DNA of 64,000 nt, from NCBI RefSeq assembly GCF_900166665.1, contig NZ_LT800494.1:3432061-3496060 (forward strand), written 5' to 3'. The first letter of the stretch is position 1; each line of letters starts with the position of its first letter. The notes under the pieces were generated by a model. That model saw nothing but the letters and a program-made list of their open reading frames with translations, was not told the DNA's origin and did not search any database. Shown here piece after piece: positions 1-64,000 of the stretch. The position numbers were made by a program, and so were the translations under genes. The DNA comes from Cytobacillus gottheilii. Its GTDB lineage: Bacteria; Bacillota; Bacilli; Bacillales; Cytobacillaceae.

Positions 1-1
1 G

Positions 2-589
2 CATGGATTATATGCTGTTGTCTTTTCTTTCTTGCTAGTAACGATTTTTGATACAACTGGAACGATGGTTGGCGTTGCCCAGCAGGCTGGCCTTATGAAA
101 AATAATAATCTGCCGCGAGCAAGACAGGCCTTGTTATCAGATTCTGTCGCTACGACTATTGGTTCGATGTTTGGAACGAGTCCAACTACAGCTTATATTG
201 AATCAACTTCAGGTGTTGCTGCTGGCGGCCGGACAGGTCTTACTTCATTAACCGTCGGTGTTCTGTTTATTTTAGCAGCGTTTTTTGGACCGCTTGTCAG
301 TGCCGTTTCTGGTATTTCTGCTATTACAGCACCAGCATTAATTATAGTTGGAAGCCTTATGATGGGCAGTATCGCTCATATAAAATGGGGAGAAATTGAT
401 GAGGCATTCCCTGCGTTTATCATAATTTTGAGCATGCCGCTTACTTCAAGCATCGCTACAGGGATTGCTCTTGGATTTATCAGCTATCCGATATTAAAAG
501 TAGCAAGAGGTAAATGGAAAGAAGTTCATCCGCTTGTTTACGTCTTTGCAGTGTTGTTTTTATATCAATTGGCGTTTCTTCCGCATTAA
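2..589 (+). CDS. AzgA-family purine (guanine/hypoxanthine) permease, C-terminal part
   Basis: The reading frame is open from the window edge, so only the last 195 residues are present. The conserved D-T-T-G-T segment followed by VGVA, and the later GTSPTTAYIESTSGVAAGGR stretch, are the substrate-site motifs of the AzgA branch of nucleobase permeases (PbuG/PbuO type). Several hydrophobic membrane helices follow and the protein ends in a hydrophobic tail, as in the family. The likely role is proton-coupled uptake of guanine/hypoxanthine or adenine; which base cannot be told from this part. A terminator hairpin follows at once. Confidence 0.9.
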   Translation, partial: HGLYAVVFSFLLVTIFDTTGTMVGVAQQAGLMKNNNLPRARQALLSDSVATTIGSMFGTSPTTAYIESTSGVAAGGRTGLTSLTVGVLFILAAFFGPLVSAVSGISAITAPALIIVGSLMMGSIAHIKWGEIDEAFPAFIIILSMPLTSSIATGIALGFISYPILKVARGKWKEVHPLVYVFAVLFLYQLAFLPH

Positions 590-594
590 TTTGA

Positions 595-625
595 CGGGCC
601 TGATGAGATTCAGGCCTGTTTTTTT
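595..625 (+). terminator. Rho-independent terminator of the purine permease
   Basis: GGCCTGA and TCAGGCC arms (597-603 and 610-616) are followed by a run of seven T, six bases after the permease stop codon. Confidence 0.85.
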
Positions 626-689
626 GTTATTTGCAGATGATTTTTTTGTTTCTTATGTGGATTTTGATTAGTTTTAGGATAGTAAGATC

Positions 690-803
690 TCGATATCCGC
701 CGTCCTGGATAAATATCCGCCGTTAAAACGGTTTTATCCGCAGTAAAAAAAATATATCCGCCGTTATTTTCATATTCCTGCTAAAAACACCGATATATCC
801 GCC
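690..803. repeat. Phased ATCCGCCG array, copy A (about 20.5-bp period)
   Basis: The core ATATCCGCCG or a close variant recurs with the ATCC step at 695, 715, 736, 756, a degraded ATTCC near 775, and 797. The spacings are 20-21 bp with AT-rich filler. This array fills most of the gap between the converging permease and tcyP genes. The same family occurs at 21944-22056 (opposite orientation) and 42311-42440. Confidence 0.8.
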
Positions 804-843
804 AAACTCAAAACTCCGATGTGCAAGCTTACTGAAAACACCA

Positions 844-876
844 GAAAAAAACGCCCCAGATTAGGCTGGGACGTTT
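844..876 (-). terminator. Terminator of tcyP
   Basis: AACGCCCCAG (850-859) pairs with CTGGGACGTT (866-875) with one mismatch. On the minus strand the stem is followed by a run of T. It lies just beyond the tcyP stop. Confidence 0.75.
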
Positions 877-886
877 TCGTTATTTT

Positions 887-2278
887 TTATGCTTCAGCTT
901 CTATTTTTGCATTCATATCGTTGTATGTGCCGCTGTCAATGTCACCTGTAATTCGGCTTGTAAGGATGCCTGATGTCATTGATCCGCTTACGTTTACAGC
1001 TGTACGGCCCATGTCGATTAGAGGTTCAATTGAAATAAGAAGACCTGCTAAAGCAACTGGCAAGTCTAGTGCTGAAAGGACGAGGATGGCTGCAAAAGTT
1101 GCTCCGCCGCCGACACCCGCAACACCAAACGAACATAATGCCACGATTAGAATAACTGTAAAAATAAATCCTGGTGTAAATGGATCGATTCCAACTGTTG
1201 GCGCAATCATAATGGCAAGCATCGCTGGATAAATTCCAGCACAGCCATTTTGACCGATCGTTAACCCGAATGAACCGGCAAAGTTGGCAATCCCTTCAGA
1301 AACACCTAAAGATTTTTGTGTCTTAATATTTAATGGAAGTGCACCAGCACTTGTTCTTGAAGTGAAGGCAAATGTTAAAACCGGAAATGCTTTCTTTAAA
1401 TATGTCATAGGGTTTAAACCCGCAAACGTGATTAACAATAAATGAATAATAAACATAACCGCTAAAGCAACATATGAAGCAATCACAAATTTGCCTAGGC
1501 TGACGATGGCATCAATGTTACTTGTTGCAACCGTTCTGGTCATGATCGCAAGCACGCCATATGGAGTCAACCGTAGAATCAATGTAACTACTCGCATTAT
1601 CACCGCATAAAACGCATCTACAATTTTAGCAAATAGCTCTGCATGCTCAGGTGTTTTTCTTCTTACCCCTAAATAAGCCACTCCTAAAAACGCTGCGAAG
1701 ATAACAACGCCGATGGTTGAAGTGGATCTTGCTCCAGTTAAATCAGAAAACGGGTTAGCCGGAAGCAATTCTAGAATCTGCTGCGGAAGCGTATTTCCTT
1801 CCATTTCCACTGAGCGTTCTTCCAGCATTGTTCCACGTGCTGTTTCAGCATCACCAGCTGTAATTTGACCTGCCTCAAGTCCGAATCCAAATGCGGATCC
1901 AATACCGACTGCTGCAGCAACTGCTGTTGTACCAACTAGTAATCCAAGGATTAGCACACTGATTTTCCCTATGTTATTGGTCAGCTTTAATTTTGTGAAA
2001 GCAGCCAAAATGGAGATAAATACAAGCGGCATAACAATCATTTGCAGGAATTTCACATAACCATTACCAACAATATTAAACCACTCTGCACTTTGAGCAA
2101 TAATATCTGATCCTGCTCCATAAGCAAATTGTAAAATGAATCCAAATAGAATCCCTAAACCTAAAGCGGTAAAGACTCTCTTAGAGAAAGAAACATGTTT
2201 CTTTTGCATGTAATATAAACCGAAAAGAAGCAATAGCATAATAGCAATATTCAAAATTAGCAAACCTGTTTCCATCTT
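887..2278 (-). CDS. tcyP: L-cystine importer of the DAACS (sodium/dicarboxylate symporter) family
   Basis: The 463-residue membrane protein matches the usual TcyP length when read from the ATG at 2278, which has an AGGAGGTG site six bases upstream; an in-frame start 22 codons earlier lacks one. It shows eight or more hydrophobic segments, the serine-rich FTSRTSAGALPLNIKTQ loop and the FGLTIGQNGCAGIYPAMLA motif that sets the TcyP branch apart from glutamate and C4-dicarboxylate relatives. The role is uptake of cystine as a sulfur source. It is a single gene with its own terminator. A CymR-like element upstream is only tentative. Confidence 0.88.
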   Translation of the reverse strand, partial: KMETGLLILNIAIMLLLLFGLYYMQKKHVSFSKRVFTALGLGILFGFILQFAYGAGSDIIAQSAEWFNIVGNGYVKFLQMIVMPLVFISILAAFTKLKLTNNIGKISVLILGLLVGTTAVAAAVGIGSAFGFGLEAGQITAGDAETARGTMLEERSVEMEGNTLPQQILELLPANPFSDLTGARSTSTIGVVIFAAFLGVAYLGVRRKTPEHAELFAKIVDAFYAVIMRVVTLILRLTPYGVLAIMTRTVATSNIDAIVSLGKFVIASYVALAVMFIIHLLLITFAGLNPMTYLKKAFPVLTFAFTSRTSAGALPLNIKTQKSLGVSEGIANFAGSFGLTIGQNGCAGIYPAMLAIMIAPTVGIDPFTPGFIFTVILIVALCSFGVAGVGGGATFAAILVLSALDLPVALAGLLISIEPLIDMGRTAVNVSGSMTSGILTSRITGDIDSGTYNDMNAKIEAEA

Positions 2279-2328
2279 CACACCTCCTGTTAATATGTAT
2301 CCCAAATACTGATTAACTATAAAACATG

Positions 2329-2353
2329 TAATCTGATCAGTCAAGTCGGAATT
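2329..2353 (-). promoter_or_regulatory. Possible CymR-type operator upstream of tcyP
   Basis: A TAAT sequence, 15 intervening bases and then GGAATT lies about 50-75 bases before the tcyP start. It resembles the remembered CymR operator of sulfur-regulated Bacillus genes in its end blocks only; the internal positions do not fit well. This is inference, partly from the identity of the gene. Confidence 0.25.
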
Positions 2354-2452
2354 ACAAGAATGAGCAAATCATGCAGCCAGAAAACTGACCAGATTCGCTA
2401 CTGATCCAACTTTACTGTATTGTATTAATTAAAATGCAAATACATTCTCCTT

Positions 2453-3256
2453 TTATTCTGACATCTCTTTTGTCTTATTCATACATGCTTCCATCGCAGA
2501 TAGCACTGCACCCTTGAAATGTCGCTTCTCCAGCTCTGCTACCGCTTCGATCGTTGCTCCCCCAGGTGTACAAACCTGGTCCTTAAGCTGGCCTGGATGC
2601 ATTCCTGTTTCCAAAACCATTTTAGCTGCACCAAGTACCGATTGTGCTGCCATTTTATATGCCTGGTCTCTTGGCAAACCGCCTCGAACACCTCCATCTG
2701 CCAATGCTTCAATAAACATATAAACATATGCTGGAGAAGAACCGCTGATTGCAGGTACTGTGTCCATTAAGATTTCATCGATCTCTTCTACCAGGCCAAA
2801 TGAAGAAAGCAGCATTTTCACTTCGGCAGCTTCATCATCATTTACATACTCATTGCGCGTCATTGCTGTCATTCCTTCTCCAACCATGGATGGTGTGTTT
2901 GGCATAGTTCGTACTGCCTTTACGTTAAATCCAAATGCTTCCCGTATAAAAGGCATTGTAATTCCTGCTGCCATTGTTACAATGATGGTATTAGGTCGAA
3001 TGACATCCTTCACTTCTTCAATAATACTCCCATGCAGATCAGGTTTGATGGCAAGAAAGAGAATGTCTGACTGTGCAGCAACTTCTTTGTTCTCCCTCGC
3101 CACAATCTTATAGATGTCATGTACATGCTCTTTTGTCTTATGTGACTTTGCACTAAATAGGATTTGTTTGTGGTCAGCACCGTCAGCTGACAGAATTCCC
3201 CCTATTATGGCCTGGGCCATTTTGCCGCAACCTATAAAACCAATTACTTTACTCAT
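2453..3256 (-). CDS. proC: Pyrroline-5-carboxylate reductase
   Basis: The enzyme reduces pyrroline-5-carboxylate to proline with NAD(P)H in the cytosol. The N-terminal Rossmann motif GFIGCGKMAQAIIGGIL follows the ATG at 3256, which has a GAGGGAG site; an in-frame start 12 codons earlier has none. Near residues 160-180 the family signature appears as AISGSSPAYVYMFIEAL, then the C-terminal CTPGGATIEAVAEL segment. At 267 residues the length is normal. It stands alone, transcribed away from the DUF2187 gene. Bacillus species often carry several paralogues (ProI, ProG, ComER), and which one this is cannot be settled here. Confidence 0.93.
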   Translation of the reverse strand: MSKVIGFIGCGKMAQAIIGGILSADGADHKQILFSAKSHKTKEHVHDIYKIVARENKEVAAQSDILFLAIKPDLHGSIIEEVKDVIRPNTIIVTMAAGITMPFIREAFGFNVKAVRTMPNTPSMVGEGMTAMTRNEYVNDDEAAEVKMLLSSFGLVEEIDEILMDTVPAISGSSPAYVYMFIEALADGGVRGGLPRDQAYKMAAQSVLGAAKMVLETGMHPGQLKDQVCTPGGATIEAVAELEKRHFKGAVLSAMEACMNKTKEMSE

Positions 3257-3377
3257 TTGAAAATCTCCCTCTCTGACTACACTTTCAAACATTTTTCAAC
3301 AAATTGCATTACGCTTCTACATATAGTGTTTTTAGGATCATTATTTCCTACAGTTTTGTCAAAATATTGTCGATAAA

Positions 3378-3407
3378 AAAACCAGGCAGTTAGCTGGACT
3401 TTTTTTA
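3378..3407. other. Orphan hairpin with T-runs in the divergent proC/DUF2187 gap
   Basis: CCAG (3382-3385) and CTGG (3394-3397) form a short stem flanked by A7 on one side and T7 on the other, so it resembles a terminator in both directions. No gene ends here: proC and the DUF2187 gene both start outward. It could end a short leader or untranslated RNA. The stem is weak. Confidence 0.3.
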
Positions 3408-3513
3408 AATATAAGTTTATTTTACTATAAACAGGAAATATTTCTTGTATAAGAATATTGCTGTTATTTATTTTACCCTTACTTTATAAACTCATAGAAT
3501 GGATGGTGCGATG

Positions 3514-3714
3514 ATGACAAACAGCAAATTAAATAAATCCGAAAAGAAAAATGTAAACATTGGAACAAATGTATCATTAAATGGGTTAGTGACTGCTGTT
3601 TTTGATAACATGGTCCACGTCCAAATTGGCGCTAAAATTGTAACCGTACAAATGAAGGATTTATTAAACGGTACAATTCTTCAAACACAGCAGACAAAGA
3701 CACCATCTCAATAA
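3514..3714 (+). CDS. DUF2187 family small protein (YkvS-like)
   Basis: The product is a basic protein of about 66 residues. The second half (NIGTNVSLNGLVTAVFDN, then VHVQIGAKIVTVQMKDL) reads as a small SH3/KOW-like beta barrel, which is the pattern of the YkvS/DUF2187 family; its function is unknown. Three in-frame ATGs lie at 3499, 3511 and 3514. The last is chosen because a GGTG site sits six bases before it, but the ribosome site is weak. A terminator follows about 90 bases downstream. Confidence 0.7.
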   Translation: MTNSKLNKSEKKNVNIGTNVSLNGLVTAVFDNMVHVQIGAKIVTVQMKDLLNGTILQTQQTKTPSQ

Positions 3715-3802
3715 GACTAACAGATTTAATTTGAGGTGCTGAACGCTACAACACAGACAGATCAGATTGCCAATCACATAAGGTTCAAATAATTGCACCA
3801 TC

Positions 3803-3835
3803 AAAAGGCTTAGAGACTTCACTAAGCCTTTTTTT
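3803..3835 (+). terminator. Terminator downstream of the DUF2187 gene
   Basis: AAAAGGCTTAG pairs with CTAAGCCTTTTT around an eight-base loop, and the 3' arm runs into T7. Confidence 0.85.
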
Positions 3836-3877
3836 CATGGGTGCTTTTAGATTAGAAACATTAAGCGGCTTATGAGG

Positions 3878-4073
3878 AAATAAGCGGAGAAATTCCTCTT
3901 ATTTGCTAAAAAGCATTGAAAACAGCAAATATAGAAGGAGAAATTCCGACTATTTCCCCAAAAACCAAGAAAATGGAGAGTTTTTTTAAGCATAGTCGGA
4001 AATACTCCCCTTATTTAACCCATAATGGGTATCAATCTGCATTTTTACCGGAAATTCTCCGTTTATTTATGAA
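3878..4073. repeat. Array of four palindromic GGAGAAATTCC units, 51-61 bp apart
   Basis: Each unit is a near-palindrome of about 26 bp with a GGAGAAATTCC or GGAAATTCTCC core flanked by AATAAG and CTTATT arms. Cores start at 3886, 3937, 3998 and 4050, giving spacings of 51, 61 and 52 bp. The array fills the gap between the DUF2187 terminator and the end of the convergent nudix gene. A frame open across it has no ribosome site and no family match. Confidence 0.7.
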
Positions 4074-4156
4074 GAGAAGCTGTCTCATTCAATACCTAAT
4101 TTTCGCGTCACCTCAAAAAAATCTAGGGGGAAGCATATCACTCCCCCTCTCTTTTT

Positions 4157-4780
4157 CTAGCTCTTTTGAATGATTTCCAGAAAATGATGCAATATTCTCG
4201 CAGTTAATCCCCAAATCACTTTATCGTCCCAATAATAAAAATACTCATCCATTGCCCGAGTTTGCCAGTCATAATTTTCTCCGCCTGCTATGGAAGAGAA
4301 GGGAAAGCTGGCTTCGGGCTCCACTCGGAAATTCACTTTATATACCTTAGGCTCGAGGTCCTTCAGCTTTTGCAAGGGTACAGTAAAAACTTCTTCCACC
4401 TCAAGATGATTGGGACTTAAAGCAGTTGAAGTGAGATCAATAAAACCAGCGTACGGGTAAATAATGGTCCCAAAAGGAGAGATCATATAGTCCAGGGGAA
4501 AGACATGTGAAATTGCATTTTCTTTAATCCCCAGCTCTTCAGATGTTTCCCGAATCGCTGTATAGGCTTCATCACGATCAGTGGCATCCGCTTTACCGCC
4601 TGGAAAACAAATTTCTCCCGGCTGCCTTCTCATTTTTAAGGAGCGCACCTCAAATAAAATATGCAAACCATCCTCTTTTTTCACTAAAGGCAGCAGAACG
4701 GAATATTTATAGAATTTTTCACTGCCAAGAATAACAGGCGTTCTTTTCCGCAAATGATTTAGAATATCATCAATTTCCAT
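4157..4780 (-). CDS. Nudix hydrolase, CoA pyrophosphatase type (NudL/YeaB-like)
   Basis: The protein has about 207 residues. A Nudix box is complete: the GEICFPGGKADATDRDEAY stretch followed by AIRETSEELGI supplies the GX5EX7REUXEEXG pattern. The upstream LPLVKKEDGLHILFEVRS and RRQPGEICFPGG sequences match the CoA-pyrophosphatase subgroup, which cleaves CoA to 3',5'-ADP and phosphopantetheine. Two adjacent ATGs are possible; the second lies seven bases after GGAGG and is preferred. It is monocistronic and converges on the repeat array. The substrate is inferred from subgroup motifs only. Confidence 0.85.
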   Translation of the reverse strand: MEIDDILNHLRKRTPVILGSEKFYKYSVLLPLVKKEDGLHILFEVRSLKMRRQPGEICFPGGKADATDRDEAYTAIRETSEELGIKENAISHVFPLDYMISPFGTIIYPYAGFIDLTSTALSPNHLEVEEVFTVPLQKLKDLEPKVYKVNFRVEPEASFPFSSIAGGENYDWQTRAMDEYFYYWDDKVIWGLTARILHHFLEIIQKS

Positions 4781-4878
4781 CATCTCACCTCCGCGAATGG
4801 AAAACCTGCACTATAAGGATTTTACTTAAGTATACTCATACTTTCTGCTTACTAGCCATTTATCTGTTCAGTGTCCTA

Positions 4879-5838
4879 CTATTCTGCTAGACTCAATCGC
4901 TCAATGATCCCCATAGCACTTACATTCATGTCTAATTTTAATAAATGCAGAGCTTCAGGCTGTATTGAAACCCCGTAGCGTGTTATTTCATCCATCACGA
5001 GCTTCATCATTTTTTCAGAGAGCAGAGTAGTTTTTTCTTGGAAATCTGCTTCAGGACTTTCCGTCATTACCCTTCTCCCTAAGTCCATAAACTGCGGCAG
5101 CCAATAGCTTATTTGCTGGAACACATTTTGCGGCTTTTCTGTCATGCTATAGTGTCCAAAATAAATCCGTTCTGGTTTAAGTGCCTCTAGACGCTCTGCC
5201 GAACGCATCATGTCTTCTTCATTAAATTGGCTAGGCGATGTCGATGGCAAATATATCTCCAACCCTTTTTCCAATAGCTGAGGATAACATACACCAATTG
5301 TATCTCCAGTAAAAATTCCATTACTGCGGGAATCATGGATTGAAAAATGGTGCTTGGCATGTCCTGGTGTATCGTAAAACGTCAGTGTACGGCTATTGCC
5401 AATATCCAATATTTCACCATCATTTTTACTGATTAACCTTTGCTCATCAATCGGTATAATCGGGTCGAATAGGCGATCAAAGTCGTCACCATAGACTGCT
5501 CTTGCACCCTTCATCAGACGTTCTGGATTTGCTAAATGACGGTTGCCGCGCGGATGCACATACACTCTAGCATTGGGGCAGCTCTGTAAAAAGAGACCTG
5601 TTCCACCGGCATGATCTAAATGAATATGTGTGACAATAATATGCTTTACGTCTTCAAGTTCAATTCCTAATTCCTTTAAACCCTGTTTTAAATACGGGAT
5701 TGAAGGGCTCGCACTTGTTTCAATAATCGTGATGTCACCGCCAGTTAATACATATGCTCCTGTTCTTCCCCACTGGTCTAAATCATGTAAGTCTATTATA
5801 TATACTCCATTGCCCAAGTCTTCTGTACGTTTTTCCAA
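4879..5838 (-). CDS. MBL-fold metallo-hydrolase
   Basis: The 319-residue protein has the zinc motif H71-x-H73-x-D75-H76 in THIHLDHAGG, and later conserved histidines in DTPGHAKHHFS and the GDT aspartate, so both metal sites look complete. The C-terminal 100 residues are helical, as in several uncharacterised Bacillus homologues. The start is taken as the TTG at 5838, seven bases after AGGAGGAGG; an earlier TTG at 5871 has no ribosome site. The substrate is unknown. Glyoxalase II and lactonase roles are both possible for the fold and neither is shown by the sequence. Confidence 0.82.
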   Translation of the reverse strand: MEKRTEDLGNGVYIIDLHDLDQWGRTGAYVLTGGDITIIETSASPSIPYLKQGLKELGIELEDVKHIIVTHIHLDHAGGTGLFLQSCPNARVYVHPRGNRHLANPERLMKGARAVYGDDFDRLFDPIIPIDEQRLISKNDGEILDIGNSRTLTFYDTPGHAKHHFSIHDSRSNGIFTGDTIGVCYPQLLEKGLEIYLPSTSPSQFNEEDMMRSAERLEALKPERIYFGHYSMTEKPQNVFQQISYWLPQFMDLGRRVMTESPEADFQEKTTLLSEKMMKLVMDEITRYGVSIQPEALHLLKLDMNVSAMGIIERLSLAE

Positions 5839-6138
5839 ATCCAGTACCTCCTCCTGCTCTAAACCTTTCAACTATTTCGTTAATCAGCAGAGATTTCCTG
5901 CTATAAAGAAGTCTATTTAAAGTAAATAACTAATATAGGAGAAATATTGAACACCCTTTTCTTTTTTCGAGACAAAACACTACTTTCTGTAAATATTTTC
6001 ATTATAGTTTAAGTATAAGATTTGATTAGCAAGCAATTCTCATTCCTATACACAAAGTCTTGTTGACACTGTGCTTTTTTGCATTTTTCCCTTCACTTTC
6101 CTTCTCCCTATCCGATACTAGAAAAAGGGGTGAAAATT

Positions 6139-6312
6139 TTGGATATCGCAGCATTATCAATGGCCTTAAGTCAAACATCTGCTTCTCAGTCAGCAAGCAT
6201 TGCTTTAACCAAAAAGGCATTAGACACGGCTGAAGGCAATAGCGCCCAGCTGCTGAAAATGATTGAAGCCCCGCATCCGAATCTCGGCGGCACAATCGAC
6301 GTAAAAGCATAA
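6139..6312 (+). CDS. YjfB-family putative motility protein
   Basis: This is a 57-residue protein starting LDIAALSMALSQTSASQ and ending in a DVKA-like tail, the pattern of the YjfB motility family of Bacilli. The start is the TTG at 6139 preceded by AAAAAGGGGTG. In Bacillus subtilis the relative belongs to the SigD regulon. Here a CCGATAC lies just upstream (6112-6118) but has no TAAA partner and is too close to the ribosome site, so SigD control is not supported. It is a single gene. Confidence 0.78.
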   Translation: MDIAALSMALSQTSASQSASIALTKKALDTAEGNSAQLLKMIEAPHPNLGGTIDVKA

Positions 6313-6499
6313 GTGTTTTTCGGCCATTCAATCTGCGCGGGTTGGATGGTTCTTTTCTTTGAGTAGATTTTGAGAGTACATAGTTAACCATAAAGGGACT
6401 TTTAGCAGCATATGGTATAACAATTATAGTCCATGAAACTATTTTATATCTTCTTCCGTATATTAAATAAATTCCGTTCTTAACAAAAAGGATGTTTCG

Positions 6500-6949
6500 A
6501 TGACAAAACCAAACCGTCCCTTTAAAGAAGAATCATTTTCCTCGAAATTTTTTATAATCGTCACGATGAGTTTATTAGTACTTGGTGCCGTTGGTTTTGT
6601 GGTTGCTGTCTATTATTTTGGCATTTTAGGGCTCTTTAGTATTTTAGGAATTCAGTATGAATCTCTTTTTTCACTATTGCTTTTCGTTATCTTTTATTTC
6701 CTGCTAGGCATAATTGGTGATATTGTTCTTAAGGCTTTTATTATTCTAATGAAAGCGGCAGGAATAACGGCGAAACTTTCTTTCCATGCCGGTCTTTTAC
6801 TTTTTTCTTTTCTCATCAACTGGGCAATTATTTCTGCCATAAACCTATTAATGGATTCTATTGAAATCGCTGCTTTGACAGGAATCATCCTTGCACTTAT
6901 TATTTCCGTTATTGAAATGGTGTTAGACAGTCTTGATGATCAAGAATAG
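6500..6949 (+). CDS. Integral membrane protein, YrvL-like
   Basis: The 149-residue protein has a short charged N-terminus (about 16 residues) and four strongly hydrophobic segments at roughly 18-42, 50-75, 88-115 and 120-140, ending in a DSLDDQE tail. The layout, and the GLFSILGIQYESLFSLLLF and LLMDSIEI stretches, resemble the YrvL family, small membrane proteins with a regulatory role in Bacillus subtilis. The family call is from pattern memory, not a search. It has an AAAAGGATG-type ribosome site and no gene partner. Confidence 0.55.
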   Translation: MTKPNRPFKEESFSSKFFIIVTMSLLVLGAVGFVVAVYYFGILGLFSILGIQYESLFSLLLFVIFYFLLGIIGDIVLKAFIILMKAAGITAKLSFHAGLLLFSFLINWAIISAINLLMDSIEIAALTGIILALIISVIEMVLDSLDDQE

Positions 6950-7071
6950 GTATAAAAAAAATAGATTCATAGCTACTTGAATTCAAGTTAAAATTGCGCT
7001 ATGATGTTTAACGGTAATTGCATACTAAAATTTTTTCTATGTGGATTTTTCTGGAGACTGCTCTATTTTTC

Positions 7072-7112
7072 GCCACACAATTGTCTATACGGGCAATTGT
7101 GTGGCTTTTTTA
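7072..7112 (+). terminator. Long perfect hairpin plus T-run in the DMT transporter leader
   Basis: GCCACACAATTG (7072-7083) and CAATTGTGTGGC (7094-7105) form a perfect 12-bp stem with a ten-base loop, TCTATACGGG, followed by a T-rich run. It lies 120 bases after the YrvL-like stop and 27 bases before the DMT start. It may end the upstream transcript or attenuate the transporter gene. Confidence 0.85.
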
Positions 7113-7138
7113 TTTTTATTGGAAAGAAGGAGATTTAT

Positions 7139-8047
7139 ATGAAAAGCTGGCATTATGCTTTACTCGTTTTCCTGGGAGGCTGCAGCTTCGGTATACTGTC
7201 TACATTTGTTAAACTTGCCTATGCAGCAGGCTTTACGATGCCTCAGGTGTCCGGAAGCCAAGTATTCTTTGGTACAGTCATCATTTGGTCCATTGCATTA
7301 TTTGCAAAAAAAATAAAAATCACCTTACTTCAAGCAGGTAAAATCATGGGCGCTGGCATCCCGACTGGATTAACAGGCGTTTTTTATTATCAATGCCTGC
7401 AAACGGTTAATGCTTCACTCGCTATTATTTTCTTATTCCAATTTATATGGATTGGTACACTAATTGAATGGATCGTGTATAACCGGAAACCTTCAAAATT
7501 AAAAGTTATATCGATCATGATCCTGCTTGCCGGCTCACTTCTAGCGGCTGGACTAATCTCAGGCAATATTCAGTCCATTTCTGGTGAAGGTGCCATGTGG
7601 GGACTGTTATCAGCCGTAACCTTCTCGTTATTCATCTTTCTTAGCGGAGTCGTTGGCAAGGAATTGCCTGCCATTCAGAAAAGCGCATTATTGGCGACAG
7701 GCAGTATGATCACAGTTTTCATTCTGTTTCCGCCGCTCTTTTTATTCGATGGAGCCGTTTTATCAAACTTAGCTCCATACGGACTTTTACTCGGCATTTT
7801 TGGTGTCGTCCTGCCGCCGCTGCTATTTTCTATTGGCATGCCGCATGTCGGACCGGGTCTCGGAACCATTTTAACAGCATCCGAGCTGCCGGTAGCGGTT
7901 GTGTTATCCGCTGCCGTCTTGTCAGAACACGTCAATATCCTTCAATGGACGGGTGTATTGATCATTTTAGCCGGAATTATGATCGGCAATAAAAGCAGTT
8001 TACAGCCCAAAATCATGCCTCCATATGAACTAAACAGCCAAGGTTAA
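7139..8047 (+). CDS. DMT-superfamily (EamA) transporter
   Basis: The 302-residue protein has ten hydrophobic helices arranged as two EamA repeats of about 140 residues, each ending in a helix with conserved Gly/Pro (LLAGSLLAAGLI and LIILAGIMIG). The start is the ATG at 7139 with a GAAGGAG site; an upstream in-frame start would read through the terminator hairpin. Family members export amino acids or metabolites or import precursors, and the substrate here is unknown. The gene is preceded by a strong hairpin in its leader and ends in its own terminator. Confidence 0.88.
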   Translation: MKSWHYALLVFLGGCSFGILSTFVKLAYAAGFTMPQVSGSQVFFGTVIIWSIALFAKKIKITLLQAGKIMGAGIPTGLTGVFYYQCLQTVNASLAIIFLFQFIWIGTLIEWIVYNRKPSKLKVISIMILLAGSLLAAGLISGNIQSISGEGAMWGLLSAVTFSLFIFLSGVVGKELPAIQKSALLATGSMITVFILFPPLFLFDGAVLSNLAPYGLLLGIFGVVLPPLLFSIGMPHVGPGLGTILTASELPVAVVLSAAVLSEHVNILQWTGVLIILAGIMIGNKSSLQPKIMPPYELNSQG

Positions 8048-8067
8048 TTCCCTTGGCTGTTTTTCTT
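8035..8067 (+). terminator. Terminator of the DMT transporter
   Basis: CAGCCAAGG and CCTTGGCTG form a perfect 9-bp stem followed by T5. The transporter stop codon lies in the loop. Confidence 0.9.
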
Positions 8068-8123
8068 TAAAGGATATCAACCCAATTTGTAGAATAAAAT
8101 TTTAAACGAGAAAGGAGAATAAA

Positions 8124-8585
8124 ATGATCATCAGACTTGCTAAAGCAAACGATATCAAACAGTTAATACAAATGAGATGGGACTTTACTATTGAACATGA
8201 TGAAAGCAAAAAAAGGGCATCCTTTCAGGAGTTTGAGATGGAATGCCGCTCCTTTTTAGAAGGAGCACTCCAAAATCAGCAATGGTTTATTTGGGTTGCA
8301 GAGAATCAGGGGAAAATTGTTTCACACATTTATATTGAATGTATCCATAAGGTTCCACGTCCAGGGAGAATCACGTACCCTTTCGCCTTTATGACGAATG
8401 TTTATACACTTCCAGAATATCGGCAAAAGGGGATTGGCAGCAAACTTTTACATGCAATACATGATTGGACCAAGGAAAATAAATATGAGTTTGTGCTTGT
8501 GTGGCCAAGTGATGAAGCGATCAAATTTTATAAACGAAACGAATACGAAGAACTTACAGAGCCTCTCATTTATTATCCAAAATAA
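8124..8585 (+). CDS. GNAT-family N-acetyltransferase
   Basis: The protein has 153 residues. The acetyl-CoA-binding motif A is RQKGIGSKLLHAIHDW (Q/RxxGxG/A pattern) near residues 97-112, followed by the KFYKRNEYEE motif B tyrosine. The ribosome site GAAAGGAG precedes the ATG. The acceptor is unknown. The SRAP gene follows 58 bases downstream in the same direction, so they may share a transcript. Confidence 0.88.
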   Translation: MIIRLAKANDIKQLIQMRWDFTIEHDESKKRASFQEFEMECRSFLEGALQNQQWFIWVAENQGKIVSHIYIECIHKVPRPGRITYPFAFMTNVYTLPEYRQKGIGSKLLHAIHDWTKENKYEFVLVWPSDEAIKFYKRNEYEELTEPLIYYPK

Positions 8586-8643
8586 AGAATCAATCATACA
8601 ACCCTTAAAATGGCTAATTTAACGATTAGGAGCGTGGATATAC

Positions 8644-9318
8644 ATGTGCGGCAGATTCACCTTATTTTCCGATTATGAGGAAATCATCGAGCGCTTTGAT
8701 ATTGAAGCAGCCATTGATGAAGAACAGTACATACAAAGCTATAATATTGCCCCATCTCAGGAAGTGCTGGCTGTTATTAACGACGGGGAAAAAAATCGGC
8801 TGGGCTATTTAAAATGGGGACTGATTCCTCCTTGGGCAAAAGATAAGAAAATTGGCTATAAAATGATGAACGCCCGCGCCGAAACCCTGACAGAGAAACA
8901 AAGCTTTCGAACGGCTTACGAAAAACGCCGCTGCCTTATCATTGCCGATTCCTTTTATGAATGGAAAAAAACGAACACGGCAAAAGTACCCATGAGAATA
9001 AAATTAAAGTCAGATAACTTATTTGCCATGTGTGGCCTTTGGGAACGCTGGATCTCTCCTGAAGGAACGCCTATTTTTTCTTGCACCATCATTACTACAG
9101 CCTCAAATCCTTTTATGAAGGAGATTCATGAACGGATGCCTGTTATTCTTAAGCCTGAAAATGAAAAGACATGGCTAAACCCACGTAACAGGAATACCGC
9201 TGAACTAAACAAGCTGCTTGTCTCTTATGATGAAAAGGATATGGATGCTTTTAAAGTATCAGAAGAAGTGAACTCCCCGAAGAATAATTCTATTGAAATC
9301 ACCAAAGCTTTATGCTGA
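8644..9318 (+). CDS. SRAP-domain protein (SOS response-associated peptidase, YedK/HMCES family)
   Basis: The 224-residue protein begins MCGRF, so the catalytic Cys2 becomes N-terminal after methionine removal. The other active-site residues are present: N76 in MMNARAE, E106 in SFYEW, and H162 in HERMP. Members form a covalent thiazolidine link to abasic sites in single-stranded DNA and shield them during replication. The length is normal. The start codon follows GGAGCG. No LexA box was looked for systematically. A terminator follows. Confidence 0.93.
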   Translation: MCGRFTLFSDYEEIIERFDIEAAIDEEQYIQSYNIAPSQEVLAVINDGEKNRLGYLKWGLIPPWAKDKKIGYKMMNARAETLTEKQSFRTAYEKRRCLIIADSFYEWKKTNTAKVPMRIKLKSDNLFAMCGLWERWISPEGTPIFSCTIITTASNPFMKEIHERMPVILKPENEKTWLNPRNRNTAELNKLLVSYDEKDMDAFKVSEEVNSPKNNSIEITKALC

Positions 9319-9323
9319 ACATG

Positions 9324-9350
9324 AATGGCTGTCGAAAGACGCCATTTTTT
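9324..9350 (+). terminator. Terminator of the SRAP gene
   Basis: AATGGC and GTC arms pair with GAC and GCCATT around a GAAA tetraloop (one bulged T), followed by T6. Confidence 0.85.
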
Positions 9351-9417
9351 ATGACCGTCACTATTAACCATATAAAAAATTCTGTGCAAATTTTCTTAAT
9401 AAGGAAAAAGTCGCAAA

Positions 9418-9446
9418 TTGTCGAAACAGTAAACACATGATAAAAT
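9418..9446 (+). promoter_or_regulatory. Sigma-A promoter of the riboswitch-CheY transcript
   Basis: TTGTCG (9418-9423), a 17-base spacer and TAAAAT (9441-9446) place transcription start near 9453, exactly at the 5' edge of the riboswitch. Confidence 0.7.
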
Positions 9447-9454
9447 ACCTATAA

Positions 9455-9530
9455 TGGCAAATTTTACGAAAGTAAAAGACGCAAAGCCACGGACCTAAGG
9501 CACTATGTGCTAAGGCAGCCGGGTTACCAA
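9455..9530 (+). ncRNA. Cyclic-di-GMP-I (GEMM-I) riboswitch
   Basis: The aptamer hallmarks are in order: a 5' GGCAAA-like segment, a short hairpin closed by a GAAA tetraloop (TTTTACGAAAGTAAAA), the highly conserved GACGCAAAGCC internal segment, a CTAAGGC...GCTAAGGCAGCC hairpin and the 3' GGGTTACC. This is the GEMM-I consensus order. A small AAGAT/ATCTT hairpin follows at 9529-9543 without a T-run, so control is more likely at translation of the downstream gene (AAAAAAGGAG at 9546) than at termination; that part is inference. Confidence 0.9.
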
Positions 9531-9566
9531 GATGACTGATCTTGTAAAAAAGGAGTAAGAGAAAAG

Positions 9567-9932
9567 ATGCATTATAAAGTATTAATTGCTGACGACTCAA
9601 TGTTTATGCGCCAGCTTCTCAAAAAAACGATCTCAAGTGATCGTTTCACTGTTATTGGAGAAGCTGCAAATGGAAAAGAAGCCATTACGTTATTTAAAAA
9701 GATGTCACCTGATATTGTGCTGCTCGACTTAACAATGGATGGGATAAACGGAATGACTGCGTTAAAAGAGATCAAACAAATTGATTCTCGTGCGAATGTA
9801 ATCATTTGTTCGGCAATGGGCCAATCCAAAATTATTATTGAAGCTTTGCAAAATGGAGCTAAAGACTTTATCGTCAAACCTTTTTTTAATGAACTTCTGC
9901 CAGCATTAGATAAAGTAATAAAATTAGAGTGA
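9567..9932 (+). CDS. Stand-alone CheY-like receiver protein under a c-di-GMP riboswitch
   Basis: This 121-residue single receiver domain has the acidic pair D9/D10, phospho-acceptor D54 in VLLDLTMDG, S82 in CSAMGQ and K104 in IVKPF. There is no output domain. The likely role is phosphorylation-dependent binding of a partner such as a flagellar switch or kinase. The first positions (KVLIADDSMFMRQLL) are typical of CheY. It is the first gene behind the riboswitch, so its level should follow cellular c-di-GMP. The next gene begins about 60 bases on. Confidence 0.9.
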   Translation: MHYKVLIADDSMFMRQLLKKTISSDRFTVIGEAANGKEAITLFKKMSPDIVLLDLTMDGINGMTALKEIKQIDSRANVIICSAMGQSKIIIEALQNGAKDFIVKPFFNELLPALDKVIKLE

Positions 9933-9991
9933 CTTCCAGGCACAGTACATCCTCCTCTTTTCATAAAGTAATGAAAAAGGAGGAATCCAAT

Positions 9992-10291
9992 TTGAATCCT
10001 TATGTGTTCAGAAATCAAACTGAAAGCGTTCCGCCCGGTCATTATAAATATTCGAGCAACCTTCCAGCCATTATGAATCAGTTATCCCCTAACTCAACGA
10101 TGAGTACAGAACCTGTTTTTTTAGATCACTTGCTTATGAATATGGGGAAAAAAATTAAGGTAGTAACAATTAACGAAAAGTTGGAAGGCACATTAACTGG
10201 AGTTGCCATTGATCACATTCAACTGACCATTAATAATTTGAACTATCATATACGGTTTCAGCATATCACTTATTTTGTCGGAAAACCGTAA
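9992..10291 (+). CDS. DUF2642-like protein in the riboswitch operon
   Basis: The start is the TTG at 9992 behind AAAGGAGGA, eight bases upstream; an in-frame GTG at 9929 has no site. The product has 99 residues. The last 50 (GKKIKVVTINEKLEGTLTGV, then AIDHIQLTI and IRFQHITYF) align by eye with the two DUF2642 proteins at 30301 and 30771: a GK-R/K core, a GT step, DHI, and a final IR-x3-I. This suggests a small Sm/SH3-like barrel. The first 50 residues are polar and disordered-looking. The function is unknown. Co-transcription with the receiver under c-di-GMP control hints at motility or biofilm use. Confidence 0.65.
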   Translation: MNPYVFRNQTESVPPGHYKYSSNLPAIMNQLSPNSTMSTEPVFLDHLLMNMGKKIKVVTINEKLEGTLTGVAIDHIQLTINNLNYHIRFQHITYFVGKP

Positions 10292-10303
10292 TAGCTGTAT
10301 GAG

Positions 10304-10327
10304 AGAGTCTGCAAGGGCTCTTTTTTT
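10304..10327 (+). terminator. Terminator of the CheY/DUF2642 operon
   Basis: AGAGTC and GGCTCT form a 6-bp stem (one G-T pair) followed by T7. Confidence 0.6.
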
Positions 10328-10409
10328 GTGTGTATTTTTACAAAATCTAAACATATCTGCTTAGTTCCATGTGGTAAAATTTACATATTACTATTAGCGA
10401 GGTGATTAA

Positions 10410-10763
10410 ATGACTTATTTTTATAACTTTCTTCTAGCGATCTTTCTTACTGCTTCATCCTATTTTATTGGAAGCTTGCTTCTAAATAACGGTATCACAA
10501 TTATAGCAGCAATCATCATTGGTGCTTCCGTCGTTTCACTAGGCTCTATAACCGAAGCACTTGGCGCACCCATTTGGTTAATCGTACTTGTTCCTTTTCC
10601 AGTGGGTATGACTCTGCTTTTTCTATTTCTTAGAGAGCCCATTCATGTTTGGCTCATTACATACATGACAACCTTGGCGCTATACACGGTTATCCATGTG
10701 GTTATGAGCTACTTCTTTAAGTTCCATTCGCTAATACCAGCTTGGAAGCTTGGGGGATCATAA
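10410..10763 (+). CDS. Small four-helix membrane protein of unknown function
   Basis: The 117-residue, very hydrophobic protein has four predicted helices at about 4-24, 28-46, 50-73 and 80-104, with the charged REPIH loop between helices 3 and 4. The ATG follows GCGAGGTGAT. No family is recognised. It is a single gene followed by a fragment of the composite repeat. Confidence 0.7.
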   Translation: MTYFYNFLLAIFLTASSYFIGSLLLNNGITIIAAIIIGASVVSLGSITEALGAPIWLIVLVPFPVGMTLLFLFLREPIHVWLITYMTTLALYTVIHVVMSYFFKFHSLIPAWKLGGS

Positions 10764-10821
10764 GGATAAAGCGAGCAAGATAAAACTTAAATTTTTTTAC
10801 AAGATCGTTCTATTGCGCATC

Positions 10822-10930
10822 AGACACTCGCTTTCCGCAGGGAGCAAGACTTCAGCCTCACGGAAATTCGTCGGGTCTCCCCCCCTCTTCGCACTTGAGT
10901 CGAGTGTCCTGTGCTCCATTTCACTATGTT
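10822..10930. repeat. Diverged core fragment of the composite GC-rich repeat
   Basis: It shares CACTCGCTTTCCGC, then GTCGGGTCTCC and GAGTCGAGTGTCCT before CTCCATTTCACT with the cores at 53005-53130, 59215-59345 and 62470-62595. The outer CATTCGG hairpins and terminal repeats are missing here. The rest of the gap to 11122 shows nothing recognisable. Confidence 0.7.
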
Positions 10931-11122
10931 CCAAAAATAAGAAAAACCGTTATCTCTTCCTCCACTTCATTCCTGTTTAACAGTCCTTCTTCTATTCATT
11001 TCTTATACAAAATCACAAGCCAATTTTGCCAGCATAAGCGAGTAGAAAAACTAAATAATACACAGGCATAAATAAACATTTCAAGGTAATCCTAAAAAAA
11101 AATGTACAAAAGGTGATTACTG

Positions 11123-12160
11123 ATGGATTTAAATCCAATGGATGTATTAAAACCTATTCAATTAAGTTCAGACTCTTTAAATGAAAATCAACCTTTAACA
11201 GCCGTTGAATTGGGAAAACTTTGGGCTACATACACAGGCAACAGCATGTCTCAGCAGATCCTTACTTATTTTCTTCAGCATTGTGACGATGAACATATAA
11301 AAATTCTGCTGGAAAATGGAATTGCTTTGACGAAGGATTTCATGGAGCGGATCGAATATTTTTTTAAGAAAAGTCATTTTCCAATCCCGCGAGGATTTAC
11401 AGAAGAAGATGTTAACCTCGGTGCACCGAGGCTATATGATGACACTTTTTATGTACACTACCTGAAATATGCTATCAAAGCCGGAATGAGCATTTATGCT
11501 GTAGCGATCCCTTTAATCATGAGGAAAGATATAAATGAATTTTTTACTTATTGCAATAAATGTGCCATGGTACTTGTAGATCAGATTAATACGGTATTAT
11601 CTGAAAAAAAGTTAATAGCAAAGCCGCCTATTATTCCCATTCCGGATAGCAACGACTTTATTCAGAAACAAAATTACTTAGCAGGTTTTATAGGTGATGT
11701 TCGGCCCCTTCATGCGTTAGAAATCGCTCATCTTTACGATAATATTGAAAATAACACAACAAGCAAGACACTATTACTAGGTTTCTACCAGGTGGTCAGA
11801 GATGATAAAATTAAAGCTTTGTTTAAACGCGGGTTAGACATGACCGAAAAATCTGTAAAACAGTTTATGGAGAAACTGCATGTTGAAAGCCTGCAGTCAC
11901 CAGCCCATCTTGATCATCTTGTTGCCCCATCAACCTATCCGCCTTTTTCTGATAAAATTATGCTATTTCATAAGGTGGACATGTTCTCAATTAAACTGAG
12001 ATCATTTGCAAACTCCATAGCTGTTAACGGACGTAGAGATATTGCCCTTATGTATGGAAGAAATTTAATGAATGTTGGATTATTTGTCGATGATGGCGCG
12101 AACATTCTCATTGATCATGGCTGGATGGAATCACCGCCTAAGGCTTATGATCGAACATGA
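11123..12160 (+). CDS. DUF3231 protein (two tandem helical domains)
   Basis: The 345-residue protein is built of two copies of the same unit, about residues 20-165 and 190-335. Each starts LTAVELGKLWATYTGN or LHALEIAHLYDNIENNT and continues with a LxGFYQVVRDDxIK or FLQHCDDEHIK helix, then a RGF/PAHLD segment and a long helix. This is the DUF3231 pattern, a ferritin-like four-helix fold common in spore formers and related to CotF-type coat proteins. The function is unknown. The ATG follows AAAAGGTGAT. A terminator follows. Confidence 0.8.
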   Translation: MDLNPMDVLKPIQLSSDSLNENQPLTAVELGKLWATYTGNSMSQQILTYFLQHCDDEHIKILLENGIALTKDFMERIEYFFKKSHFPIPRGFTEEDVNLGAPRLYDDTFYVHYLKYAIKAGMSIYAVAIPLIMRKDINEFFTYCNKCAMVLVDQINTVLSEKKLIAKPPIIPIPDSNDFIQKQNYLAGFIGDVRPLHALEIAHLYDNIENNTTSKTLLLGFYQVVRDDKIKALFKRGLDMTEKSVKQFMEKLHVESLQSPAHLDHLVAPSTYPPFSDKIMLFHKVDMFSIKLRSFANSIAVNGRRDIALMYGRNLMNVGLFVDDGANILIDHGWMESPPKAYDRT

Positions 12161-12230
12161 CGTTCAATCATTTAATCTATACAGCATTCTCATTATACCT
12201 ATGCACATACTTTAACGAGAAAAACTTTAA

Positions 12231-12266
12231 CAGCCTTCCACATTTCATCAAGGAAGGCTGCTTGTT
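12231..12266 (+). terminator. Terminator of the DUF3231 gene
   Basis: CAGCCTTCC and GGAAGGCTG form a perfect 9-bp stem with a 12-base loop. The T-tail is poor (CTTGTTAT). Confidence 0.6.
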
Positions 12267-12282
12267 ATATAAATCAAGGAGA

Positions 12283-12798
12283 TTAGCCTTTCCGGTCTTT
12301 TACATTCTCAAGCGTAGACTCTCCAGCTTGATCTGTTTTTTGGATAACGGAAATGCTTCCATCCGTTTCTAGCACGACCGCTTCAACTTGACCCATCGAA
12401 CGAATACCGTTTGACCTGGCTGCCTGAAGAATTTCTACTTTAAGCACCCTTTTCCGCTTCATAACATCATAGAAATAGCAGCCTTCACGGTATAAAAATT
12501 GGGGATTAGACTTAATCATATTGCTTACTCTGCCTGAGCGCACCGAAAAGAAAGCAATAAAATACTGCAGTGCAATTAATATAAAGAACGCCGTAAGTCC
12601 CTCCGCTAAAGCGACATCCTTGCTTAAAAGGATCGTTGCTAATGTTGATCCAAGTGCCACCGTAACAACCAAGTCAAAAGCGTTCATTTTTGAAAGTGTG
12701 CGTTTTCCTGAAACTCTTAAGAACAAGACGAGCCCGGCATATGCTAATACACCAATTAAAATCGTCCGTCCAATCGTTGCCCAATCATCAAAAAACAT
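12283..12798 (-). CDS. DUF421 membrane protein (YetF/YrbG-like)
   Basis: The 171-residue protein has three N-terminal membrane helices (about 8-28, 38-58 and 62-82) followed by a cytosolic domain. The GKRTLSKMNAFDLVVTVALGSTLA stretch, described here as two halves GKRTLSKMN and FDLVVTVALGS, and the later Y-REG segment are the DUF421 signature. Bacillus relatives (YetF and others) are implicated in germination and membrane domains. The ATG has AAGGGGGAT. It converges with the DUF3231 gene. Confidence 0.85.
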   Translation of the reverse strand: MFFDDWATIGRTILIGVLAYAGLVLFLRVSGKRTLSKMNAFDLVVTVALGSTLATILLSKDVALAEGLTAFFILIALQYFIAFFSVRSGRVSNMIKSNPQFLYREGCYFYDVMKRKRVLKVEILQAARSNGIRSMGQVEAVVLETDGSISVIQKTDQAGESTLENVKDRKG

Positions 12799-12913
12799 CG
12801 TATCCCCCTTAAATCTATAAATGTCAAAAGTTTGTCCAGTAAAATGTCCTTCTCCTTTATTTTCTGTACCCTATTTTAAGCGAGGTATTTCATGACTGAA
12901 AAAAAAGAATACG

Positions 12914-12944
12914 AAACCCGGCAGACTGTAGATCTGCCGGGTTT
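12914..12944. terminator. Strong bidirectional terminator downstream of yhbH
   Basis: AAACCCGGCAG and CTGCCGGGTTT form a perfect 11-bp stem. Both strands continue into A/T runs. It lies 30 bases beyond the yhbH stop. Confidence 0.85.
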
Positions 12945-12974
12945 ATTATTTATGAGACTTCACTTCGAGTCTTC

Positions 12975-14147
12975 CTAAGCGTACTTCTTATTTTCATCAT
13001 TATTACTAAAGAATGCCTTCATCGCATGAAACACATCCGCTTTTTGCTTTAAAATATAATGGCGAAAATGTTCGTTTTTAATGTTTTTGTAGGCGGACAT
13101 AAGGGTGGAATGACGATTATATTGGTTGACTTCCCCATAGCCGAACATATTGGATTTCTTGATGAGTTCTTCGACGAGTTTGACGCAGCGGGCATTGTCT
13201 GAGGTAAGATTGTCACCGTCTGAGAAGTGAAAAGGATAGATGTTGAATTGTGCTGGATCATATTTAGTGTCAATAAGTTCAAGTGCTTTTCGATAAACAG
13301 ATGAACAAATGGTTCCCCCGCTTTCCCCTTTCGAGAAAAAGTCTTCCTCGGAGACCACTTTTGCCTCTGTATGGTGGGCGATAAATTCGATTTCAACTGT
13401 TTCATATTTTGTGCGCAGAAAACGGGTCATCCAGAAAAAGAAGCTTCTCGCCATATACTTCTCCCAGATGCCCATCGATCCGCTCGTATCCATCATCGCG
13501 AGCACAACGGCCTTTGATTCTGGTTTGACAACCTCATTCCAGGTTTTGAACTTTAAATCTTCCTGATATATTGGGTGGAAGGATGCTTTACCTGCCATCG
13601 CATTTCGTTTGAAGGCCGTCATCATCGTTCTTTTTTTATCAATATTGCCCATTAAACCGGTTTTGCGGATATCATTAAATTCAATGTTTTCAACTAGCTG
13701 TTCTTGGTTTTGCTTTTTCTTCAAGTTAGGCAGTTCTAAATGCTGGAACAGGGCCTCTTCAATTTCCATCATGGAAACTTCTGCTTCAAAATAATCCTCT
13801 CCCGCCTGGTCTCCTGCACCTTGACCTTTGCCTGGACCTTTTTGTCTCTGAGATCCATCACGGGCCACAACATCGCCAATTTTGCTTTCACCGTCACCTT
13901 GACCAACATGCTTATTCTTATCATAGTTATAGCGGATTTTATATTCGTCCAAAGATCTAATCGGGATTTTGACGACTTCCCTTCCATTCGACATGACAAT
14001 ATTTTCTTCGGTGATCAAATCAGGTAAGTTATTGCGAATCGCATCCTGGACTCTGTCCTGATGTCGCTGCTGATCATCATGGCCTTTGCGATGGAGGGTC
14101 CAATCTTCCTGGGAAATCACAAACTGATGTTTATTTGTCTCGTTCAC
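12975..14147 (-). CDS. yhbH: Sporulation protein YhbH (DUF444)
   Basis: The 390-residue protein is close to the usual YhbH length. The GTG at 14147 follows AAGGAGGGAG; an upstream in-frame start has no site. The N-terminal half is charged and contains a [11 protein letters not shown] linker and a Gly/Lys-rich segment. The C-terminal half is a von Willebrand A-like domain with the metal-site motif MMDTSGSMG near residue 230. DUF444 proteins occur with PrkA kinases, and Bacillus yhbH mutants have a sporulation defect. It lies downstream of prkA in the same direction, with a small gene and terminator between. Confidence 0.93.
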
Positions 14148-14471
14148 GTATACTCCCTCCTTATAAACTAGCCTAAAAATAATAAGCTTCACAGATCTTC
14201 TTACTCACATTTGTTATTGCAAGACTGAAAAATTTCTTTATTGTTCATGCACATTTCGTATCTGCTGACATACTATATTCCGAGTGTCAATTTGGAAATA
14301 TCTTTTCAAGGGATGAAGTAATAACGGCTCTAGTTTTTTTCCATTTAAAAAATGGTGTATTACTTTATCATATGCAATGAGACAAAATAATTTACAAATT
14401 ATTTCGACAATAGTACATGAAAATTTGTTTTGGACAAGCCTAATTTCAGCTCAATTATTTTAGGGAAAATA

Positions 14472-14503
14472 AAACCTTCGCTTACGATCGGCGAAGGTTT
14501 TTA
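14472..14503 (-). terminator. Terminator overlapping the end of the 62-residue gene
   Basis: AAAACCTTCGC and GCGAAGGTTTT form a stem of about 11 bp. The stop codon of the small gene at 14482 lies in the loop, so the last codons are part of the stem. Confidence 0.8.
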
Positions 14504-14670
14504 TCTGTATCTTTATATTGGACAGGGTCAGGAATCTTTTGATCTTCCTTTAATTCTTTATTTGTGCGCAGATTCTCCATTTGATTTCCGAGGTTTTTCA
14601 TTTCTTCCACATTTTCAGCCATTGAACTATTGCGGGGTTTAAAGTTTTTATCAAGCTCATACTTTTTCAT
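14482..14670 (-). CDS. Small hydrophilic protein between prkA and yhbH
   Basis: The 62-residue, highly charged protein (MKKYELDKNFKPRNSSM, then Glu/Lys-rich helices) has no membrane segment and no recognised family. The ATG has GAGGTGAT three bases upstream, a convincing site. It lies 55 bases after prkA on the same strand and ends inside a terminator hairpin, so it is probably the last gene of the prkA transcript. A role in sporulation is only suggested by position. Confidence 0.65.
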   Translation of the reverse strand: MKKYELDKNFKPRNSSMAENVEEMKNLGNQMENLRTNKELKEDQKIPDPVQYKDTDKNLRRS

Positions 14671-14725
14671 GCTATCACCTCAGGTTTTCTTTACCCTTGT
14701 GGCGGACAGCCTCAAACATGAGCGT

Positions 14726-16621
14726 TTATCGATTTAATAAGCTCCCCACATATTTGAGAAGTTCATTTGCAGAAGATGAATTATAGCCATGTTCATCAAT
14801 AAGGCGGGCTACAACCTCATTTACCTTTTTCAGCTGCTGTTCATCAGGCGTTTTTGAAGAGGTCGTAATCTTAACGACATCTTTAAGATCAGCGAAGAGC
14901 TTTTTCTGGATCGCTTCCCGAAGACGATCATGTGAATTATAATCAAATCGCTTTCCTTTGCGGGCATAAGCCGAGATTCTGATAAGAATTTCTTCTCGGA
15001 ATGCCTTCTTCGCATTTTCCGAAATGCCAATTTGCTCTTCAATCGACCGCATCAGTTTTTCGTCTGGATTAATTTCTTCTCCAGTCAGCGGGTCACGGAG
15101 CTTTACCTTATTGCAATATGCTTCCACATTATCAAGGTAGTTTTCCATCAATGTTTTTGCAGATTCTTCATATGAATACACAAATGCTTTCTGAACTTCC
15201 TTCTTCGCAATATCATCATATTCTTTTCTGGCAAGCGAAATAAAGTTTAAGTACCTTTCCTTTTGCTCTGCTGTAATCGAAGGGTGCTGATCAAGTCCTT
15301 CTTTTAAAGAGCGAAGGACATCAAGAGCATTAATAGACGTAATATTTTTCCGGATGATAGTAGAAGAGATTCGATTGATCACATAACGCGGATCAATGCC
15401 GCTCATTCCTTCATCATTATGTTCTTTTTTCAATTCCTCGACATCTGCAGTGTTATAGCCTTCCACATTTTCACCATCATAGAGTCGCATCTTTTTAACT
15501 AAATCAATGTCCCCTTTTTTCGGGTCCTTTAGTCTCGTTAAAATCGTAAACATAGCAGCGACCTTTAAAGTATGCGGCGCAATATGCACATCAGCTACAT
15601 CACTTTCCCGGATCATCTTTTCATATATTTTTTCTTCTTCCGTTACCTTTAAGTTATATGGAATCGGCATAACGATAATTCTTGAATGCAATGCCTCGTT
15701 CTTTTTATTAGAGATAAATGAGCGATATTCCGTTTCATTTGTATGTGCCACGATTAACTCGTCAGCAGAAATGAGGGCAAATCGTCCCGCCTTGAAGTTT
15801 CCTTCTTGCGTGAGTGATAATAGATGCCACAGGAATTTTTCGTCACATTTCAGCATCTCCTGGAATTCCATCATGCCTCGGTTTGCTTTATTCAGTTCTC
15901 CATCAAAACGGTACGCACGCGGATCAGATTCAGATCCATATTCTGCAATCGTCGAAAAATCAATGCTGCCTGTTAAATCAGCGATATCCTGTGATTTTGG
16001 ATCTGATGGGCTGAATGTTCCAATTCCAACACGACGATCTTCTGAAAAGATGACTCTTTCAATCATAACATCTTCAATTTTCCCGCCATACTCTTCCTCA
16101 AGCCTCATCATATTAAGAGGCGATAAGTTTCCTTCAATACGGATTCCATATTCATCAAGGAAATCCTTGCGTAAATGATGCGGAATTAAATGCAGGGGAT
16201 CTTCGTGCATTGGGCACCCTTTAATAGCAAAGACTGCTCCCCGCTCTGAATGGGAATAGGCTTCTAAACCCCGCTTTAGCATAGTCACTAAAGTCGATTT
16301 ACCGCCGCTTACAGGTCCCATCAGCAATAGAATCCGTTTGCGGACATCCAGCCGTTTGGCAGCAGGATGGAAATATTCTTCTACAAGCCTTTCCAGCGAT
16401 TCCTCAAGTCCAAACAACTGGTCACTGAAAAATTGATATTTTTTCTGCCCTTTTACATCGTCAATTCCCGCGTCTTTAATCATATTATAAACACGTGAAT
16501 GTGCGGACTGGGCAACCCATGGCTTTTCTTTTATAATTTCTAAATACTCACCGAAAGTCCCTTCCCATTTCAGCTTTTCCTCTTCGTGGCGATACATCTC
16601 AATTTTTTTTAGAATATCCAT
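14726..16621 (-). CDS. prkA: PrkA serine protein kinase / AAA+ protein
   Basis: The 631-residue protein has normal family length. The N-terminal AAA domain carries Walker A GPVSGGKSTLV near residues 101-111 and a later acidic Walker B region (FQEMLKCDEKFLW context). The C-terminal half contains the PrkA-specific kinase-like and helical region. In Bacillus subtilis PrkA affects sporulation through the mother cell, and newer work describes AAA/protease-like activity. The ATG follows AGGGGGAGGT. It pairs with yhbH downstream, while spoVR, the usual third partner, is not in the window. Confidence 0.95.
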   Translation of the reverse strand: MDILKKIEMYRHEEEKLKWEGTFGEYLEIIKEKPWVAQSAHSRVYNMIKDAGIDDVKGQKKYQFFSDQLFGLEESLERLVEEYFHPAAKRLDVRKRILLLMGPVSGGKSTLVTMLKRGLEAYSHSERGAVFAIKGCPMHEDPLHLIPHHLRKDFLDEYGIRIEGNLSPLNMMRLEEEYGGKIEDVMIERVIFSEDRRVGIGTFSPSDPKSQDIADLTGSIDFSTIAEYGSESDPRAYRFDGELNKANRGMMEFQEMLKCDEKFLWHLLSLTQEGNFKAGRFALISADELIVAHTNETEYRSFISNKKNEALHSRIIVMPIPYNLKVTEEEKIYEKMIRESDVADVHIAPHTLKVAAMFTILTRLKDPKKGDIDLVKKMRLYDGENVEGYNTADVEELKKEHNDEGMSGIDPRYVINRISSTIIRKNITSINALDVLRSLKEGLDQHPSITAEQKERYLNFISLARKEYDDIAKKEVQKAFVYSYEESAKTLMENYLDNVEAYCNKVKLRDPLTGEEINPDEKLMRSIEEQIGISENAKKAFREEILIRISAYARKGKRFDYNSHDRLREAIQKKLFADLKDVVKITTSSKTPDEQQLKKVNEVVARLIDEHGYNSSSANELLKYVGSLLNR

Positions 16622-16661
16622 ATGGACCTCCCCCTGTCACATTATCAGAGACGATTAATAT

Positions 16662-16690
16662 ACTCTATGCTCCATGTTTATCGAACATGC
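16662..16690 (-). promoter_or_regulatory. Candidate sigma-E promoter of prkA
   Basis: On the minus strand, GCATGTT (-35-like), exactly 14 bases and CATAGAGT (-10-like) match the spacing and -10 consensus of mother-cell sigma-E promoters. prkA is known to be sigma-E dependent in Bacillus subtilis. The -35 match is imperfect. Confidence 0.4.
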
Positions 16691-16812
16691 GCGAACAAGG
16701 GATAGTTTCAGAAGGTAATTTTTACAATATTCACATAATGGTGCTATTTATAAAGAATGATAACTTCTTCTTGAAGATCAAGTAAACACTTACAATTTTT
16801 TCACTCATGACA

Positions 16813-16841
16813 TTCACAGTTTTCTTACAATAGGATATAAT
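16813..16841 (+). promoter_or_regulatory. Sigma-A promoter of the 31-residue membrane peptide gene
   Basis: TTCACA (16813-16818), 17 bases and TATAAT (16836-16841) give a start near 16848, 40 bases before the coding start. Confidence 0.7.
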
Positions 16842-16888
16842 AAGCTTATATGCTTGTGGAATGTTTCAGAAAAAGGAGGATACATAAC

Positions 16889-16984
16889 ATGGGTACAATT
16901 ATTATTCTTGGTGTCATGGCTGCTTTCCTTGTTGCTATTTTCACAGCAGGCTACGACGATAAACCAGGCATTAATAAAAAATAA
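16889..16984 (+). CDS. 31-residue single-span membrane peptide
   Basis: The complete unit is a consensus promoter, AAAAAGGAGGA nine bases before ATG, 31 codons and a strong terminator directly after the stop. The peptide begins MGTIIILGVMAAFLVAIFTA, one membrane helix of about 18 residues, and ends with a polar tail GYDDKPGINKK. No family is recognised. The tight promoter-gene-terminator layout makes it a real gene rather than chance. The small size and N-out/C-in helix are typical of regulatory or coat-associated micropeptides; the function is unknown. Confidence 0.75.
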   Translation: MGTIIILGVMAAFLVAIFTAGYDDKPGINKK

Positions 16985-17015
16985 AAAACTGCTGGCGTGC
17001 TGCCAGCAGTTTTTT
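16985..17015 (+). terminator. Terminator of the 31-residue peptide gene
   Basis: ACTGCTGGC and GCCAGCAGT form a perfect 9-bp stem with a GTGCT loop and T6. Confidence 0.9.
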
Positions 17016-17081
17016 ATTTTGAGTTTCGGTACTCATTTTTTTGGATTATACAAGTACGGTGGTAGCAGTTTGATTGTACTT

Positions 17082-17444
17082 CATTTACGGATTACTGGAT
17101 CACAGGGGTGTGTTTTCGCTGCTTTTGTTACACCATTTACCAGATTCCGGATTTCAGACGTGTGTTTCAGCTGGTTTCACGACAACATTTACCATATGCT
17201 GGATTTTAGTGGGGGGTTCCTTTCTTTTCGCGACACTATTTACCAATTACTGGTTTTTAGTGGGGTGTTTCCTCTCTTTTCACCACACTACTTGCCAATT
17301 ACTGGTTTTTAGTGGGGTGTTTCCACTGTTTTTGCGACTCTATTTACCATTTCCTGGATTTAAGTGGGGTGTTTCTGCTGTTTCCGCGACTCTATATACC
17401 TATCACTGGATTTCAAAGGTGTATTTAAGCTATTCCCCCCCCTC
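17082..17444. repeat. Tandem array of seven 52-bp units
   Basis: Units start at 17082, 17134, 17186, 17237, 17289, 17341 and 17393, six of 52 bp and one of 51. Each begins (C/T)ATTTACCA, then TACTGGATTT, AGTGGGGTGTTTC and ends CGCGACAC or a variant. An eighth unit decays after 17445. The period is not a multiple of three, so reading frames across it are chance. It fills the gap between the converging 31-residue gene and nfrA. Middle units (4-6) are the best conserved. Confidence 0.92.
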
Positions 17445-17541
17445 CATCTACCAACAAGTTACTCTATTTTCTTTGTTATGTTTTACCAAGCGCGATTATA
17501 CCATTTTCAAACACCTTCACATTCCAGTTACCGAAATCAAA

Positions 17542-17574
17542 AGACCTGATTCCGCATGTCACAGGCTCAGGTCT
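17542..17574 (-). terminator. Terminator of nfrA
   Basis: AGACCTGA and TCAGGTCT arms with a 17-base loop are followed by T4 on the minus strand. The same arms occur in the hairpin at 18389-18413 on the other side of nfrA. Confidence 0.6.
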
Positions 17575-17585
17575 CCGAATATACA

Positions 17586-18335
17586 CTATTTCAAATCAAA
17601 CCCCTGCTTTTTCACAAATTCCTTCATATACATTCTTGTTTGTTTTTCAAGCATTTGAGCCATCTGGCCTGTCCACGTGTCAGATCTATTTCCATCTGTC
17701 CGCTCCTGATAGTATTTAGAAATGATCTCATCATATAAAGAAAGCTGTTTTTTATAGGCTTCAGTGTCTTGGTTATATTCATTTTCATGGTAAATGTGTT
17801 CAAAAGGAAGACGCGGCTTCTGCTCATTTTCTTTTTGCGGATAGCCTACCGTCAGGCCGAATAGCGGAATAACGCGTTTTGGTGTTTTCAAGAGTGCTGA
17901 TACAGCTTCCAAATTATTGCGGATGCCGCCAATATAGCAGATGCCAAGACCCATGGACTCGGCTGCAATCGCAGCATTTTGTGCTGCTAAAGCTGCATCA
18001 ATCAGAGCAACCATGAATTTTTCCGTGCTTTCAATAGATGGCAAAACATCCTTCTTTTCGAGCTCCCCAATGAGCTCATGCCGATGTAGATCAGCGCAAA
18101 ACACAAAAAAGTGACCATTTTTTGCTACATATTCCTGGCCGCCAGCTAGAGCAGCAAGCTGGTCTTTCTTCTCTTGATCTGTTACTCCAATGATGGAATA
18201 CGCCTGAATAAAACTGGAAGTTGAAGCTGCCTGTGCAGATGCAACAATGGCTTTAATTTGTTCGTCAGATAATGGCTTGTCTTCAAAAAAGCGAACAGAG
18301 CTGTGATTTTGAAGTAATTTAATTGTTTCATTCAT
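17586..18335 (-). CDS. nfrA: NADPH-dependent FMN oxidoreductase / nitroreductase
   Basis: The 249-residue protein has the nitroreductase fold. The N-terminal HSSVRFFEDKPLSDEQI segment carries the FMN-binding R-S/x-R pattern. AASTSSFIQAYSIIGV, GGQEYVAKNGHFFVFCAD and ESMGLGICYIGGIRNN are typical of the NfrA/NfsA group, as is the 240-250 residue length. Members reduce nitroaromatics, quinones and FMN using NADPH and respond to disulfide or heat stress. It is monocistronic, with a matching hairpin on each side. Confidence 0.9.
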   Translation of the reverse strand: MNETIKLLQNHSSVRFFEDKPLSDEQIKAIVASAQAASTSSFIQAYSIIGVTDQEKKDQLAALAGGQEYVAKNGHFFVFCADLHRHELIGELEKKDVLPSIESTEKFMVALIDAALAAQNAAIAAESMGLGICYIGGIRNNLEAVSALLKTPKRVIPLFGLTVGYPQKENEQKPRLPFEHIYHENEYNQDTEAYKKQLSLYDEIISKYYQERTDGNRSDTWTGQMAQMLEKQTRMYMKEFVKKQGFDLK

Positions 18336-18384
18336 GGGTCATGTTCCTCTCTTTTTTAGTAAGAATTTCCGCGAAAAAGGATAA

Positions 18385-18413
18385 AACAAGACCTGAACAA
18401 ATTGCTCAGGTCT
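18385..18413 (-). terminator. Terminator overlapping the trmL stop codon
   Basis: AGACCTGA (18389-18396) and TCAGGTCT (18406-18413) surround a short loop. The trmL stop codon is part of the stem. Confidence 0.75.
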
Positions 18414-18885
18414 ATTTTAAATGAATATAGTCTTGCTGTCTTAGCGCTTCATAAATAAGAATCGCAGCTGTATTCGATAAATTCAGCGAGCGGACATTAT
18501 TATTCATCGGAATGCGCAGGGCACGATCTTTGTTGCTTTCGATAACATCCTTTGGAAGACCTGTTGTTTCCTTGCCGAAAATAAAAAAGTAATCTTTGTT
18601 TTGATCACTATAATCAAATGTCGAATGTGGCTGTGTGCCAAACTTAGTTAAATAAAAGAACTCTCCGCCCTCATTTTGTTTATAAAAGTCATCTAATGAA
18701 TCATGATAAATAATATTCACAAATTCCCAGTAATCAAGTCCTGCACGCTTCAGCATTTTATCGTCAGTTGAAAAGCCAAGTGGACGAATTAGATGCAGTG
18801 TTGTGTCAGTTGCTGCACAAGTACGGGCAATATTGCCGGTGTTTGCGGGGATTTCTGGCTGATAGAGTACAATATGTAGTGCCAT
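18412..18885 (-). CDS. trmL: tRNA (cytidine/uridine(34)-2'-O)-methyltransferase
   Basis: The 157-residue SPOUT (alpha/beta knot) methyltransferase starts LHIVLYQPEIPANTGNIART, the N-terminal TrmL signature, and contains the knot motifs FIFGKETTGLPKDVI and IPMNNNVRSLNLSNTAAIL that bind S-adenosylmethionine. It methylates the wobble base ribose of leucine tRNAs in the cytosol. The ATG at 18885 follows GAGGTGAAAG; a GTG three codons earlier overlaps that site. Confidence 0.93.
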   Translation of the reverse strand: MALHIVLYQPEIPANTGNIARTCAATDTTLHLIRPLGFSTDDKMLKRAGLDYWEFVNIIYHDSLDDFYKQNEGGEFFYLTKFGTQPHSTFDYSDQNKDYFFIFGKETTGLPKDVIESNKDRALRIPMNNNVRSLNLSNTAAILIYEALRQQDYIHLK

Positions 18886-18954
18886 GTCTTTCACCTCTAA
18901 AAATATGTCTGATTCATTATATCACTTTGAATGAAAAATTTTAAACTTCTAGTT

Positions 18955-19827
18955 CTAATCGTTTATGGAAAAAAACTTATATTTTATGTTCGGTGTATAA
19001 GCAGTGGAATCCTCATATGCCCAATAGCGCATACGGCTATTTGTGGTATGAGCATTAACGAGCGGCATTCCATCAGCGTCTTTTTCTGTCACAATGGTAG
19101 TATGATCAAAACGGCCATCTCCCTGAAAGTCATAACAGATGACATCTCCAGGAAGCAGTTGCTCTGGCGATGCTACTTCCTTCGCCTGAAGACCTGCATT
19201 TGAGCCAGGTAAATGCCAGCGCATGGCATTTGCTACCGTCCAGCTGTAGCTCCAATTATTGTTTTGCATCCACCAGCCTTTTCCTCTATTCGGATAGCCT
19301 CTCATCGGCGCACCGCCCGCATGCAGACATTGGGAAATATAATTTGTACAATCAACATCGAAGCTTTTAAACGCGGGATTATAGCTGTTCCACCAGGTTT
19401 CAGCGTATTGAACGGCCTTCAAACGATTATAATGAAATTTTAGTCTTACTTCAGCTTCTCCGATCTCTTGAAGATCATTCAGCATGCTTTGCTTTTGATA
19501 ATCCGGCTCAATTTCTTTATCATCAACAAGCACACCTTTATAAAACTCAGCCTCCCGCTCTTCTATCTCTTCTTCTATATATAAGGAGGATTTTTGTTTA
19601 ATTAAGTATTGGAAATGAGCACGATATCGCACAAGCTCTGTTTCATTTTCTCCTTGTTCTTTTTTTATAATCGCTCCTGTTGCTTTCGCTTTAACGATTT
19701 CAGCATTCCGTAGCTGCAGGCCGCCTATCTTACGTTCAACTTTTGAATCGGATGAATTAGAGAGCCTTTCAGATGATACATATAACCCAACCATATTCTC
19801 TAAATGTTTCTTTAATTGGTCTCTCAC
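18955..19827 (-). CDS. Putative amidase-domain protein (Amidase_6)
   Basis: Read from the GTG at 19827 (GGGAGAG upstream) the protein has 290 residues. An upstream in-frame ATG would place the queG terminator inside the gene. The N-terminal 150 residues are charged and helical. The C-terminal 140 residues form an NlpC-like amidase domain: catalytic cysteine in DCTNYISQCLHAGG, histidine in DHTTIVTEKD, and aromatic GKGWWMQNNNWSYSW. There is no signal peptide, so the site of action is unclear. Homologues lie in spore-former genomes; substrate unknown. Confidence 0.75.
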   Translation of the reverse strand: MRDQLKKHLENMVGLYVSSERLSNSSDSKVERKIGGLQLRNAEIVKAKATGAIIKKEQGENETELVRYRAHFQYLIKQKSSLYIEEEIEEREAEFYKGVLVDDKEIEPDYQKQSMLNDLQEIGEAEVRLKFHYNRLKAVQYAETWWNSYNPAFKSFDVDCTNYISQCLHAGGAPMRGYPNRGKGWWMQNNNWSYSWTVANAMRWHLPGSNAGLQAKEVASPEQLLPGDVICYDFQGDGRFDHTTIVTEKDADGMPLVNAHTTNSRMRYWAYEDSTAYTPNIKYKFFSIND

Positions 19828-19880
19828 TGCGCATCTCTCCCTTCCCCTTATACTTATGAAGGAAAAGTCATTTTCACAAT

Positions 19881-19906
19881 AAAAAAATGAGAGGACAAGC
19901 CTCTCA
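19881..19906 (-). terminator. Terminator of queG
   Basis: TGAGAGG and CCTCTCA form a 7-bp stem followed by T7 on the minus strand, between the queG stop and the amidase start. Confidence 0.75.
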
Positions 19907-19973
19907 TCCCAATTAAAATATTTAAAAGCCTGCAGCTCCATGACCTTTAGAAGCTAAACACTATCAAAAAATT

Positions 19974-21101
19974 TTATAAGAAAGAAAGTCCTTTTTGGAT
20001 TTCTTCCAAAGCTTCCGGATCCTGCTCGGTTGTTAGGGCCTTCTCTAATTCCTGCTTCGCCTTTTCTCCGCCAATCTTTCCTAGCGCCCATGCACTTGTG
20101 CCGCGTATGACAGGACGTGGATCTGTAAACATCAAGTCACTCAGATCATCAACGGCTGTTTCATCTTTAAAATGAGCTAAGGCAAGAATGGCATTACGCT
20201 GAATTGGTTTCTTTCCGCGCCATGAGCCGGACATGCGGCCAAACCTCTGCTTAAACTCCTTGTTGCTCATTTTTAAAATGGGCTTTAACAGTGGCTTCAC
20301 GTCTTCTGAATTAGGCTCCATTTCAGGGTGAAAATGAAAATCTTTGCCTTTATTTTCAGGACAAACGGTTTGGCATGTATCACAGCCATAGATGCGATTG
20401 CCCAATTCTTCCCGAAATTCATCCGGCATAAAGCCTTTTGTTTGTGTTAAAAAAGCAATGCAGCGCTGAGCATTAAGCTGACCGGGATTCACCAAGGCTC
20501 CAGTCGGACAGGCATCCATACATTTCGTGCACGTACCGCAGCGATCCTCAATCGGCTTATCCGGTGCAAATGGAATGTTTGAAATGATTTCCCCTAAATA
20601 TACATAGGAGCCGAATTCTGGTGTAATGATGGAACAATTCTTCCCAGTCCAGCCGATTCCCGCTCTTTCAGCAACTGCCCGATCGACAAGCTCACCCGTG
20701 TCGACCATAAATTTAAATCGTGCATCCGGCACTTTTTCAGCGATATAGTTCTGCAGCTGCTGAAGACGATTGCGTAAAATATGGTGATAATCTTCTCCCC
20801 AAGACGCGCGGCAGAAGATGCCCCTTCTTTCCCCTTTTTTCCCTGCAACCCGTTCCCTCATTTTTGAAGGATAAGCGAGAGCAATGGAAATGATCGATTG
20901 GGGTTGATCCAAAAGCAATGCCGGTGTAACTCTTTTATCCAGATCAGGCTCTTCAAAGCCGGAGTGATAATTCAGTTCAATTTGCTTCATTAATATATTT
21001 TTTAGACCAGTAAAGGTATCGGCTGTTGTAAAGCCGATTTTATCAATCCCGATTGACTTGCTGTATTGAATAATATCTTGTTTTAATTCTTCTACTTTCA
21101 T
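19974..21101 (-). CDS. queG: Epoxyqueuosine reductase
   Basis: The 375-residue protein reduces epoxyqueuosine to queuosine in tRNA, the last step of the pathway, using cobalamin and two [4Fe-4S] clusters. The domains are an N-terminal DUF1730 cobalamin-binding domain (1-160), the ferredoxin-like clusters CGTCTKCMDACPTGAL and CDTCQTVCPENK (about 185-245), and a C-terminal HEAT-like repeat region (290-375). The start is set at the ATG at 21101; an in-frame TTG lies four codons upstream and neither has a strong site. No other queuosine gene is nearby. Confidence 0.95.
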   Translation of the reverse strand: MKVEELKQDIIQYSKSIGIDKIGFTTADTFTGLKNILMKQIELNYHSGFEEPDLDKRVTPALLLDQPQSIISIALAYPSKMRERVAGKKGERRGIFCRASWGEDYHHILRNRLQQLQNYIAEKVPDARFKFMVDTGELVDRAVAERAGIGWTGKNCSIITPEFGSYVYLGEIISNIPFAPDKPIEDRCGTCTKCMDACPTGALVNPGQLNAQRCIAFLTQTKGFMPDEFREELGNRIYGCDTCQTVCPENKGKDFHFHPEMEPNSEDVKPLLKPILKMSNKEFKQRFGRMSGSWRGKKPIQRNAILALAHFKDETAVDDLSDLMFTDPRPVIRGTSAWALGKIGGEKAKQELEKALTTEQDPEALEEIQKGLSFL

Positions 21102-21187
21102 GCAGTACACCAACTCACTAACCTTTTAATGAAAAAATCATTATTCTTATGATAAACTATTTCTAATCTATTTTGGAGGTGGAAACA

Positions 21188-21853
21188 TTGGAAATTAACA
21201 TTTCACCTGAATTGAGCACATTAATTCCTCAATTTAAAATCGGCGTGATTACATACCATGATATTCAAGTTGACCAATCTCCGCAAATGGTAAAGGGCCG
21301 TTTGCAATTATTTCAGGAGTCTCTTTATTTTGATTATGAGGATAAAAAAGTCACCGAGATCGAAGCAATTCAGGAATGGCGTCAGATTTTTAAAGCTTGC
21401 GGAAAGGATCCTAACCGCTATCGGCATTCCGCTGAAGCACTTTACAGACGAGTACTAAAGCAAAATTATCTGCAGTCTGTACATAGTGCGATTGATTTGA
21501 ATAATTTCTTTTCGTTAAAATATCAAGTACCAATCGGAATTTATGATGCAGACAAGCTTTCTGGTCCAGTCCAAATTCGACTTGGTGAAGAGAATGAATC
21601 CTATATCGGTTTAAACGGAAGAGAAAACTCTGTCCACCGGTTACTTGTCGCAGCCGATGAATCTGGTCCATTTGGCAGCCCATTCGTGGATTCAGAACGC
21701 ACGGCTGTCACAGAAGAAACCGTGAATGCGCTGCAGATTGTCTTTCATCGCCCATCTATTGCGATGGAAGAAGCCGAAGAAATGACTGTCTCTTTGAAGG
21801 ATATGTTTCTTCAAGTGCATGGGGGTACTGGTAAGGTCCGCATGATTGATTAG
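21188..21853 (+). CDS. B3/B4-domain protein (PheRS beta B3/B4 fold)
   Basis: The 221-residue protein has the B3/B4 domain also found as the editing module of phenylalanyl-tRNA synthetase beta. Recognisable parts are EWRQIFKACGKDPNRYRHSA, LYRRVLKQNYLQSVHSAID, then NNFFSLKYQVPIGIYD and GPFGSPFVDSERTAVTEET. A role in hydrolysing mischarged tRNA is possible but not shown. The TTG at 21188 follows TTGGAGGTGG; the TTG at 21173 overlaps that site. It is divergent from queG and ends with a terminator. Confidence 0.82.
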   Translation: MEINISPELSTLIPQFKIGVITYHDIQVDQSPQMVKGRLQLFQESLYFDYEDKKVTEIEAIQEWRQIFKACGKDPNRYRHSAEALYRRVLKQNYLQSVHSAIDLNNFFSLKYQVPIGIYDADKLSGPVQIRLGEENESYIGLNGRENSVHRLLVAADESGPFGSPFVDSERTAVTEETVNALQIVFHRPSIAMEEAEEMTVSLKDMFLQVHGGTGKVRMID

Positions 21854-21865
21854 TATGGAAGATGC

Positions 21866-21904
21866 GCGTCCGTCTGCTGCTTGTTGTGCAGGCGGGCGTT
21901 TTTT
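21866..21904 (+). terminator. Terminator of the B3/B4 gene
   Basis: CGTCCGTCTGC (21867-21877) pairs with GCAGGCGGGCG (21888-21898) with few mismatches, followed by T6. Confidence 0.8.
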
Positions 21905-21943
21905 CTGTGTGCGGAGAGATGAAATAAGTGATGGTTTTGTGTT

Positions 21944-22056
21944 TGGCGGATAAATGGGGGTTTTTGGCGGATATATTTTTTAACGGCGGATAAAAAATTT
22001 TAACGGCGGATAAATGCCTGAAAATGGCGGATATATTTTTCTGACGGCGGATAACT
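21944..22056. repeat. Phased ATCCGCC array, copy B (reverse orientation, 20.2-bp period)
   Basis: GGCGGATA or a variant starts at 21945, 21966, 21985, 22005, 22026 and 22046, with spacings 21, 19, 20, 21 and 20 bp. It is the reverse complement of the family at 690-803 and 42311-42440. It lies between the B3/B4 terminator and the convergent tRNA-Gly terminator. Confidence 0.85.
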
Positions 22057-22163
22057 TTCTTTTGACAGCACATTTCCGCAGCTTCTGAGCATATATCGCC
22101 TAAAACAGAACCCTTCTCCAGCCAAAATGGCCTCACATTAAATGAAAACACTTTTTGAACATG

Positions 22164-22207
22164 AAAAAACGCAACATTTCGTTCTTATAGAAACGGAACA
22201 CTGCGTT
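22164..22207 (-). terminator. Terminator of the tRNA-Gly gene
   Basis: AACGCA and TGCGTT close an imperfect hairpin (inner TTTCGTTC and GAAACGGAAC arms). On the minus strand the stem is followed by T6, ten bases beyond the tRNA 3' end. Confidence 0.75.
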
Positions 22208-22216
22208 GGCTATGTA

Positions 22217-22290
22217 TGGAGCGGGTGAAGGGAATCGAACCCTCATCATCAGCTTGGAAGGCTGAGGTTTTACCACTAAACTACACCCGC
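22217..22290 (-). tRNA. tRNA-Gly (anticodon UCC)
   Basis: The complete cloverleaf on the minus strand has acceptor GCGGGTG paired with CACCCGC, D-arm TTTAGTGGTAAAA, anticodon loop CTTCCAA with UCC, T-arm GAGGGTTCGATTCCCTT, discriminator T and encoded CCA. Confidence 0.97.
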
Positions 22291-22415
22291 ATTATAATAA
22301 ATTTTGATAATCGAACTTCGATCTCACGAAAAGTCATGCCTCTTTCTCTGCCAGCTTATTCGAGAAGCTAATGCGTCGAGGCAACTCGTAGTTGTTTCAT
22401 GGATGCTTCGCTCGT

Positions 22416-22450
22416 GGCTGAGGTTTTACCACTAAACTACACCCGCATTA
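22416..22450 (-). pseudogene. 35-base duplicate of the tRNA-Gly 5' half
   Basis: The 35 bases are identical to 22260-22294: acceptor 5' strand, D-arm and start of the anticodon arm plus the four bases upstream. The anticodon loop and everything 3' are absent, so no functional tRNA results. The 121 bases between the copies and the region 22451-22735 contain small inverted repeats but no gene that can be supported. Confidence 0.85.
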
Positions 22451-22735
22451 CTATAAAAATATGCATTAAACTGATTAACAGAACTGCAAAATCTATCGAA
22501 TTTTGTCGAATATTCCCGCTGACTACTTTTATTATTCTAGTATATTTATCCTCTATCGTCAACAGGTTTTTCATTTTTCTTTAACAAATGTTTAATTAAA
22601 TCTTAATAAACCCACAACAATTTATAAAAGTTTTACAATAACAACTTCCATCAGCCTGGTGTTTTCAACCTATTACTCCCCTTAATTACTACTAATAATA
22701 GACTGTAATACTCATTATTTTGTTTTAGTACAGCT

Positions 22736-23104
22736 TATGACTGGACAAAGTATCAGAATGGAACGGTTTCTGACAGCCCGTATACACCTCATGCAAGAAA
22801 CAGGAGACTATTTCTATTACTCTAACAGTAAAGATCAGGACAGGACAAGCTCTACCGCATGAAAAAGGATGGTACAGGCAAAACGAAGCTGATCATTGCA
22901 AGAGCACCTTATTTTGTCATCACGCACAACAAGATTTACTTCAGCAACTATTCAAATGGCGGATATTTGCATAAAGCAACACTAGCAGGCAATCACGCTA
23001 AACCTTTTAATAAAGTACATTCAATTGATCTTTTCATCGATCAAAACAAGCTATACTATACGAATAAAAAAACAAATAAACAAGCTTCCTTTAAAACGAA
23101 TTAA
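22736..23104 (+). pseudogene. Remnant of a DUF5050-type beta-propeller protein
   Basis: Three segments of one protein lie in different frames: YDWTKYQNGTVSDSPYTP, then GDYFYYSNSKDQD, then KLYRMKKDGTGKTKLI continuing to the stop at 23104. Repeats of the form YFYYSN...LYRM..DGTGKTKL and IYFSN..GGYLHK match DUF5050 surface-protein propeller blades. At least two frameshifts (near 22805 and 22845) and the loss of any signal peptide mark it as decayed. The last 81 residues from the ATG at 22859 remain open but lack a ribosome site. Confidence 0.7.
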
Positions 23105-23110
23105 ATAGAA

Positions 23111-23145
23111 AACGGGATGGCACATAATGCCCTCCCGATTTTTTC
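23111..23145. terminator. Terminator between the DUF5050 remnant and the ABC operon
   Basis: CGGGATGGCA and TGCCCTCCCG form an imperfect stem followed by T6 on the plus strand; the minus strand has T4. It probably serves the convergent ABC operon as well. Confidence 0.65.
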
Positions 23146-23151
23146 AATAAA

Positions 23152-24255
23152 TCACCTGCTTCTCCGCTCAACCAAATTAATCCCTAATCCCATTCCGACA
23201 ATCCCGATTAAAAGCATGATTAGCAATGACATCGTTATGTCAGCTAACCCAGCATCATAAAAGATTACATTCATGATGGCATCCATTGCATGGGCCATCG
23301 GGAATAGATCCGCGACAAACAGCAGTACTGGATTAGAAATCGTTCCTGGCATCATGTAGGATCCACTAATCAGAGGAATTAGCGGTATGATGGATGGATA
23401 AATCGCATAAAACTGTTCTGGTGTTTTTACAAAGCCAGTAATCAGCATAGCAATGCTGATCATGCTGAATACAAACAGAGCAGATGCGAGTATGATCAGC
23501 CAAAACTGATTTCCAAGATCATACTTCAGCACGTATTTAAACAATAATAGTACGGCAACAATCTGAAACATGGAGATAAAGAAACTATATAAGATGTACC
23601 CTGTATACATTTTGGTTTTGCTGATCGGTGCAAGAATCATACGGTCCCAAACACCGGATACTTTATCATGTGTTACATTATTTACTCTAAAGCCAAGGAT
23701 AAAGGTGGCAATTAGAAGAGTAAAAGCAAACATTAACTGTGTTCTCATGTTATAGTCTGTCATCTCTTCATTATTAAGCCCGACCTTTTCCATTTGAACC
23801 GGGCCTGCTTGCAAGTACTTTTCTATATCATCTCTTGTCAGTTCATTTCCTTCTAAGTCTGTAATTGCACTGATCTCCGCTTCTCTCTGAAACACGGAAT
23901 GAACATGCTGCTGCATATATGAAACATCTGTTATTTCATCACTCGTGATGATCTTATAGTCATTCTCCATTAACTTTACAGCAGATTCAATATTACCTTC
24001 TTCCAAATCTGCTTTTACCAGCACCGAATCGGCAATGGTGAATTCCAAAGAGCCGTCAGTATTCAACAGCTTCTCCCATTTCTTTTCGATTTGATCAGCA
24101 TTTGCTTCTTCACTATAAATGACAAAAGAAGAGGGGGAGTTAGCACCGCCTGTAAAAATGATGGTGGCCAATACACTGCCTGCTATTAATAAAATTAAGA
24201 ATAAGGGCACTCGCCGATCCTTTGCAAATTGCGCCCATATAACAGATCTCATCAT
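23152..24255 (-). CDS. ABC-2 type permease, LnrN-like
   Basis: The 367-residue permease has an N-terminal helix (about 16-36), a large extracellular domain (40-170) and five C-terminal helices, the ABC-2 exporter layout with NNVTHDKVSGVWDRMILAPISK preceding the second helix. It overlaps the preceding permease gene by four bases and is the last gene of the operon. With the second permease and the ATPase it would form a drug or lipid exporter. By gene order it corresponds to lnrN of the Bacillus subtilis linearmycin system. Confidence 0.82.
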   Translation of the reverse strand: MMRSVIWAQFAKDRRVPLFLILLIAGSVLATIIFTGGANSPSSFVIYSEEANADQIEKKWEKLLNTDGSLEFTIADSVLVKADLEEGNIESAVKLMENDYKIITSDEITDVSYMQQHVHSVFQREAEISAITDLEGNELTRDDIEKYLQAGPVQMEKVGLNNEEMTDYNMRTQLMFAFTLLIATFILGFRVNNVTHDKVSGVWDRMILAPISKTKMYTGYILYSFFISMFQIVAVLLLFKYVLKYDLGNQFWLIILASALFVFSMISIAMLITGFVKTPEQFYAIYPSIIPLIPLISGSYMMPGTISNPVLLFVADLFPMAHAMDAIMNVIFYDAGLADITMSLLIMLLIGIVGMGLGINLVERRSR

Positions 24256-25526
24256 TTCGCATTCCCCCTTTTCGGATACAGCAGGATTCCAATAATGACA
24301 AGCAAAAGAAAGAATCCTATAAGCAGCAGACCAGGGAGTAAAATAGAAGATACTGATTCATTTTGCACCCAATCTGTATAGATGACTAGCGCGAGGCCAT
24401 TTGGTGTCCATTCCCCAATTTGCTGAAGCCAGTTTGGCAGAATATAGACTGGAACAAAGCCGCCCCCAATTGCTCCTAATACGATCACCACAAACATAAA
24501 TAAACCATTTGCAGCATCAATATTTTTCACTCTTAATGAAACGGAAGTAAAAGCGGCAGATAGGCCGGCAATGGACAAAGCTATTAACGTAATGATGAAC
24601 ATTAAACCTGCCCAAAATGAAGCAGAACGGTCAGGAAACACATCTAATAGGAAATTGGAGGTGAGAAGCACGAATAATAGCTGAATCCAAGCTAAACAAA
24701 AGGTTGAGACCATCTTCCCCATTAAAAATTGTGTTGGATGTGCATTCGATATATATATTCGATTCACAACCTGCTGTCTGATTTCTTCACCCGTTTTGAT
24801 CGCGACTGTTGCTGCTAAAAACAAAGCAAAAAGCGCCCCCATGGTTACTGCATAATATTGTGCAACAGTAAGTGTAAAGGGTGTATGAGTCTCAACTGTC
24901 TCAACCCCTCCTTGCGGCGCATGCACAATGGCGTTTTCAGACCCTTCAACCTTTGATAGTGCAAACTGATAATTCAGTTGATCGATAAACCCATCAATTA
25001 CATTAAATAAAATGTTATTTTCATTTGTATTGTTTTCCAGTTTATAACGCAATTGGGCTGCCGGAGCTTCGCCTGTGATCGAAGAATATAGTGTTTCTGC
25101 TGTATACCCGTCAGGTATCACAAGAATACCGTCCAGTTCGCCATCCTCAACTCTTTGATTGGCTTCATCCTCATCCAATTTCTGAACAGTCACAAAGTCT
25201 TTTATTTCTTCACTATTAAAATAGGTAAACAATTGATCCACAGGCTGCAATGCATACATATTTTCTGAAACAGCTAGAGCATTCGCTTCTGTAAAAGATG
25301 CCTCATTGACCAGCTTTTCCTGTAAAACCGTCATGGCTTCCTCTTGTTCGTCCTGATTCACAATTCCCAATTGTAAATCCAATTGATTATCTTCATCGTC
25401 ACTCATAACCCCAGAAAGAGCAAAATTCAACACGATAATAAGTAAAATCGGGAGCAGCAGTGCAATAAGTGTTTCCTTGCGATCACGCCAGAAAATTAAC
25501 AAATCTTTTTTAATAAAATGACTCAT
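24252..25526 (-). CDS. ABC-2 type permease, LnrM-like
   Basis: The 424-residue permease has one helix at about 18-38, a long extracellular domain rich in acidic residues (45-215) and five or six C-terminal helices. ETGEEIRQQVV-like sequence (KTGEEIRQQVVNRIYISN) precedes the cytosolic coupling region. The end overlaps the next permease by ATGA. It lies 14 bases after the ATPase gene. The substrate is not visible from the sequence; amphiphilic antibiotics are the usual cargo of relatives. Confidence 0.82.
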   Translation of the reverse strand: MSHFIKKDLLIFWRDRKETLIALLLPILLIIVLNFALSGVMSDDEDNQLDLQLGIVNQDEQEEAMTVLQEKLVNEASFTEANALAVSENMYALQPVDQLFTYFNSEEIKDFVTVQKLDEDEANQRVEDGELDGILVIPDGYTAETLYSSITGEAPAAQLRYKLENNTNENNILFNVIDGFIDQLNYQFALSKVEGSENAIVHAPQGGVETVETHTPFTLTVAQYYAVTMGALFALFLAATVAIKTGEEIRQQVVNRIYISNAHPTQFLMGKMVSTFCLAWIQLLFVLLTSNFLLDVFPDRSASFWAGLMFIITLIALSIAGLSAAFTSVSLRVKNIDAANGLFMFVVIVLGAIGGGFVPVYILPNWLQQIGEWTPNGLALVIYTDWVQNESVSSILLPGLLLIGFFLLLVIIGILLYPKRGNAK

Positions 25527-25540
25527 TATGCCCCTCCCTC

Positions 25541-26473
25541 CTAGTCTCTTAAAGTGCGCCCAGTTAAATGTAAAAAGACATCCTCAAGGCTTGGTGTTTC
25601 TGTATGGAAATTAACGATCTGCAGATGATGTTTCTCAGCGAGATGAACGAGATTGCTAATAAGGTTGGTGCCCTTTTTCGCAATAATTTTCAATTGCAGA
25701 TTTGAGGCTTCGACCTTGCTGATTCCTTCCATTTCCTTTACTTCCTCAATAAACGATTCATCTAAATGGTTCAACTCTACTTTGTTTGTATCCTCTGAAG
25801 ATAAAATACTGAGTAACTCAAGTTTTGTTCCAGCAGCAATGACGGCACCATGATCCATAATGTACAGTCGGTCACAGAGCTGTTCAACTTCCTCCATGTA
25901 ATGACTTGTATATAGAATAGTAGTGCCCTTCTCTTTATTCAGATTTTTGACCGTTTCTAAGATGTGGTTCCGTGATTGAGGGTCAATTCCTACGGTTGGT
26001 TCATCAAGAATGAGAATTTCCGGCTCATGCAGAAGTGCCGCCGCAATGTTAATTCTGCGCTTCATGCCGCCCGAAAAAGTTTTGACGATTCCTTTTTGGC
26101 GATCCTTCAGCCCAACCATTTCAAGAGCATCCTGAATTCGATTCTCCAGCTTCTGCCCTTTCAAATTATAAATGGAGCCGAAAAAGCGTAAATTTTCATA
26201 AGCGGAAAGCTCCTGATATAAGGCAATTTCCTGTGGAACAACGCCTAATACCTTGCGAAGTTCATCTGGTTTACCAAGCGTATTGACCCCATTTAATTTA
26301 ATCTCACCGCTGGTCGGCTTTAATAATGTAGACATCATTGAAATAGTTGTTGACTTCCCGGCTCCGTTTGGACCTAATAAACCGACTGATTCACCCTGAT
26401 CTAAATATAAATTAACGTTTTGCACGGCTTTATTTCCTTTAAATGATTTGCTTAAATCAACCGTCTCAAGCAT
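25541..26473 (-). CDS. ABC transporter ATPase, LnrL-like
   Basis: The 310-residue ATPase has Walker [10 protein letters not shown] (about 34-42), signature [17 protein letters not shown], Walker [13 protein letters not shown] and switch histidine in [12 protein letters not shown]. The C-terminal 90 residues form the regulatory extension common in ABC-2 exporters. It is the first gene of the exporter operon after the phased array. The order kinase, regulator, ATPase, permease, permease matches lnrJKLMN (yfiJKLMN), so lipid-like antibiotic export is the best guess. Confidence 0.88.
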
Positions 26474-26759
26474 CTAACTTCCTCCTTTTTTTGGCTCTGA
26501 AAAGTACTGGCACCAATTGGCACAGCAGCCTTACTGCTCTTGATATTTCTAAGTATAAAATAAAAAAACCAGCGTCAATACTGACCCTAGTCATTCAAGG
26601 AAAAGGACATTGTTACTTTAGTCATTTTTTCTTTTTCGCAACTCGTTTTGCCGAAGTGCAGAGTATAATTTTGTGTTTTCCAGCCAAAAATTTTGTTAAT
26701 CATAGGCTTTTTATAAAATTCGTCCGATTTTCTGGTTTTCAGTCGAGTATTAATTGGTT

Positions 26760-27010
26760 TCTAATAAAAATTTTTCGCTTCCGAGCAAACAAATTCGGTT
26801 TCCTATCAAACAATTTGCGTTTCCTATCAAACAAATTTAGTTTCCTATCAGAAATTTTCAGTTTCCTATCAAACAAAACCGCCTTCCTATTAAAAATTTT
26901 CATTTCCTATCAATCAAACCCGCTTTCCTATCAAAATTTTTCATTTTCCTATCAAACAAACCCGCTTTCCTATCAAAAATCTTCAGTTTCCTATCAAACA
27001 CACCCCTACA
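26760..27010. repeat. Phased CCTATC array, 21-bp period with 42-bp alternation
   Basis: CCTATC or a close variant starts at 26781, 26802, 26823, 26844, 26865, 26886, 26906, 26927, 26948, 26969 and 26990; all spacings are 21 except one of 20. From 26823 on, two unit types alternate strictly: CCTATCAAACAAACCCGC-type and CCTATCAAAAATTTTCA-type. A heptad-like open frame across the array has no start site and changes frame at the 20-bp unit. It lies between the response regulator stop and the ABC ATPase start, on a shared strand. Confidence 0.9.
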
Positions 27011-27039
27011 AGCACCTAACTCACCAAAATACAACTAAC

Positions 27040-27672
27040 TCATACAAGCCTGCTTCGAATCGCATAAATCGCCAGCTGTGTCCGGTCTCTTAGTTCTAAT
27101 TTATCCAATATATGACTGATCTGATTTTTAACCGTGCCAACAGATAATCCTAAACGATCGGCAATCTCCTTATTGTTTAAGCCTTCGCCAATGCATTTTA
27201 AGATGCCTCTTTCTCTTGGTGTTAAATCCGGATGTACGGATTGATCCTGTTCATTCTGCAGCAGTGCAGGCACGACTTTGGCCGCAACCTGCCCTTCCAG
27301 TGAAAGGGCGCCTTTTACTGAGTCTTTAATGGCTCTCAGCAGTGATTCTGTATCTCCATTTTTAAGCATATAGCCGCTGACGCCTAGTTTTAAGGCATCC
27401 ATTACATACTGTTCGTCATCAAAAGTTGTGAGCATTAAAATTTTCATATGCGGGAATCTCATCCTAAGAATTTTTGCTGCCTCAATTCCATCCATCTCAG
27501 GCATGCGGATATCCAGGATCGCTACATCAAAATGATGTTTTTCGCATAACTCGACTGCTTCCTTCCCGTTCCCAGCTTCTCCTTTTACTTTCACTTCCGG
27601 ATCCGTTTCAATCATGGCCTTTAACCCTTGCCGAACCATCACTTGATCTTCTGCCAACATTACTTTAATCAT
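27040..27672 (-). CDS. NarL/LuxR-family response regulator, LnrK-like
   Basis: The 210-residue protein has an N-terminal receiver (acidic AEDQ, phospho-acceptor in VAILDIRMPEMDG, K in SGYMLKNGD) and a C-terminal LuxR helix-turn-helix with LTPRERGILKCIGEGLNNKE and IADRLGLSVGTVKNQISHIL. The start at 27672 lies inside the end of the kinase gene, which suggests translational coupling. It is expected to activate the downstream exporter, but a 566-bp gap with a repeat array and no obvious operator separates them. Confidence 0.9.
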   Translation of the reverse strand: MIKVMLAEDQVMVRQGLKAMIETDPEVKVKGEAGNGKEAVELCEKHHFDVAILDIRMPEMDGIEAAKILRMRFPHMKILMLTTFDDEQYVMDALKLGVSGYMLKNGDTESLLRAIKDSVKGALSLEGQVAAKVVPALLQNEQDQSVHPDLTPRERGILKCIGEGLNNKEIADRLGLSVGTVKNQISHILDKLELRDRTQLAIYAIRSRLV

Positions 27673-28804
27673 TTCTCCCACTCCGATCAGTCAATCGAAT
27701 AACGCCTCTTATCATAAATTCTCTTTCATTGTTTACTACTTCTAATATACCTCCGACTTTCTCAAGACGGTCTCTCATGGCCTTTAAGCCATAGCCTTCT
27801 TCAAAATACACTTTCTCTGCAGTGGCATTTGATACCTCAAAGCGGAAAATGCTTCCGCCTGGTGATTCAAATAACACCTGTGCATCCTTTGTATGTGCAT
27901 GCTTCATAATATTTGTAAGACCTTCCTGCACAGCCCGGTATATGGCAAAGGATTGTTCTCCTGTTAGCGGAGCAGCAAAGGCGCCATGTTTTACAATGAA
28001 ATTTATTTTCATAAAGCTTTCTAATTCCAATTTGCGGATCAGCCGAATGACACCTTGCAGCCCTCCGACTTCTCTGTCTTTGAAGGATCGGACAGCTCTT
28101 CTCGTCTCTTCCAGACTCTGCTGTGCAAGCTCCTTTAATGCGGCAATTTTCTCTTTATCCTTTTCTTCCGCACTTAACCGAAACACTTCAAATTGCATGA
28201 CAAGCGCTGTTAGTTTATGCCCAACTGAATCATGAATTTCATGACCAATTTGCATTCTCTCATCTTTTCTTGTCTGCTCTTCCTCTGTAACAAGCAGTCT
28301 TTTCATTCTGCGATATTCATGCTGCAGGGCATCGTTTCTCTCCTGCACTTCCGAAACTTTTCTATGTAATGTTTGATAATAAAGGAGAGCACAAATTACA
28401 AGCAAATAAATGAGGCCATACCAAGCAAAACTTCCTGCAGTAAGCTGTGTCTGTAAAAATGTAAAGTACTCTCCCCCGCTTATAATCGCAATAATAAGAA
28501 TACTTTTTAGACGCGATAAGTAAAAGACAGCTTCAGCCATAATTAATATTTGTATTAGGAGCATATACCGGGGAAACCCATCACCATCAGGGTAGAAAAT
28601 AAATACACTTAAAACACCTTGCACACAAAAAATAGCAGTCTGCAGCCATTCCCTGTCCTTAAAGAGAGGCAAAATAAATACCAGCAGCAAAAAGAAAGAA
28701 ACACTGCCAATTTGCCATTCATTTAAGAACGGGTATAAGTCAATGAAGGTAAAAATCCAGACAATGCAGTGAAAGGCTAACCAAATTAAATACGTTTTTT
28801 TCAT
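27665..28804 (-). CDS. Sensor histidine kinase (HisKA_3), LnrJ-like
   Basis: The 379-residue protein has six short membrane helices in the first 145 residues with almost no extracellular domain, a coiled coil (145-180), the HisKA_3 phospho-acceptor in MQIGHEIHDSVGHKLTALV and a HATPase domain with AVQEGLTNIMKHAH and GYGLKAMRDRLEKVGG. This is the DesK/LnrJ type that senses membrane or lipid-like ligands within the bilayer. It overlaps the regulator gene by eight bases. Confidence 0.9.
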   Translation of the reverse strand: MKKTYLIWLAFHCIVWIFTFIDLYPFLNEWQIGSVSFFLLLVFILPLFKDREWLQTAIFCVQGVLSVFIFYPDGDGFPRYMLLIQILIMAEAVFYLSRLKSILIIAIISGGEYFTFLQTQLTAGSFAWYGLIYLLVICALLYYQTLHRKVSEVQERNDALQHEYRRMKRLLVTEEEQTRKDERMQIGHEIHDSVGHKLTALVMQFEVFRLSAEEKDKEKIAALKELAQQSLEETRRAVRSFKDREVGGLQGVIRLIRKLELESFMKINFIVKHGAFAAPLTGEQSFAIYRAVQEGLTNIMKHAHTKDAQVLFESPGGSIFRFEVSNATAEKVYFEEGYGLKAMRDRLEKVGGILEVVNNEREFMIRGVIRLTDRSGRND

Positions 28805-28901
28805 CTATAGGCTCCCAAAATTGTCATATTATTTACCATAATTATACTCGTAATGAATGGCTAAAGCACTCTCTTAATTGCAAATGAAAAAACATCTCCG
28901 T

Positions 28902-28949
28902 AAAAAAGCTTCCAATCCGTCAGACATATGCAGACAAATTGAAAGCTTA
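28902..28949 (-). terminator. Terminator of lrgAB
   Basis: AAGCTTCCAATCCGTC and GACAAATTGAAAGCTT form a long stem (two mismatches) followed by T6 on the minus strand, seven bases beyond the lrgB stop. Confidence 0.75.
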
Positions 28950-28955
28950 AAGGAA

Positions 28956-29639
28956 TTATACAAACATACGATAAACCAGCGGCAGCAAAATGGATGTTAT
29001 AATGGCAGCAACACTCATCGCCACACTCGCAGCAGCACCTTGAAGACTGCCCTCATTCAACGCCTGACTTGTTCCAATTCCATGCGAGACTGTCCCAATT
29101 CCGAGACCCCGTGCAAGCGGATCATGAATACGGAAAAAATTTAATATAGTCGAGCCCATTATAGCTCCAATGATTCCAGAAGCAACAACAAAGGTAGCCG
29201 CTAAGGTAGGATCTCCATCTAAAATTTTTACTGTATCTATCGCAACTGGCGTCGTAATGGCCTTAACAGCTGAGGCTGTTTGAATGGTCTCAGAAAGATT
29301 TAGCATCTTTGAAAGACTGACTGCAGCAAGGATAGTCGTACATGTACCGATCAGGATTCCACAGAAGACATTCCAAAACTTCTCACTGATGATCTCCCGG
29401 TGCATATACATTGGAACAGCGAGTGCTACTGTTGCTGGTCCAAGCATATAGGTTATGATGCTTTTGGATGTCCCATATTGATCATACGAAATATCAAATA
29501 ATAAGAAAAAAATAATCATAAACGCAGATGCTGTTACAAGAGGAATCGTTATTGGAGATGGAAATTTCTTCGCGAATTTTCTTGCTGCTATGTATACTAC
29601 AGCAGTCAGACATAAACTAAACAGCGTCAGAGTGTTCAT
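28956..29639 (-). CDS. lrgB: LrgB/CidB-family membrane protein
   Basis: The 227-residue protein has about seven membrane helices and the family motifs KAITTPVAIDTVKILDGDP and the GIGTVSHGIGTSQALNEG histidine segment. The LrgAB/CidAB pair modulates murein hydrolase export and, in several Firmicutes, pyruvate or 3-hydroxypropionate transport. It overlaps lrgA by 23 bases, with GAAGGAG before the ATG inside the lrgA end. The lrg or cid label cannot be decided from sequence alone. Confidence 0.88.
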   Translation of the reverse strand: MNTLTLFSLCLTAVVYIAARKFAKKFPSPITIPLVTASAFMIIFFLLFDISYDQYGTSKSIITYMLGPATVALAVPMYMHREIISEKFWNVFCGILIGTCTTILAAVSLSKMLNLSETIQTASAVKAITTPVAIDTVKILDGDPTLAATFVVASGIIGAIMGSTILNFFRIHDPLARGLGIGTVSHGIGTSQALNEGSLQGAAASVAMSVAAIITSILLPLVYRMFV

Positions 29640-30021
29640 GCTCCTTCACAACCTCCCTCTCTTTTTTTGATAAAAACTGCGATGCAGCACCTGTAGCAAT
29701 CATGCCAATTAGCGTACTTGCCACAATCATAACAAGCAGCTGAATTCCGCTCGCTTTGATTAAATCTCCATAAGACATCAGCCCGATCACAAAAGGCAAA
29801 AACAAGAAGGTCAGATGTTTTGTTAAAAACAATGCACCTTTTTCAATTAATTTTAAAGAGATGATTTTCTTGGATAAAGCAAAATATAAAAGCAGCATTC
29901 CCAACACACTGCCGGGGATCGGCAAGTGCAATAACGAAACGGCATACTGAGAGCAAATATAAATCAGCCAAAGAATCAAGATTTGCCCTAAAAAAAACAC
30001 TGCATTTTTCACAGTTTTCAT
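29617..30021 (-). CDS. lrgA: LrgA/CidA-family holin-like protein
   Basis: The 134-residue protein has four membrane helices, with the family segments LPIPGSVLGMLLLYFALSKK and LFLPFVIGLMSYG, and a charged C-terminus. It would act with LrgB in the cytoplasmic membrane. The first ATG (30021) touches the AAGG site; a GTG three codons on has better spacing, so the first residues are uncertain. A perfect 8-4-8 palindrome lies about 50 bases upstream. Confidence 0.87.
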   Translation of the reverse strand: MKTVKNAVFFLGQILILWLIYICSQYAVSLLHLPIPGSVLGMLLLYFALSKKIISLKLIEKGALFLTKHLTFLFLPFVIGLMSYGDLIKASGIQLLVMIVASTLIGMIATGAASQFLSKKEREVVKEHEHSDAV

Positions 30022-30068
30022 CCTTCCATATAACTTAACGATTTTAAAAAAGTTCGCATAAACAAAGA

Positions 30069-30088
30069 AATACCTACAGTTAGGTATT
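30069..30088. promoter_or_regulatory. Perfect palindrome upstream of lrgA, candidate operator
   Basis: AATACCTACAGTTAGGTATT is an 8-4-8 inverted repeat 48-67 bases before lrgA. The half-site TACCTA/TAGGTA also appears singly near 30117 and 30218. It could be a site for a LysR-type (CidR) or LytTR regulator; neither regulator gene is in the window. Confidence 0.45.
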
Positions 30089-30300
30089 TTAATAGAAAAG
30101 ACTTCTTTCTTAAATGATACCTATTTTACAGCCTATAAATAGTTGTATCAATGACCTCCTTAAATATTTACAAGTATTTTAGTTCATTCTCCTATAAAGG
30201 TCCCTAACAAATATAGGTATATAACCAGGGCAAATACCCTTGAAGCTGAATATGTTGTCAATGTATTCATAATAAATAAGACGATGATGGAGGATCCCAA

Positions 30301-30558
30301 GTGAACAACCCTTATACACAGATGGTTTACCCAAGACAGATGGAAGCATCAATGCAGCCGAAGCAAGTCATTGTTGTTGAACCTTATGTTTACGCAGCGA
30401 TCAGTTCTTTAGTTGGAAAACGTGCAGTTGTAGAAACATCCCGAGGCAGCGTATCAGGTACAGTTCTTGATGCAAAGCTTGATCACATCGCCATTCAAGA
30501 AGCTGAATCAACCTTCTTTATCCGCCTTTGTGAAATTGTATGGATTATGCCCGAATAA
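30301..30558 (+). CDS. DUF2642 protein (YuzF-like), first copy
   Basis: The 85-residue protein starts at the GTG at 30301, seven bases after GGAGG. A polar Met/Gln-rich N-terminus (about 20 residues) precedes a small barrel: QVIVVEPYVYAAISSLVGKR, then GSVSGTVLDAKLDHIAI and FFIRLCEIVWIMPE. It is about 65% identical by eye to the copy at 30771 over the core. YuzF and relatives are of unknown function and occur in spore formers. The two copies are separated by an intergenic repeat element. Confidence 0.85.
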   Translation: MNNPYTQMVYPRQMEASMQPKQVIVVEPYVYAAISSLVGKRAVVETSRGSVSGTVLDAKLDHIAIQEAESTFFIRLCEIVWIMPE

Positions 30559-30562
30559 ACAA

Positions 30563-30692
30563 GAAAAGCGGAAGCGCCTTGCTCAGCCCCGACAAGCATA
30601 AGACGAGATGGCTAGAAGGTTGTTCTTTAACCTTCTGGACAGATTGGCTTATGACCTCGAGGGGCTAGGCGCTGCAGCTAGACAGAGATTCA
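30563..30692. repeat. GC-rich Bacillus intergenic repeat (GCGCC...GGCGC type)
   Basis: The element starts AAGCGGAAGCGCCTTGCTC, continues with GCCCCGACAAGCATAAGACG, a perfect GAAGGTT/AACCTTC hairpin (30617-30637), GACCTCGAGGGGC and ends GGCGCTGCAGCTAGAC. The outer GCGCCT and AGGCGC arms pair over its whole length. Elements with these ends are recalled as common in Bacillus genomes. It lies between the two DUF2642 genes. Confidence 0.75.
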
Positions 30693-30770
30693 CTTGCAAT
30701 TAAATTTATTCACAGTGAATTTATCCTATTATCCCTTATAAAACAAGAAAAAATCTGAGGAGATGAAAAT

Positions 30771-31022
30771 ATGTACCGTCAAAACATGCAGCCTATGAAC
30801 ATGATGCAGCAGCCTGAACAAGTAATCGTAGTGGAGCCATTTGTGTATAATGCAGCAAGCTCCCTAGTTGGAAAAAGAGCTGTTATTGAAACATCTAGAG
30901 GAAGAATTTCAGGTAGTGTAATCGATGTTAAACCAGATCATATTGCCCTTCAAGAGCACGATTCAACGTTTTTTGTTCGCCTTTGTGAAGTGGTTTGGAT
31001 TATGCCGGATACGACTCGTTAA
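30771..31022 (+). CDS. DUF2642 protein (YuzF-like), second copy
   Basis: The 83-residue paralogue of the gene at 30301 has the same core: QVIVVEPFVYNAASSLVGKR, GRISGSVIDVKPDHIAL and FFVRLCEVVWIMPD. The N-terminus is Met/Gln/Pro-rich. The ATG follows TGAGGAGATG. It ends in a bidirectional terminator. With the DUF2642-like gene at 9992 this makes three family members in the window. Confidence 0.87.
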   Translation: MYRQNMQPMNMMQQPEQVIVVEPFVYNAASSLVGKRAVIETSRGRISGSVIDVKPDHIALQEHDSTFFVRLCEVVWIMPDTTR

Positions 31023-31058
31023 TAGATTTCTATTCTATAGGAAATTTATCTTATTTAT

Positions 31059-31083
31059 AAAAAGGACCTAATTGGTCCTTTTT
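31059..31083. terminator. Bidirectional terminator between DUF2642 and SUKH genes
   Basis: AAAAAGGACC and GGTCCTTTTT form a perfect 10-bp stem with a five-base loop; it serves converging genes. Confidence 0.88.
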
Positions 31084-31087
31084 GCAT

Positions 31088-31549
31088 TTACTCATTGTGT
31101 TCATAAATAAATAAACCATTAATCAATGATTCAAAATCAGAGGCGAGTTCAAGTATAAATATTTCATCTGTGTATTCTGCATCTACGTATATAATTGGTG
31201 GATTTTCTTTTGTTTCTCTATAATCCAGCGCAACCCATGAATGGCCGTCTCCGCATAACAGAACGATATGATTTGGAAGTCCCCATTCGTCTATATAGTA
31301 TTGGTTGTCCAGAATCCCATCTTCATTAACGCCTCTAATGTGATCAACTGAAACATGATCGTCAGCCCAGCTTGTTGGAACAAGTGTGGGAAAGGCATCA
31401 TACTCCAGATAGCCGCCATTTTGAATGCTGCATAGTTCAATATAAGATTTCGGCAATTTTACTCCTAGTTTAACTTCTGCTTCCTGCACCTTTTCCGGTG
31501 TTAACGCTGGCAAGCTTTCATTCCGGTAACTCCATACGTTTCTTATCAT
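31088..31549 (-). CDS. SMI1/KNR4 (SUKH) family protein, possible immunity protein
   Basis: The 153-residue protein has the SUKH core: LTPEKVQEAEVKLGVKLPKS, YIELCSIQNGGYLEY, the GDGHSWVALDYRE segment and the ILELASDFESLINGL end. SUKH proteins are the most common immunity proteins of polymorphic nuclease toxins, though many have other roles. It lies 53 bases downstream of an HNH nuclease gene on the same strand, which fits a toxin/immunity or defence pairing. That link is inference. Confidence 0.82.
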   Translation of the reverse strand: MIRNVWSYRNESLPALTPEKVQEAEVKLGVKLPKSYIELCSIQNGGYLEYDAFPTLVPTSWADDHVSVDHIRGVNEDGILDNQYYIDEWGLPNHIVLLCGDGHSWVALDYRETKENPPIIYVDAEYTDEIFILELASDFESLINGLFIYEHNE

Positions 31550-31602
31550 ATTTCCTGCTCCTAATAGTCCATTTTATTGTATTGGTTCTGGGTATTTACT
31601 TA

Positions 31603-32592
31603 TTATGATGGAGTCCAAATCGTATCAAATCCATTCTTAATCGAATAATCATAAAGCATGATCATTTTTTTCGATTTATAATTCTCCATCCAGTTTGTTA
31701 CCACTTGATCTTCTTTCTTGTCATTCAGCTCAAGATTCCGCTCAATAATGAATTCAAGATAATCTCTTTTTGGCAGTTTGTCACTCTTTGAAGTGTTGCA
31801 TTTATTACAGGATAGTACTAGATTCCAAATTTGATCTGATTGCACAAAAGACCAAGGTATGAAGTGATCCACATGTGTTTCTCTTGTAATCCCGGTTAAC
31901 GGCTTACAACAATAAAAACAATCCGCACTAAAATACTCTAACAGGATTCTTTCAAATGGACGCAGTGAAGACCGCTTGGCAATGCTCTCAACCTTGCCTA
32001 ACAGATAATTTATGCTTGGAACTTCATTCAGCTGTTCAATCATTGCTGCCAAATGATAGTTCGTCAGATTAACTATCAGCCTTTGATAATTCAGCATAAA
32101 TCCATGTACAGCTGGACTTATTCTCAGGATTTCCTGCCGGTGATCAAACGAATAAAAACTTCCCCTTGTATCTCCATAAAGCGCACCGTAAACATTTTCT
32201 TTCATTGTAGACTTAATTTTGCTTACGAGTTTGATTTGCAAGTCATCGCTGATTTTATCGAAGATCATTTCATCAGGAATGGCATGATTTGTCTGTGTTT
32301 CCTTAATCAGCGTCACAACTCTGGCCGTTTTCCCTCTATTTTGGTGGATTAATTTATGTTGAACAATTAAGTTCCAATAAATCTTTGTAAAAGAATAGGC
32401 TAATTGATTGTAAGTTAACTCAAAATTGTCATTGACCATATATAAATTCTCAATTAATGCTTTAATTAGAGCATACTTATAGGTAGAAGATTTTACAGAT
32501 TTCGTTGATAAGACGACAGTGAGTATTCTCCATATTTCCTCGTCGGTTATATATGTTTCTCTTAGTTCTCCTACCTTTAATTTATGACTCAT
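31603..32592 (-). CDS. HNH endonuclease-domain protein with helical N-terminus
   Basis: The 329-residue protein has a helical N-terminal region of about 220 residues with no recognised domain, then a zinc-ribbon HNH nuclease. C225/C228 in DCFYCC, H240-x-D242-H243 in ETHVDHFIPWS, N257 in IWNLVLSCNKC, C262/C265 and N266 are all present, so the catalytic ββα-metal fold looks intact. There is no signal peptide or secretion domain, so it acts in the cytosol. Neighbours are SUKH downstream and MazG-like upstream. Single-gene HNH nucleases of this shape occur in phage-defence contexts. Confidence 0.82.
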   Translation of the reverse strand: MSHKLKVGELRETYITDEEIWRILTVVLSTKSVKSSTYKYALIKALIENLYMVNDNFELTYNQLAYSFTKIYWNLIVQHKLIHQNRGKTARVVTLIKETQTNHAIPDEMIFDKISDDLQIKLVSKIKSTMKENVYGALYGDTRGSFYSFDHRQEILRISPAVHGFMLNYQRLIVNLTNYHLAAMIEQLNEVPSINYLLGKVESIAKRSSLRPFERILLEYFSADCFYCCKPLTGITRETHVDHFIPWSFVQSDQIWNLVLSCNKCNTSKSDKLPKRDYLEFIIERNLELNDKKEDQVVTNWMENYKSKKMIMLYDYSIKNGFDTIWTPS

Positions 32593-32661
32593 TGCGTTTC
32601 CTCCAAAAAAGCCCCGGATGCCTTGCGATTTAAATATTTTTTTCTTATCTATTTACTTATC

Positions 32662-32985
32662 TTAATCCTCTACATCTATAAGAAAAATCCGTTCCTGAAA
32701 ACTTCCCTTTTCTTCTGCCTTCTTTTGACGAATTTTTTCAATTTCGTCTATGTCAGCACCGTGAACGATCGCAAGACTATGGATGATTTCCAAAACATCT
32801 GCCAGTTCCTCTAAGGCGTCTTGATTATCCCCAGCTATTTGATATTCGCTGATTTCCTCATTTAATTTCTTTTTCAACTCAATAATGTATTCATCTTCAC
32901 TTAACCGTTTTGTATGAAAATCCTTCGCTGTGTTATTAATAATAGCTGGTATTTTATCTCGGACAAGTTTGTTATATAAAGGCAT
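32662..32985 (-). CDS. MazG-like nucleotide pyrophosphohydrolase
   Basis: The 107-residue protein starts LYNKLVRDKIPAII, the PRA-PH/MazG-like signature, and has the metal-binding EExxE/ExxD pattern in EEISEYQ and EELADVLEIIHSLA, ending EEKGSFQERIFL. Such proteins hydrolyse nucleoside triphosphates to monophosphates. It is 69 bases upstream of the HNH gene on the same strand and may share its transcript. Its start has GGAAGGT upstream. Confidence 0.85.
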   Translation of the reverse strand: MPLYNKLVRDKIPAIINNTAKDFHTKRLSEDEYIIELKKKLNEEISEYQIAGDNQDALEELADVLEIIHSLAIVHGADIDEIEKIRQKKAEEKGSFQERIFLIDVED

Positions 32986-33088
32986 GAAGAACCTTCCTTT
33001 TATTCCTTTTACAACTTATTTTAACAGTTATATTCTGGGAAGAAAACACACTCTCCATTATGTTATTAACCTTTTTAGTAAATATAGA

Positions 33089-33115
33089 GAAAGGGAGGAT
33101 TCTTTCCTCCCCCCT
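33089..33115 (-). terminator. Terminator of the M23 gene
   Basis: GGGAGGA (33093-33099) and TCCTCCC (33105-33111) form the stem. The minus-strand tail is only moderately T-rich. Confidence 0.5.
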
Positions 33116-33130
33116 ACTTGGTTTAATCTA

Positions 33131-34006
33131 TTATTCTGTTACAAAATCCCCTTGAATAGGTTCCTCACCACTCGCAAACTGAATGCGCAGTGATTTGGAG
33201 TTAAACAGATCTTGCGTATCCATCACCTGAAAATGTATATGTGCTTCTGAAGAGTTGCCTGAATTTCCGCAAAGTCCAATAACTTGACCTTGTTCCACAG
33301 CTTCTCCTTCTTTTACCAGGATGGAAGATTCTTTGAAATGAGCCAGCATACTGTACTCTTCATGCTCATGTTTTATAACGACATAATTGCCTGCTGCCTC
33401 TTTTTCATTCATTTCACCTGGAATATTATCTGCTATATTGTTAACCACTTTCACCACTGTACCATCTGCCGGCGCAGTTACCTCTTTGCCAAAGGCATAA
33501 TAGTTTTCATTCCTCGCTGGATCATCCTGATATGTAACATGTTCCTTCATTATGACTAAATCATAGGCATAACGCTGAGATTCGTATAAATAGTGATAAT
33601 TGATAAATTCATTCGTTCCGCCCCAGAATACAAACCATTCATCATTAATCGGCATCACATATTTATTCTTCGAGTATGTGTTATCCTTTTCTGGAAACGT
33701 ATTATAAGGCTTGATTAAAAGGCTTTGAATAATATCAGAAGAGTCAAATGCAACACTTATTGCCTTTTCCTTGCGCTCATCAATCCAAACATATTGTGTG
33801 ACAAACCCAAGATGAGAAGTAGATTCGAGATGAAAGCTTTCAACATTGCTATTAAATGATTCCACTAGCTCGCTAAATTGCTGGAAGCTTACTAATTCTT
33901 TAAATTCATTACTGCATTGTTCATAGATGACTTCCGGTTTTCCATTAAGAAACATTTCACCAAAACTTTCGGGAGTTACAGGTTGATCCGTTCTCATTCT
34001 ATTCAT
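33131..34006 (-). CDS. M23-like peptidase-domain protein without signal peptide
   Basis: The 291-residue protein has an N-terminal domain of about 95 residues resembling DUF3887 (EVIYEQCSNEFKELVSFQQF) and a C-terminal LytM/M23 fold with TAPADGTVVKVV-like strand, NYVVIKHEHEEYSMLAHFK and the zinc motif HIHF. The first zinc ligand, normally H in HxGxD, is replaced: the segment reads RYAYDLV. No signal peptide or membrane helix precedes it. The protein may thus be a non-enzymatic or cytosolic relative, or the annotated N-terminus may be incomplete. Confidence 0.75.
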   Translation of the reverse strand: MNRMRTDQPVTPESFGEMFLNGKPEVIYEQCSNEFKELVSFQQFSELVESFNSNVESFHLESTSHLGFVTQYVWIDERKEKAISVAFDSSDIIQSLLIKPYNTFPEKDNTYSKNKYVMPINDEWFVFWGGTNEFINYHYLYESQRYAYDLVIMKEHVTYQDDPARNENYYAFGKEVTAPADGTVVKVVNNIADNIPGEMNEKEAAGNYVVIKHEHEEYSMLAHFKESSILVKEGEAVEQGQVIGLCGNSGNSSEAHIHFQVMDTQDLFNSKSLRIQFASGEEPIQGDFVTE

Positions 34007-34180
34007 CCCTTCAGTAAATTAGATTTCTATGTTATTTCACGGCTGCATGACTATTCTTACGGGTAAACGGTCAGGCAGGTTTCATTGCAGATAAAGAAAA
34101 TCTACCTAACGGAAAATAACACTTATACTACATTTCGGCGAGCGTTCCACTCCGATATTCATTTATACATTTGATCGTAT

Positions 34181-34221
34181 AAAAAAAGCTTATAACTATT
34201 GAAGGTTCAATAATTATAAGT
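34181..34221 (-). terminator. Terminator of the bce operon
   Basis: CTTATAACTATTGAA and TTCAATAATTATAAG form a 15-bp stem with one mismatch and a GG loop, followed by T7 on the minus strand. Confidence 0.85.
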
Positions 34222-34231
34222 TCCTTATTTT

Positions 34232-36127
34232 TTATAAGATGGTTCTTCTCACCTGTCTCACATAAATAAAACGAACAATTAAGAAATAAATCACTTGAAT
34301 GACTGTAAAGCTCCCCAATACGAGGGCTGATTCAGTCGTCAGATTATAATTGAAAAGATGTGATAATGCTGTGAGTGCCACAGCTCCGTGAACGAGTGCA
34401 ACCACGATCGGCGAGAAAAAGAGCAGTGCCACTTGGCGGTTGACTACCTTTTTCAGTTCCTTTTGAGTCAAACCAATTTTAGCGATAGCTTTGAATTTTC
34501 TTTTCTCCTCATCCAGGTCCGTAAACAAGCGAAAATACAGGAAACTCCCAGCAGAAACAAAGAACACGATTCCAATAAACAGGCCGATAAAAAGAATTGG
34601 TCCAAACGTTTTATTGATTTCATAAATAGAATAATCAATAGGATAGGCTTTATGCTCTAAGTGTTCGTTCAGTTTCCTTCCCGCTTCGATGATCTGTTCT
34701 TCCTGTGCATCTTTAGCTGCCCATACAGCACTTACATCACTTCTAACCGGCTCTCCCAGTTGCCCATAGATACTGTCATTAATAACATAATACGGATTGT
34801 ATATATCTAACACAGCAGATTGAATAATAGAGCTTGGGATAATTTCTCGACCGTCTTGAATTCGAATCTTTTCTTTCATCATCATTTCGTCAGTTTTTGT
34901 GTCTACCGTTAAGATGGCCTCACTCTGACCAACAACAATTGCTTCTGTTTCTGCAGGATGAAGCTCTTCTTTTCCGGTTAATGCGGCAAAGCGATTGTAA
35001 TCAGAGGCTTTCACAATGTGTACTGAGCTAATCTGTTCAGAGATATGAAAAATTTCCTCATCCATTGTTTCACTAACAGCCTCAATATTCTCTTCTTCCA
35101 AGATCGCATTTATTTTTTGAATATCCTGCTGAATGACGTCTTTCGTATCATCGCCCCATGGACTATACGTAACATCGTATAGTGTATGATTCTTTACATC
35201 TTTAGTAAGAATTGACTGAAAGCCATATAATGAACCGATTGCACTAAAGGCTACCGTTGAGATAATGGCTACTAAGAAGAATGTTCTTGCATTATCCTTC
35301 ATGCGAAAGGACAGATCTGAAAACAGAAGCATATTTGTTTTCTTCCAAAAGATTGATTTATTCTTTTTCAATAGACGTATGATAAAAACACTTAACTGTG
35401 TAAACAAGAGATACGTTCCTATTACGACCACCAAAATTACGGGTATCATTGCATATACAACGAATATCCCTTTAACATGTACAGCTGTCACATATCCAGC
35501 AATTAAAAGAATGGCAGCTATAATGGAAAGGAAAACAGAAGCTTTCGGCTCCCCCTTAGATTTCTTATCTCCTTTGATTAAATCAACTAGTTTATTCGTA
35601 CGAAGAATAAAGGAAACAAAAATCGATATAAGAAAAAAGAGTACCAGAAAGCTGCCAAATGTTACAGCAATCGCCATAGCAGGAAAGTAGAAATGAAGGG
35701 ATTCTTCAATAATTAATACATTTTCTGCAATAAGCAAAATGAACTTCGCAAAGATTAATCCTCCCAGTATTCCGCCGACTGTTGCACAAAAACCAATCAG
35801 GATATTTTCCAAAAAGACCATCAGGCGAATTTGCCGATCAGAAGCCCCCATCATGATTAACAAACCAAACTCCTTCTTTCTCGACTGCAAAAAAGAACTC
35901 ATCGAATACAAGACGAAAAAGAAAGAAAATACATAGATAATTCCGCCCGCAACCGCCATTCCGAAAATGATATTTCTATTAATATCTCCTGCGGAAAAGG
36001 CAGGGTGAAAAGCAAAAATAGCAAAGGTGAAAAACACCATAACCGTAAACATGCTGCTTAAGAAGTACGCAATATACAATCTCTTATTGCGAAGCACATT
36101 ATTAAATGCGAACTGACGAAAAGTCAT
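34232..36127 (-). CDS. BceB-type peptide-antibiotic ABC permease
   Basis: The 631-residue protein has the ten-helix BceB layout: one N-terminal helix, three more by residue 175, helices near 200-250, a large extracellular domain (about 320-520, the antibiotic/lipid II site) and C-terminal helices with an FtsX domain (RKFKAIAKIGLTQKELKKVVNRQ). It overlaps the ATPase gene and so is translationally coupled. With BceA it frees cell-wall intermediates from antimicrobial peptides and signals to the kinase. The peptide target cannot be read from the sequence. Confidence 0.9.
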   Translation of the reverse strand: MTFRQFAFNNVLRNKRLYIAYFLSSMFTVMVFFTFAIFAFHPAFSAGDINRNIIFGMAVAGGIIYVFSFFFVLYSMSSFLQSRKKEFGLLIMMGASDRQIRLMVFLENILIGFCATVGGILGGLIFAKFILLIAENVLIIEESLHFYFPAMAIAVTFGSFLVLFFLISIFVSFILRTNKLVDLIKGDKKSKGEPKASVFLSIIAAILLIAGYVTAVHVKGIFVVYAMIPVILVVVIGTYLLFTQLSVFIIRLLKKNKSIFWKKTNMLLFSDLSFRMKDNARTFFLVAIISTVAFSAIGSLYGFQSILTKDVKNHTLYDVTYSPWGDDTKDVIQQDIQKINAILEEENIEAVSETMDEEIFHISEQISSVHIVKASDYNRFAALTGKEELHPAETEAIVVGQSEAILTVDTKTDEMMMKEKIRIQDGREIIPSSIIQSAVLDIYNPYYVINDSIYGQLGEPVRSDVSAVWAAKDAQEEQIIEAGRKLNEHLEHKAYPIDYSIYEINKTFGPILFIGLFIGIVFFVSAGSFLYFRLFTDLDEEKRKFKAIAKIGLTQKELKKVVNRQVALLFFSPIVVALVHGAVALTALSHLFNYNLTTESALVLGSFTVIQVIYFLIVRFIYVRQVRRTIL

Positions 36128-36866
36128 GATCATTGCCTCCCATCAGCGAAAGCATATCAATGATCTTTTGGAAAAAGGCTTGCCTGCTCTCCCCGCGGTG
36201 GATCTCTGAATGAAGTTTTCCGTCACGAATAAAAATAACCCGGTCAGAATAACTCGCAGCTTGCGGATCATGAGTTACCATTAACAAGCTTGTTTCTTGC
36301 TTTTTGTTAATGTTCCCCAGCATATTCATAACGTCCTTGGCAGCCTTTGAATCCAGGTTCCCTGTTGGCTCATCAGCCAGCAGCAGCTTAGGCTGATGAA
36401 TCATTGCCCGGGCAATAGCTACACGCTGTGCCTGCCCGCCTGATATTTCATATGTCCGTTTATTCATAATCGGTGTGATCCCGAGACTTTTAGCCATTTC
36501 CTCTGCTTTTTCCTTCATTTCTTTTACAGAAGCACCGTCTAATGTGAGCGGCAGCACAATATTTTCTTCCACTGTTAAGGTATGCAAAAGGTTAAAATCC
36601 TGAAAAACAAAGCCTAATTCATTTCTGCGGAACTTTGCCAGCGCATTTTTCTTTAATCGATGCGGGTTTTTCCCCTCGATTTCTATATTGCCTGTTGTAG
36701 GTGAATCATTCGTTGAAATAATATTCAGCAGGGTCGTTTTTCCACTTCCAGACGGTCCCATAATCGCCACAAACTCGCCTTTGTCTATCTCTAAATTGAT
36801 ATCCGTTAAAGCACGGTACGCTACTTTTCCTTCGTAAACCTTGCCCAAATTTGTAAGTTTAAGCAT
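36102..36866 (-). CDS. BceA-type ABC transporter ATPase
   Basis: The 254-residue ATPase has Walker A GPSGSGKTTLLN, signature SGGQAQRVAIARA and Walker B LLLADEPTGNLDS, typical of the BceA/MacB/LolD group. The ATG at 36866 lies six bases after GAGGAGA. The end overlaps bceB. A TNACA-N4-TGTAA operator for a BceR-type regulator lies about 90 bases upstream, so induction by the adjacent two-component system is expected. Confidence 0.92.
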   Translation of the reverse strand: MLKLTNLGKVYEGKVAYRALTDINLEIDKGEFVAIMGPSGSGKTTLLNIISTNDSPTTGNIEIEGKNPHRLKKNALAKFRRNELGFVFQDFNLLHTLTVEENIVLPLTLDGASVKEMKEKAEEMAKSLGITPIMNKRTYEISGGQAQRVAIARAMIHQPKLLLADEPTGNLDSKAAKDVMNMLGNINKKQETSLLMVTHDPQAASYSDRVIFIRDGKLHSEIHRGESRQAFFQKIIDMLSLMGGNDHDFSSVRI

Positions 36867-36899
36867 AACCAATCTCCTCTCATTTTCTTTCTAGTTGAA

Positions 36900-36926
36900 G
36901 TATAGCCTGTATCTAGTCAGCTATAC
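36900..36926. promoter_or_regulatory. Inverted repeat in the bceA promoter region
   Basis: GTATAGC and GCTATAC are separated by 13 bases. The inner part holds a -10-like TATACT read on the minus strand, so the repeat may overlap the bceA promoter. Confidence 0.4.
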
Positions 36927-36949
36927 GATCGATTATGCTTTCACGAATC

Positions 36950-36963
36950 TTACATTGATGTAA
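36950..36963 (-). promoter_or_regulatory. BceR-type operator of bceAB
   Basis: TTACATTGATGTAA reads TTACA-N4-TGTAA on both strands, the consensus described for BceR-like regulators, extended to a 7-2-7 palindrome by flanking C and G. It overlaps the bceS stop codon and lies about 85 bases upstream of bceA. Confidence 0.75.
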
Positions 36964-37951
36964 GGTTTTGTGTTGGTGAAAAAATAATGCGAGTGACCGT
37001 CCCTTCTCCTTGAACAGATTCCAGCACAATCTCATGCTGAAGTTTTTCAGCTACTTCTTTTACTAGATACAAACCCATCCCCGTTGATTCACGATATTTT
37101 CTGCCATTTTCCCCGGTGAAAAATTTACTGAAAACCCGTTTCTGATCTGCAATAGGAATTCCAATTCCAAAATCCCTTACCTCCAGAACACATTCTCCTA
37201 ACTCTTCGTAGATCGAGATCTCAATGTTTCCTGCTTGTCCAGAAGAGTACTTAACGGCATTATGTATAAGTTGTGTTAGTAAGAAGAACAGCCACTTTTC
37301 ATCTGTTGCGACGGTGATGTCTGGTCTTTCTTCTTTTACTTGCGGATATACCGCATTACGAATATAAAAACGTTTGTTATCTTGATTAACCTCATGAACC
37401 AGTTTAGACAGCACAACTGGCTTTATATGAAAATCCTCTGCAATTGTACGGAGCCTTGCCATATAAAGCACCGTATTTAATCCATTCCGCATTCTGTCCG
37501 TTTCTTCGCGAATACTTGAAGATTCAGGTTCATCTAAGCTTTGGGCTGTTAACTCAATGACCGAAAGCGGTGTCTTCATCTGATGAACCCAGCGATCCAT
37601 AAATAATAAATGCTCATCCTGCTGATCTTCAGCTTTTCTCAGCTTCTCTTGATATAACTGATATTGTGATAGAAGCAACTGATCAAGCGCTTCTGAAATA
37701 GGTGAACGATCGGTTGTTTCCAGCGAAGCATCCAATGTTTCCATTGAATTCTGCAGCCGCTGATAAAACTTCCTTCTGCTACCATATTGATAAATTAAAT
37801 ATCCTGATAAAAATACAATGGATAGAAAAATAGAATAAATGCCTACACCAATCCCACGGTAACCATCCAGCCAGAAGAGAACAGGAACGACCATACATTG
37901 AATAAGTTGAATTACAATTAAGAGCAGGTGCTCGCGCAGAAATAACTTCAT
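36950..37951 (-). CDS. BceS-type intramembrane-sensing histidine kinase
   Basis: The 333-residue kinase has two N-terminal helices (about 8-24 and 33-53) joined by only a few residues, so it lacks an input domain, as in BceS. The H-box is WVHQMKTPLSVIEL, N-box LIHNAVKYS, and G-boxes RDFGIGIP and GMGLYLVKEV. It senses transport activity through BceAB. It overlaps the regulator by four bases (ATGA). Confidence 0.92.
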   Translation of the reverse strand: MKLFLREHLLLIVIQLIQCMVVPVLFWLDGYRGIGVGIYSIFLSIVFLSGYLIYQYGSRRKFYQRLQNSMETLDASLETTDRSPISEALDQLLLSQYQLYQEKLRKAEDQQDEHLLFMDRWVHQMKTPLSVIELTAQSLDEPESSSIREETDRMRNGLNTVLYMARLRTIAEDFHIKPVVLSKLVHEVNQDNKRFYIRNAVYPQVKEERPDITVATDEKWLFFLLTQLIHNAVKYSSGQAGNIEISIYEELGECVLEVRDFGIGIPIADQKRVFSKFFTGENGRKYRESTGMGLYLVKEVAEKLQHEIVLESVQGEGTVTRIIFSPTQNLTSM

Positions 37952-38652
37952 GATTGCCCCTCATCCCACGTAATGCGCAGCCGGTATCCTGCCCCTCTAA
38001 CCGTTTCAACTGCATCTGTAATCCCAATTTCCTCAAACTTTTTCCGAACCCTGGTGATATTGACATTGAGCGTATTTTCATCCACATAAACTTGATCATC
38101 CCATAGCTTTTCCAGCAAATCCTGCCGTCCAGCCACGCGCGGATAGCGTTCAAGCAGATGTTCAATAATATCGTTTTCCTTTTTGGTTAATGTCGTTTTC
38201 TTGCCTTTGAATTGAAGTTCCAATCGCTCGGGGTACAAATTAAGACCCGCCTCTGATAAAACTCTTTCTTCATATTTAGCCGCATACTCTCCATAGGCCC
38301 GGCGCATTTGGCTGCGGATCTTCGCCATGACAATATCCGGATGAAATGGCTTTGTAATAAAATCATCTCCGCCATTTTCAATTGCCATCACTTGATCCAT
38401 CTCGCCTGTCCGTGCAGAAATAAAGATCACAGGGCAAATCGATTCCTTTCGAATCTGCCTGCACCAATAATAGCCGTCATAACTTGGCAGATTAATATCC
38501 AGCAGTAAAAGATTGGGCTTTACTTCCCGGAAAATGTCTATAATCTTTTCAAAATCTGCGGCGATATTTACTTGATAGCCGTACTTTTCTATATATGAAC
38601 TTAAATATTCAGCAATTTTTTGATCATCTTCAACAATCATGATTTTTTCCAT
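37948..38652 (-). CDS. BceR-type response regulator (OmpR family)
   Basis: The 234-residue regulator has a receiver with acidic VEDD, phospho-acceptor in LLLDINLPSYDG and K in FITKPF, and an OmpR-type winged helix with LWDDQVYVDENTLNVNITRV. The ATG at 38652 is used because AAAGGAG lies upstream; an ATG seven codons earlier overlaps that site. It likely binds the palindrome at 36950 and activates bceAB. Confidence 0.92.
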   Translation of the reverse strand: MEKIMIVEDDQKIAEYLSSYIEKYGYQVNIAADFEKIIDIFREVKPNLLLLDINLPSYDGYYWCRQIRKESICPVIFISARTGEMDQVMAIENGGDDFITKPFHPDIVMAKIRSQMRRAYGEYAAKYEERVLSEAGLNLYPERLELQFKGKKTTLTKKENDIIEHLLERYPRVAGRQDLLEKLWDDQVYVDENTLNVNITRVRKKFEEIGITDAVETVRGAGYRLRITWDEGQS

Positions 38653-38800
38653 ATTATGGTATCTCCTTTCCACAAGATAAATTTACCATATTAGTTTTGC
38701 CTGAAGCTATCTATTATGGCATTCCAAGAATACCTTACAAAGGCATTTTTTATTACATATATATAAATAAACGCCAGGTTAACGAATTCCAGCGTTTAAA

Positions 38801-39001
38801 GAGGAAGGGACAAATCGAAATTAATATTTCTAAAACACGAATATTCAATATCTTAGTTTCGGTATTTAATCAAGACCGTTCCATTTCACTCATGTAAATA
38901 AAATATATTTTATAATTATAAATAAAAAACCGAATGATTAGAAAGATGCCTTCCTTACCATTCGGTTCAATAGGTGTGTTAGTTACTTATGTCCCAGCCT
39001 C
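38801..39001. repeat. Core-deleted copy of the composite MITE-like element
   Basis: It starts GAGGAAGGGACAAATCGAAA and ends TATGTCCCAGCCTC, with CCGTTCCATTTCACTCATGT in the middle and the CCGAATGATTAGAAAGAT...CATTCGG hairpin near its right end. The left outer part and right part match 62384-62704, but the GC-rich core of about 115 bp is missing. Its right terminal repeat supplies two bases of the stop codon of the DUF3885 gene. Confidence 0.85.
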
Positions 39002-39644
39002 ATTCTGCAAAAACTTGATCAATTTTCTCCCGGTCATAATCTAATATCCATTCATTATAGCTTTCATATATGCCCCGAATGGTTTCTGGACTTGCTGCAA
39101 GCAAATCACAGCCGCGATCATCATAAACGTGAAAGATTGTTTTTTCCGTAATGTTAATAAAATAGACGTAATGAAATATCTTTGGTTTCAATGCCATATC
39201 CTGATTACAGATCGCCTTTAACAAAGGAATGTAAGCTATATCCTCAGCTTTACATTTTAAAGTAAATCGATAGGTCTTATACTCCCTTTCTTCATCATCT
39301 TCCGGGAAAACAAAAGGAATAGCATTCTCCTTTAACTTATACAGTACAGATTTCTTTTTTATATACTTAGAAAAAGTATTTAACTTCCGCTTAAACACTT
39401 CGCCTTCAGCATAATCATGTACATCCACTACCATAAATAAATCATCTGCAGGAGCATGTACTGTCTTAAACAAGGCGATTGCTCTGTCGTACACGCTTCT
39501 TATATAGGGACAATTTTCATAAATGTTGTCAAATTCATAATCTGCCCCTAATTCAAATCGGATGCCAACATCCCAATGGTAAAAAAGCGGCGGTCTCAGT
39601 CCTAAGCCAGAAAAATTTGATTCCATGAATTGGTCAACTTGCAT
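39000..39644 (-). CDS. DUF3885 protein
   Basis: The 214-residue protein is acidic/aromatic with no membrane segment. The FYHWDVGIRFELG start, IFHVYDDRGCDLLAA and NEWILDYDRE end are the DUF3885 pattern; function unknown. Its stop codon lies in the terminal repeat of the MITE-like element, so the C-terminus may have been altered by the insertion. The hydrolase gene precedes it by 27 bases on the same strand. Confidence 0.75.
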   Translation of the reverse strand: MQVDQFMESNFSGLGLRPPLFYHWDVGIRFELGADYEFDNIYENCPYIRSVYDRAIALFKTVHAPADDLFMVVDVHDYAEGEVFKRKLNTFSKYIKKKSVLYKLKENAIPFVFPEDDEEREYKTYRFTLKCKAEDIAYIPLLKAICNQDMALKPKIFHYVYFINITEKTIFHVYDDRGCDLLAASPETIRGIYESYNEWILDYDREKIDQVFAE

Positions 39645-39671
39645 CTAGCATCCTCATTTCTTTTATGCTTC

Positions 39672-40439
39672 TTATTTAATTTCATCTATAATCGTATTGT
39701 TTTCCATCCAGTCTTCTAAAAATCTATTAAAAAGATTAGGAACAGACAAAGGAGCTGAATGGCCAACCTTAGGAAAAATAATTCCCGTAACATTCGGATT
39801 GCTGTGTGTCATCTCTTTCATTGAATCCTTCATTATTTTTTTCTCTTTTTCACCAACCGTAGCTAATATTTTGTGTGGATATGTATGGAACGATGAAGGG
39901 ATCGTAAATGAGGCATTATCATTCATGACTCGCAAAAAAGCATGTTTATTAATCTGAAGTATTTCCTGGTAATACTCATTAAAATACTGATCACTTATAT
40001 CAAGCGCTTTAGCTTGTGCTTTAGCAAATGTTCGATTCTTCACCAGCGGCAAAGCCATGATCATGGTTTGGTTCAGCATATTGGCAAAAGGAATTCGCTT
40101 GACCAAAGCACTATTAATCATTGCATATTGAATTAGATCTTCCTTTTTTCCCAGCATAGATATCAACACTTGTGATCCTAGAGAAAACCCCACCGCTGCC
40201 ACCGTTCTTCCTTTTCTTTTTTCTTCAATCAATTCAATCAGATTGTCTGCTGCAGTATCAATCGAGAATTTCACCCCATCTCCTCTGCTTTTTCCATGCT
40301 CGGGCAGATCTGGAACCAAACAGTGATAACGCTGGGAAAAATAAGCTACCTGCTGATCCCACATCCAGCCGCTGACTCCGCCCCCGTGAATAAAAACAAT
40401 CATTTTTGAATGTTCTGCGCCGTATTCCTTATAGTACAA
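39672..40439 (-). CDS. Alpha/beta hydrolase
   Basis: The 255-residue protein has the oxyanion segment FIHGGGVSGWMWD, nucleophile serine in VGFSLGSQ (residue about 97), a late aspartate region and catalytic histidine in KVGHSAPLS. There is no signal peptide. The substrate is unknown; relatives include esterases and haloperoxidase-like enzymes. It precedes the DUF3885 gene in the same direction. Confidence 0.85.
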   Translation of the reverse strand: MYYKEYGAEHSKMIVFIHGGGVSGWMWDQQVAYFSQRYHCLVPDLPEHGKSRGDGVKFSIDTAADNLIELIEEKRKGRTVAAVGFSLGSQVLISMLGKKEDLIQYAMINSALVKRIPFANMLNQTMIMALPLVKNRTFAKAQAKALDISDQYFNEYYQEILQINKHAFLRVMNDNASFTIPSSFHTYPHKILATVGEKEKKIMKDSMKEMTHSNPNVTGIIFPKVGHSAPLSVPNLFNRFLEDWMENNTIIDEIK

Positions 40440-40496
40440 TTTGTTCTCCCCCCGGGATAGATTGGTTTCCCCTACTATTTCACCAGGGTTTCCAAC

Positions 40497-41024
40497 TTAA
40501 TATGTATACCAAAAAGTCTTATCTGCAATATCTTGGAATTGGTCTGCTTTACGAAAATGCATCAGGATATCCTTTTGATTGGTGCCAGTATATTCATCAT
40601 CATCAACATTATAATATTGAAAAACTTCAACCTGGTAATCCCCATTAGGTATTTCAATCCTATATTGAGAGCAATTTCGGTCTGGCACTTTATGATTTTC
40701 AAATTGTGCTGCCATCGTAATGCAATCATAATCAACTAAGAACAGCTGCTCGTATGTCACTGTGATAAAACCCGAAGCTTTACGGAAACAAGACTGTTCA
40801 ATATTCTCTTCTTCTGAGTCAATTAATACCTCAACATTCCAGGAGTGCTCAATTCCCTCTGCTGTCATTTGAAAAAAGAGGATATGTCCATTTCTCATTT
40901 CTTTGGCAATATGCTTAAAGAGTAAATCATCAACATGCCAATCTTCACTGACAAACGACTTATATTCTTCCGTATTTGCAACACCTATGAAATTCGTATC
41001 GCCAAATTTCATGACAAAATTCAT
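40497..41024 (-). CDS. Hypothetical cytosolic protein
   Basis: The 175-residue protein is rich in beta-strand-like and aromatic segments (MNFVMKFGDTNFIGVANTEE; GHILFFQMTAEGIEHSWNVE; IEIPNGDYQVEVFQYYNVDD) and acidic overall. It has no recognised family. The ATG has TAGGAGGG upstream, a clear site. It may share a transcript with the hydrolase 57 bases downstream. Confidence 0.7.
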   Translation of the reverse strand: MNFVMKFGDTNFIGVANTEEYKSFVSEDWHVDDLLFKHIAKEMRNGHILFFQMTAEGIEHSWNVEVLIDSEEENIEQSCFRKASGFITVTYEQLFLVDYDCITMAAQFENHKVPDRNCSQYRIEIPNGDYQVEVFQYYNVDDDEYTGTNQKDILMHFRKADQFQDIADKTFWYTY

Positions 41025-41276
41025 AGCTAGCCCTCCTAGATATACATTTTCAGCTTTCCACTTGGAAATTGTTACTAATAATTAAATAATAACAAAATTA
41101 GGTGCTCTTGTAATTTGATACGGAAAATTCTCTATAATCAAAGAGCTGTTTCTAAATTAATGTAATTGTTAGGAAGATTCATATAGAAATACTATATAAT
41201 TTTCATAAATACAGCAGCCTTTTTTAATGTAGCTAACTGCACAAAAAAACGCGCTGAGAAAAAAAGAGGTGTCCAG

Positions 41277-41720
41277 ATGACAAATGAAAACAGTATATCC
41301 ATCCGGGAACTAACCACTCAAAAAGAATGGCAGGAAGCTTATCCAGTCATGAAGCAATTAAGAACTCATTTAACAGAGGAACAATACCTTGAGTTAGTAG
41401 AGGAAGCAGCAGAAAAGGAACAGTATACATTAGCTGCCTTATACGTAAATAACAAAATCGCAGCTCTTGCAGGATTTATGCCAATGATCACTTTATACAA
41501 CGGAAAATCCATCTGGGTTTGTGATTTAGTAACAGATTCTTCACACCGTTCCAAAGGGTATGGTGAAAAACTATTAAACTATGTACATGATTGGGCAAAT
41601 GAAAAAGGATTTAATATCGTCTCCCTCTCTTCTGGTCTGCAAAGAGAGGATGCACATCGGTTTTATGAAAATAAGATGGAATACGATAAGGTTAGCTATG
41701 TATTTTTAAAGAGACTTTGA
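41277..41720 (+). CDS. GNAT-family N-acetyltransferase
   Basis: The 147-residue protein has an acetyl-CoA motif HRSKGYGEKLLNYVHDWA near residues 91-108 and a C-terminal DAHRFYENKMEYDKVSYVF that completes the fold. The ATG follows AAGAGGTGT. It is a single gene converging on glbN through a shared terminator. Confidence 0.88.
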   Translation: MTNENSISIRELTTQKEWQEAYPVMKQLRTHLTEEQYLELVEEAAEKEQYTLAALYVNNKIAALAGFMPMITLYNGKSIWVCDLVTDSSHRSKGYGEKLLNYVHDWANEKGFNIVSLSSGLQREDAHRFYENKMEYDKVSYVFLKRL

Positions 41721-41733
41721 TGTAAATTGCATA

Positions 41734-41772
41734 AAAAAGGCGGCGGAAATGAAATGCATCCGCCACCTTTTC
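41734..41772. terminator. Bidirectional terminator between GNAT and glbN
   Basis: AAAAAGGCGGCGGA and TCCGCCACCTTTT pair with one mismatch; both ends run into A/T tracts. Confidence 0.8.
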
Positions 41773-42135
41773 CTATTTATGAACAATATCCTCTCTTAAT
41801 GCCGCTACTTTCTTCAGCGCCTCATTGATATCTTCTTTCTCGACGCCAAAGTGCGCAAGTGCATCATGAAGATGTCTCACAACCGCTTCAAAATGCGCCG
41901 GCTGTATATCCATATCTTCATGCGCTTTTTCCATGGATCTTCCTGAATATTGATTTGGTCCTCCTAAGGCAAAACTGATAAACTTTGCCTGATGCTGGCG
42001 CTGCTGTTCCATATCAGTATGTTTAAAATAGTGATTGACTGACTCATCTTTAAGTACAAGCTCGTTATAAAAATAATCCACTACCTTTGAAATTGCTTCT
42101 TCTCCGCCAACTTTTTCGTATAGTGTTTTTTCCAT
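41773..42135 (-). CDS. glbN: Group I truncated haemoglobin
   Basis: The 120-residue 2-on-2 globin starts LYEKVGGEEAISKVVDYFYN. It has the conserved tyrosine/phenylalanine B10 region, Gly-Gly pair in ALGGPNQYSGRSM, and the proximal histidine in QPAHFEAVVRHLHDAL. It would bind oxygen or nitric oxide through haem. The stop overlaps the edge of the terminator. Confidence 0.92.
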   Translation of the reverse strand: MEKTLYEKVGGEEAISKVVDYFYNELVLKDESVNHYFKHTDMEQQRQHQAKFISFALGGPNQYSGRSMEKAHEDMDIQPAHFEAVVRHLHDALAHFGVEKEDINEALKKVAALREDIVHK

Positions 42136-42310
42136 GGTAACACTCCTATCAAAATTCTTATACTATCATTTTCCACAATGTTAAAGGTGTTATTCCTTTT
42201 TGGGAGCAATAATATGAAAAGAGTGGAAAAATAGTGAAGAAAAGAGCGAATACCATAAAGAAACGATAGAAACCAGTATGAATTATGGGATCATATTAAT
42301 TGAAATAGCA

Positions 42311-42440
42311 GATATCCGCCGTTAATTAGGAAATATTCGCCGTAAAAAAAATATATCCGCCTTTATTATTGATTTATCCGCCGTTAAAAAATTTTATCCG
42401 CCAAAATTGCCCATTTATCTGCCAAACTCCAATCCGCTCA
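42311..42440. repeat. Phased ATCCGCCG array, copy C (20.6-bp period)
   Basis: ATCCGCC or a close variant starts at 42314, 42335, 42355, 42376, 42396 and 42417; spacings 21, 20, 21, 20, 21. A displaced ATCCGC follows at 42432. The sequence family is that of 690-803 and 21944-22056. It lies between glbN and nox, which share a strand, on the nox 3' side. Confidence 0.88.
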
Positions 42441-42452
42441 CGCCTACACAAC

Positions 42453-42492
42453 AAAAAAGCCAAGCACGGAATATCCATCCGCACTCGGCCTT
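42453..42492 (-). terminator. Terminator of nox
   Basis: AAGCCAAGCACGGA and TCCGCACTCGGCCTT pair with a few mismatches and are followed by T6 on the minus strand. Confidence 0.7.
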
Positions 42493-42507
42493 CAAAACGA
42501 ACTGCTA

Positions 42508-43836
42508 TTAAATCACCTGCAGCCCCGCTTGATTCAAGAAGTTCCAAGGTTTGTTGTAATGAGGCTGGAAGAAGAAATCAACAAATCCAAGCTCATCCAT
42601 TGTCATCTTATTCTGAATACAAACTGATAATGTGTTGATTGATTGAGTCACGTCGATTTTAGACATAACCTGTGCTCCAACAATACGCTTTGTATCTTCT
42701 TCGTACACAACCTTCAACTGTACCTCTTCATAGGTTGGCATAAATTCTGGACGGTCATGCTCAACGATTGTGACACTTTTCACATTCAATCCCATACGTT
42801 GAGCTGATGCTTCTGTTAAGCCTGTTGTTGCAATGTTTTGATCATATATTTTAATGCCTGATGTTCCTTGAGTTCCCATGTAGCGAACAGTTGGTTTTAC
42901 CAGGTTTTTAGCTACAAGCGTTCCCATTCTCACCGCGTTTGTTGCAAGCGGAATATAAGCATATTCACCTGTTGGGTTATAGCGAATCGCACAGCTGTCC
43001 CCAGCAGCAAATACATCTTCATTGCTCGTGCGCATATACTCATCGACTTTAATCGCGCCATTTGCAAGCATATCAATCTGCCCTTTTAACAAGCCAGTGT
43101 TCGGCTGGAATCCGATACAAAGAATCACAAGATCTGCTTCGTATTGACCATTCGCTGTTTGAACGGCAGATACTTTGCCATCTTCCCCGACAAAACGATT
43201 AACGGTTTCACCCAGCGCTAACTGAACGCCGCGGTCAGTAAAGTCCTTTTCAACAATTCCTGTAAAAGATTCATCTAAATACTTGCTTAAGATTCTTGTT
43301 TCACCGTCAATAAGCGTTACATTTTTCCCGCTCATTTCGAATGCTTCTACAAGCTCAATGCCAATATAACCTGCCCCTACAACTACAATATTTTGTGCAT
43401 CCTTCGCCTTTTCAATGATTGTGTTCGCATGATGGAAGTTTTTGCAGAGCAATACATTCTCCATATCAATGCCTTCAATCTTTGGAATAACAGGCCAAGA
43501 TCCAGTCGTCATGACGAGCTTATCAAATGTGTCTGTCACTTCTTTGTCTTCTGTCAGATTTCTTGCTGTGATCTTTTTCTCTTCAACATTAATATCCACT
43601 ACTTCATGCTTCATCAGCATCTTAACGCCTAGCTCCGTCAATTCTTCTGGAGAACTGTAAAATAAACCGTTTGGATCTTTCACAACGCCGCTAACATGCA
43701 GGGCAATTCCGCAAGATAAAAAGGAAATATTATCGTTTCTTTCATAAACTGTAATTTCAGCTTCTGGGTAAAGCTTCACCATATTTGATACCGCAGCAGT
43801 TCCAGCATGTGTACATCCAATAACAGCAATTTTCAT
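42508..43836 (-). CDS. nox: FAD-dependent NADH oxidase (water-forming type)
   Basis: The 442-residue pyridine-nucleotide disulfide oxidoreductase has an N-terminal FAD Rossmann motif, single redox cysteine C42 in FLSCGIALHVSG, a second nucleotide fold VVVGAGYIGIELVEAF, the FAD motif DVFAAGDS and a dimerisation domain ending FFFQPHYNKPWNFLNQAG. Both NADH oxidase and CoA-disulfide reductase share this layout; the SFLSCGIALHVSGVVKDP form favours the four-electron NADH oxidase. Several TGTGA/TCACA palindromes upstream suggest redox control. Confidence 0.85.
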   Translation of the reverse strand: MKIAVIGCTHAGTAAVSNMVKLYPEAEITVYERNDNISFLSCGIALHVSGVVKDPNGLFYSSPEELTELGVKMLMKHEVVDINVEEKKITARNLTEDKEVTDTFDKLVMTTGSWPVIPKIEGIDMENVLLCKNFHHANTIIEKAKDAQNIVVVGAGYIGIELVEAFEMSGKNVTLIDGETRILSKYLDESFTGIVEKDFTDRGVQLALGETVNRFVGEDGKVSAVQTANGQYEADLVILCIGFQPNTGLLKGQIDMLANGAIKVDEYMRTSNEDVFAAGDSCAIRYNPTGEYAYIPLATNAVRMGTLVAKNLVKPTVRYMGTQGTSGIKIYDQNIATTGLTEASAQRMGLNVKSVTIVEHDRPEFMPTYEEVQLKVVYEEDTKRIVGAQVMSKIDVTQSINTLSVCIQNKMTMDELGFVDFFFQPHYNKPWNFLNQAGLQVI

Positions 43837-43885
43837 TTATGTGTTCCTCCTAGAGTTTATGTTTGTTAAAAACTTCACATATTAT

Positions 43886-43903
43886 TTGTGATTTATTTCA
43901 CAT
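43886..43903. promoter_or_regulatory. Rex/FNR-like operator 1 upstream of nox
   Basis: TTGTGATTTATTTCACAT contains TGTGA-N6-TCACA, 50-67 bases before the nox start. It fits the FNR core exactly and the Rex consensus with one mismatch. An overlapping TTCACATATTATTTGTGA lies at 43874-43891. Confidence 0.6.
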
Positions 43904-43954
43904 TCAACCTTATGAACTCATTATAAGACATCTATGTGAAATAATCAACATATT

Positions 43955-43972
43955 TTGTGATTTTTATCACAT
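43955..43972. promoter_or_regulatory. Rex/FNR-like operator 2 upstream of nox
   Basis: TTGTGATTTTTATCACAT has the same TGTGA-N6-TCACA core, 69 bases from operator 1 (close to whole helical turns). A half-site TGTGAAATAATCAACA lies between at 43935-43950. The rest of the 381-bp gap to the OYE gene shows no gene. Confidence 0.6.
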
Positions 43973-44217
43973 ACTATTCAAAAGCTTGTCATAATAAGCT
44001 TTCTAAGCATTATACTCCATTAGTTAGCCCGATTTTCATAAAAAAAACACAATATTTTGCTGCCAAAAAATCTGCTAAAGATTACACCTTCCAGTCTGCT
44101 GGTTAGCACTCGAAAGAATGGAAAAGCTAAGCAAGCAGATTCTTTTACAGTTTTACTGATTTTACATATGATTACCTCTATACCGCTTTAAATAACCAAC
44201 TAAGGAGATTAAAAAGT

Positions 44218-45339
44218 ATGACTAATAAAAACAACTCACTGTTATCTTCTTTTACCCTGCCGAATGGCATAACTCTGAAAAACCGTGTAGTAATGGCACC
44301 AATGACCAATTTTTCTTCCAATCAGGATGGAACGGTTACGGATGCTGAAGTAGAATATTATGCACGCCGCTCATCTGGCGTATCAATGGTCATTACGGCT
44401 TGTACAAATGTAACGCCAAATGGCCAAGGTTTTCCTGGGGAATTTGCTGGCTATAGTGATGATTTTATCCCAAGCTTAAAGCAACTAGCTTCAGGCATTA
44501 AAGAACAAGGCGCAAAAGCCATTCTGCAAATCTTCCATGGCGGCAGACAATGTCCTCCTGATTTAGTAAATGGAGATGTGGTAAGTGCGAGTAATATTCC
44601 TTCAGAAGGCGAAGGAAATCCAGTTCCACGCGGCCTATCTGAGGCTGAAGTGGAAGAAATGATTGAGGCTTTTGGTGAAACAACTCGCCGCGCAATTGAA
44701 GCTGGTTACGATGGGGTTGAAATTCACGGAGCAAACGGCTATCTGATTCAGCAATTCTTCTCCCCGCATTCAAACCGCAGAGAAGATCGCTTTGGCGGCA
44801 GTCTTGAAAAACGAATGACGTTCCCTCTTGCTGTCGTAGAAAAGGTAAAAAGTGTGGTAAAAGAACATGCTAAATCTCCATTCATTGTAGGCTACCGCTT
44901 CTCGCCAGAAGAGCCGGAAACACCTGGGATTACAATGGATGACACTCTTGCTCTTGTTGATAAATTATCAGATCAAGGTTTAGATTACTTGCATGTTTCA
45001 CTTCAGGACTTCCACTCAACACCAAGACGCGGTGTTGATGATCTATCGAAAACACGCATCGATTACTTATTAGAAAAAATCGATAACCGTGTACCTTTAA
45101 TTGGAGTTGGTTCTATTTATAGTGCAGAGGATGCAAAGAAAGCATTCGCAACAGGCGTTCCGCTTTTAGCATTAGGCAGGGAACTGATTATCGATCCAGA
45201 TTGGGTACAAAAAGTAGACGCTGGAAAAGAAGATGAAATTGTGACGGAGATCGATAAAGATCGCCAGAAAGAACTTGTTGTTCCAGATCCACTGTGGAAT
45301 GCAATCATCAATACACCTGGCTGGTTCCCGGGAGTATAA
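44218..45339 (+). CDS. NADH-dependent flavin oxidoreductase (old yellow enzyme, YqiG-like)
   Basis: The 373-residue FMN TIM barrel has KNRVVMAPMTNFSS at the N-terminus, catalytic-site histidines in DGVEIHGANGYLIQQFFSP-type motif and the phosphate-binding GVGSIYSAEDAKK and ALGREL end. Members reduce activated C=C bonds. The N-terminal shape and length fit YqiG. The ATG follows AAGGAGAT. It is transcribed away from nox, sharing the gap with the Rex/FNR-like sites. Confidence 0.9.
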   Translation: MTNKNNSLLSSFTLPNGITLKNRVVMAPMTNFSSNQDGTVTDAEVEYYARRSSGVSMVITACTNVTPNGQGFPGEFAGYSDDFIPSLKQLASGIKEQGAKAILQIFHGGRQCPPDLVNGDVVSASNIPSEGEGNPVPRGLSEAEVEEMIEAFGETTRRAIEAGYDGVEIHGANGYLIQQFFSPHSNRREDRFGGSLEKRMTFPLAVVEKVKSVVKEHAKSPFIVGYRFSPEEPETPGITMDDTLALVDKLSDQGLDYLHVSLQDFHSTPRRGVDDLSKTRIDYLLEKIDNRVPLIGVGSIYSAEDAKKAFATGVPLLALGRELIIDPDWVQKVDAGKEDEIVTEIDKDRQKELVVPDPLWNAIINTPGWFPGV

Positions 45340-45348
45340 ATCATATGG

Positions 45349-45390
45349 GCCGTATAAATACTTTGCGAGATGTATTTATACGGCTTTTTT
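45349..45390 (+). terminator. Terminator of the old yellow enzyme gene
   Basis: GCCGTATAAATAC and GTATTTATACGGC form a perfect 13-bp stem with T6. Confidence 0.92.
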
Positions 45391-45491
45391 ATATTTAAGG
45401 ATCTCTAAGCCCAAATTTTTCAGACAACTTGCAAATGTTTTCCAATTGAATAATCTATCAAAGAAAATTTCCTTTGGAGGTTAGCACAATA

Positions 45492-45995
45492 ATGGAAAAC
45501 ATGTATAGTCAACAGCCTCACCTTGCATGGCATGAAACATTAGAAATTCATGAATTGACGGCTTTCCAATCAATCGGTTTAATGAAATTGAAAACAGCAT
45601 ATGGAAAAGTGAAAGATCCTGCATTAAAAGAATTATATGAACAAGCTATTAATGGGCTCAGCGCTAATATTAGAGAGCTATTGGAATTTTATCCTCTGGC
45701 ACCAAGAGAAGACGATGAAACGGACGAAATTCGTGAAGATTTATTGCCATTCTACGCAGGCGATTTATTGGCTCTTTTTAAAACCGGTGTCCGTAATTAT
45801 TCTATTGCCATCACTGAAACAGCTACACCAGCTCTCAGAACTGTATTGAAAAAGCATTTAAACAATGCGATCGATACACATGCTAAAGTGTTTACTTATA
45901 TGTATGGAAAAAGTTTTTACCCTTCATACAACTTAGAAAAGTTATTGCAAAATGATGTGAATCTGGCTAATAAGGCTTTGCAAAGATCTTTATAA
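45492..45995 (+). CDS. CotF-like spore coat protein
   Basis: The 167-residue helical protein has [20 protein letters not shown] at the N-terminus, [19 protein letters not shown] mid-protein and the C-terminal [19 protein letters not shown] segment with YPSYN. This is the ferritin-like CotF/YhcQ spore-coat family. The ATG at 45492 has TTTGGAGG upstream; an in-frame start six codons before lacks spacing. It is monocistronic with its own terminator. Coat role inferred from the family. Confidence 0.8.
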
Positions 45996-46005
45996 ATTGC
46001 CTATA

Positions 46006-46037
46006 AAAAACGAGGAGATCTCCCCTCGTTTTTATTT
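46006..46037 (+). terminator. Terminator of the CotF-like gene
   Basis: AACGAGG and CCTCGTT arms with an eight-base loop are followed by T5. Confidence 0.85.
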
Positions 46038-46177
46038 TTACAGCTTAAGCTTCATGATTTTCGCTTTCCAACCTGTATAATTAGCCCATCTGTGATTTCC
46101 AGCTTTAGGGCTGGATCCTCCACTGGATGGCCCTAACACTATTATGCAGGGGATACATAGAAGGTTTTTTGCTTTTT

Positions 46178-46303
46178 CGGTCATTTCCCAAGATGTTTCG
46201 ATCTATTTCCCGGATTTTTCGATCAATCTTCTGATACTTTCGGTCAATCACGAAGGTTTTTCAATCATTTCAAAAGACTTTTCGATCATTTCCTTTTTCG
46301 AAT
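46178..46303. repeat. Phased CGATCATTTC array, exact 21-bp period
   Basis: Unit starts are 46178, 46199, 46220, 46241, 46262 and 46283, every spacing 21 bp. Units read CGGTCATTTCC, CGATCTATTTCC, CGATCAATCTTC, CGGTCAATCACG, CAATCATTTC and CGATCATTTCC, each ending in a run of T. It lies between the converging CotF-like and aldo-keto reductase genes. Confidence 0.88.
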
Positions 46304-46341
46304 ACAATCTCATCCCTTTTCATTTCCCCTTATCCAAGCAC

Positions 46342-46371
46342 AAAAAAAGACAGCCGAAGCTGCCTCTTTTT
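46342..46371 (-). terminator. Terminator of the aldo-keto reductase gene
   Basis: GACAGC and GCTGCCTC arms closed by a CGAA loop are followed by T7 on the minus strand. Confidence 0.75.
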
Positions 46372-46372
46372 G

Positions 46373-47212
46373 TTACACTCGATTCATTTCATCTGGATCG
46401 GATCCAACACGTTCACTTTTGTTTAGTCCGTTAAGAGTTTCCACATCTTCTTGAGATAATTCAAAGTCAAATACATCTGCGTTTGAGATGATGCGGTTTT
46501 CTTTAATGGATTTTGGAATGGTTACAACTTCATTTTGCAGGTTCCAGCGGATAATAACTTGTGCTGTTGTTTTGCCATATTTTTCAGCAATTTTCATAAT
46601 TGTAGGCTCATCTAAAAGCTGACCTTGTTTAAGTGGTGACCATGATTCCAGCTGAATGTTATGCTTTTTGCAGAAATTCCGTAATTCCACTTGAGTTAAG
46701 TGCGGATGGAACTCAACCTGGTTCACCATTGGTGTAATTTCAGCATCCTTCAGCAGGTCCTCTAAATGATGCTCTTTGAAGTTACTTACACCGATCGCAC
46801 GTACACGTCCATCTTTATATAGTTTTTCTAATGCTTTCCATGTTTCTTTGTATTTGTTCTGAGCTGGAACTGGCCAGTGGATTAAGTATAAATCCAAGTA
46901 TTCCAAGCCTAATTTTTCTAAGCTTGTATCAAATGCTTTTAATGTTTCTTCATAGCCTTGATCACCGTTCCATACCTTTGATGTAATAAATAGTTCTTCA
47001 CGTGGAACACCAGCTTCTTTAATCGCTTGGCCGACACCTTCTTCATTTTGATAAATAGCTGCTGTGTCGATGCTTTTGTATCCGTTTTTGATGGCAGCTT
47101 TAACGGATTGAATGACTTCATCTCCGTCTTGAACTTTAAATACCCCTAGGCCTAACCAAGGCATTTTGACACCATTATGTAATGTGGTTGTATCTTGCAG
47201 ATTTGCTGGCAT
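46373..47212 (-). CDS. Aldo/keto reductase (AKR5 family, YtbE/YvgN-like)
   Basis: The 279-residue TIM barrel has the catalytic tetrad D-Y-K-H in SIDTAAIYQNEEGVG, ITSKVW and YLIHWPVP. The NADPH-binding end is TIPKSIKENRIISN. Members reduce methylglyoxal and other aldehydes. The ATG at 47212 follows GAGGAGG; a start five codons upstream overlaps that site. Confidence 0.93.
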   Translation of the reverse strand: MPANLQDTTTLHNGVKMPWLGLGVFKVQDGDEVIQSVKAAIKNGYKSIDTAAIYQNEEGVGQAIKEAGVPREELFITSKVWNGDQGYEETLKAFDTSLEKLGLEYLDLYLIHWPVPAQNKYKETWKALEKLYKDGRVRAIGVSNFKEHHLEDLLKDAEITPMVNQVEFHPHLTQVELRNFCKKHNIQLESWSPLKQGQLLDEPTIMKIAEKYGKTTAQVIIRWNLQNEVVTIPKSIKENRIISNADVFDFELSQEDVETLNGLNKSERVGSDPDEMNRV

Positions 47213-47417
47213 TTGTATCCTCCTCACGTATAGTTCGTGTTTCTAAATATTACCTACTAAATTATATTATCAAGATTTGGTGATGAGATGCAATTTATAT
47301 TGCTCATATTTCGCATCAATTAGATATAAAAGACTATCTAGCCTGTAGGAAAACTTCCATTTCCATTGCGCTGCGGACACTATTTTTCCATGTGGAGCAA
47401 CTTAATACAATATAATC

Positions 47418-47460
47418 AAAAATGCCCAACCGATTAGAGAATATCTATAATCGATTGGGC
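47418..47460 (-). terminator. Terminator of the LprI-domain lipoprotein gene
   Basis: GCCCAACCGATTA and TAATCGATTGGGC form a 13-bp stem with one mismatch; the minus-strand tail is ATTTTT. Confidence 0.85.
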
Positions 47461-47488
47461 TGCAATTATGATTCCTTTAACACAAAAA

Positions 47489-48118
47489 CTACTTCATATA
47501 CTCATTCACAAGCTCATAGCATCGTTCTTGCGTTACATCGGCCATGACAGCTGTATATTCTACATTTTCCTGGGTGCCGCCTTCATATTTTAGGGATGCT
47601 TCCTTTGCAGTGGCGTCTCTGTATTCAATCCATTCTCTCTGTTTCACTCTCAATGCTTCCATCTCTTCAGGTGAAAGCTGTTCCTCAAGGACCGCATAAA
47701 TTTCATTCAATAGTCCGTCCCAAGCTTCCCATCGATCTGAAGCTTCTTTTTTCATTTCAACCGTATTTGATGCCGTCGAGTTTTCCATCATTTCTGTCAT
47801 TTCTTGATCTAGTTCATCCAGTTTTGAGAGATACTCTTGTTTTTTACTGGCAGGTTCTTCCGTGTCACCATTGCCAGGAGACTCTGATGGTTCTTCAACA
47901 GGTGTTTCCTCCGATGCATCTTCAGTAGATGCTCCTTGCTCATCCGCTTCAGAAGTTTCGGTCTCTTCCGATGAATTTTCCGTTGATTGTTCTGCTTCGC
48001 TATTTTCCTCTGATTCGCTGTTGGATGTAGAGTTTGCCTCATCTGCTGTGTCCTGGCAAGCTGCTAAAACTAATACTAACGCTGTCAGCAAAACCAGCAT
48101 GATACTGTTTCTTTTCAT
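47489..48118 (-). CDS. Lipoprotein with LprI-like domain
   Basis: The 209-residue protein has a signal peptide with lipobox LAAC (lipidated Cys near residue 21). A very acidic, Ser/Glu-rich linker follows (about 25-95), then a domain of about 110 residues with LSKLDELDQEMTEMMENST, SDRWEAWDGLLNEIY and LRVKQREWIEYRDATAKEAS matching the LprI/DUF1311 lysozyme-inhibitor-like family. It would be anchored outside the membrane with the linker spanning part of the wall. Function in Bacilli unknown. Confidence 0.82.
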   Translation of the reverse strand: MKRNSIMLVLLTALVLVLAACQDTADEANSTSNSESEENSEAEQSTENSSEETETSEADEQGASTEDASEETPVEEPSESPGNGDTEEPASKKQEYLSKLDELDQEMTEMMENSTASNTVEMKKEASDRWEAWDGLLNEIYAVLEEQLSPEEMEALRVKQREWIEYRDATAKEASLKYEGGTQENVEYTAVMADVTQERCYELVNEYMK

Positions 48119-48218
48119 GTTTAAAACCTCATTTGTAAAAATTTTTGTTGCCTATTCGGCTGCCGACCTGAAACATACATTATTTCTAATTCTATTATAT
48201 TATATAAAATTCAAGAAT

Positions 48219-48467
48219 TCACAGATTTTGCTGGCTATTCGTTCTTTTCCCCTTTACTTTCAACTTAATATTTAGGAACCCTTCATATCCAAAAGCAACT
48301 AATAATCCCGCCCAAAATATTAATTTGGATGATAAGGGTTCACTGCCGTCAATTAGAAAAAAACTATAGTTTATAAATAATAAAAACATATAAGTGTAAA
48401 AACCAAGAACTGCTCCTTTTCTCCAATGCATATGTTCTCTGTTAGACATCATTTTAAATAATTTCAT
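48219..48467 (-). CDS. Small two-helix membrane protein
   Basis: The 82-residue protein has two hydrophobic segments at about 19-40 and 48-66, with basic residues before the first and after the second. No family is recognised. The ATG at 48467 follows GGAGGA; a GTG four codons earlier overlaps it. It lies 26 bases after the hydrolase gene on the same strand, so they are likely co-transcribed. Confidence 0.65.
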   Translation of the reverse strand: MKLFKMMSNREHMHWRKGAVLGFYTYMFLLFINYSFFLIDGSEPLSSKLIFWAGLLVAFGYEGFLNIKLKVKGKRTNSQQNL

Positions 48468-48492
48468 GATTTCCTCCACAATAACAGATGTA

Positions 48493-49419
48493 TCAAGAAA
48501 GGTTACTCTGTTTCTTCAATAATTTTATAATATGATCTATAACAACACCAGGATCCTCAAGATGAACGGAATGACCCGTATCCGTTTCAATGTGTTCAGT
48601 GTTATCAGTCAAGTTCGTTAGCAGAAGCTGGTTTTTCTTCCAGATCTCAGTTTGTTTATTTGCACTCATTACTACAACAGGCAGATCTGCCGGCAGCGGT
48701 TTTGCATTCAAGAGCTGATGTGCGGAGATTTCACTATCCCTATATTCATTATAAACTGATTGATAGGCTCCTATCGTGTATCCGACGTATTTTAGAGCTT
48801 CTTCATGTTCTTGTGTGAGGAATTTCCGCCCAATCTTCTGGTTAAGTATTCTCGGAATTCCAATCAATGAAGTGATATGCCCAAAGGTGACAAGCTTGCT
48901 AAATTGCCTGATTCGTTTTGCATTCTCTTGATTCTTTACATAGTAATTCTCATGTGCAGCATCGACGAGTACTAAACCAGCGACTTCATCGGGATACATG
49001 CTGGCAAATAAACGCATCGCTAGTCCGCCAAAAGAGTGGCCGACCAATATAAAAGGCGGATCTATTTTTAGTGCACTAAGAACATCTCTTAGTTCTTCTA
49101 CACTATCCAAAGAGGTCATTGTCTTCCTATTTGTCCTGCTCCAGCCATAACTGCCCCGATCATAGGAAATGACACGAGCATGCTTAGAAATCTCTGGCTG
49201 AATGTAGCACCAATCAATGGAGATTGAGCTCAGCCCGGCTTCTAGAATGACCGTAACAGGTCCTTCACCACTAACAATGGCATGTACCTCTGAAAATTGG
49301 GTTTTAACAATCTGTCCAGGCGGTTTCACCTTATTTTTCCGATCAATTGCCAGGTTCCAGATTGTCAATGGGAACCCAACTGTGCCTAATGCATTTCTGA
49401 ATACTGTTGCTAAGGTCAT
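48493..49419 (-). CDS. Alpha/beta hydrolase with N-terminal hydrophobic segment
   Basis: The 308-residue protein begins with a weakly hydrophobic stretch (about 4-24), then the hydrolase fold: VILEAGLSSISIDWC, nucleophile in LVGHSFGGLAMRLFA (S about residue 132), aspartate in VVVMSANKQ region and histidine in DTGHSVHLEDPG. The substrate is unknown. It heads a two-gene unit with the small membrane protein. Confidence 0.85.
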   Translation of the reverse strand: MTLATVFRNALGTVGFPLTIWNLAIDRKNKVKPPGQIVKTQFSEVHAIVSGEGPVTVILEAGLSSISIDWCYIQPEISKHARVISYDRGSYGWSRTNRKTMTSLDSVEELRDVLSALKIDPPFILVGHSFGGLAMRLFASMYPDEVAGLVLVDAAHENYYVKNQENAKRIRQFSKLVTFGHITSLIGIPRILNQKIGRKFLTQEHEEALKYVGYTIGAYQSVYNEYRDSEISAHQLLNAKPLPADLPVVVMSANKQTEIWKKNQLLLTNLTDNTEHIETDTGHSVHLEDPGVVIDHIIKLLKKQSNLS

Positions 49420-49550
49420 TTTTCTCCTCCATATTGTTCCAATATTATGTATGGTAAATATTATTCAAGATGGGGTGAAAAATTTCCTTCTAGCTCAGCC
49501 CGATTGCTTTAGTCCTTGGAGTAAAGCTGTATTTATAAATCTGCCTTGGA

Positions 49551-49949
49551 TCAACTGCCTTCGTTAAAATAGACTACTTCCCAAATATGTCCATCAGGGT
49601 CTTCAAAATAGCCAGAGTAACCCCAATCGAACTCCTTTGGCTGTTTAGGCAATATGGTTCCGCCAAATTCAATTGCTGTCTTTAAAATAGAATCCACTTC
49701 TTCTTTCTTCTCCACCGCACAGCTCAGAATGACATTATTCGTTTTGGCAGCTGTACTTGCTGCTGTAAACTCTTCAAGCTCTGACCTCAAATAAAGAACC
49801 AATGATGTGTCATCTTCCATCCTAAAAACGACATGATCGGCACCTTGTACAAACTCTTCCATCGGAAAACCTAATCCTTCCTTATAAAAAGAGATCGACA
49901 CATCCAAGTTTTGCACAGCAAGTGTTATAATATTAATTTTTGCTTTCAC
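49551..49949 (-). CDS. VOC-family (glyoxalase/dioxygenase fold) protein
   Basis: The 132-residue protein has two βαβββ units: INIITLAVQNLDVSISFYKE at the start, DDTSLVLYLRSELEEF mid-way and GYSGYFEDPDGHIWEVVYF at the end with the metal glutamate. The start is uncertain: the GTG at 49949 has GGGAGGG six bases upstream, while the ATG two codons earlier touches it. Substrate unknown. Confidence 0.83.
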   Translation of the reverse strand: MKAKINIITLAVQNLDVSISFYKEGLGFPMEEFVQGADHVVFRMEDDTSLVLYLRSELEEFTAASTAAKTNNVILSCAVEKKEEVDSILKTAIEFGGTILPKQPKEFDWGYSGYFEDPDGHIWEVVYFNEGS

Positions 49950-50030
49950 CTTCATCCCTCCCAATCGTTTTGTAACACATTCATTTTTCACTGTTACTTA
50001 GACGGGTCTAAACAGCTGCAATCGTACCTG

Positions 50031-50549
50031 CTAAGCTTTCCTCCACTCTTCAGCTAAAATCGCGTAATAATACTCATCCCACCACTCTGAACCGTTTGGT
50101 ATACATTTCTTAAAATAGCCTTCTCTTCTCATGCCGATCTTCTCCATAACCCGATGGGAAGCAATGTTTTCAGGTTGGCAGGTTGCAATAATTCTGTGCA
50201 GCTTCACTTTCTCAAAGCTATAATCTAAAATGCCTTTAGCAGCTTCTGAAGCATAGCCTTTGCTGTAATACCTTGGATTAAAGACCCAGCCAATCTCATA
50301 TGTGTGTTCACCAAAGTATTTATGAAAAACTATATGTCCGATAAGAATATCTCCATCAAGTAATACCACAGGAAAATATTTTGCATCAGCATCCATATTT
50401 TGATTTACTAACTCTTTCGCTTTCTCTTGTGTGAATACCCCTTCTGGGATGTATTGCATTACATTCCGGTCTGATGTGTATTCATAAACCGCTTGCCAAT
50501 CTTTAGAATCGAATTGACGTATCAATAACCTATTTGTTTTTATGTACAT
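50031..50549 (-). CDS. GNAT-family acetyltransferase (RimJ/RimL type)
   Basis: The 172-residue protein has the RimJ/RimL layout: TNRLLIRQF start, PEGVFTQEKAKELVNQ, the EIGWVFNPRYYSKGYASEA acetyl-CoA loop and ENIASHRVMEKIGMRREG near the end. The ATG follows GGAGATTAGG. The acceptor (ribosomal protein or other amine) is unknown. Confidence 0.9.
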   Translation of the reverse strand: MYIKTNRLLIRQFDSKDWQAVYEYTSDRNVMQYIPEGVFTQEKAKELVNQNMDADAKYFPVVLLDGDILIGHIVFHKYFGEHTYEIGWVFNPRYYSKGYASEAAKGILDYSFEKVKLHRIIATCQPENIASHRVMEKIGMRREGYFKKCIPNGSEWWDEYYYAILAEEWRKA

Positions 50550-50794
50550 GACCTAATCTCCGTTTACTTAATTCAGCACCTAAAAAGTAAATTCTTTTTT
50601 TATTCCTAAATCCCTTCACATATCTGCAGGCTCTTTACAACAAAAAAAAGACACTCCTTCTGTTTCAAGGATTGCCTCTGTCAATCATTATGTACCAAGC
50701 TTTGCTGATCTACCAGCCTGCCCATCAAACCACAAGGACAGTCAAGGTACCTCGAAGTTTTCCTTCAAAGTTGTATGGCAGGATTTTATTAACA

Positions 50795-50865
50795 CTAATT
50801 ACTTACAACTAAACACTAAACAGTTAAACACTGATCACTAAGCACTCAATACTGAACACTTATCA
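50795..50865. repeat. Ten tandem 7-bp units (CTNANCA)
   Basis: CTAATTA, CTTACAA, CTAAACA, CTAAACA, GTTAAACA, CTGATCA, CTAAGCA, CTCAATA, CTGAACA and CTTATCA follow without gaps; all are 7 bp except one of 8. The array lies in the 400-bp gap between the RimJ-like gene and the coiled-coil gene. The flanking 50550-50794 holds no gene or hairpin that can be supported. Confidence 0.75.
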
Positions 50866-50949
50866 TAGTGTTTCCTCTATGGGAAACCATCAGATTTGAT
50901 TGACTGGATTTAGTGGTTTACAGCGATAGACCAGCAAAGTTAAGCAATC

Positions 50950-51534
50950 TTAGTCGATTTCTACTTCAACAAATGTTCTTGCATTCACTTCATTCAGTGT
51001 ACCATCAATTTCGGTCATGAACTCAACCAAAAACGCATCAAGTTCATCCATTTTTTCGATTGGCACTAAATAGAGTACATCTGCGAGAACCTCTTTTTTC
51101 ACTTGTTCTGAGAGACCCTCTGTTTTCATGTTTTTATTAAATTGGTCAACTTCAGTGGTTGCCTTCGATACAGCTTTCTGATAAGCATATTTCAGATTTT
51201 CAAAGTATGCTTGAATATCATTTTTATAGACTAGAGCTTCAGCAATTTTCATTGTCTTCCCTGTAATGACGATATCGGTTTCCAGATTCGCCTTATTAAT
51301 CGCTACCGTTAACTTTATGTAATTATCTTTCAGGTCATAAAACTGCTGGAATAATGCTTTCACTTTGTCTATCGATTCTTGATGATTCTTTTTGATATCC
51401 TTCTTTTCATCAGATAATATGTGAAGCCTTTTATTATTAATGGCACCATGCTGAGAAATATCTTTTGTAATTTTCTCTAACTGGGCTTTGATCGTTTTTT
51501 TGCGTGTCATCGCACGGGCAATCGTCATTTGCAT
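50950..51534 (-). CDS. Coiled-coil hypothetical protein
   Basis: The 194-residue protein is largely helical and charged, with coiled-coil heptads at about 12-75 and a second helical region at 95-150, ending in an acidic TFVEVEID tail. LTVAINKANLETDIVITGKT resembles a motif of DIP1984-like septicolysin-type proteins, but the resemblance is weak. There is no signal peptide. The ATG follows GGGGAGGAG. Function unknown. Confidence 0.6.
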   Translation of the reverse strand: MQMTIARAMTRKKTIKAQLEKITKDISQHGAINNKRLHILSDEKKDIKKNHQESIDKVKALFQQFYDLKDNYIKLTVAINKANLETDIVITGKTMKIAEALVYKNDIQAYFENLKYAYQKAVSKATTEVDQFNKNMKTEGLSEQVKKEVLADVLYLVPIEKMDELDAFLVEFMTEIDGTLNEVNARTFVEVEID

Positions 51535-51781
51535 AACGGGCTCCTCCCCTTTTTGCTTCCTATCTTGCTGTGTAAATCATAGAATAATATATTTTAAAAA
51601 TCAACAAATAAGTCATTTATTTCCTGTATAAAATTCCAGCGTTCCTTCCTTTAACAGGCAGAACATTCTATTACTGTATTTCTCTTAGTTAAAACTTGTT
51701 TCTACACTAAAAAAATACTACGATTAACCTACAATAACCATTTGTTGAATAACAATCAGAAAAGGAGTTCTAAAACTGCAT

Positions 51782-52882
51782 ATGTTCATTCTTATTATGC
51801 TTCTCTCTCTGCTGATTTACGGCGGGCTTGTTTATTATATCGGCTGGAGAGGGTATCGCTTGCTGCGTCCGGATACTTCCTCGCGGCGTTTTAAAACGAT
51901 TTATATTTTAGTCATCACGCTGGCAGCCACTTCATTTGTTCTGGGCCGTGTGTCCGGAATCACATTCTTAAATATTGCTGGCGCCTACTGGATGGCTTGT
52001 TTTTACCTGCTGATCTTACTGGTTCCTCTTGCCCATTTGACAGTCATTCTCTTGCGATTAACAAAGCTGCCGAGACGAAAGACGCAGGTATGGGCTGGAG
52101 TTATTACGCTTGGGTTAGTATTATCTCTATTAGGATATGGCGTTTTTAATACATACAGCCCTGTTGTTCGTACTTATGATATTACAATGGAAAAACGTTC
52201 TTCCACGCTCGATTCATTGCATATCGCAATGGCGGCAGATATGCACTTTGGTCTCCTGTCCGGCAGAAATCACGCTGAGCGTCTTGTAAAAGAGATGAAT
52301 AAACTAAAGCCAGATATTATTTTAATGCCTGGTGACCTTTTTGATGATGATGTTCAGCCATTTCTTGATCAGGAAATCAATCAAATCTTATCTGAGCTTG
52401 ATGCCCCATATGGCGTGTACGCCTCCCTTGGCAATCATGACAAGCATGAAGGAACGATGGATGAGCTGATACAAGCATTAGAGAATAGCGGTATCACAGT
52501 TCTGTATGATGAGACAGAAAACATTGAGGACCAGTTTTCGCTGATTGGACGCAAAGATTATTCAGATCCAGACAGACTGTCTTTAGACACACTTATGAAT
52601 GAAGTCGATTCTTCTAAACCTGTCATATTGCTGGAGCATCAGCCGTATGATCTAGACATCGCACAGCAGGAAGGTGTAGACCTAATGCTTTCTGGTCATA
52701 CCCATCGCGGACAAGTTTTCCCTGGCAGCCTCATAACGGCTTCCCTTTTCGAAAATGATTGGGGACATTTACAGAAGGAACAAATGCATTCTGTTGTTAC
52801 CTCAGGGTTTGGCTTCTGGGGACCGCCAATGCGGATTGGCACAAGATCTGAAATTGTCAGTATTCAGGTTCAGTTTCAATAA
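51782..52882 (+). CDS. Membrane metallophosphoesterase (YkuE-like)
   Basis: The 366-residue protein has four N-terminal helices (about 2-20, 37-57, 65-88 and 98-120) and a calcineurin-like phosphoesterase domain on the outer side. The metal motifs are complete: AADMHFG, MPGDLFDDD, LGNHDKHEG and SGHTHRGQ. Relatives such as YkuE and YpbG act on phospholipids or nucleotides. The ATG has AAAAGGAG 14 bases upstream, rather far; no better start is visible. Confidence 0.88.
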   Translation: MFILIMLLSLLIYGGLVYYIGWRGYRLLRPDTSSRRFKTIYILVITLAATSFVLGRVSGITFLNIAGAYWMACFYLLILLVPLAHLTVILLRLTKLPRRKTQVWAGVITLGLVLSLLGYGVFNTYSPVVRTYDITMEKRSSTLDSLHIAMAADMHFGLLSGRNHAERLVKEMNKLKPDIILMPGDLFDDDVQPFLDQEINQILSELDAPYGVYASLGNHDKHEGTMDELIQALENSGITVLYDETENIEDQFSLIGRKDYSDPDRLSLDTLMNEVDSSKPVILLEHQPYDLDIAQQEGVDLMLSGHTHRGQVFPGSLITASLFENDWGHLQKEQMHSVVTSGFGFWGPPMRIGTRSEIVSIQVQFQ

Positions 52883-52898
52883 TATAAACCGTTTGAAA

Positions 52899-53205
52899 GA
52901 GACTGAGACATAAGTATTTAACACACGCATAGAACCGAATGCTTAGGAAATCATCTTTCTAATCATTCGGTTTTTTATGATTATAAGATTTATTTTATTC
53001 ACTTGAGTGAAATGGAGCGGAGGACACTCGACTCCGGAGGGAAATAGAGGAAAAGGTGAGACCCCGCAGGCGTGCCGAGGAGGCTCAGCTTCCTCCCCTC
53101 GGAAAGCGAGAGTCCGCAGCGCAGGTGGAACGGACTTGTTTAAATACCCTTACCAAGATAATAAATATTCGTGTTTTAGAAATATTAATTTCGTTTTGTC
53201 CTCTT
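52899..53205. repeat. Composite MITE-like element, reverse copy, upstream of the van operon
   Basis: It starts GAGACTGAGACATAAG, followed by an ACCGAATG...CATTCGGT hairpin and CACTTGAGTGAAATGGAGCG, then the GC-rich core (53005-53130, with GGAGGACACTCGACTCC and AAGGTGAGACCCCGCAGG), and ends CGTGTTTTAGAAATATTAAT then TTTTGTCCTCTT. It is the reverse complement of 62384-62704 over its length. It fills most of the gap between the phosphoesterase and vanR. Confidence 0.9.
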
Positions 53206-53293
53206 TTTATTATAACAATTACTGCTCCCGCTTCTCATTCTCCTAAAAATGATTTAATCTATAGTAGTTCAGTAAGCAGTTTGAGGTGAAAAT

Positions 53294-53998
53294 ATGAACC
53301 CTATATTAATTGTAGACGATGAAAAAGAGATTGCCGATTTAGTAAAATTTTATTTAATAAATGAAGGCTATGATGTACATGTGTTTTATGAAGGAAAACC
53401 GGCACTTGAATTTATACAAAATCATGAGCTCGAGCTTGCGATTTTAGACGTGATGCTGCCGGATGTGGACGGGTTCTCAATCTGTCAGAAAATCCGAGAG
53501 AATCACCATTATCCCGTGATTATGCTAACAGCAAAAATTGAAGATATCGACAAAATCACCGGGCTGACATTAGGTGCTGATGACTACATAACAAAGCCTT
53601 TTAATCCGCTGGAAATGGTGGCTAGAGTAAAAGCACAGCTGCGCCGCTATAAACGCTATAATACAAATAACAGCAGCACCCCTGAGCCTGCAGCTGCTGC
53701 AAAGGAACATGATTTCTCTGGCTTAATCATTAATCAGGACACCCGTAAATGCACGCTCTATGGAAAACCACTTTCATTAACGCCGATCGAATTCTCGATT
53801 CTTTGGCATTTATGTGAAAACAAAGGCAAGGTGGTTTCCTCAGAGGAACTGTTTGAAGCCGTCTGGGGCGAGAAATATATTGATAATAACAATACTGTGA
53901 TGGCCCATATTGCCCGTTTACGGGAAAAAATGAAAGAGCCTTCAAGAAAGCCAAAGTTTATTAAAACGGTATGGGGGGTTGGCTATACCATTGAATAG
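53294..53998 (+). CDS. vanR: VanR-type response regulator
   Basis: The 234-residue OmpR-family regulator has acidic VDDE, phospho-acceptor in LAILDVMLPDVDG, K in YITKPF, and a winged helix with SSEELFEAVWGEKYIDNNNT and MAHIARLREKM, close in pattern to VanR proteins. The ATG follows TTTGAGGTG. It overlaps vanS. It likely binds the tandem CGTAAGAA boxes at 55079 to activate the resistance genes. Confidence 0.9.
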   Translation: MNPILIVDDEKEIADLVKFYLINEGYDVHVFYEGKPALEFIQNHELELAILDVMLPDVDGFSICQKIRENHHYPVIMLTAKIEDIDKITGLTLGADDYITKPFNPLEMVARVKAQLRRYKRYNTNNSSTPEPAAAAKEHDFSGLIINQDTRKCTLYGKPLSLTPIEFSILWHLCENKGKVVSSEELFEAVWGEKYIDNNNTVMAHIARLREKMKEPSRKPKFIKTVWGVGYTIE

Positions 53999-55094
53999 AG
54001 AAAGTGCTCCAAGCAGCGGATTAACTGGCAGGATGTTTATGAAATTTTTCTCTGCAATCTTTATTTTTTCAGTTGGTTTAATGACATTTATTATTGCAGG
54101 TTATTTTATCTATAGCAATTTTGTTTGGCAGCCAAATGATTTGTTCTATCTCCTGCTAAGTCCTGTTCGCAATAACCCCATTCCTTTTATTCTAATCACA
54201 TGGATGATCGGGATTGTCGGCATCTTTATGTATTTTTGGAGAAAAACGCTCAAGTACGTAGATCAGATTGTAGAAGCAAGCAGGCTGCTTGCTTCAGACA
54301 ATAGTGATTATATCCGTCTGCCATCTGAATTAAAGCAAGTGGAAGAACGAATGAATAGCACCAAGCAGGATTCGATCCGCAATGCCAGACTGGCAAAAGA
54401 AGCAGAACAGCGCAAAAATGACCTGCTTGTTTATCTGGCTCATGATTTGAAAACACCTCTAACTTCTGTCATCGGCTATTTAACACTGCTGCGGGATGAA
54501 CAGCAAATTTCAGAAGAGCTGCGGGAAAAATATCTATCGATTTCATTAGATAAAGCCGAACGACTTGAGGATTTAATTAATGAGTTCTTTGAAATCACCC
54601 GTTTCAATTTAACACAGCTAAGTCCTGAAATGAGTCTTATTAATCTGACTAGAATGCTGGAGCAGATTACTTTTGAATTTAATCCCCTACTTGCAGAAAA
54701 GAAGTTAACCTGCCAATTAGAGATTGAGGACAATCTGGAAATCTCCTGCGACGTTAATAAAATGGAACGTGTTTTTGATAACTTAATCCGCAATGCAATT
54801 AATTACAGCTATGAAAATAGCGCCATTATCATTCGTTCAGAAAAGGATCAGAACCATTTACACCTTCATTTTATAAACAAAGGTCCTGTCATTCCGAAAG
54901 ATAAGCTGGAGCGCATCTTTGAACAATTCTATCGATTGGACACGTCCCGCGGAACGAAATCAGGTGGAGCAGGACTTGGCCTTGCAATCGCCAAGGAAAT
55001 CGTTGAACTGCACGGCGGCACGATCTCTGCACAGAGTGAGAATGAAACGGTTGAATTTATCGTCACACTCCCTCTCACCGTAAGAAAATCGTAA
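53979..55094 (+). CDS. vanS: VanS-type sensor histidine kinase
   Basis: The 371-residue kinase has two membrane helices (about 22-48 and 67-87) with a short extracellular loop, HAMP-like linker, H-box VYLAHDLKTPLTSVIGYL, N-box NLIRNAINYS, and G-boxes EQFYRLDTSRG and GAGLGLAIAKE. This is the VanS layout with a small sensor loop, as in vanB/C/G types. The start codon is uncertain (TTG at 53979 or 53991, or an ATG near 54033), since the site is inside vanR. The stop codon lies inside the VanR-type operator. Confidence 0.9.
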   Translation: MAIPLNRESAPSSGLTGRMFMKFFSAIFIFSVGLMTFIIAGYFIYSNFVWQPNDLFYLLLSPVRNNPIPFILITWMIGIVGIFMYFWRKTLKYVDQIVEASRLLASDNSDYIRLPSELKQVEERMNSTKQDSIRNARLAKEAEQRKNDLLVYLAHDLKTPLTSVIGYLTLLRDEQQISEELREKYLSISLDKAERLEDLINEFFEITRFNLTQLSPEMSLINLTRMLEQITFEFNPLLAEKKLTCQLEIEDNLEISCDVNKMERVFDNLIRNAINYSYENSAIIIRSEKDQNHLHLHFINKGPVIPKDKLERIFEQFYRLDTSRGTKSGGAGLGLAIAKEIVELHGGTISAQSENETVEFIVTLPLTVRKS

Positions 55095-55119
55095 GAATTA
55101 CAGAAGAAAAACGTATTAT
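55079..55119 (+). promoter_or_regulatory. VanR-type tandem operator and promoter of the resistance genes
   Basis: CGTAAGAAAAT (55079-55089) and CGTAAGAATTA (55090-55100) are direct repeats 11 bp apart, matching the TCGTANGAAA-type VanR box recalled from enterococcal and actinobacterial van promoters. The second box takes the -35 position (GTAAGA, 55091-55096), then 17 bases and TATTAT at 55114-55119. The operator overlaps the vanS stop codon, so the resistance genes can be induced separately. Confidence 0.7.
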
Positions 55120-55143
55120 TTCCTTGAAAATAAACGAAAAAAT

Positions 55144-55196
55144 AACACTTTTTGTTTTAGTACGATTTATGTACAGAAACAAAAAGTGTTTTTTTA
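55144..55196 (+). terminator. Strong intrinsic terminator in the leader of the van ligase gene (putative attenuator)
   Basis: AACACTTTTTGTTT (55144-55157) and AAACAAAAAGTGTT (55177-55190) form a perfect 14-bp stem, with inner GTAC/GTAC pairs, followed by T5 from 55191. The ligase ribosome site AAGGAGG begins only six bases after the T-run, so no promoter fits between; every transcript of the ligase must pass this hairpin. Confidence 0.85.
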
Positions 55197-55216
55197 TTTA
55201 CAAGGAGGAATTTATT

Positions 55217-56269
55217 ATGGAAAAAATGATCGTTGCTGTTCTGTTTGGCGGCTGCTCGAATGAATATGAAGTATCTCTGCAATCTGCATACTCTGTCATT
55301 ACACATATGGATCCTGAAAAATATGAAGTCGTTTTAATTGGCATCACAAAGGAAGGGCGCTGGTACCGATATCACGGCCGTGCAGAAAACATCTTAAATG
55401 ATACATGGTATGCTGATGAAGCAAACTGTACGCCTGCGATCTTTTCGCCAAACCGCTATGAGAATCATTTATTGGAAGAGGCAAATGGACAAGTTGTCAA
55501 AACGATGATTGACCTAGTATTCCCAGTTTTACATGGTAAAAATGGCGAAGACGGAACACTGCAAGGATACTTAGAGCTAGCTGGAATTCCATACGTGGGC
55601 TGTAATACCTTATCTTCTGCCTTGTGCATGGATAAAGACCGCGCTCATAAATTAGCAGCACTCGAAGGGGTTCGCACCCCAGCTTCCGTAGTATTTTCAA
55701 AGTCTGGGTTAATAGAAGAAATCATTGCAGAAACTGATCAGCTGAAGCTGCCGCTTTTTGTTAAACCCGTTAAATCTGGCTCCTCCATCGGAATTACGCT
55801 TGTTAACGAAAGAGACGAACTGCCCAGTGCTGTTGCCGAAGCTTTTTCTCATGATGACCGTGTTATTATCGAAGAGTTTATTGATGGTTTTGAAGTTGGA
55901 TGTGCTATTTTAGGCAATGATGACCTCATTGTCGGTGAAGTGGACGAAATAGAGTTGGAAACTGGCTATTTTGATTTTAAAGAAAAATACAGTCTCACTA
56001 CTTCAAAGATTCATATGCCAGCCCGCATCGACGAAGATCTGAAAGCAAAAGTAAAGGATACAGGCATTAAAATCTATCATGCCCTTGGCTGCTCTGGTTT
56101 GGCACGGGTGGACATGTTTATTACCCCAAGTGGCGAGATTGTCTTCAATGAAGTGAACACTTTTCCAGGTTTCACAGATCACAGCCGTTATCCAAATATG
56201 ATGAAAGGCATTGGATTAACGTTTTCCGAAATCATTGATACGCTGATCCAATTGGGGCTTGAGCGATGA
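55217..56269 (+). CDS. D-alanine-D-serine ligase of VanC/E/G/L type
   Basis: The 350-residue ATP-grasp ligase starts MEKMIVAVLFGGCSNEYEVS with the D-Ala ligase signature, has HGKNGEDGTLQGYLE (residues 106-120), the omega-loop EKYS at 256-259 followed by SKIHMPARI, and the C-terminal FNEVNTFPGFTDHSRYP. The EKY-type loop and flanking sequence fit D-Ala-D-Ser ligases, not the D-Lac type. It joins D-Ala to D-Ser for vancomycin-resistant precursors. The ATG at 55217 follows AAGGAGG. It overlaps vanXY by ATGA. Confidence 0.88.
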   Translation: MEKMIVAVLFGGCSNEYEVSLQSAYSVITHMDPEKYEVVLIGITKEGRWYRYHGRAENILNDTWYADEANCTPAIFSPNRYENHLLEEANGQVVKTMIDLVFPVLHGKNGEDGTLQGYLELAGIPYVGCNTLSSALCMDKDRAHKLAALEGVRTPASVVFSKSGLIEEIIAETDQLKLPLFVKPVKSGSSIGITLVNERDELPSAVAEAFSHDDRVIIEEFIDGFEVGCAILGNDDLIVGEVDEIELETGYFDFKEKYSLTTSKIHMPARIDEDLKAKVKDTGIKIYHALGCSGLARVDMFITPSGEIVFNEVNTFPGFTDHSRYPNMMKGIGLTFSEIIDTLIQLGLER

Positions 56270-57033
56270 GAAACATTACGCTGCAGAAAGACGATATGTA
56301 TAAAGGCTATTTACTGCTCGTAAATCGCCATAACGGACTAAAACAAAGACAAGCCCAAGATTCACCAGCACTTGTGCCCTGTCTTGAAAACGTCGAATCT
56401 ATTTTACTCGAACGAAGGGCCGCTGCCTCATTAACTCAGCTTCTTGAAAAAGTAGAAGCACGGGGAAAAATTGTGCCAGTTAGCGGTTTTCGAAGCAAAG
56501 AAGAACAAGAACAATTATTCAAAGATTCTCTCATAAAAAATGGCAGAACCTTTACAGAGCAATATGTCGCCTATCCAGGCTGCAGCGAGCATGAGTCTGG
56601 TCTTGCCATTGATTTAGGAGAAAATACGGATGAAATTGATTTCATTCGTCCTTCTTTTCCATACACAGGCATCTTTGGTCAGTTTCGCAAACTGGCGGCA
56701 GACTACGGTTTTATTGAGCGCTATTCCAGCGGCAAAGAAGAGATAACAGGCATCTCACACGAACCTTGGCATTTCCGTTATATCGGATACCCGCACGCAA
56801 GAATTATGGATCATCACGATTTCTGTCTGGAAGAATACATTCAGTTTCTTTCCGATTTTCCGCAGGATAGCCAGCATTATACATTTAGTGAAAAGGGCAA
56901 AAACTTCGAGATATTTTTTGTAAGAGCAATAGATCAGGAGACGACCATTCAAATACCAGAGGATTGCTTATACCAAGTCTCCGGGAACAATGTGGACGGC
57001 TTTATCGTGACAGTTTGGAGAAATTCTTTATGA
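56266..57033 (+). CDS. vanXY: VanXY-type D,D-dipeptidase/carboxypeptidase
   Basis: The 255-residue enzyme has the M15B zinc-site motifs SEHESGLAID (S107, H109, D116) and EPWHFRY (E166, H169). It has no signal peptide or membrane anchor, as in VanXY, so it acts in the cytosol, cleaving D-Ala-D-Ala dipeptide and the terminal D-Ala of pentapeptide precursors. It overlaps the ligase start (ATGA) and the vanT start, showing translational coupling. Confidence 0.92.
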   Translation: MRNITLQKDDMYKGYLLLVNRHNGLKQRQAQDSPALVPCLENVESILLERRAAASLTQLLEKVEARGKIVPVSGFRSKEEQEQLFKDSLIKNGRTFTEQYVAYPGCSEHESGLAIDLGENTDEIDFIRPSFPYTGIFGQFRKLAADYGFIERYSSGKEEITGISHEPWHFRYIGYPHARIMDHHDFCLEEYIQFLSDFPQDSQHYTFSEKGKNFEIFFVRAIDQETTIQIPEDCLYQVSGNNVDGFIVTVWRNSL

Positions 57034-59144
57034 GTAAAACAGGGTCGCTTGATTCCTTTAGGTTAATAGCTGCTTTTCTTGTAATTGCTAACCATACATC
57101 ACCGCTTCTTTCTTATGGAGAGAATGGTGATTTTATTCTGACGCGGATTATTGCCAGAGTCGCAGTTCCCTTTTTTCTCATGGTCAGCGGGTACTTTCTC
57201 TATAAGTATATCGAAAATGGCGATAAGGCTTATATTCTTTCTTTCTGTAAAAAAATCGCCATATTATATGCTCTTTCCATTTTCCTGTACCTCCCGCTGA
57301 ATTTGTATGCCGGTCATTATGAGGCTGCAAATTGGGGGCAGGAATTGATTAAGGATATCATCTTTGATGGCACTTTTTATCATTTATGGTATTTCCCTGG
57401 ACTGATTTTAGGTGTGATGATTGTTGCTTTTCTAGTTCGTAAAATAGGACTAAAATTCACTTTTTTCATCTCTCTTATTCTTTATATTATAGGATTATTC
57501 GGTGACAGCTACTATGGAGTTACAGAGACGTTATCCAGTTTAGAAACATTTTATGATGTAGTCTTTACTCTATCAGACTATACAAGAAATGGCGTTTTTA
57601 TGGTGCCAATCTTTTTAATGCTGGGAATGCTGATTTATAAAGGGAATCATGTAATTCCTCTTCAGCGAAATCTTCTGTTTTTCATTATCTCTTTTTCTTT
57701 GCTGATACTTGAAGGACTGCTCCTGCATGCTTTTGAGCTTCAGCGGCATGACAGTATGTATATCATGCTCGTTCCAGCAATGTATTTTCTCTTTAGAAGC
57801 CTGCTGCAAATTCGGGGAAAAAGCAGTAAAGGTCTTCGTACTATTTCAACGATCATGTACATAATCCATCCTTGGATAATTGTGCTTGTCCGTTCTGCAG
57901 CAGAGATCTTTAAACTGGAAAATTGGTTTGTTGATAATAGCCTCCTGCACTTTGCAGCTGTCAGCTTTTTCACTTTTGCTGCAGCAAGACTAGCAACGAT
58001 TGTTTGGAAAAGGGAAAAAAATGCTAACCCGCCCCCTACTGGGAGAGCATGGGTAGAAATTGATCTACAGGCATTGAGGGAAAACGCAAGACAACTGATA
58101 AGAATACTCCCAGAGAAAACAAAACTAATGGCAGTGGTAAAAGCAAATGCCTACGGTCATGGGTCAGTAAAAATAGCAAAAGAATTATCGCAAACAGGAA
58201 TAAATTCATTTGCCGTTGCTACTTTAGCTGAAGCAATTGAGCTTCGGAGTAACGGCATTAAAGGTGATATTCTTATTTTAGGGTATACCCCCGCTCAATC
58301 TATTAGGATTATCAAGAAATATAACTTTACACAAACAGTGATTGGACTTGAGCATGCAAAGGAGTTAAACAGACAAGCTGTACCCATCAACATTCAGATC
58401 AAGATAGATACAGGGATGCATCGTTTGGGAACTGATGCTTCAGGGCTTGCAGATCTTAAAGAAATTTATCAGTGCAAACATTTAACGATAACAGGTGTTT
58501 TTTCGCATTTAGCAGTATCTGATAGCCTAGATCCAGATGATATAGCATTTACGAATAGACAAATAGATAGATACAATCAAACAATTCAATGGCTGGAATC
58601 ACAGCACCTTCCTGTTGGGCATCAGCATATTCAAGCTAGCTATGGCATCTTGAATTATCCTCATTTACAGTATGATTACGCTCGTGCAGGGATCACTCTT
58701 TATGGAGTCCTAAGCCAAAATGATAGGGTTAATACGAATGTTGAACTAAAACCCGTATTATCTATTAAAGCTAGAGTTGCAATGGTAAAGTCCTTGCACA
58801 CTGGGGAAGAGCTCGGCTATGGAAGATCCTTCACCGCAGCAAGCACAATGAAGACAGCAGTCATCACGATTGGCTATGCTGATGGTATTCCAAGAAATAT
58901 GGCAAACGGACATGTCCTAATTCGTTCGCAAAAAGCACCGATTATCGGCCGGATCTGCATGGATCAGCTCCTGGTGGATGTTTCAGGAATTGAAGGGGTA
59001 CAAGCAGACGATATTGCAACATTGATTGGCAAAGATGGATCACAGCAAATCACAGCAGAAGACGTTTCGGAGTCATGCGGGACAATCACGAATGAATTAT
59101 TGAGCAGACTTGGGGAGCGATTGGGGTATGTTTATAAAATATAA
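57030..59144 (+). CDS. vanT: VanT-type membrane serine racemase
   Basis: The 704-residue fusion matches the usual VanT length. The first 335 residues form a ten-helix acyltransferase-3-like membrane domain (SLDSFRLIAAFLVIANHTSP, later MVSGYFLYKY). Then a PLP-dependent alanine racemase-like domain has K371 in AVVKANAYGHG and Y597 in LGYGRS, with GYADGIPR and the terminal RLGERLGYVYKI. It converts L-Ser to D-Ser. The ATG at 57030 overlaps the vanXY stop and has TTTGGAG upstream. It is the last gene of the operon. Confidence 0.93.
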   Translation: MSKTGSLDSFRLIAAFLVIANHTSPLLSYGENGDFILTRIIARVAVPFFLMVSGYFLYKYIENGDKAYILSFCKKIAILYALSIFLYLPLNLYAGHYEAANWGQELIKDIIFDGTFYHLWYFPGLILGVMIVAFLVRKIGLKFTFFISLILYIIGLFGDSYYGVTETLSSLETFYDVVFTLSDYTRNGVFMVPIFLMLGMLIYKGNHVIPLQRNLLFFIISFSLLILEGLLLHAFELQRHDSMYIMLVPAMYFLFRSLLQIRGKSSKGLRTISTIMYIIHPWIIVLVRSAAEIFKLENWFVDNSLLHFAAVSFFTFAAARLATIVWKREKNANPPPTGRAWVEIDLQALRENARQLIRILPEKTKLMAVVKANAYGHGSVKIAKELSQTGINSFAVATLAEAIELRSNGIKGDILILGYTPAQSIRIIKKYNFTQTVIGLEHAKELNRQAVPINIQIKIDTGMHRLGTDASGLADLKEIYQCKHLTITGVFSHLAVSDSLDPDDIAFTNRQIDRYNQTIQWLESQHLPVGHQHIQASYGILNYPHLQYDYARAGITLYGVLSQNDRVNTNVELKPVLSIKARVAMVKSLHTGEELGYGRSFTAASTMKTAVITIGYADGIPRNMANGHVLIRSQKAPIIGRICMDQLLVDVSGIEGVQADDIATLIGKDGSQQITAEDVSESCGTITNELLSRLGERLGYVYKI

Positions 59145-59203
59145 TTTAGTAGCAGTCTGTACTTTATAATATTAGATAAGACTAAATTGATAACCTTAAA
59201 TCA

Positions 59204-59410
59204 AACAAGCCCGTTTCACCTGAGCTACGGACCCTCGCTTTCCGTGGGGAGGAAGCTGAGCCTCCTCGTCGCGGGACGCTCCTGCGGGGTCTCACCTTTC
59301 CTCTATTGCCCACAGGAGTCGAGTGTCCTCCGCTCCATTTCACTCAAATATTCAAAGATATTTTTAATGTAATATAACAAAAAGATTCATTTCTTAACCA
59401 TTCGGATATA
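59204..59410. repeat. Partial composite MITE-like element downstream of the van operon
   Basis: The GC-rich core (59220-59345: CCCTCGCTTTCCG, GGAGGAAGCTGAGCCTCCTC, GCGGGGTCTCACC, GGAGTCGAGTGTCCTCCGC) and CATTTCACTC, followed by the AAAGATTC...CCATTCGG part, are preserved. The outer terminal repeats have been lost. It has the same orientation as 62384-62704 and is opposite to 52899-53205, so the van operon is bracketed by inverted copies. Confidence 0.85.
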
Positions 59411-59525
59411 ATGTTTGATTAAACATCCCTGTCCACACCTCTTGGGAATTTAAAGAGTGTGTCATATGCTCAATACCGGATAAATGATCAACAATAACTT
59501 CTAATATTCTGTTTTTCTCGCGCAT
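59394..59525 (-). CDS. Small ORF at the end of the PadR/HAAS operon
   Basis: The 43-residue ORF starts MREKNRILEVIVDHLSGIEH and ends TLYPNG. AAAGGGA lies five bases before the ATG. It follows the HAAS gene by 45 bases on the same strand, and its last codons lie in the CATTCGG part of a MITE-like fragment. It may be a truncated gene whose 3' end was replaced by the element. No family recognised. Confidence 0.4.
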   Translation of the reverse strand: MREKNRILEVIVDHLSGIEHMTHSLNSQEVWTGMFNQTLYPNG

Positions 59526-59570
59526 TACATTCCCTTTAATGAAGAAAATAAGAGGGAACATCCCCCCCTC

Positions 59571-60572
59571 TTACTTAATCCTCGCTTTCCGAAATCCATC
59601 AACAATGCTGATGACAGCAAATACCAGAACGACCAGGAATGTAACACTGATAAAACCAACCTGCAGCTGTGAACTGGATGCAGAAAACAAAGCAGCGAAA
59701 TAATTAAAGAACTCCTCCTGCAAAAGGTTTGGATTAATAAATAGAATCAAGAGGACAATTACTCCTGCTGCTTCGACAATTAAATTTAAAATCGCCAACC
59801 TCTTCGTCCATTGTCCTTTTACATATTTATAGATTGCCAATGCTACTTCAAGTGCCAAAATAGTAACTACGATCGGCCAATATCCAATGAGTACGTCTTG
59901 ATGAAAGACTGGCTGCACAAACTCAAGACCATTTCCCTTGTCTTCATACAGTCCAATTAAGTGATTCGCATTAAAATAGAAGCTGATCCAAATCGCACTC
60001 CATATAAAACTGCCAAAAATCTCACTCTTTGAGACTGCTTTTTTCTTTGGAACATATGTGATTTGCTTTAGAACTTCCGGGGTCCATTTAGTCAAACTGT
60101 TCGTTACCGGGTCTGTACCTTTATTGGTGTCTGTTCGTTCAATGACTGCAAAAACAATCGTTATCCAGAAAAGGACTCCAACACCAACTTCTACTAACGT
60201 TATAATTCCCTTTGTGATCAGAGTTGTGATGAAATTGATGAAATCTTCCTCACCATTATATTGAATAAAATAAGAGGCAACCATTGTGATAAACGATACA
60301 ACAACTGCGATTGGAAGAATCATTTTCAATAGTGAAATATAGAGGTCATAATACCGTGGACCAATTAAATGCATAGGCTGATCCCGATAACCTCCCGCCA
60401 ATGCTACTGGATTTCCCAGTTTTTCAAGAACTGACTTTACGTCCGCTTCGTTATGCTCATCAGGCAGCATATCCTCAATTGTCGACCGAAGTTCTAATGC
60501 AATGTCACTGCGATTTTTTTCCGGTAATCTTCTTGTGACTTCCTGGATGTAAATCTCAATCAGATTTTGCAT
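59571..60572 (-). CDS. HAAS-domain integral membrane protein
   Basis: The 333-residue protein starts with a HAAS signalling domain of about 75 residues (YIQEVTRRLPEKNRSDIALE and VLEKLGNPVALAGGYRDQP), then seven or eight membrane helices. HAAS proteins are nearly always paired with a PadR-like regulator, which here overlaps by 17 bases upstream. The pair probably senses a membrane-active compound; the ligand is unknown. Confidence 0.82.
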   Translation of the reverse strand: MQNLIEIYIQEVTRRLPEKNRSDIALELRSTIEDMLPDEHNEADVKSVLEKLGNPVALAGGYRDQPMHLIGPRYYDLYISLLKMILPIAVVVSFITMVASYFIQYNGEEDFINFITTLITKGIITLVEVGVGVLFWITIVFAVIERTDTNKGTDPVTNSLTKWTPEVLKQITYVPKKKAVSKSEIFGSFIWSAIWISFYFNANHLIGLYEDKGNGLEFVQPVFHQDVLIGYWPIVVTILALEVALAIYKYVKGQWTKRLAILNLIVEAAGVIVLLILFINPNLLQEEFFNYFAALFSASSSQLQVGFISVTFLVVLVFAVISIVDGFRKARIK

Positions 60573-60906
60573 CGTCTTCCTCTCCTTTTAATAAGTCATA
60601 AAGCTCCTTGGAACTTTTCAGCCATTCTTTTTTTAACTCTGTATAAATTTCCTGCCCATAATCACTGAGAACATAATATTTTCTCGGTCTGCTTTCAGAT
60701 GTATCCCAGCTGCTTGTAACCAATTCCTGTTTCTCCAGACGGCGGAGCAGCGGATACAGCGTACTTTGATCAATATTGATACCTGATTCTTCGAGTAATT
60801 GGACAAGTGAATAACCGTATTGCGGTGTCTGTAATTGACTTAAAACGGCTAATGTCAAAGTGCCTCTTCGTAATTCGGTTGTTAAAGAAAGTAACAGATT
60901 GCTCAT
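60556..60906 (-). CDS. PadR-family transcriptional regulator
   Basis: The 116-residue protein has a PadR winged helix: RRGTLTLAVLSQL, GYSLVQLLEESGI, QSTLYPLLRRLEKQELV and SRPRKYYVLSDYGQ, then a short C-terminal dimerisation helix. It overlaps the HAAS gene by 17 bases. GTAT/ATAC palindromes upstream are likely its own operator, giving autoregulation. Confidence 0.92.
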   Translation of the reverse strand: MSNLLLSLTTELRRGTLTLAVLSQLQTPQYGYSLVQLLEESGINIDQSTLYPLLRRLEKQELVTSSWDTSESRPRKYYVLSDYGQEIYTELKKEWLKSSKELYDLLKGEEDDAKSD

Positions 60907-60930
60907 TCACTCACCTCACTGCATTTATGC

Positions 60931-60971
60931 TGTATGTTATACACTATATGGTTTATACTATGTATCATACA
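60931..60971. promoter_or_regulatory. GTAT/ATAC palindromes upstream of padR
   Basis: GTATGTTATAC (60932-60942) and GTATCATAC (60962-60970) lie 30 bp apart with a TTTATAC half-site between, in the padR promoter region. They are candidate PadR sites, inferred from symmetry and position. Confidence 0.45.
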
Positions 60972-61012
60972 CTATTGTTGTTACGATTACCATTCAATTT
61001 TTGTAAATATAG

Positions 61013-61051
61013 GAAAAAAAGAACGCAGCCCTGAATCGGATAGCGTTCTTT
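61013..61051 (-). terminator. Terminator of the 74-residue gene
   Basis: AAAGAACGC and GCGTTCTTT form a 9-bp stem; the minus-strand tail continues with T5. Confidence 0.8.
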
Positions 61052-61062
61052 ACCTTCTATAT

Positions 61063-61287
61063 TCAAACTTCTTCGAAGAAATCATATTCATGTACTTTGA
61101 AGTATTGGATATTTTGTTTAATAATGACTAAACCATCCGAAATTGCTATGACGGGACTGCTTAAATCGTCTACAAAATGTTTCATAATTTTGTCTCTTGC
61201 GCGCACGAGAGAAGATGCTTCGATGAGATGCCCGATCTCACCGTTATTTAAAATAAATGTCACTTCATATTGCTTTTTCTTCTTCAT
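61063..61287 (-). CDS. Small hypothetical protein
   Basis: The 74-residue protein alternates charged and hydrophobic stretches (KKKKQYEVTFILNNGEIGHL, RARDKIMKHFVDDLSSPVIA, DGLVIIKQNIQYFKV) with no membrane helix. A small β-sheet protein is likely; no family is recognised. The ATG follows GGGGGAC-type sequence. It is monocistronic with a clear terminator. Confidence 0.7.
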   Translation of the reverse strand: MKKKKQYEVTFILNNGEIGHLIEASSLVRARDKIMKHFVDDLSSPVIAISDGLVIIKQNIQYFKVHEYDFFEEV

Positions 61288-61360
61288 TCAAATGTCCCCC
61301 TCACTATAACTATTCTTCATTCTAATACAGCTGTATGCTGTTTCAAAATAATAGGCACAG

Positions 61361-61705
61361 TTATTTCATACTATTTCTTATCTTCTCTGGAATCATGACA
61401 ACTTCTGTTTTCAGGTCAATCGGTTTAAAGGTTTCATCTATGCATTCTTCCCAAAACTCTAAATGCTTCTTATCAATCCAATGCTGAGAATTTTCTACTT
61501 CTATTCCCCCGCTTCCTTGGACAGAATACCAGTACAAATACTCCTCACCATTGAGCAGCTCTCTGAAAATGGTTTCGACGTACATCTTTTCACCTTCAAG
61601 TGTAACGAGCACGTCATCCATATGCTCATTCAGAAACTGAAGCCATTCATCCACACGTTCTGATTTGCCTTGTTTCACTCTGAACCTTGTCAATTCTACA
61701 TTCAT
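61361..61705 (-). CDS. DUF6176-like small protein
   Basis: The 114-residue protein starts VELTRFRVKQGKSERVDEWL and has EGEKMYVETIFREL and YWYSVQGSGG, a ferredoxin-like fold pattern that fits the DUF6176 family. Function unknown. It overlaps the upstream GNAT gene by four bases, so the two form a pair. Confidence 0.7.
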   Translation of the reverse strand: MNVELTRFRVKQGKSERVDEWLQFLNEHMDDVLVTLEGEKMYVETIFRELLNGEEYLYWYSVQGSGGIEVENSQHWIDKKHLEFWEECIDETFKPIDLKTEVVMIPEKIRNSMK

Positions 61706-62118
61706 TTCGTTACCATCCTTTTACTTCCAGATTGATGATCGTAATTTCTTACAATCATGCCGTTTGTTTTCATCATTTTGAATTGATTATAAAAAGGCAC
61801 CACGTCATCATCGCAGCATAAATCGATCATATAAATATCACTAAGCTCTTCAAGCATGATATTTACCAATTCCTTACCAATACCTTTATTTTTGTATTCA
61901 GGCAAGACTTCCAGCAGCGGAATATAAGCAGATAAAACTCCGTCACTAATCGCCGTTATAAAACCAACGACTTGATTTCCATCTAAAGCTACAACTACTT
62001 TTGTGCTATTTTTTAAGAGCTGTAAATGGGTTTCTGAGCTTGGCGGATTTGGCCAGTCCACGAAAAACCCTCCTAACATCTCAGCTGTAATTCCATTAAT
62101 ATCAGTTTTAAACATCAT
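61702..62118 (-). CDS. GNAT-family N-acetyltransferase
   Basis: The 138-residue protein has the acetyl-CoA motif PEYKNKGIGKELVNIMLEEL near residues 74-93 and DDDVVPFYNQFKMMK at the C-terminus. The ATG follows GGAGTGG. Overlap of four bases with the DUF6176-like gene suggests translational coupling. Confidence 0.88.
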   Translation of the reverse strand: MMFKTDINGITAEMLGGFFVDWPNPPSSETHLQLLKNSTKVVVALDGNQVVGFITAISDGVLSAYIPLLEVLPEYKNKGIGKELVNIMLEELSDIYMIDLCCDDDVVPFYNQFKMMKTNGMIVRNYDHQSGSKRMVTK

Positions 62119-62263
62119 TTTAGATCCACTCCTATTTTGTTTATAAACACTTGTTGGAGCGGATTTATTAAAAATAAAGCAGCAAAATGAGACCTCCTAT
62201 TTTGTAAGCAATCTACTAACCTATTCGGAAAGAACATCCATTTTCCTTCATTTGGTCTGCATT

Positions 62264-62306
62264 TTTTAAAACGAAAGAGCCCATAACCTCCTCTAAGAAA
62301 TGGCTT
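62264..62306 (-). terminator. Possible terminator of the 115-residue gene, separated from it by a MITE-like element
   Basis: GAGCCCAT and ATGGCTTC arms pair with two mismatches and run into T6 in either direction. The nearest minus-strand gene upstream ends at 62719, with the complete MITE-like element in between. The remainder of 62119-62383 shows nothing recognisable. Confidence 0.4.
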
Positions 62307-62383
62307 CTTTTTTATAAAACGTCATCTTATCAAATTACAAATTCAAGCCAGCTTTCGGAATATTTCAGGGAAGCAGAGAAATG

Positions 62384-62704
62384 AAGAGGCTGGGACAAAA
62401 CGAAAACTACTATTTGTAAAACACGAATGTTCATTTTCAAGGTTTATGTGTTAACACAAGCCCGTTCCATTGCGCTCCAGACCCTCGCTTTCCATGGGGA
62501 GGAAGCTGAGTCTCCTCGGAGCAAAAGCTCCTGCGGGGTCTCACCTTTTCCTCTATTGCCCATAGGAGTCGAGGGTCCTCCGCTCCATTTCACTCATGTT
62601 TAGAAATACTAAAGGTAAAGTAAATAAAAACCGAATGATTAGAAAGATTCACTCTTTAATCATTCGGTTCTGTGGTTGTGTTAAAACCTATGTCCCAGCC
62701 TCTT
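62384..62704. repeat. Complete composite MITE-like element with 14-bp perfect terminal repeats
   Basis: AAGAGGCTGGGACA (62384-62397) and TGTCCCAGCCTCTT (62691-62704) are perfect inverted ends. Inside are AAACACGAATGTTC, CCCGTTCCATTGCGC, the GC-rich core (62470-62595) with its own inverted CCTCGC/GCGGGGTCTC blocks, CATTTCACTCATG, and the CCGAATGATTAGAAAG...CATTCGG hairpin. The element is about 321 bp, non-coding. Its right end lies 14 bases after the stop of the 115-residue gene. Confidence 0.92.
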
Positions 62705-62718
62705 CTTAACTTTATGCA

Positions 62719-63066
62719 TCAAACGCCAAAATGAATCATATATTTCTCTTCTTCTATTGCCTGCAGAATTTTGGCTGCTAATTCAGCTAGATCATGGGAT
62801 TCCTTAAAGTCTTTTGAAGAGGTCACCTTCTCATAAAAAAGCTGCAGTGATTCAGGGGGGATTAGTGTGATTCCCCACATAGCCAGGCCATATTCCTGCC
62901 TTTTGTAAGATTGAAAATAAGTTTTCATGATGGTTAGGTCTGCTGCGATATTTTGAACAAAATCATCATCAACAGAAATACAGTTATATTTTTCCGGCTC
63001 GTAGTTTAAGTATTTTTTCTCTTTATCGAACTCATTCAGAATTCCGAATTCATGTACTAAGGGCAT
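62719..63066 (-). CDS. Hypothetical small cytosolic protein
   Basis: The 115-residue, acidic protein (starts MPLVHEFGILNEFDKEKKY; ends EEKYMIHFGV) has no membrane segment and no recognised family. The ATG follows AGGAAGAC. It lies 29 bases after the SgrR-like gene on the same strand and may be co-transcribed. A complete MITE-like element directly follows its end. Confidence 0.7.
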   Translation of the reverse strand: MPLVHEFGILNEFDKEKKYLNYEPEKYNCISVDDDFVQNIAADLTIMKTYFQSYKRQEYGLAMWGITLIPPESLQLFYEKVTSSKDFKESHDLAELAAKILQAIEEEKYMIHFGV

Positions 63067-63095
63067 ACTTTGTCTTCCTCTCTATTCGTTCTATT

Positions 63096-64000
63096 TCAGG
63101 CTTCATACCATAATTTCGTAAAATCAATCCATCCTAGCGCATTAAATGATACACCTTTTACATCATGGTGATAAAAGGCGAATTGATTTAACCGGTAAAG
63201 ATGAATATGCCCGTTTTGTTTCAGTATTTTATTTTCTAAAGATAGTAAATCTTCATCATTCACAGCTTCCGGGAGATGATGTTTTAACAAGCTGTGATTT
63301 CCCCTGAATGCTGAAAGATAGGTATATACATCACTTTCATCACCGATTTGTTCACCGAGGAGAAGATCTGCTTCTTTGTGTAATGCTCGCTTATGCAATT
63401 CAGTATACGTGTAAAATGTGAGTTCTAATTCTATCCCTTTATTCCGTAAAACCTTCTGAATCCACTTTGCATCTGCTTCATTCCCTGCTCCAACATAACT
63501 AACCAAGGTAAGCGTTTCCCCTTTGTAACCACTTGCTGCTAGAGCCTTTTCACCAGCCGATACAGATCGTTCCTGATTCTTTTCTTCAAACTTTTTTAAT
63601 ATCCGAGACACCGTTTTAAAGCGTGAACCGCCTAATTCCTCGATTAGTTTTTCCGGTGATAAAAAATGAAAAATAGCTTCTCTTACATAGGCATTTTCAG
63701 CAAGAATCCCTTTATGCAAATTTAGCGTAAGCAGCTTGCTTCCCTTATCCAGCATCGTATACTTTTTAAATTCCTGAACCTTTCTCCCCTGATAGGGATA
63801 ATGGTAAAAGTTCATATCTTCATAATTGGAAACCGACTGCAGATCAGCAGCATTATCATAAAGCTGCGGGAAAAAGTATAGTGTAATCTCGTCAAGAAAA
63901 GGCTGTCTTAAGAAGTAGTCTGAAAAGACGGTTAAGACTAATTTATCTTCCGTATTATCACTGACTTTATATGGTCCTGTCCCTACTGGCAACTCACTAG
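63096..64000 (-). CDS. SgrR-like substrate-binding domain protein, C-terminal part
   Basis: The frame is open through the window edge, so only about 300 C-terminal residues are present. The GTGPYKVSDNTEDKLVLTVF segment, NLHKGILAENAYVREAIFHF, and IELELTFYTYTELHKRALHK fit the C-terminal solute-binding domain of SgrR-type transcription factors, related to oligopeptide-binding proteins. The N-terminal winged helix would lie beyond the window. The ligand is unknown. Confidence 0.8.
   Translation of the reverse strand, partial: SELPVGTGPYKVSDNTEDKLVLTVFSDYFLRQPFLDEITLYFFPQLYDNAADLQSVSNYEDMNFYHYPYQGRKVQEFKKYTMLDKGSKLLTLNLHKGILAENAYVREAIFHFLSPEKLIEELGGSRFKTVSRILKKFEEKNQERSVSAGEKALAASGYKGETLTLVSYVGAGNEADAKWIQKVLRNKGIELELTFYTYTELHKRALHKEADLLLGEQIGDESDVYTYLSAFRGNHSLLKHHLPEAVNDEDLLSLENKILKQNGHIHLYRLNQFAFYHHDVKGVSFNALGWIDFTKLWYEA

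Follow-up and report, generated by a model that had tools for sequence, protein, structure and literature searches.

The genome of Cytobacillus gottheilii most likely encodes an intact glycopeptide-resistance operon of the vanG type that is probably inducible, and this is the best explanation of the observations as a whole (probability about 0.85). In the window (the whole 64-kb stretch of DNA that was analysed), vanR, vanS, a D-Ala:D-Ser-type ligase gene, vanXY and vanT occupy positions 53294-59144 in a single direction with every reading frame uninterrupted (Table 1), as the original prediction had it. The tight gene overlaps that it also described are present at three junctions (20 nt for vanR/vanS, 4 nt for ligase/vanXY and 4 nt for vanXY/vanT) but not between vanS and the ligase gene, which are 122 bp apart with the predicted resistance promoter inside the gap. 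Its view of the genes as a closely packed set is supported, and all five have dN/dS values of 0.05-0.22 in comparison with the sister genome G010, indicative of purifying selection. The contig that bears the block is 4.71 Mb long, in a genome of 4.78 Mb with an intact spo0A, so that the description of the block as chromosomal in a spore former is fair, and the host is likely to be one.

Table 1. Features of the van block, its control region and its flanks (positions in the window)
Feature	Position	Strand	Description	Support
vanR	53294..53998	+	OmpR/PhoB-class response regulator, 234 aa	NCBIfam NF033117 VanR_ACDEGLN, 399 bits (cut-off 350); Pfam Response_reg and Trans_reg_C
vanS	53979..55094	+	Sensor histidine kinase, 371 aa, TTG start	NCBIfam NF033091, 407 bits (cut-off 400); HisKA and HATPase_c
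vanG-type D-Ala:D-Ser ligase	55217..56269	+	350 aa	NCBIfam NF000091 VanG, 564 bits (cut-off 495); best PDB match 4fu0
vanXY	56266..57033	+	D,D-dipeptidase/carboxypeptidase, 255 aa, signal peptide absent by eye	Best PDB match 4f78 (E 9.9e-84)
vanT	57030..59144	+	Membrane acyltransferase-like domain and PLP racemase domain, 704 aa, ATG start	vanT-G-Cterm NF033131, 544 bits (cut-off 460); Acyl_transf_3 and Ala_racemase N/C
Two VanR boxes	55078-55089, 55089-55100	+	11 bp apart, at the end of vanS	12/12 and 10/12 matches to YCGTANGAAAWT
Predicted VanR-dependent promoter	55139..55166	+	-35 AAAATA (55139-55144), 16-bp spacer, -10 TACGAT (55161-55166)	
Terminator-like hairpin	55144..55190	+	19 pairs, 7-nt loop, T-run on the 3' side; the -10 straddles the loop	
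Dispersed genome repeat, left flank	53003..53141	+	Outside the operon	At least 40 genomic places
Dispersed genome repeat, right flank	59203..59347	-	Inverted, outside the operon	87% to left copy

The types of van operon take their names from the ligase, according to an excerpt of PMC8541618, and judged by its ligase sequence this five-gene set is vanG-type. The ligase passes the VanG model and falls below the cut-offs of the VanC (335 bits), VanE (314), VanN (307) and VanL (305) models, which narrows to VanG the assignment to a VanC/E/G/L-type enzyme made originally. A VanC-type operon does not fit on the ligase (VanC cut-off 650) and is also unlike this one in gene order (C-XY-T-R-S). Several profile scores count against the assignment: 394 bits for the ligase with the generic D-Ala-D-Ser ligase model (cut-off 520), 288 and 221 bits for VanXY with the vanXY_G (500) and vanXY (250) models although its motifs are intact, and 677 bits for VanT with the vanT-CELN model (900), although VanT passes the vanT-G catalytic model. 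No vanH, vanX, vanU, vanY or vanW was seen in positions 53294-59144 by the open reading frame list and NCBIfam and Pfam profiles, nor is there an open reading frame for vanU, vanY or vanW just upstream of 53294; the block therefore does not match the E. faecalis vanG operon proper on that gene set. The D-Ala-D-Lac (VanA/B) type is likewise not matched, since the IHQE omega loop, vanH and vanX are all missing from the block, as foreseen.

The catalytic and specificity residues agree with this assignment. The omega loop of the ligase, YFDFKEKYSL, contains the EKYS noted earlier and is accompanied by FTDHSRYP as in 4fu0; its counterparts are FFDYTEKYTL in 4fu0, FFDFEEKYQL in VanC1, RIHQE in VanA/B and FYDYKAKY in the host Ddl, and it is by residues of this loop that ligases for D-Ser are generally told from those for other substrates. 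The expected M15B residues of a cytosolic VanXY are all present (SGFRS, SEHESGLAIDLG and GISHEPWHFRYIG). In VanT, the predicted PLP lysine K371 is in place together with Y597 and N688, in the numbering of the 704-aa protein rather than that of an alternative 726-aa frame from a TTG at 56964. The position of N688 is Tyr in all five Alr proteins of carrier genomes, and Asn for Tyr is the serine-racemase residue. The best PDB matches of the ligase, VanXY and VanT all come from E. faecalis BM4518 vanG: 4fu0, presumably VanG; 4f78, presumably VanXYG; and 4ecl, presumably a protein of that operon.

In the proposed mechanism, VanS would detect glycopeptide-type cell-wall damage and phosphorylate VanR, which would bind the pair of boxes where vanS ends, firing the promoter before the ligase gene. 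VanT would supply D-serine, the ligase would couple D-Ala to D-Ser, and VanXY would cleave D-Ala-D-Ala and strip the final D-Ala from normal precursors; precursors ending in D-Ala-D-Ser would bind vancomycin more weakly, with low to moderate resistance expected. The host's own Ddl and Alr, the latter also encoded elsewhere in the genome, would serve normal growth.

Several known systems resemble the operon in part. The gene order R-S-G-XY-T differs from that of vanC, as had been pointed out, but is not otherwise distinctive, being that of vanG and of C. difficile vanGCd and common to 19 of 98 other loci fetched. E. gallinarum vanC1 (NZ_CP116511.1) has the same five functions and an EKY omega loop, but in the order C-XY-T-R-S, and the vanA, vanB and vanM operons are alike in VanRS control but not in their D-Lac ligase with an IHQE-type omega loop, vanH and vanX. 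Both vanA and vanB have a hairpin after vanS, ahead of the following gene; in vanM no hairpin was found at that place. In E. faecalis BM4518 vanG, as far as excerpts of PMC4405338 describe it, the regulators likewise come first and similarities extend to the VanRG box consensus, the type of promoter hexamers, the 16-bp spacer and where the footprint lies, whereas vanU, vanY and vanW are lacking from the present block and its ligase belongs to another clade (AU p 3.2e-5).

Another parallel, by description rather than by sequence, is C. difficile vanGCd, a chromosomal cluster in a different host group which, according to the accessible portions of PMC10269549, PMC11326576 and PMC11273654, has the same five genes, written there as vanRSG#T with # for a metallopeptidase, and a vanR and vanS that are believed to be transcribed together on a single mRNA. 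The same portions describe it as functional yet not associated with resistance, and report that mutations in vanR or vanS de-repress the cluster and raise the vancomycin MIC. The phenotype of the present operon could therefore be silent as well: an intact operon of the same make-up, here without vanY and vanW, might be unexpressed or put to a non-resistance use in a susceptible host that makes D-Ser precursors only in unusual states. This is a possible reading but a distinctly less probable one than inducible resistance, because the five genes are under purifying selection and their control region is conserved, both of which imply use.

The region between vanS and the ligase gene offers a candidate means of control. 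The exact VanR box, the sole match in the 64-kb window (0.15 expected), fits the E. faecalis VanRG consensus (T/C)CGTANGAAA(T/A)T given in an excerpt of PMC4405338; boxes are also present in the loci of relatives. On the other side of the balance, no box at 10/12 or better was found upstream of vanR. Counted from where each box starts, the -10 hexamer is at 83 and 72 bp, distances also seen in relatives, and the hexamers and spacer resemble the mapped E. faecalis PYG. From box spacing and this likeness, a transcript start is predicted near 55173, which would place the boxes at about -95 to -73, within the VanRG footprint of -100 to -56 on PYG, whose start has been mapped (PMC4405338, in part). 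The hairpin has a folding energy of -19.1 kcal/mol (z -6.3; equal stability in 0 of 200 shuffles), and five of its 19 pairs are changed on both sides among eight distinct Bacillales rows, although a second covariation measure, further pair types, was no higher than in shuffles (129/500). Also counting against these features, generic sigma-70 and terminator scans list neither the promoter nor the hairpin.

A box-to-(-10) spacing of 72 or 83 bp recurs in 16 of 27 upstream regions from Bacillales and Clostridia, compared with a mean of 1.1 and at most five of 27 when the part below the boxes was shuffled (n=1000), and in all 16 the hexamer is located at the hairpin loop. The other 11 fail the strict test, which counts against its generality: an 11-bp register is still seen in L014, L036 and L076 (50 or 61 bp), the loop hexamer occurs without a 10/12 box in L011 and L020, and both are absent from the remaining six. 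Hexamers resembling a -10 but off the box spacing also fall at hairpin loops (23 of 64 cases), and the T-run is poor after the hairpin in the G+C-rich clostridial loci L036, L041, L047 and L055, both of which weigh against the pattern. The fixed distance and the hairpin suggest a promoter-in-terminator switch, in which the vanRS terminator seems to enclose the resistance promoter. Read-through RNA from vanRS would contain the complete hairpin and stop, whereas RNA driven by VanR would begin within the hairpin, lack its 5' arm, be unable to fold it and continue into the ligase gene. The balance of these observations slightly favours a one-way gate throughout the vanG family of Bacillales and Clostridia, with a VanR-activated promoter set in the loop of the vanRS terminator.

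Two other readings of the inverted repeat are unlikely. It could serve a repressor as a DNA operator covering the promoter, instead of forming an RNA hairpin: excerpts of PMC4405338 report that VanUG of E. faecalis occupies PYG between -110 and -3 and binds inverted repeats in PUG, and the poor T-runs of the G+C-rich loci would fit; but vanU is not seen here, and the long arms vary in sequence by lineage with pairing kept, a pattern more in keeping with an RNA stem than with a fixed operator. Somewhat less likely still is a leader attenuator, in which transcription would start before the hairpin and the stem would act within the ligase mRNA. A candidate site for such a start, TATTAT (55114-55119), is found in the window and in L006 and L115 at 36 bp from where the exact box begins, and the ribosome site comes after the hairpin and T-run, but TATTAT is not conserved in L111, L113, L117 and L009, Rfam has no match in 52800-59600 (up to E 0.1), and the loop hexamer holds its 72/83-bp spacing in Bacillales and Clostridia in agreement with mapped E. 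faecalis PYG.

Ligase trees were built from 83 chosen rows (duplicates, truncated and most far Ddl-like rows dropped) and, for the AU test, from 42 rows, with VanE, VanL, VanN and VanD sequences absent. The van ligase and the host's own Ddl do not fall together; such a grouping was what the original prediction had named as contrary to its case. A housekeeping D-Ala-D-Ala ligase cluster mistaken for resistance genes is therefore a negligible prospect: the general Ddl and alanine-racemase models are passed because the ligase and VanT belong to these superfamilies, and the separate host Ddl (C4:4362848, 38% identity), the ligase tree, the VanG cut-off passed and the D-Ser residues already contradict it. 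Enterococcal VanG is placed among Clostridia, and a clade joining it to this Bacillales group is rejected (AU p 3.2e-5); the proposal of a reservoir or ancestor of enterococcal types thus fails for VanG, and for VanC1, on a long unplaced branch, the tree decides neither way (p 0.31 for grouping with the Bacillales group). Among viral contigs there is one distant match to the ligase (35%).

Only two of 36 genus genomes carry the operon. The ligase tree conflicts with the RpoB tree, and by that comparison the operon is one that has moved between Bacillales families. In G418, the closest carrier found outside the genus, it is bracketed by two near-identical IS91-type elements. Of the 36 genus genomes, three contain the left neighbour (by eye a metallophosphoesterase) and 31 the right one (by eye a DUF1700-like gene), and the search for the same block in related genomes gave no clean empty site at these neighbours, five further stretches (two in G023, and G033, G009 and G024) having neither van genes nor the second neighbour. 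The inverted 139-bp repeats flanking the operon were rejected as mobile-element ends, given their at least 40 genomic copies (40 of 261 candidates scored) and the lack of the right copy in G010 (19 kb read).

In the open-licence PubMed Central literature consulted, neither D-Ala-D-Ser operons of this Bacillales group nor the hairpin promoter were found to be described, and no priority is claimed for either. The vanG-type operon is already known as a kind; new here is the predicted VanR promoter within a terminator-like hairpin. If true, the gate would account for a tight off-state that needs no repressor, and the conserved hairpin promoter provides a testable model for the silence of vanG-type operons, with a bearing on C. 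difficile. Resistance databases gain a defined clade, and vanG-type operons are added as five-gene cassettes (about 5.9 kb) which, on the phylogenetic evidence, spread horizontally among Bacillales, apart from the clinical vanG lineage; the Bacillales operon looks like a horizontally moving cousin of hospital vanG rather than its source.

The vancomycin-resistance-type block of Cytobacillus gottheilii is well preserved and of an ordinary kind, and it belongs to a separate clade. Its five genes lie as originally predicted, all on the plus strand and free of frame breaks, and the pyridoxal phosphate lysine K371 is correctly numbered from the ATG at 57030 (a 704-aa VanT). Tight overlaps are found at vanR/vanS (20 nt), ligase/vanXY (4 nt) and vanXY/vanT (4 nt), but vanS and the ligase gene are separated by a 122-bp gap. 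VanR, VanS, the VanG ligase and the catalytic part of VanT-G exceed curated NCBIfam cut-offs; VanXY is under them (288 of 500 for VanXY-G, 221 of 250 for VanXY), as are scores against the generic D-Ala-D-Ser ligase model (394 of 520) and the vanT-CELN model (677 of 900). The nearest solved structures of the ligase, VanXY and VanT are 4fu0, 4f78 and 4ecl, which we take to be VanG, VanXYG and VanTG. The order R-S-G-XY-T does differ from that of vanC (C-XY-T-R-S), but it is also the order of vanG (vanURS, then YWG-XY-T, in excerpts of PMC4405338), of C. difficile (vanRSG#T, in excerpts of PMC11273654), and, on one strand, of 19 of 98 compared loci (L006, L011, L014, L020, L022, L024, L026, L041, L045, L047, L055, L076, L111, L112, L113, L115, L116, L117, L118). 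The 98 are what remains after removal of 23 short loci (mostly duplicates) and the block's own locus, and many of them are Ddl-like.

Key residues agree with this assignment. The ligase was aligned with 4fu0, VanC1, VanA, VanB, a VanA-like ligase of the same family, a Sporolactobacillus ligase and the host Ddl: its omega loop, YFDFKEKYSL, resembles those of 4fu0 (FFDYTEKYTL) and VanC1 (FFDFEEKYQL), unlike RIHQE in VanA and VanB or FYDYKAKY in the host Ddl, and its FTDHSRYP motif is similar in 4fu0 and VanC1. VanXY retains the motifs SGFRS, SEHESGLAIDLG and GISHEPWHFRYIG. VanT has K371, Y597 and N688; the Asn is present in 13 of 16 aligned VanT rows, this one counted, the other three (L008, L009, L026) being cut short or broken with no residue there, and Tyr takes its position in five of five alanine racemases (G000, the host genome, and G010, G184, G307, G418). 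Because the host has a separate Ddl (38% identity to the ligase) and a separate Alr (32%), the van block is an extra on top of normal wall synthesis.

Coordinates of the van block, its control region and related features (window unless a locus is named)
Feature	Locus	Position
vanR	window	53294-53998
vanS	window	53979-55094
Ligase gene	window	55217-56269
vanXY	window	56266-57033
vanT	window	57030-59144
Exact VanRG-consensus match	window	55078-55089
Hairpin	window	55144-55190
-10-like TACGAT	window	55161-55166
Predicted transcription start	window	near 55173
DNA homology with G418	window	53227-59136
139-bp dispersed repeat	window	53003-53141 and 59203-59347
Interrupted left copy of 139-bp repeat	L006 (G010)	4521-6115
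Fic/DOC-family gene	L006 (G010)	12485-13114
Direct repeats	L115 (G418)	3728-6317 and 12436-15025
D-Ser-type plasmid set	L004	5021-8053
Gracilibacillus timonensis van region	L009	8801-13931
D-Lac-type van genes	L114 (G066)	7161-10503
vanA hairpin region	L166 (CP131028.1)	2826-3039

In a careful ligase tree of 42 chosen rows, the ligase pairs with that of G010, and then G418 joins (100/94); ten Bacillales rows, Gracilibacillus among them, form one clade (96/95). The VanG structure 4fu0 groups with five rows from Lachnospiraceae and other Clostridia (97/98), and a tree constrained to put it with the Bacillales clade is worse by 83.5 log units (AU p 3.2e-5), so this clade is not the parent of enterococcal VanG, contrary to the suggestion of an ancestor of enterococcal types. 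VanC1 has a very long branch, its placement undecided by this tree (p 0.31). A forced grouping of the host and G010 with the same-family carriers G183 and G184 was rejected (p 0.0016). In an RpoB tree built from 22 genomes, the host and G010 group with two operon-free members of the genus, G033 and G023, and a clade of the host, G010 and G418, named post hoc from the ligase tree, is rejected (p 0.001). Deeper branches of the RpoB tree are weak; the family, as defined by the genome-set codes, does not come out as a single clade, nor is such a clade rejected (p 0.11). From these sequence comparisons, the history of the operon is read as horizontal transfer.

The van block of G418 lies between two direct repeats (2590 bp, 99.8% identical), each encoding an IS91-type Y2 transposase and a tyrosine integrase; by sequence, this is a composite-element layout. 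G418 carries this transposase in four identical copies, and searches at 1e-30 gave no match in G000, G010, G184, G307, G381 or G565. DNA homology between G418 and the host extends over the five genes and a further 67 bp ahead of vanR. The host and G010 share the operon site, with 91-94% identity in the aligned stretches around and in the operon (82% in one); dN/dS is 0.05-0.22 between them and 0.02-0.12 between the host and G418, with dS saturated. A dispersed 139-bp repeat occurs in at least 40 places in the genome; in G010 its left copy contains an IS3-like insertion that duplicated 5 bp. In the window vanT and the right neighbour are only about 430 bp apart; in G010 a Fic/DOC-family gene lies between them.

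The ligase was found in two of 36 genus genomes at E up to 1e-90 (the host and G010, 96% identical), in five of 193 family genomes at 1e-85, among them the VanA-like D-Lac type of G066, and in 12 of 397 genomes sampled from the order at 1e-100. Four order matches belong to family f15; their loops read RIHQE or HIHQD, and thus they are not of the D-Ser kind. Among the best 80 matches, named carriers of an EKY loop and adjoining vanXY include Gracilibacillus timonensis, Ruminiclostridium cellobioparum, several Paenibacillus and Bacillus sp. AFS041924. Plasmid pY5S7-1 of Paenibacillus amylolyticus has a D-Ser-type set in the order racemase-XY-ligase, its racemase annotated as alanine racemase. 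In G. timonensis the VanT matches are overlapping, frameshift-like pieces and the only near regulatory genes are a distant response regulator and kinase on the opposite strand; VanR boxes and hairpin are retained. G066, of the host's family, has vanR, vanS and a VanA/B-like D-Lac-type ligase with an IHQE loop, which branches outside VanA/B/M and follows vanS after 507 bp. The tree places ligases of Sporolactobacillus and family f15 (L038, L043, L108, L110, L121, L122) close to VanA/B/M; those loops that are shown are of the RIHQE or HIHQD type, and no vanXY or vanT match adjoins the genes. These ligases are possibly native D-Ala-D-Lac enzymes.

The VanRG consensus, (T/C)CGTANGAAA(T/A)T in excerpts of PMC4405338, has one exact match in the 64 kb (0.15 expected), at the end of vanS, and a second box matching at 10 of 12 positions lies 11 bp beyond. 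Between these boxes and the ligase gene is a hairpin of 19 pairs (-19.1 kcal/mol, z -6.3) that leads into a T-run, the hairpin loop being straddled by a -10-like hexamer; RNA from the predicted start would lack a stable hairpin (-2.7 kcal/mol). Generic promoter and terminator scans listed neither the promoter nor the hairpin. The resistance promoter PYG of E. faecalis has -35 AAAACA, a 16-bp spacer and -10 TACAAT, and VanRG protects -100 to -56 (excerpts of PMC4405338). Because both hexamers and the spacer are identical in two of the compared loci, L076 and L012, and the window's boxes, at about -95 to -73 from the predicted start, are within that footprint, the predicted promoter is very likely a homologue of PYG.

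Control regions were compared in 27 upstream sequences: the window, 25 loci, duplicates dropped, in which a vanS match precedes the ligase gene on its own strand by less than 700 bp, and G. timonensis L009, which has no adjoining vanRS of its own. Measured from where a VanR box (at least 10/12) begins, the distance to a -10-like hexamer is most often 83 bp (in 14 regions) or 72 bp (in 13), and no other distance occurs in more than four regions. Under a strict test, the 72/83 spacing is found in 16 of 27 regions, whereas 1000 shuffles of the sequence below the boxes give a mean of 1.1 and at most 5; these 16 are not independent, ten being the Bacillales clade (about five distinct sequences) and six Clostridia (L012, L022, L041, L045, L047, L055). 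Failures have spacings of 50 or 61 (L014, L036, L076), a loop hexamer but no 10/12 box (L011, L020), or neither pattern (L021, L024, L026, L032, L054, L114); L054 and L114 are not D-Ser ligases by loop.

In each of the 16 regions with the 72/83 spacing, the hexamer sits at a hairpin loop, the hairpins having 15-27 pairs. The control is not clean: of 64 other -10-like hexamers in the compared sequences, 23 also occupy such loops, and some of the 23 come from regions whose only failure is the strict spacing. In a separate scan, T-run hairpins had a -10-like hexamer near the loop in 19 of 25 cases upstream of van genes and in 93 of 546 (17%) elsewhere (the first 30 kb of the window, with L115, L111, L116 and L117). 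In five of the 19 pairs of the Bacillales stem both partners have changed and still pair (2.1 expected by shuffling, five reached in 0 of 500 shuffles), and further pair types are no more numerous than in shuffles (129/500), the relatedness of the rows weakening both figures. In vanA a hairpin lies between vanS and vanH, its -10-like loop hexamer TAGACT 83 bp from a 10/12 VanR box, a spacing like that of the vanG family; this layout was not found in the vanB and vanM examined. A terminator may gate the predicted VanR-driven promoter, and this regulatory layout is the part that deserves a test at the bench.
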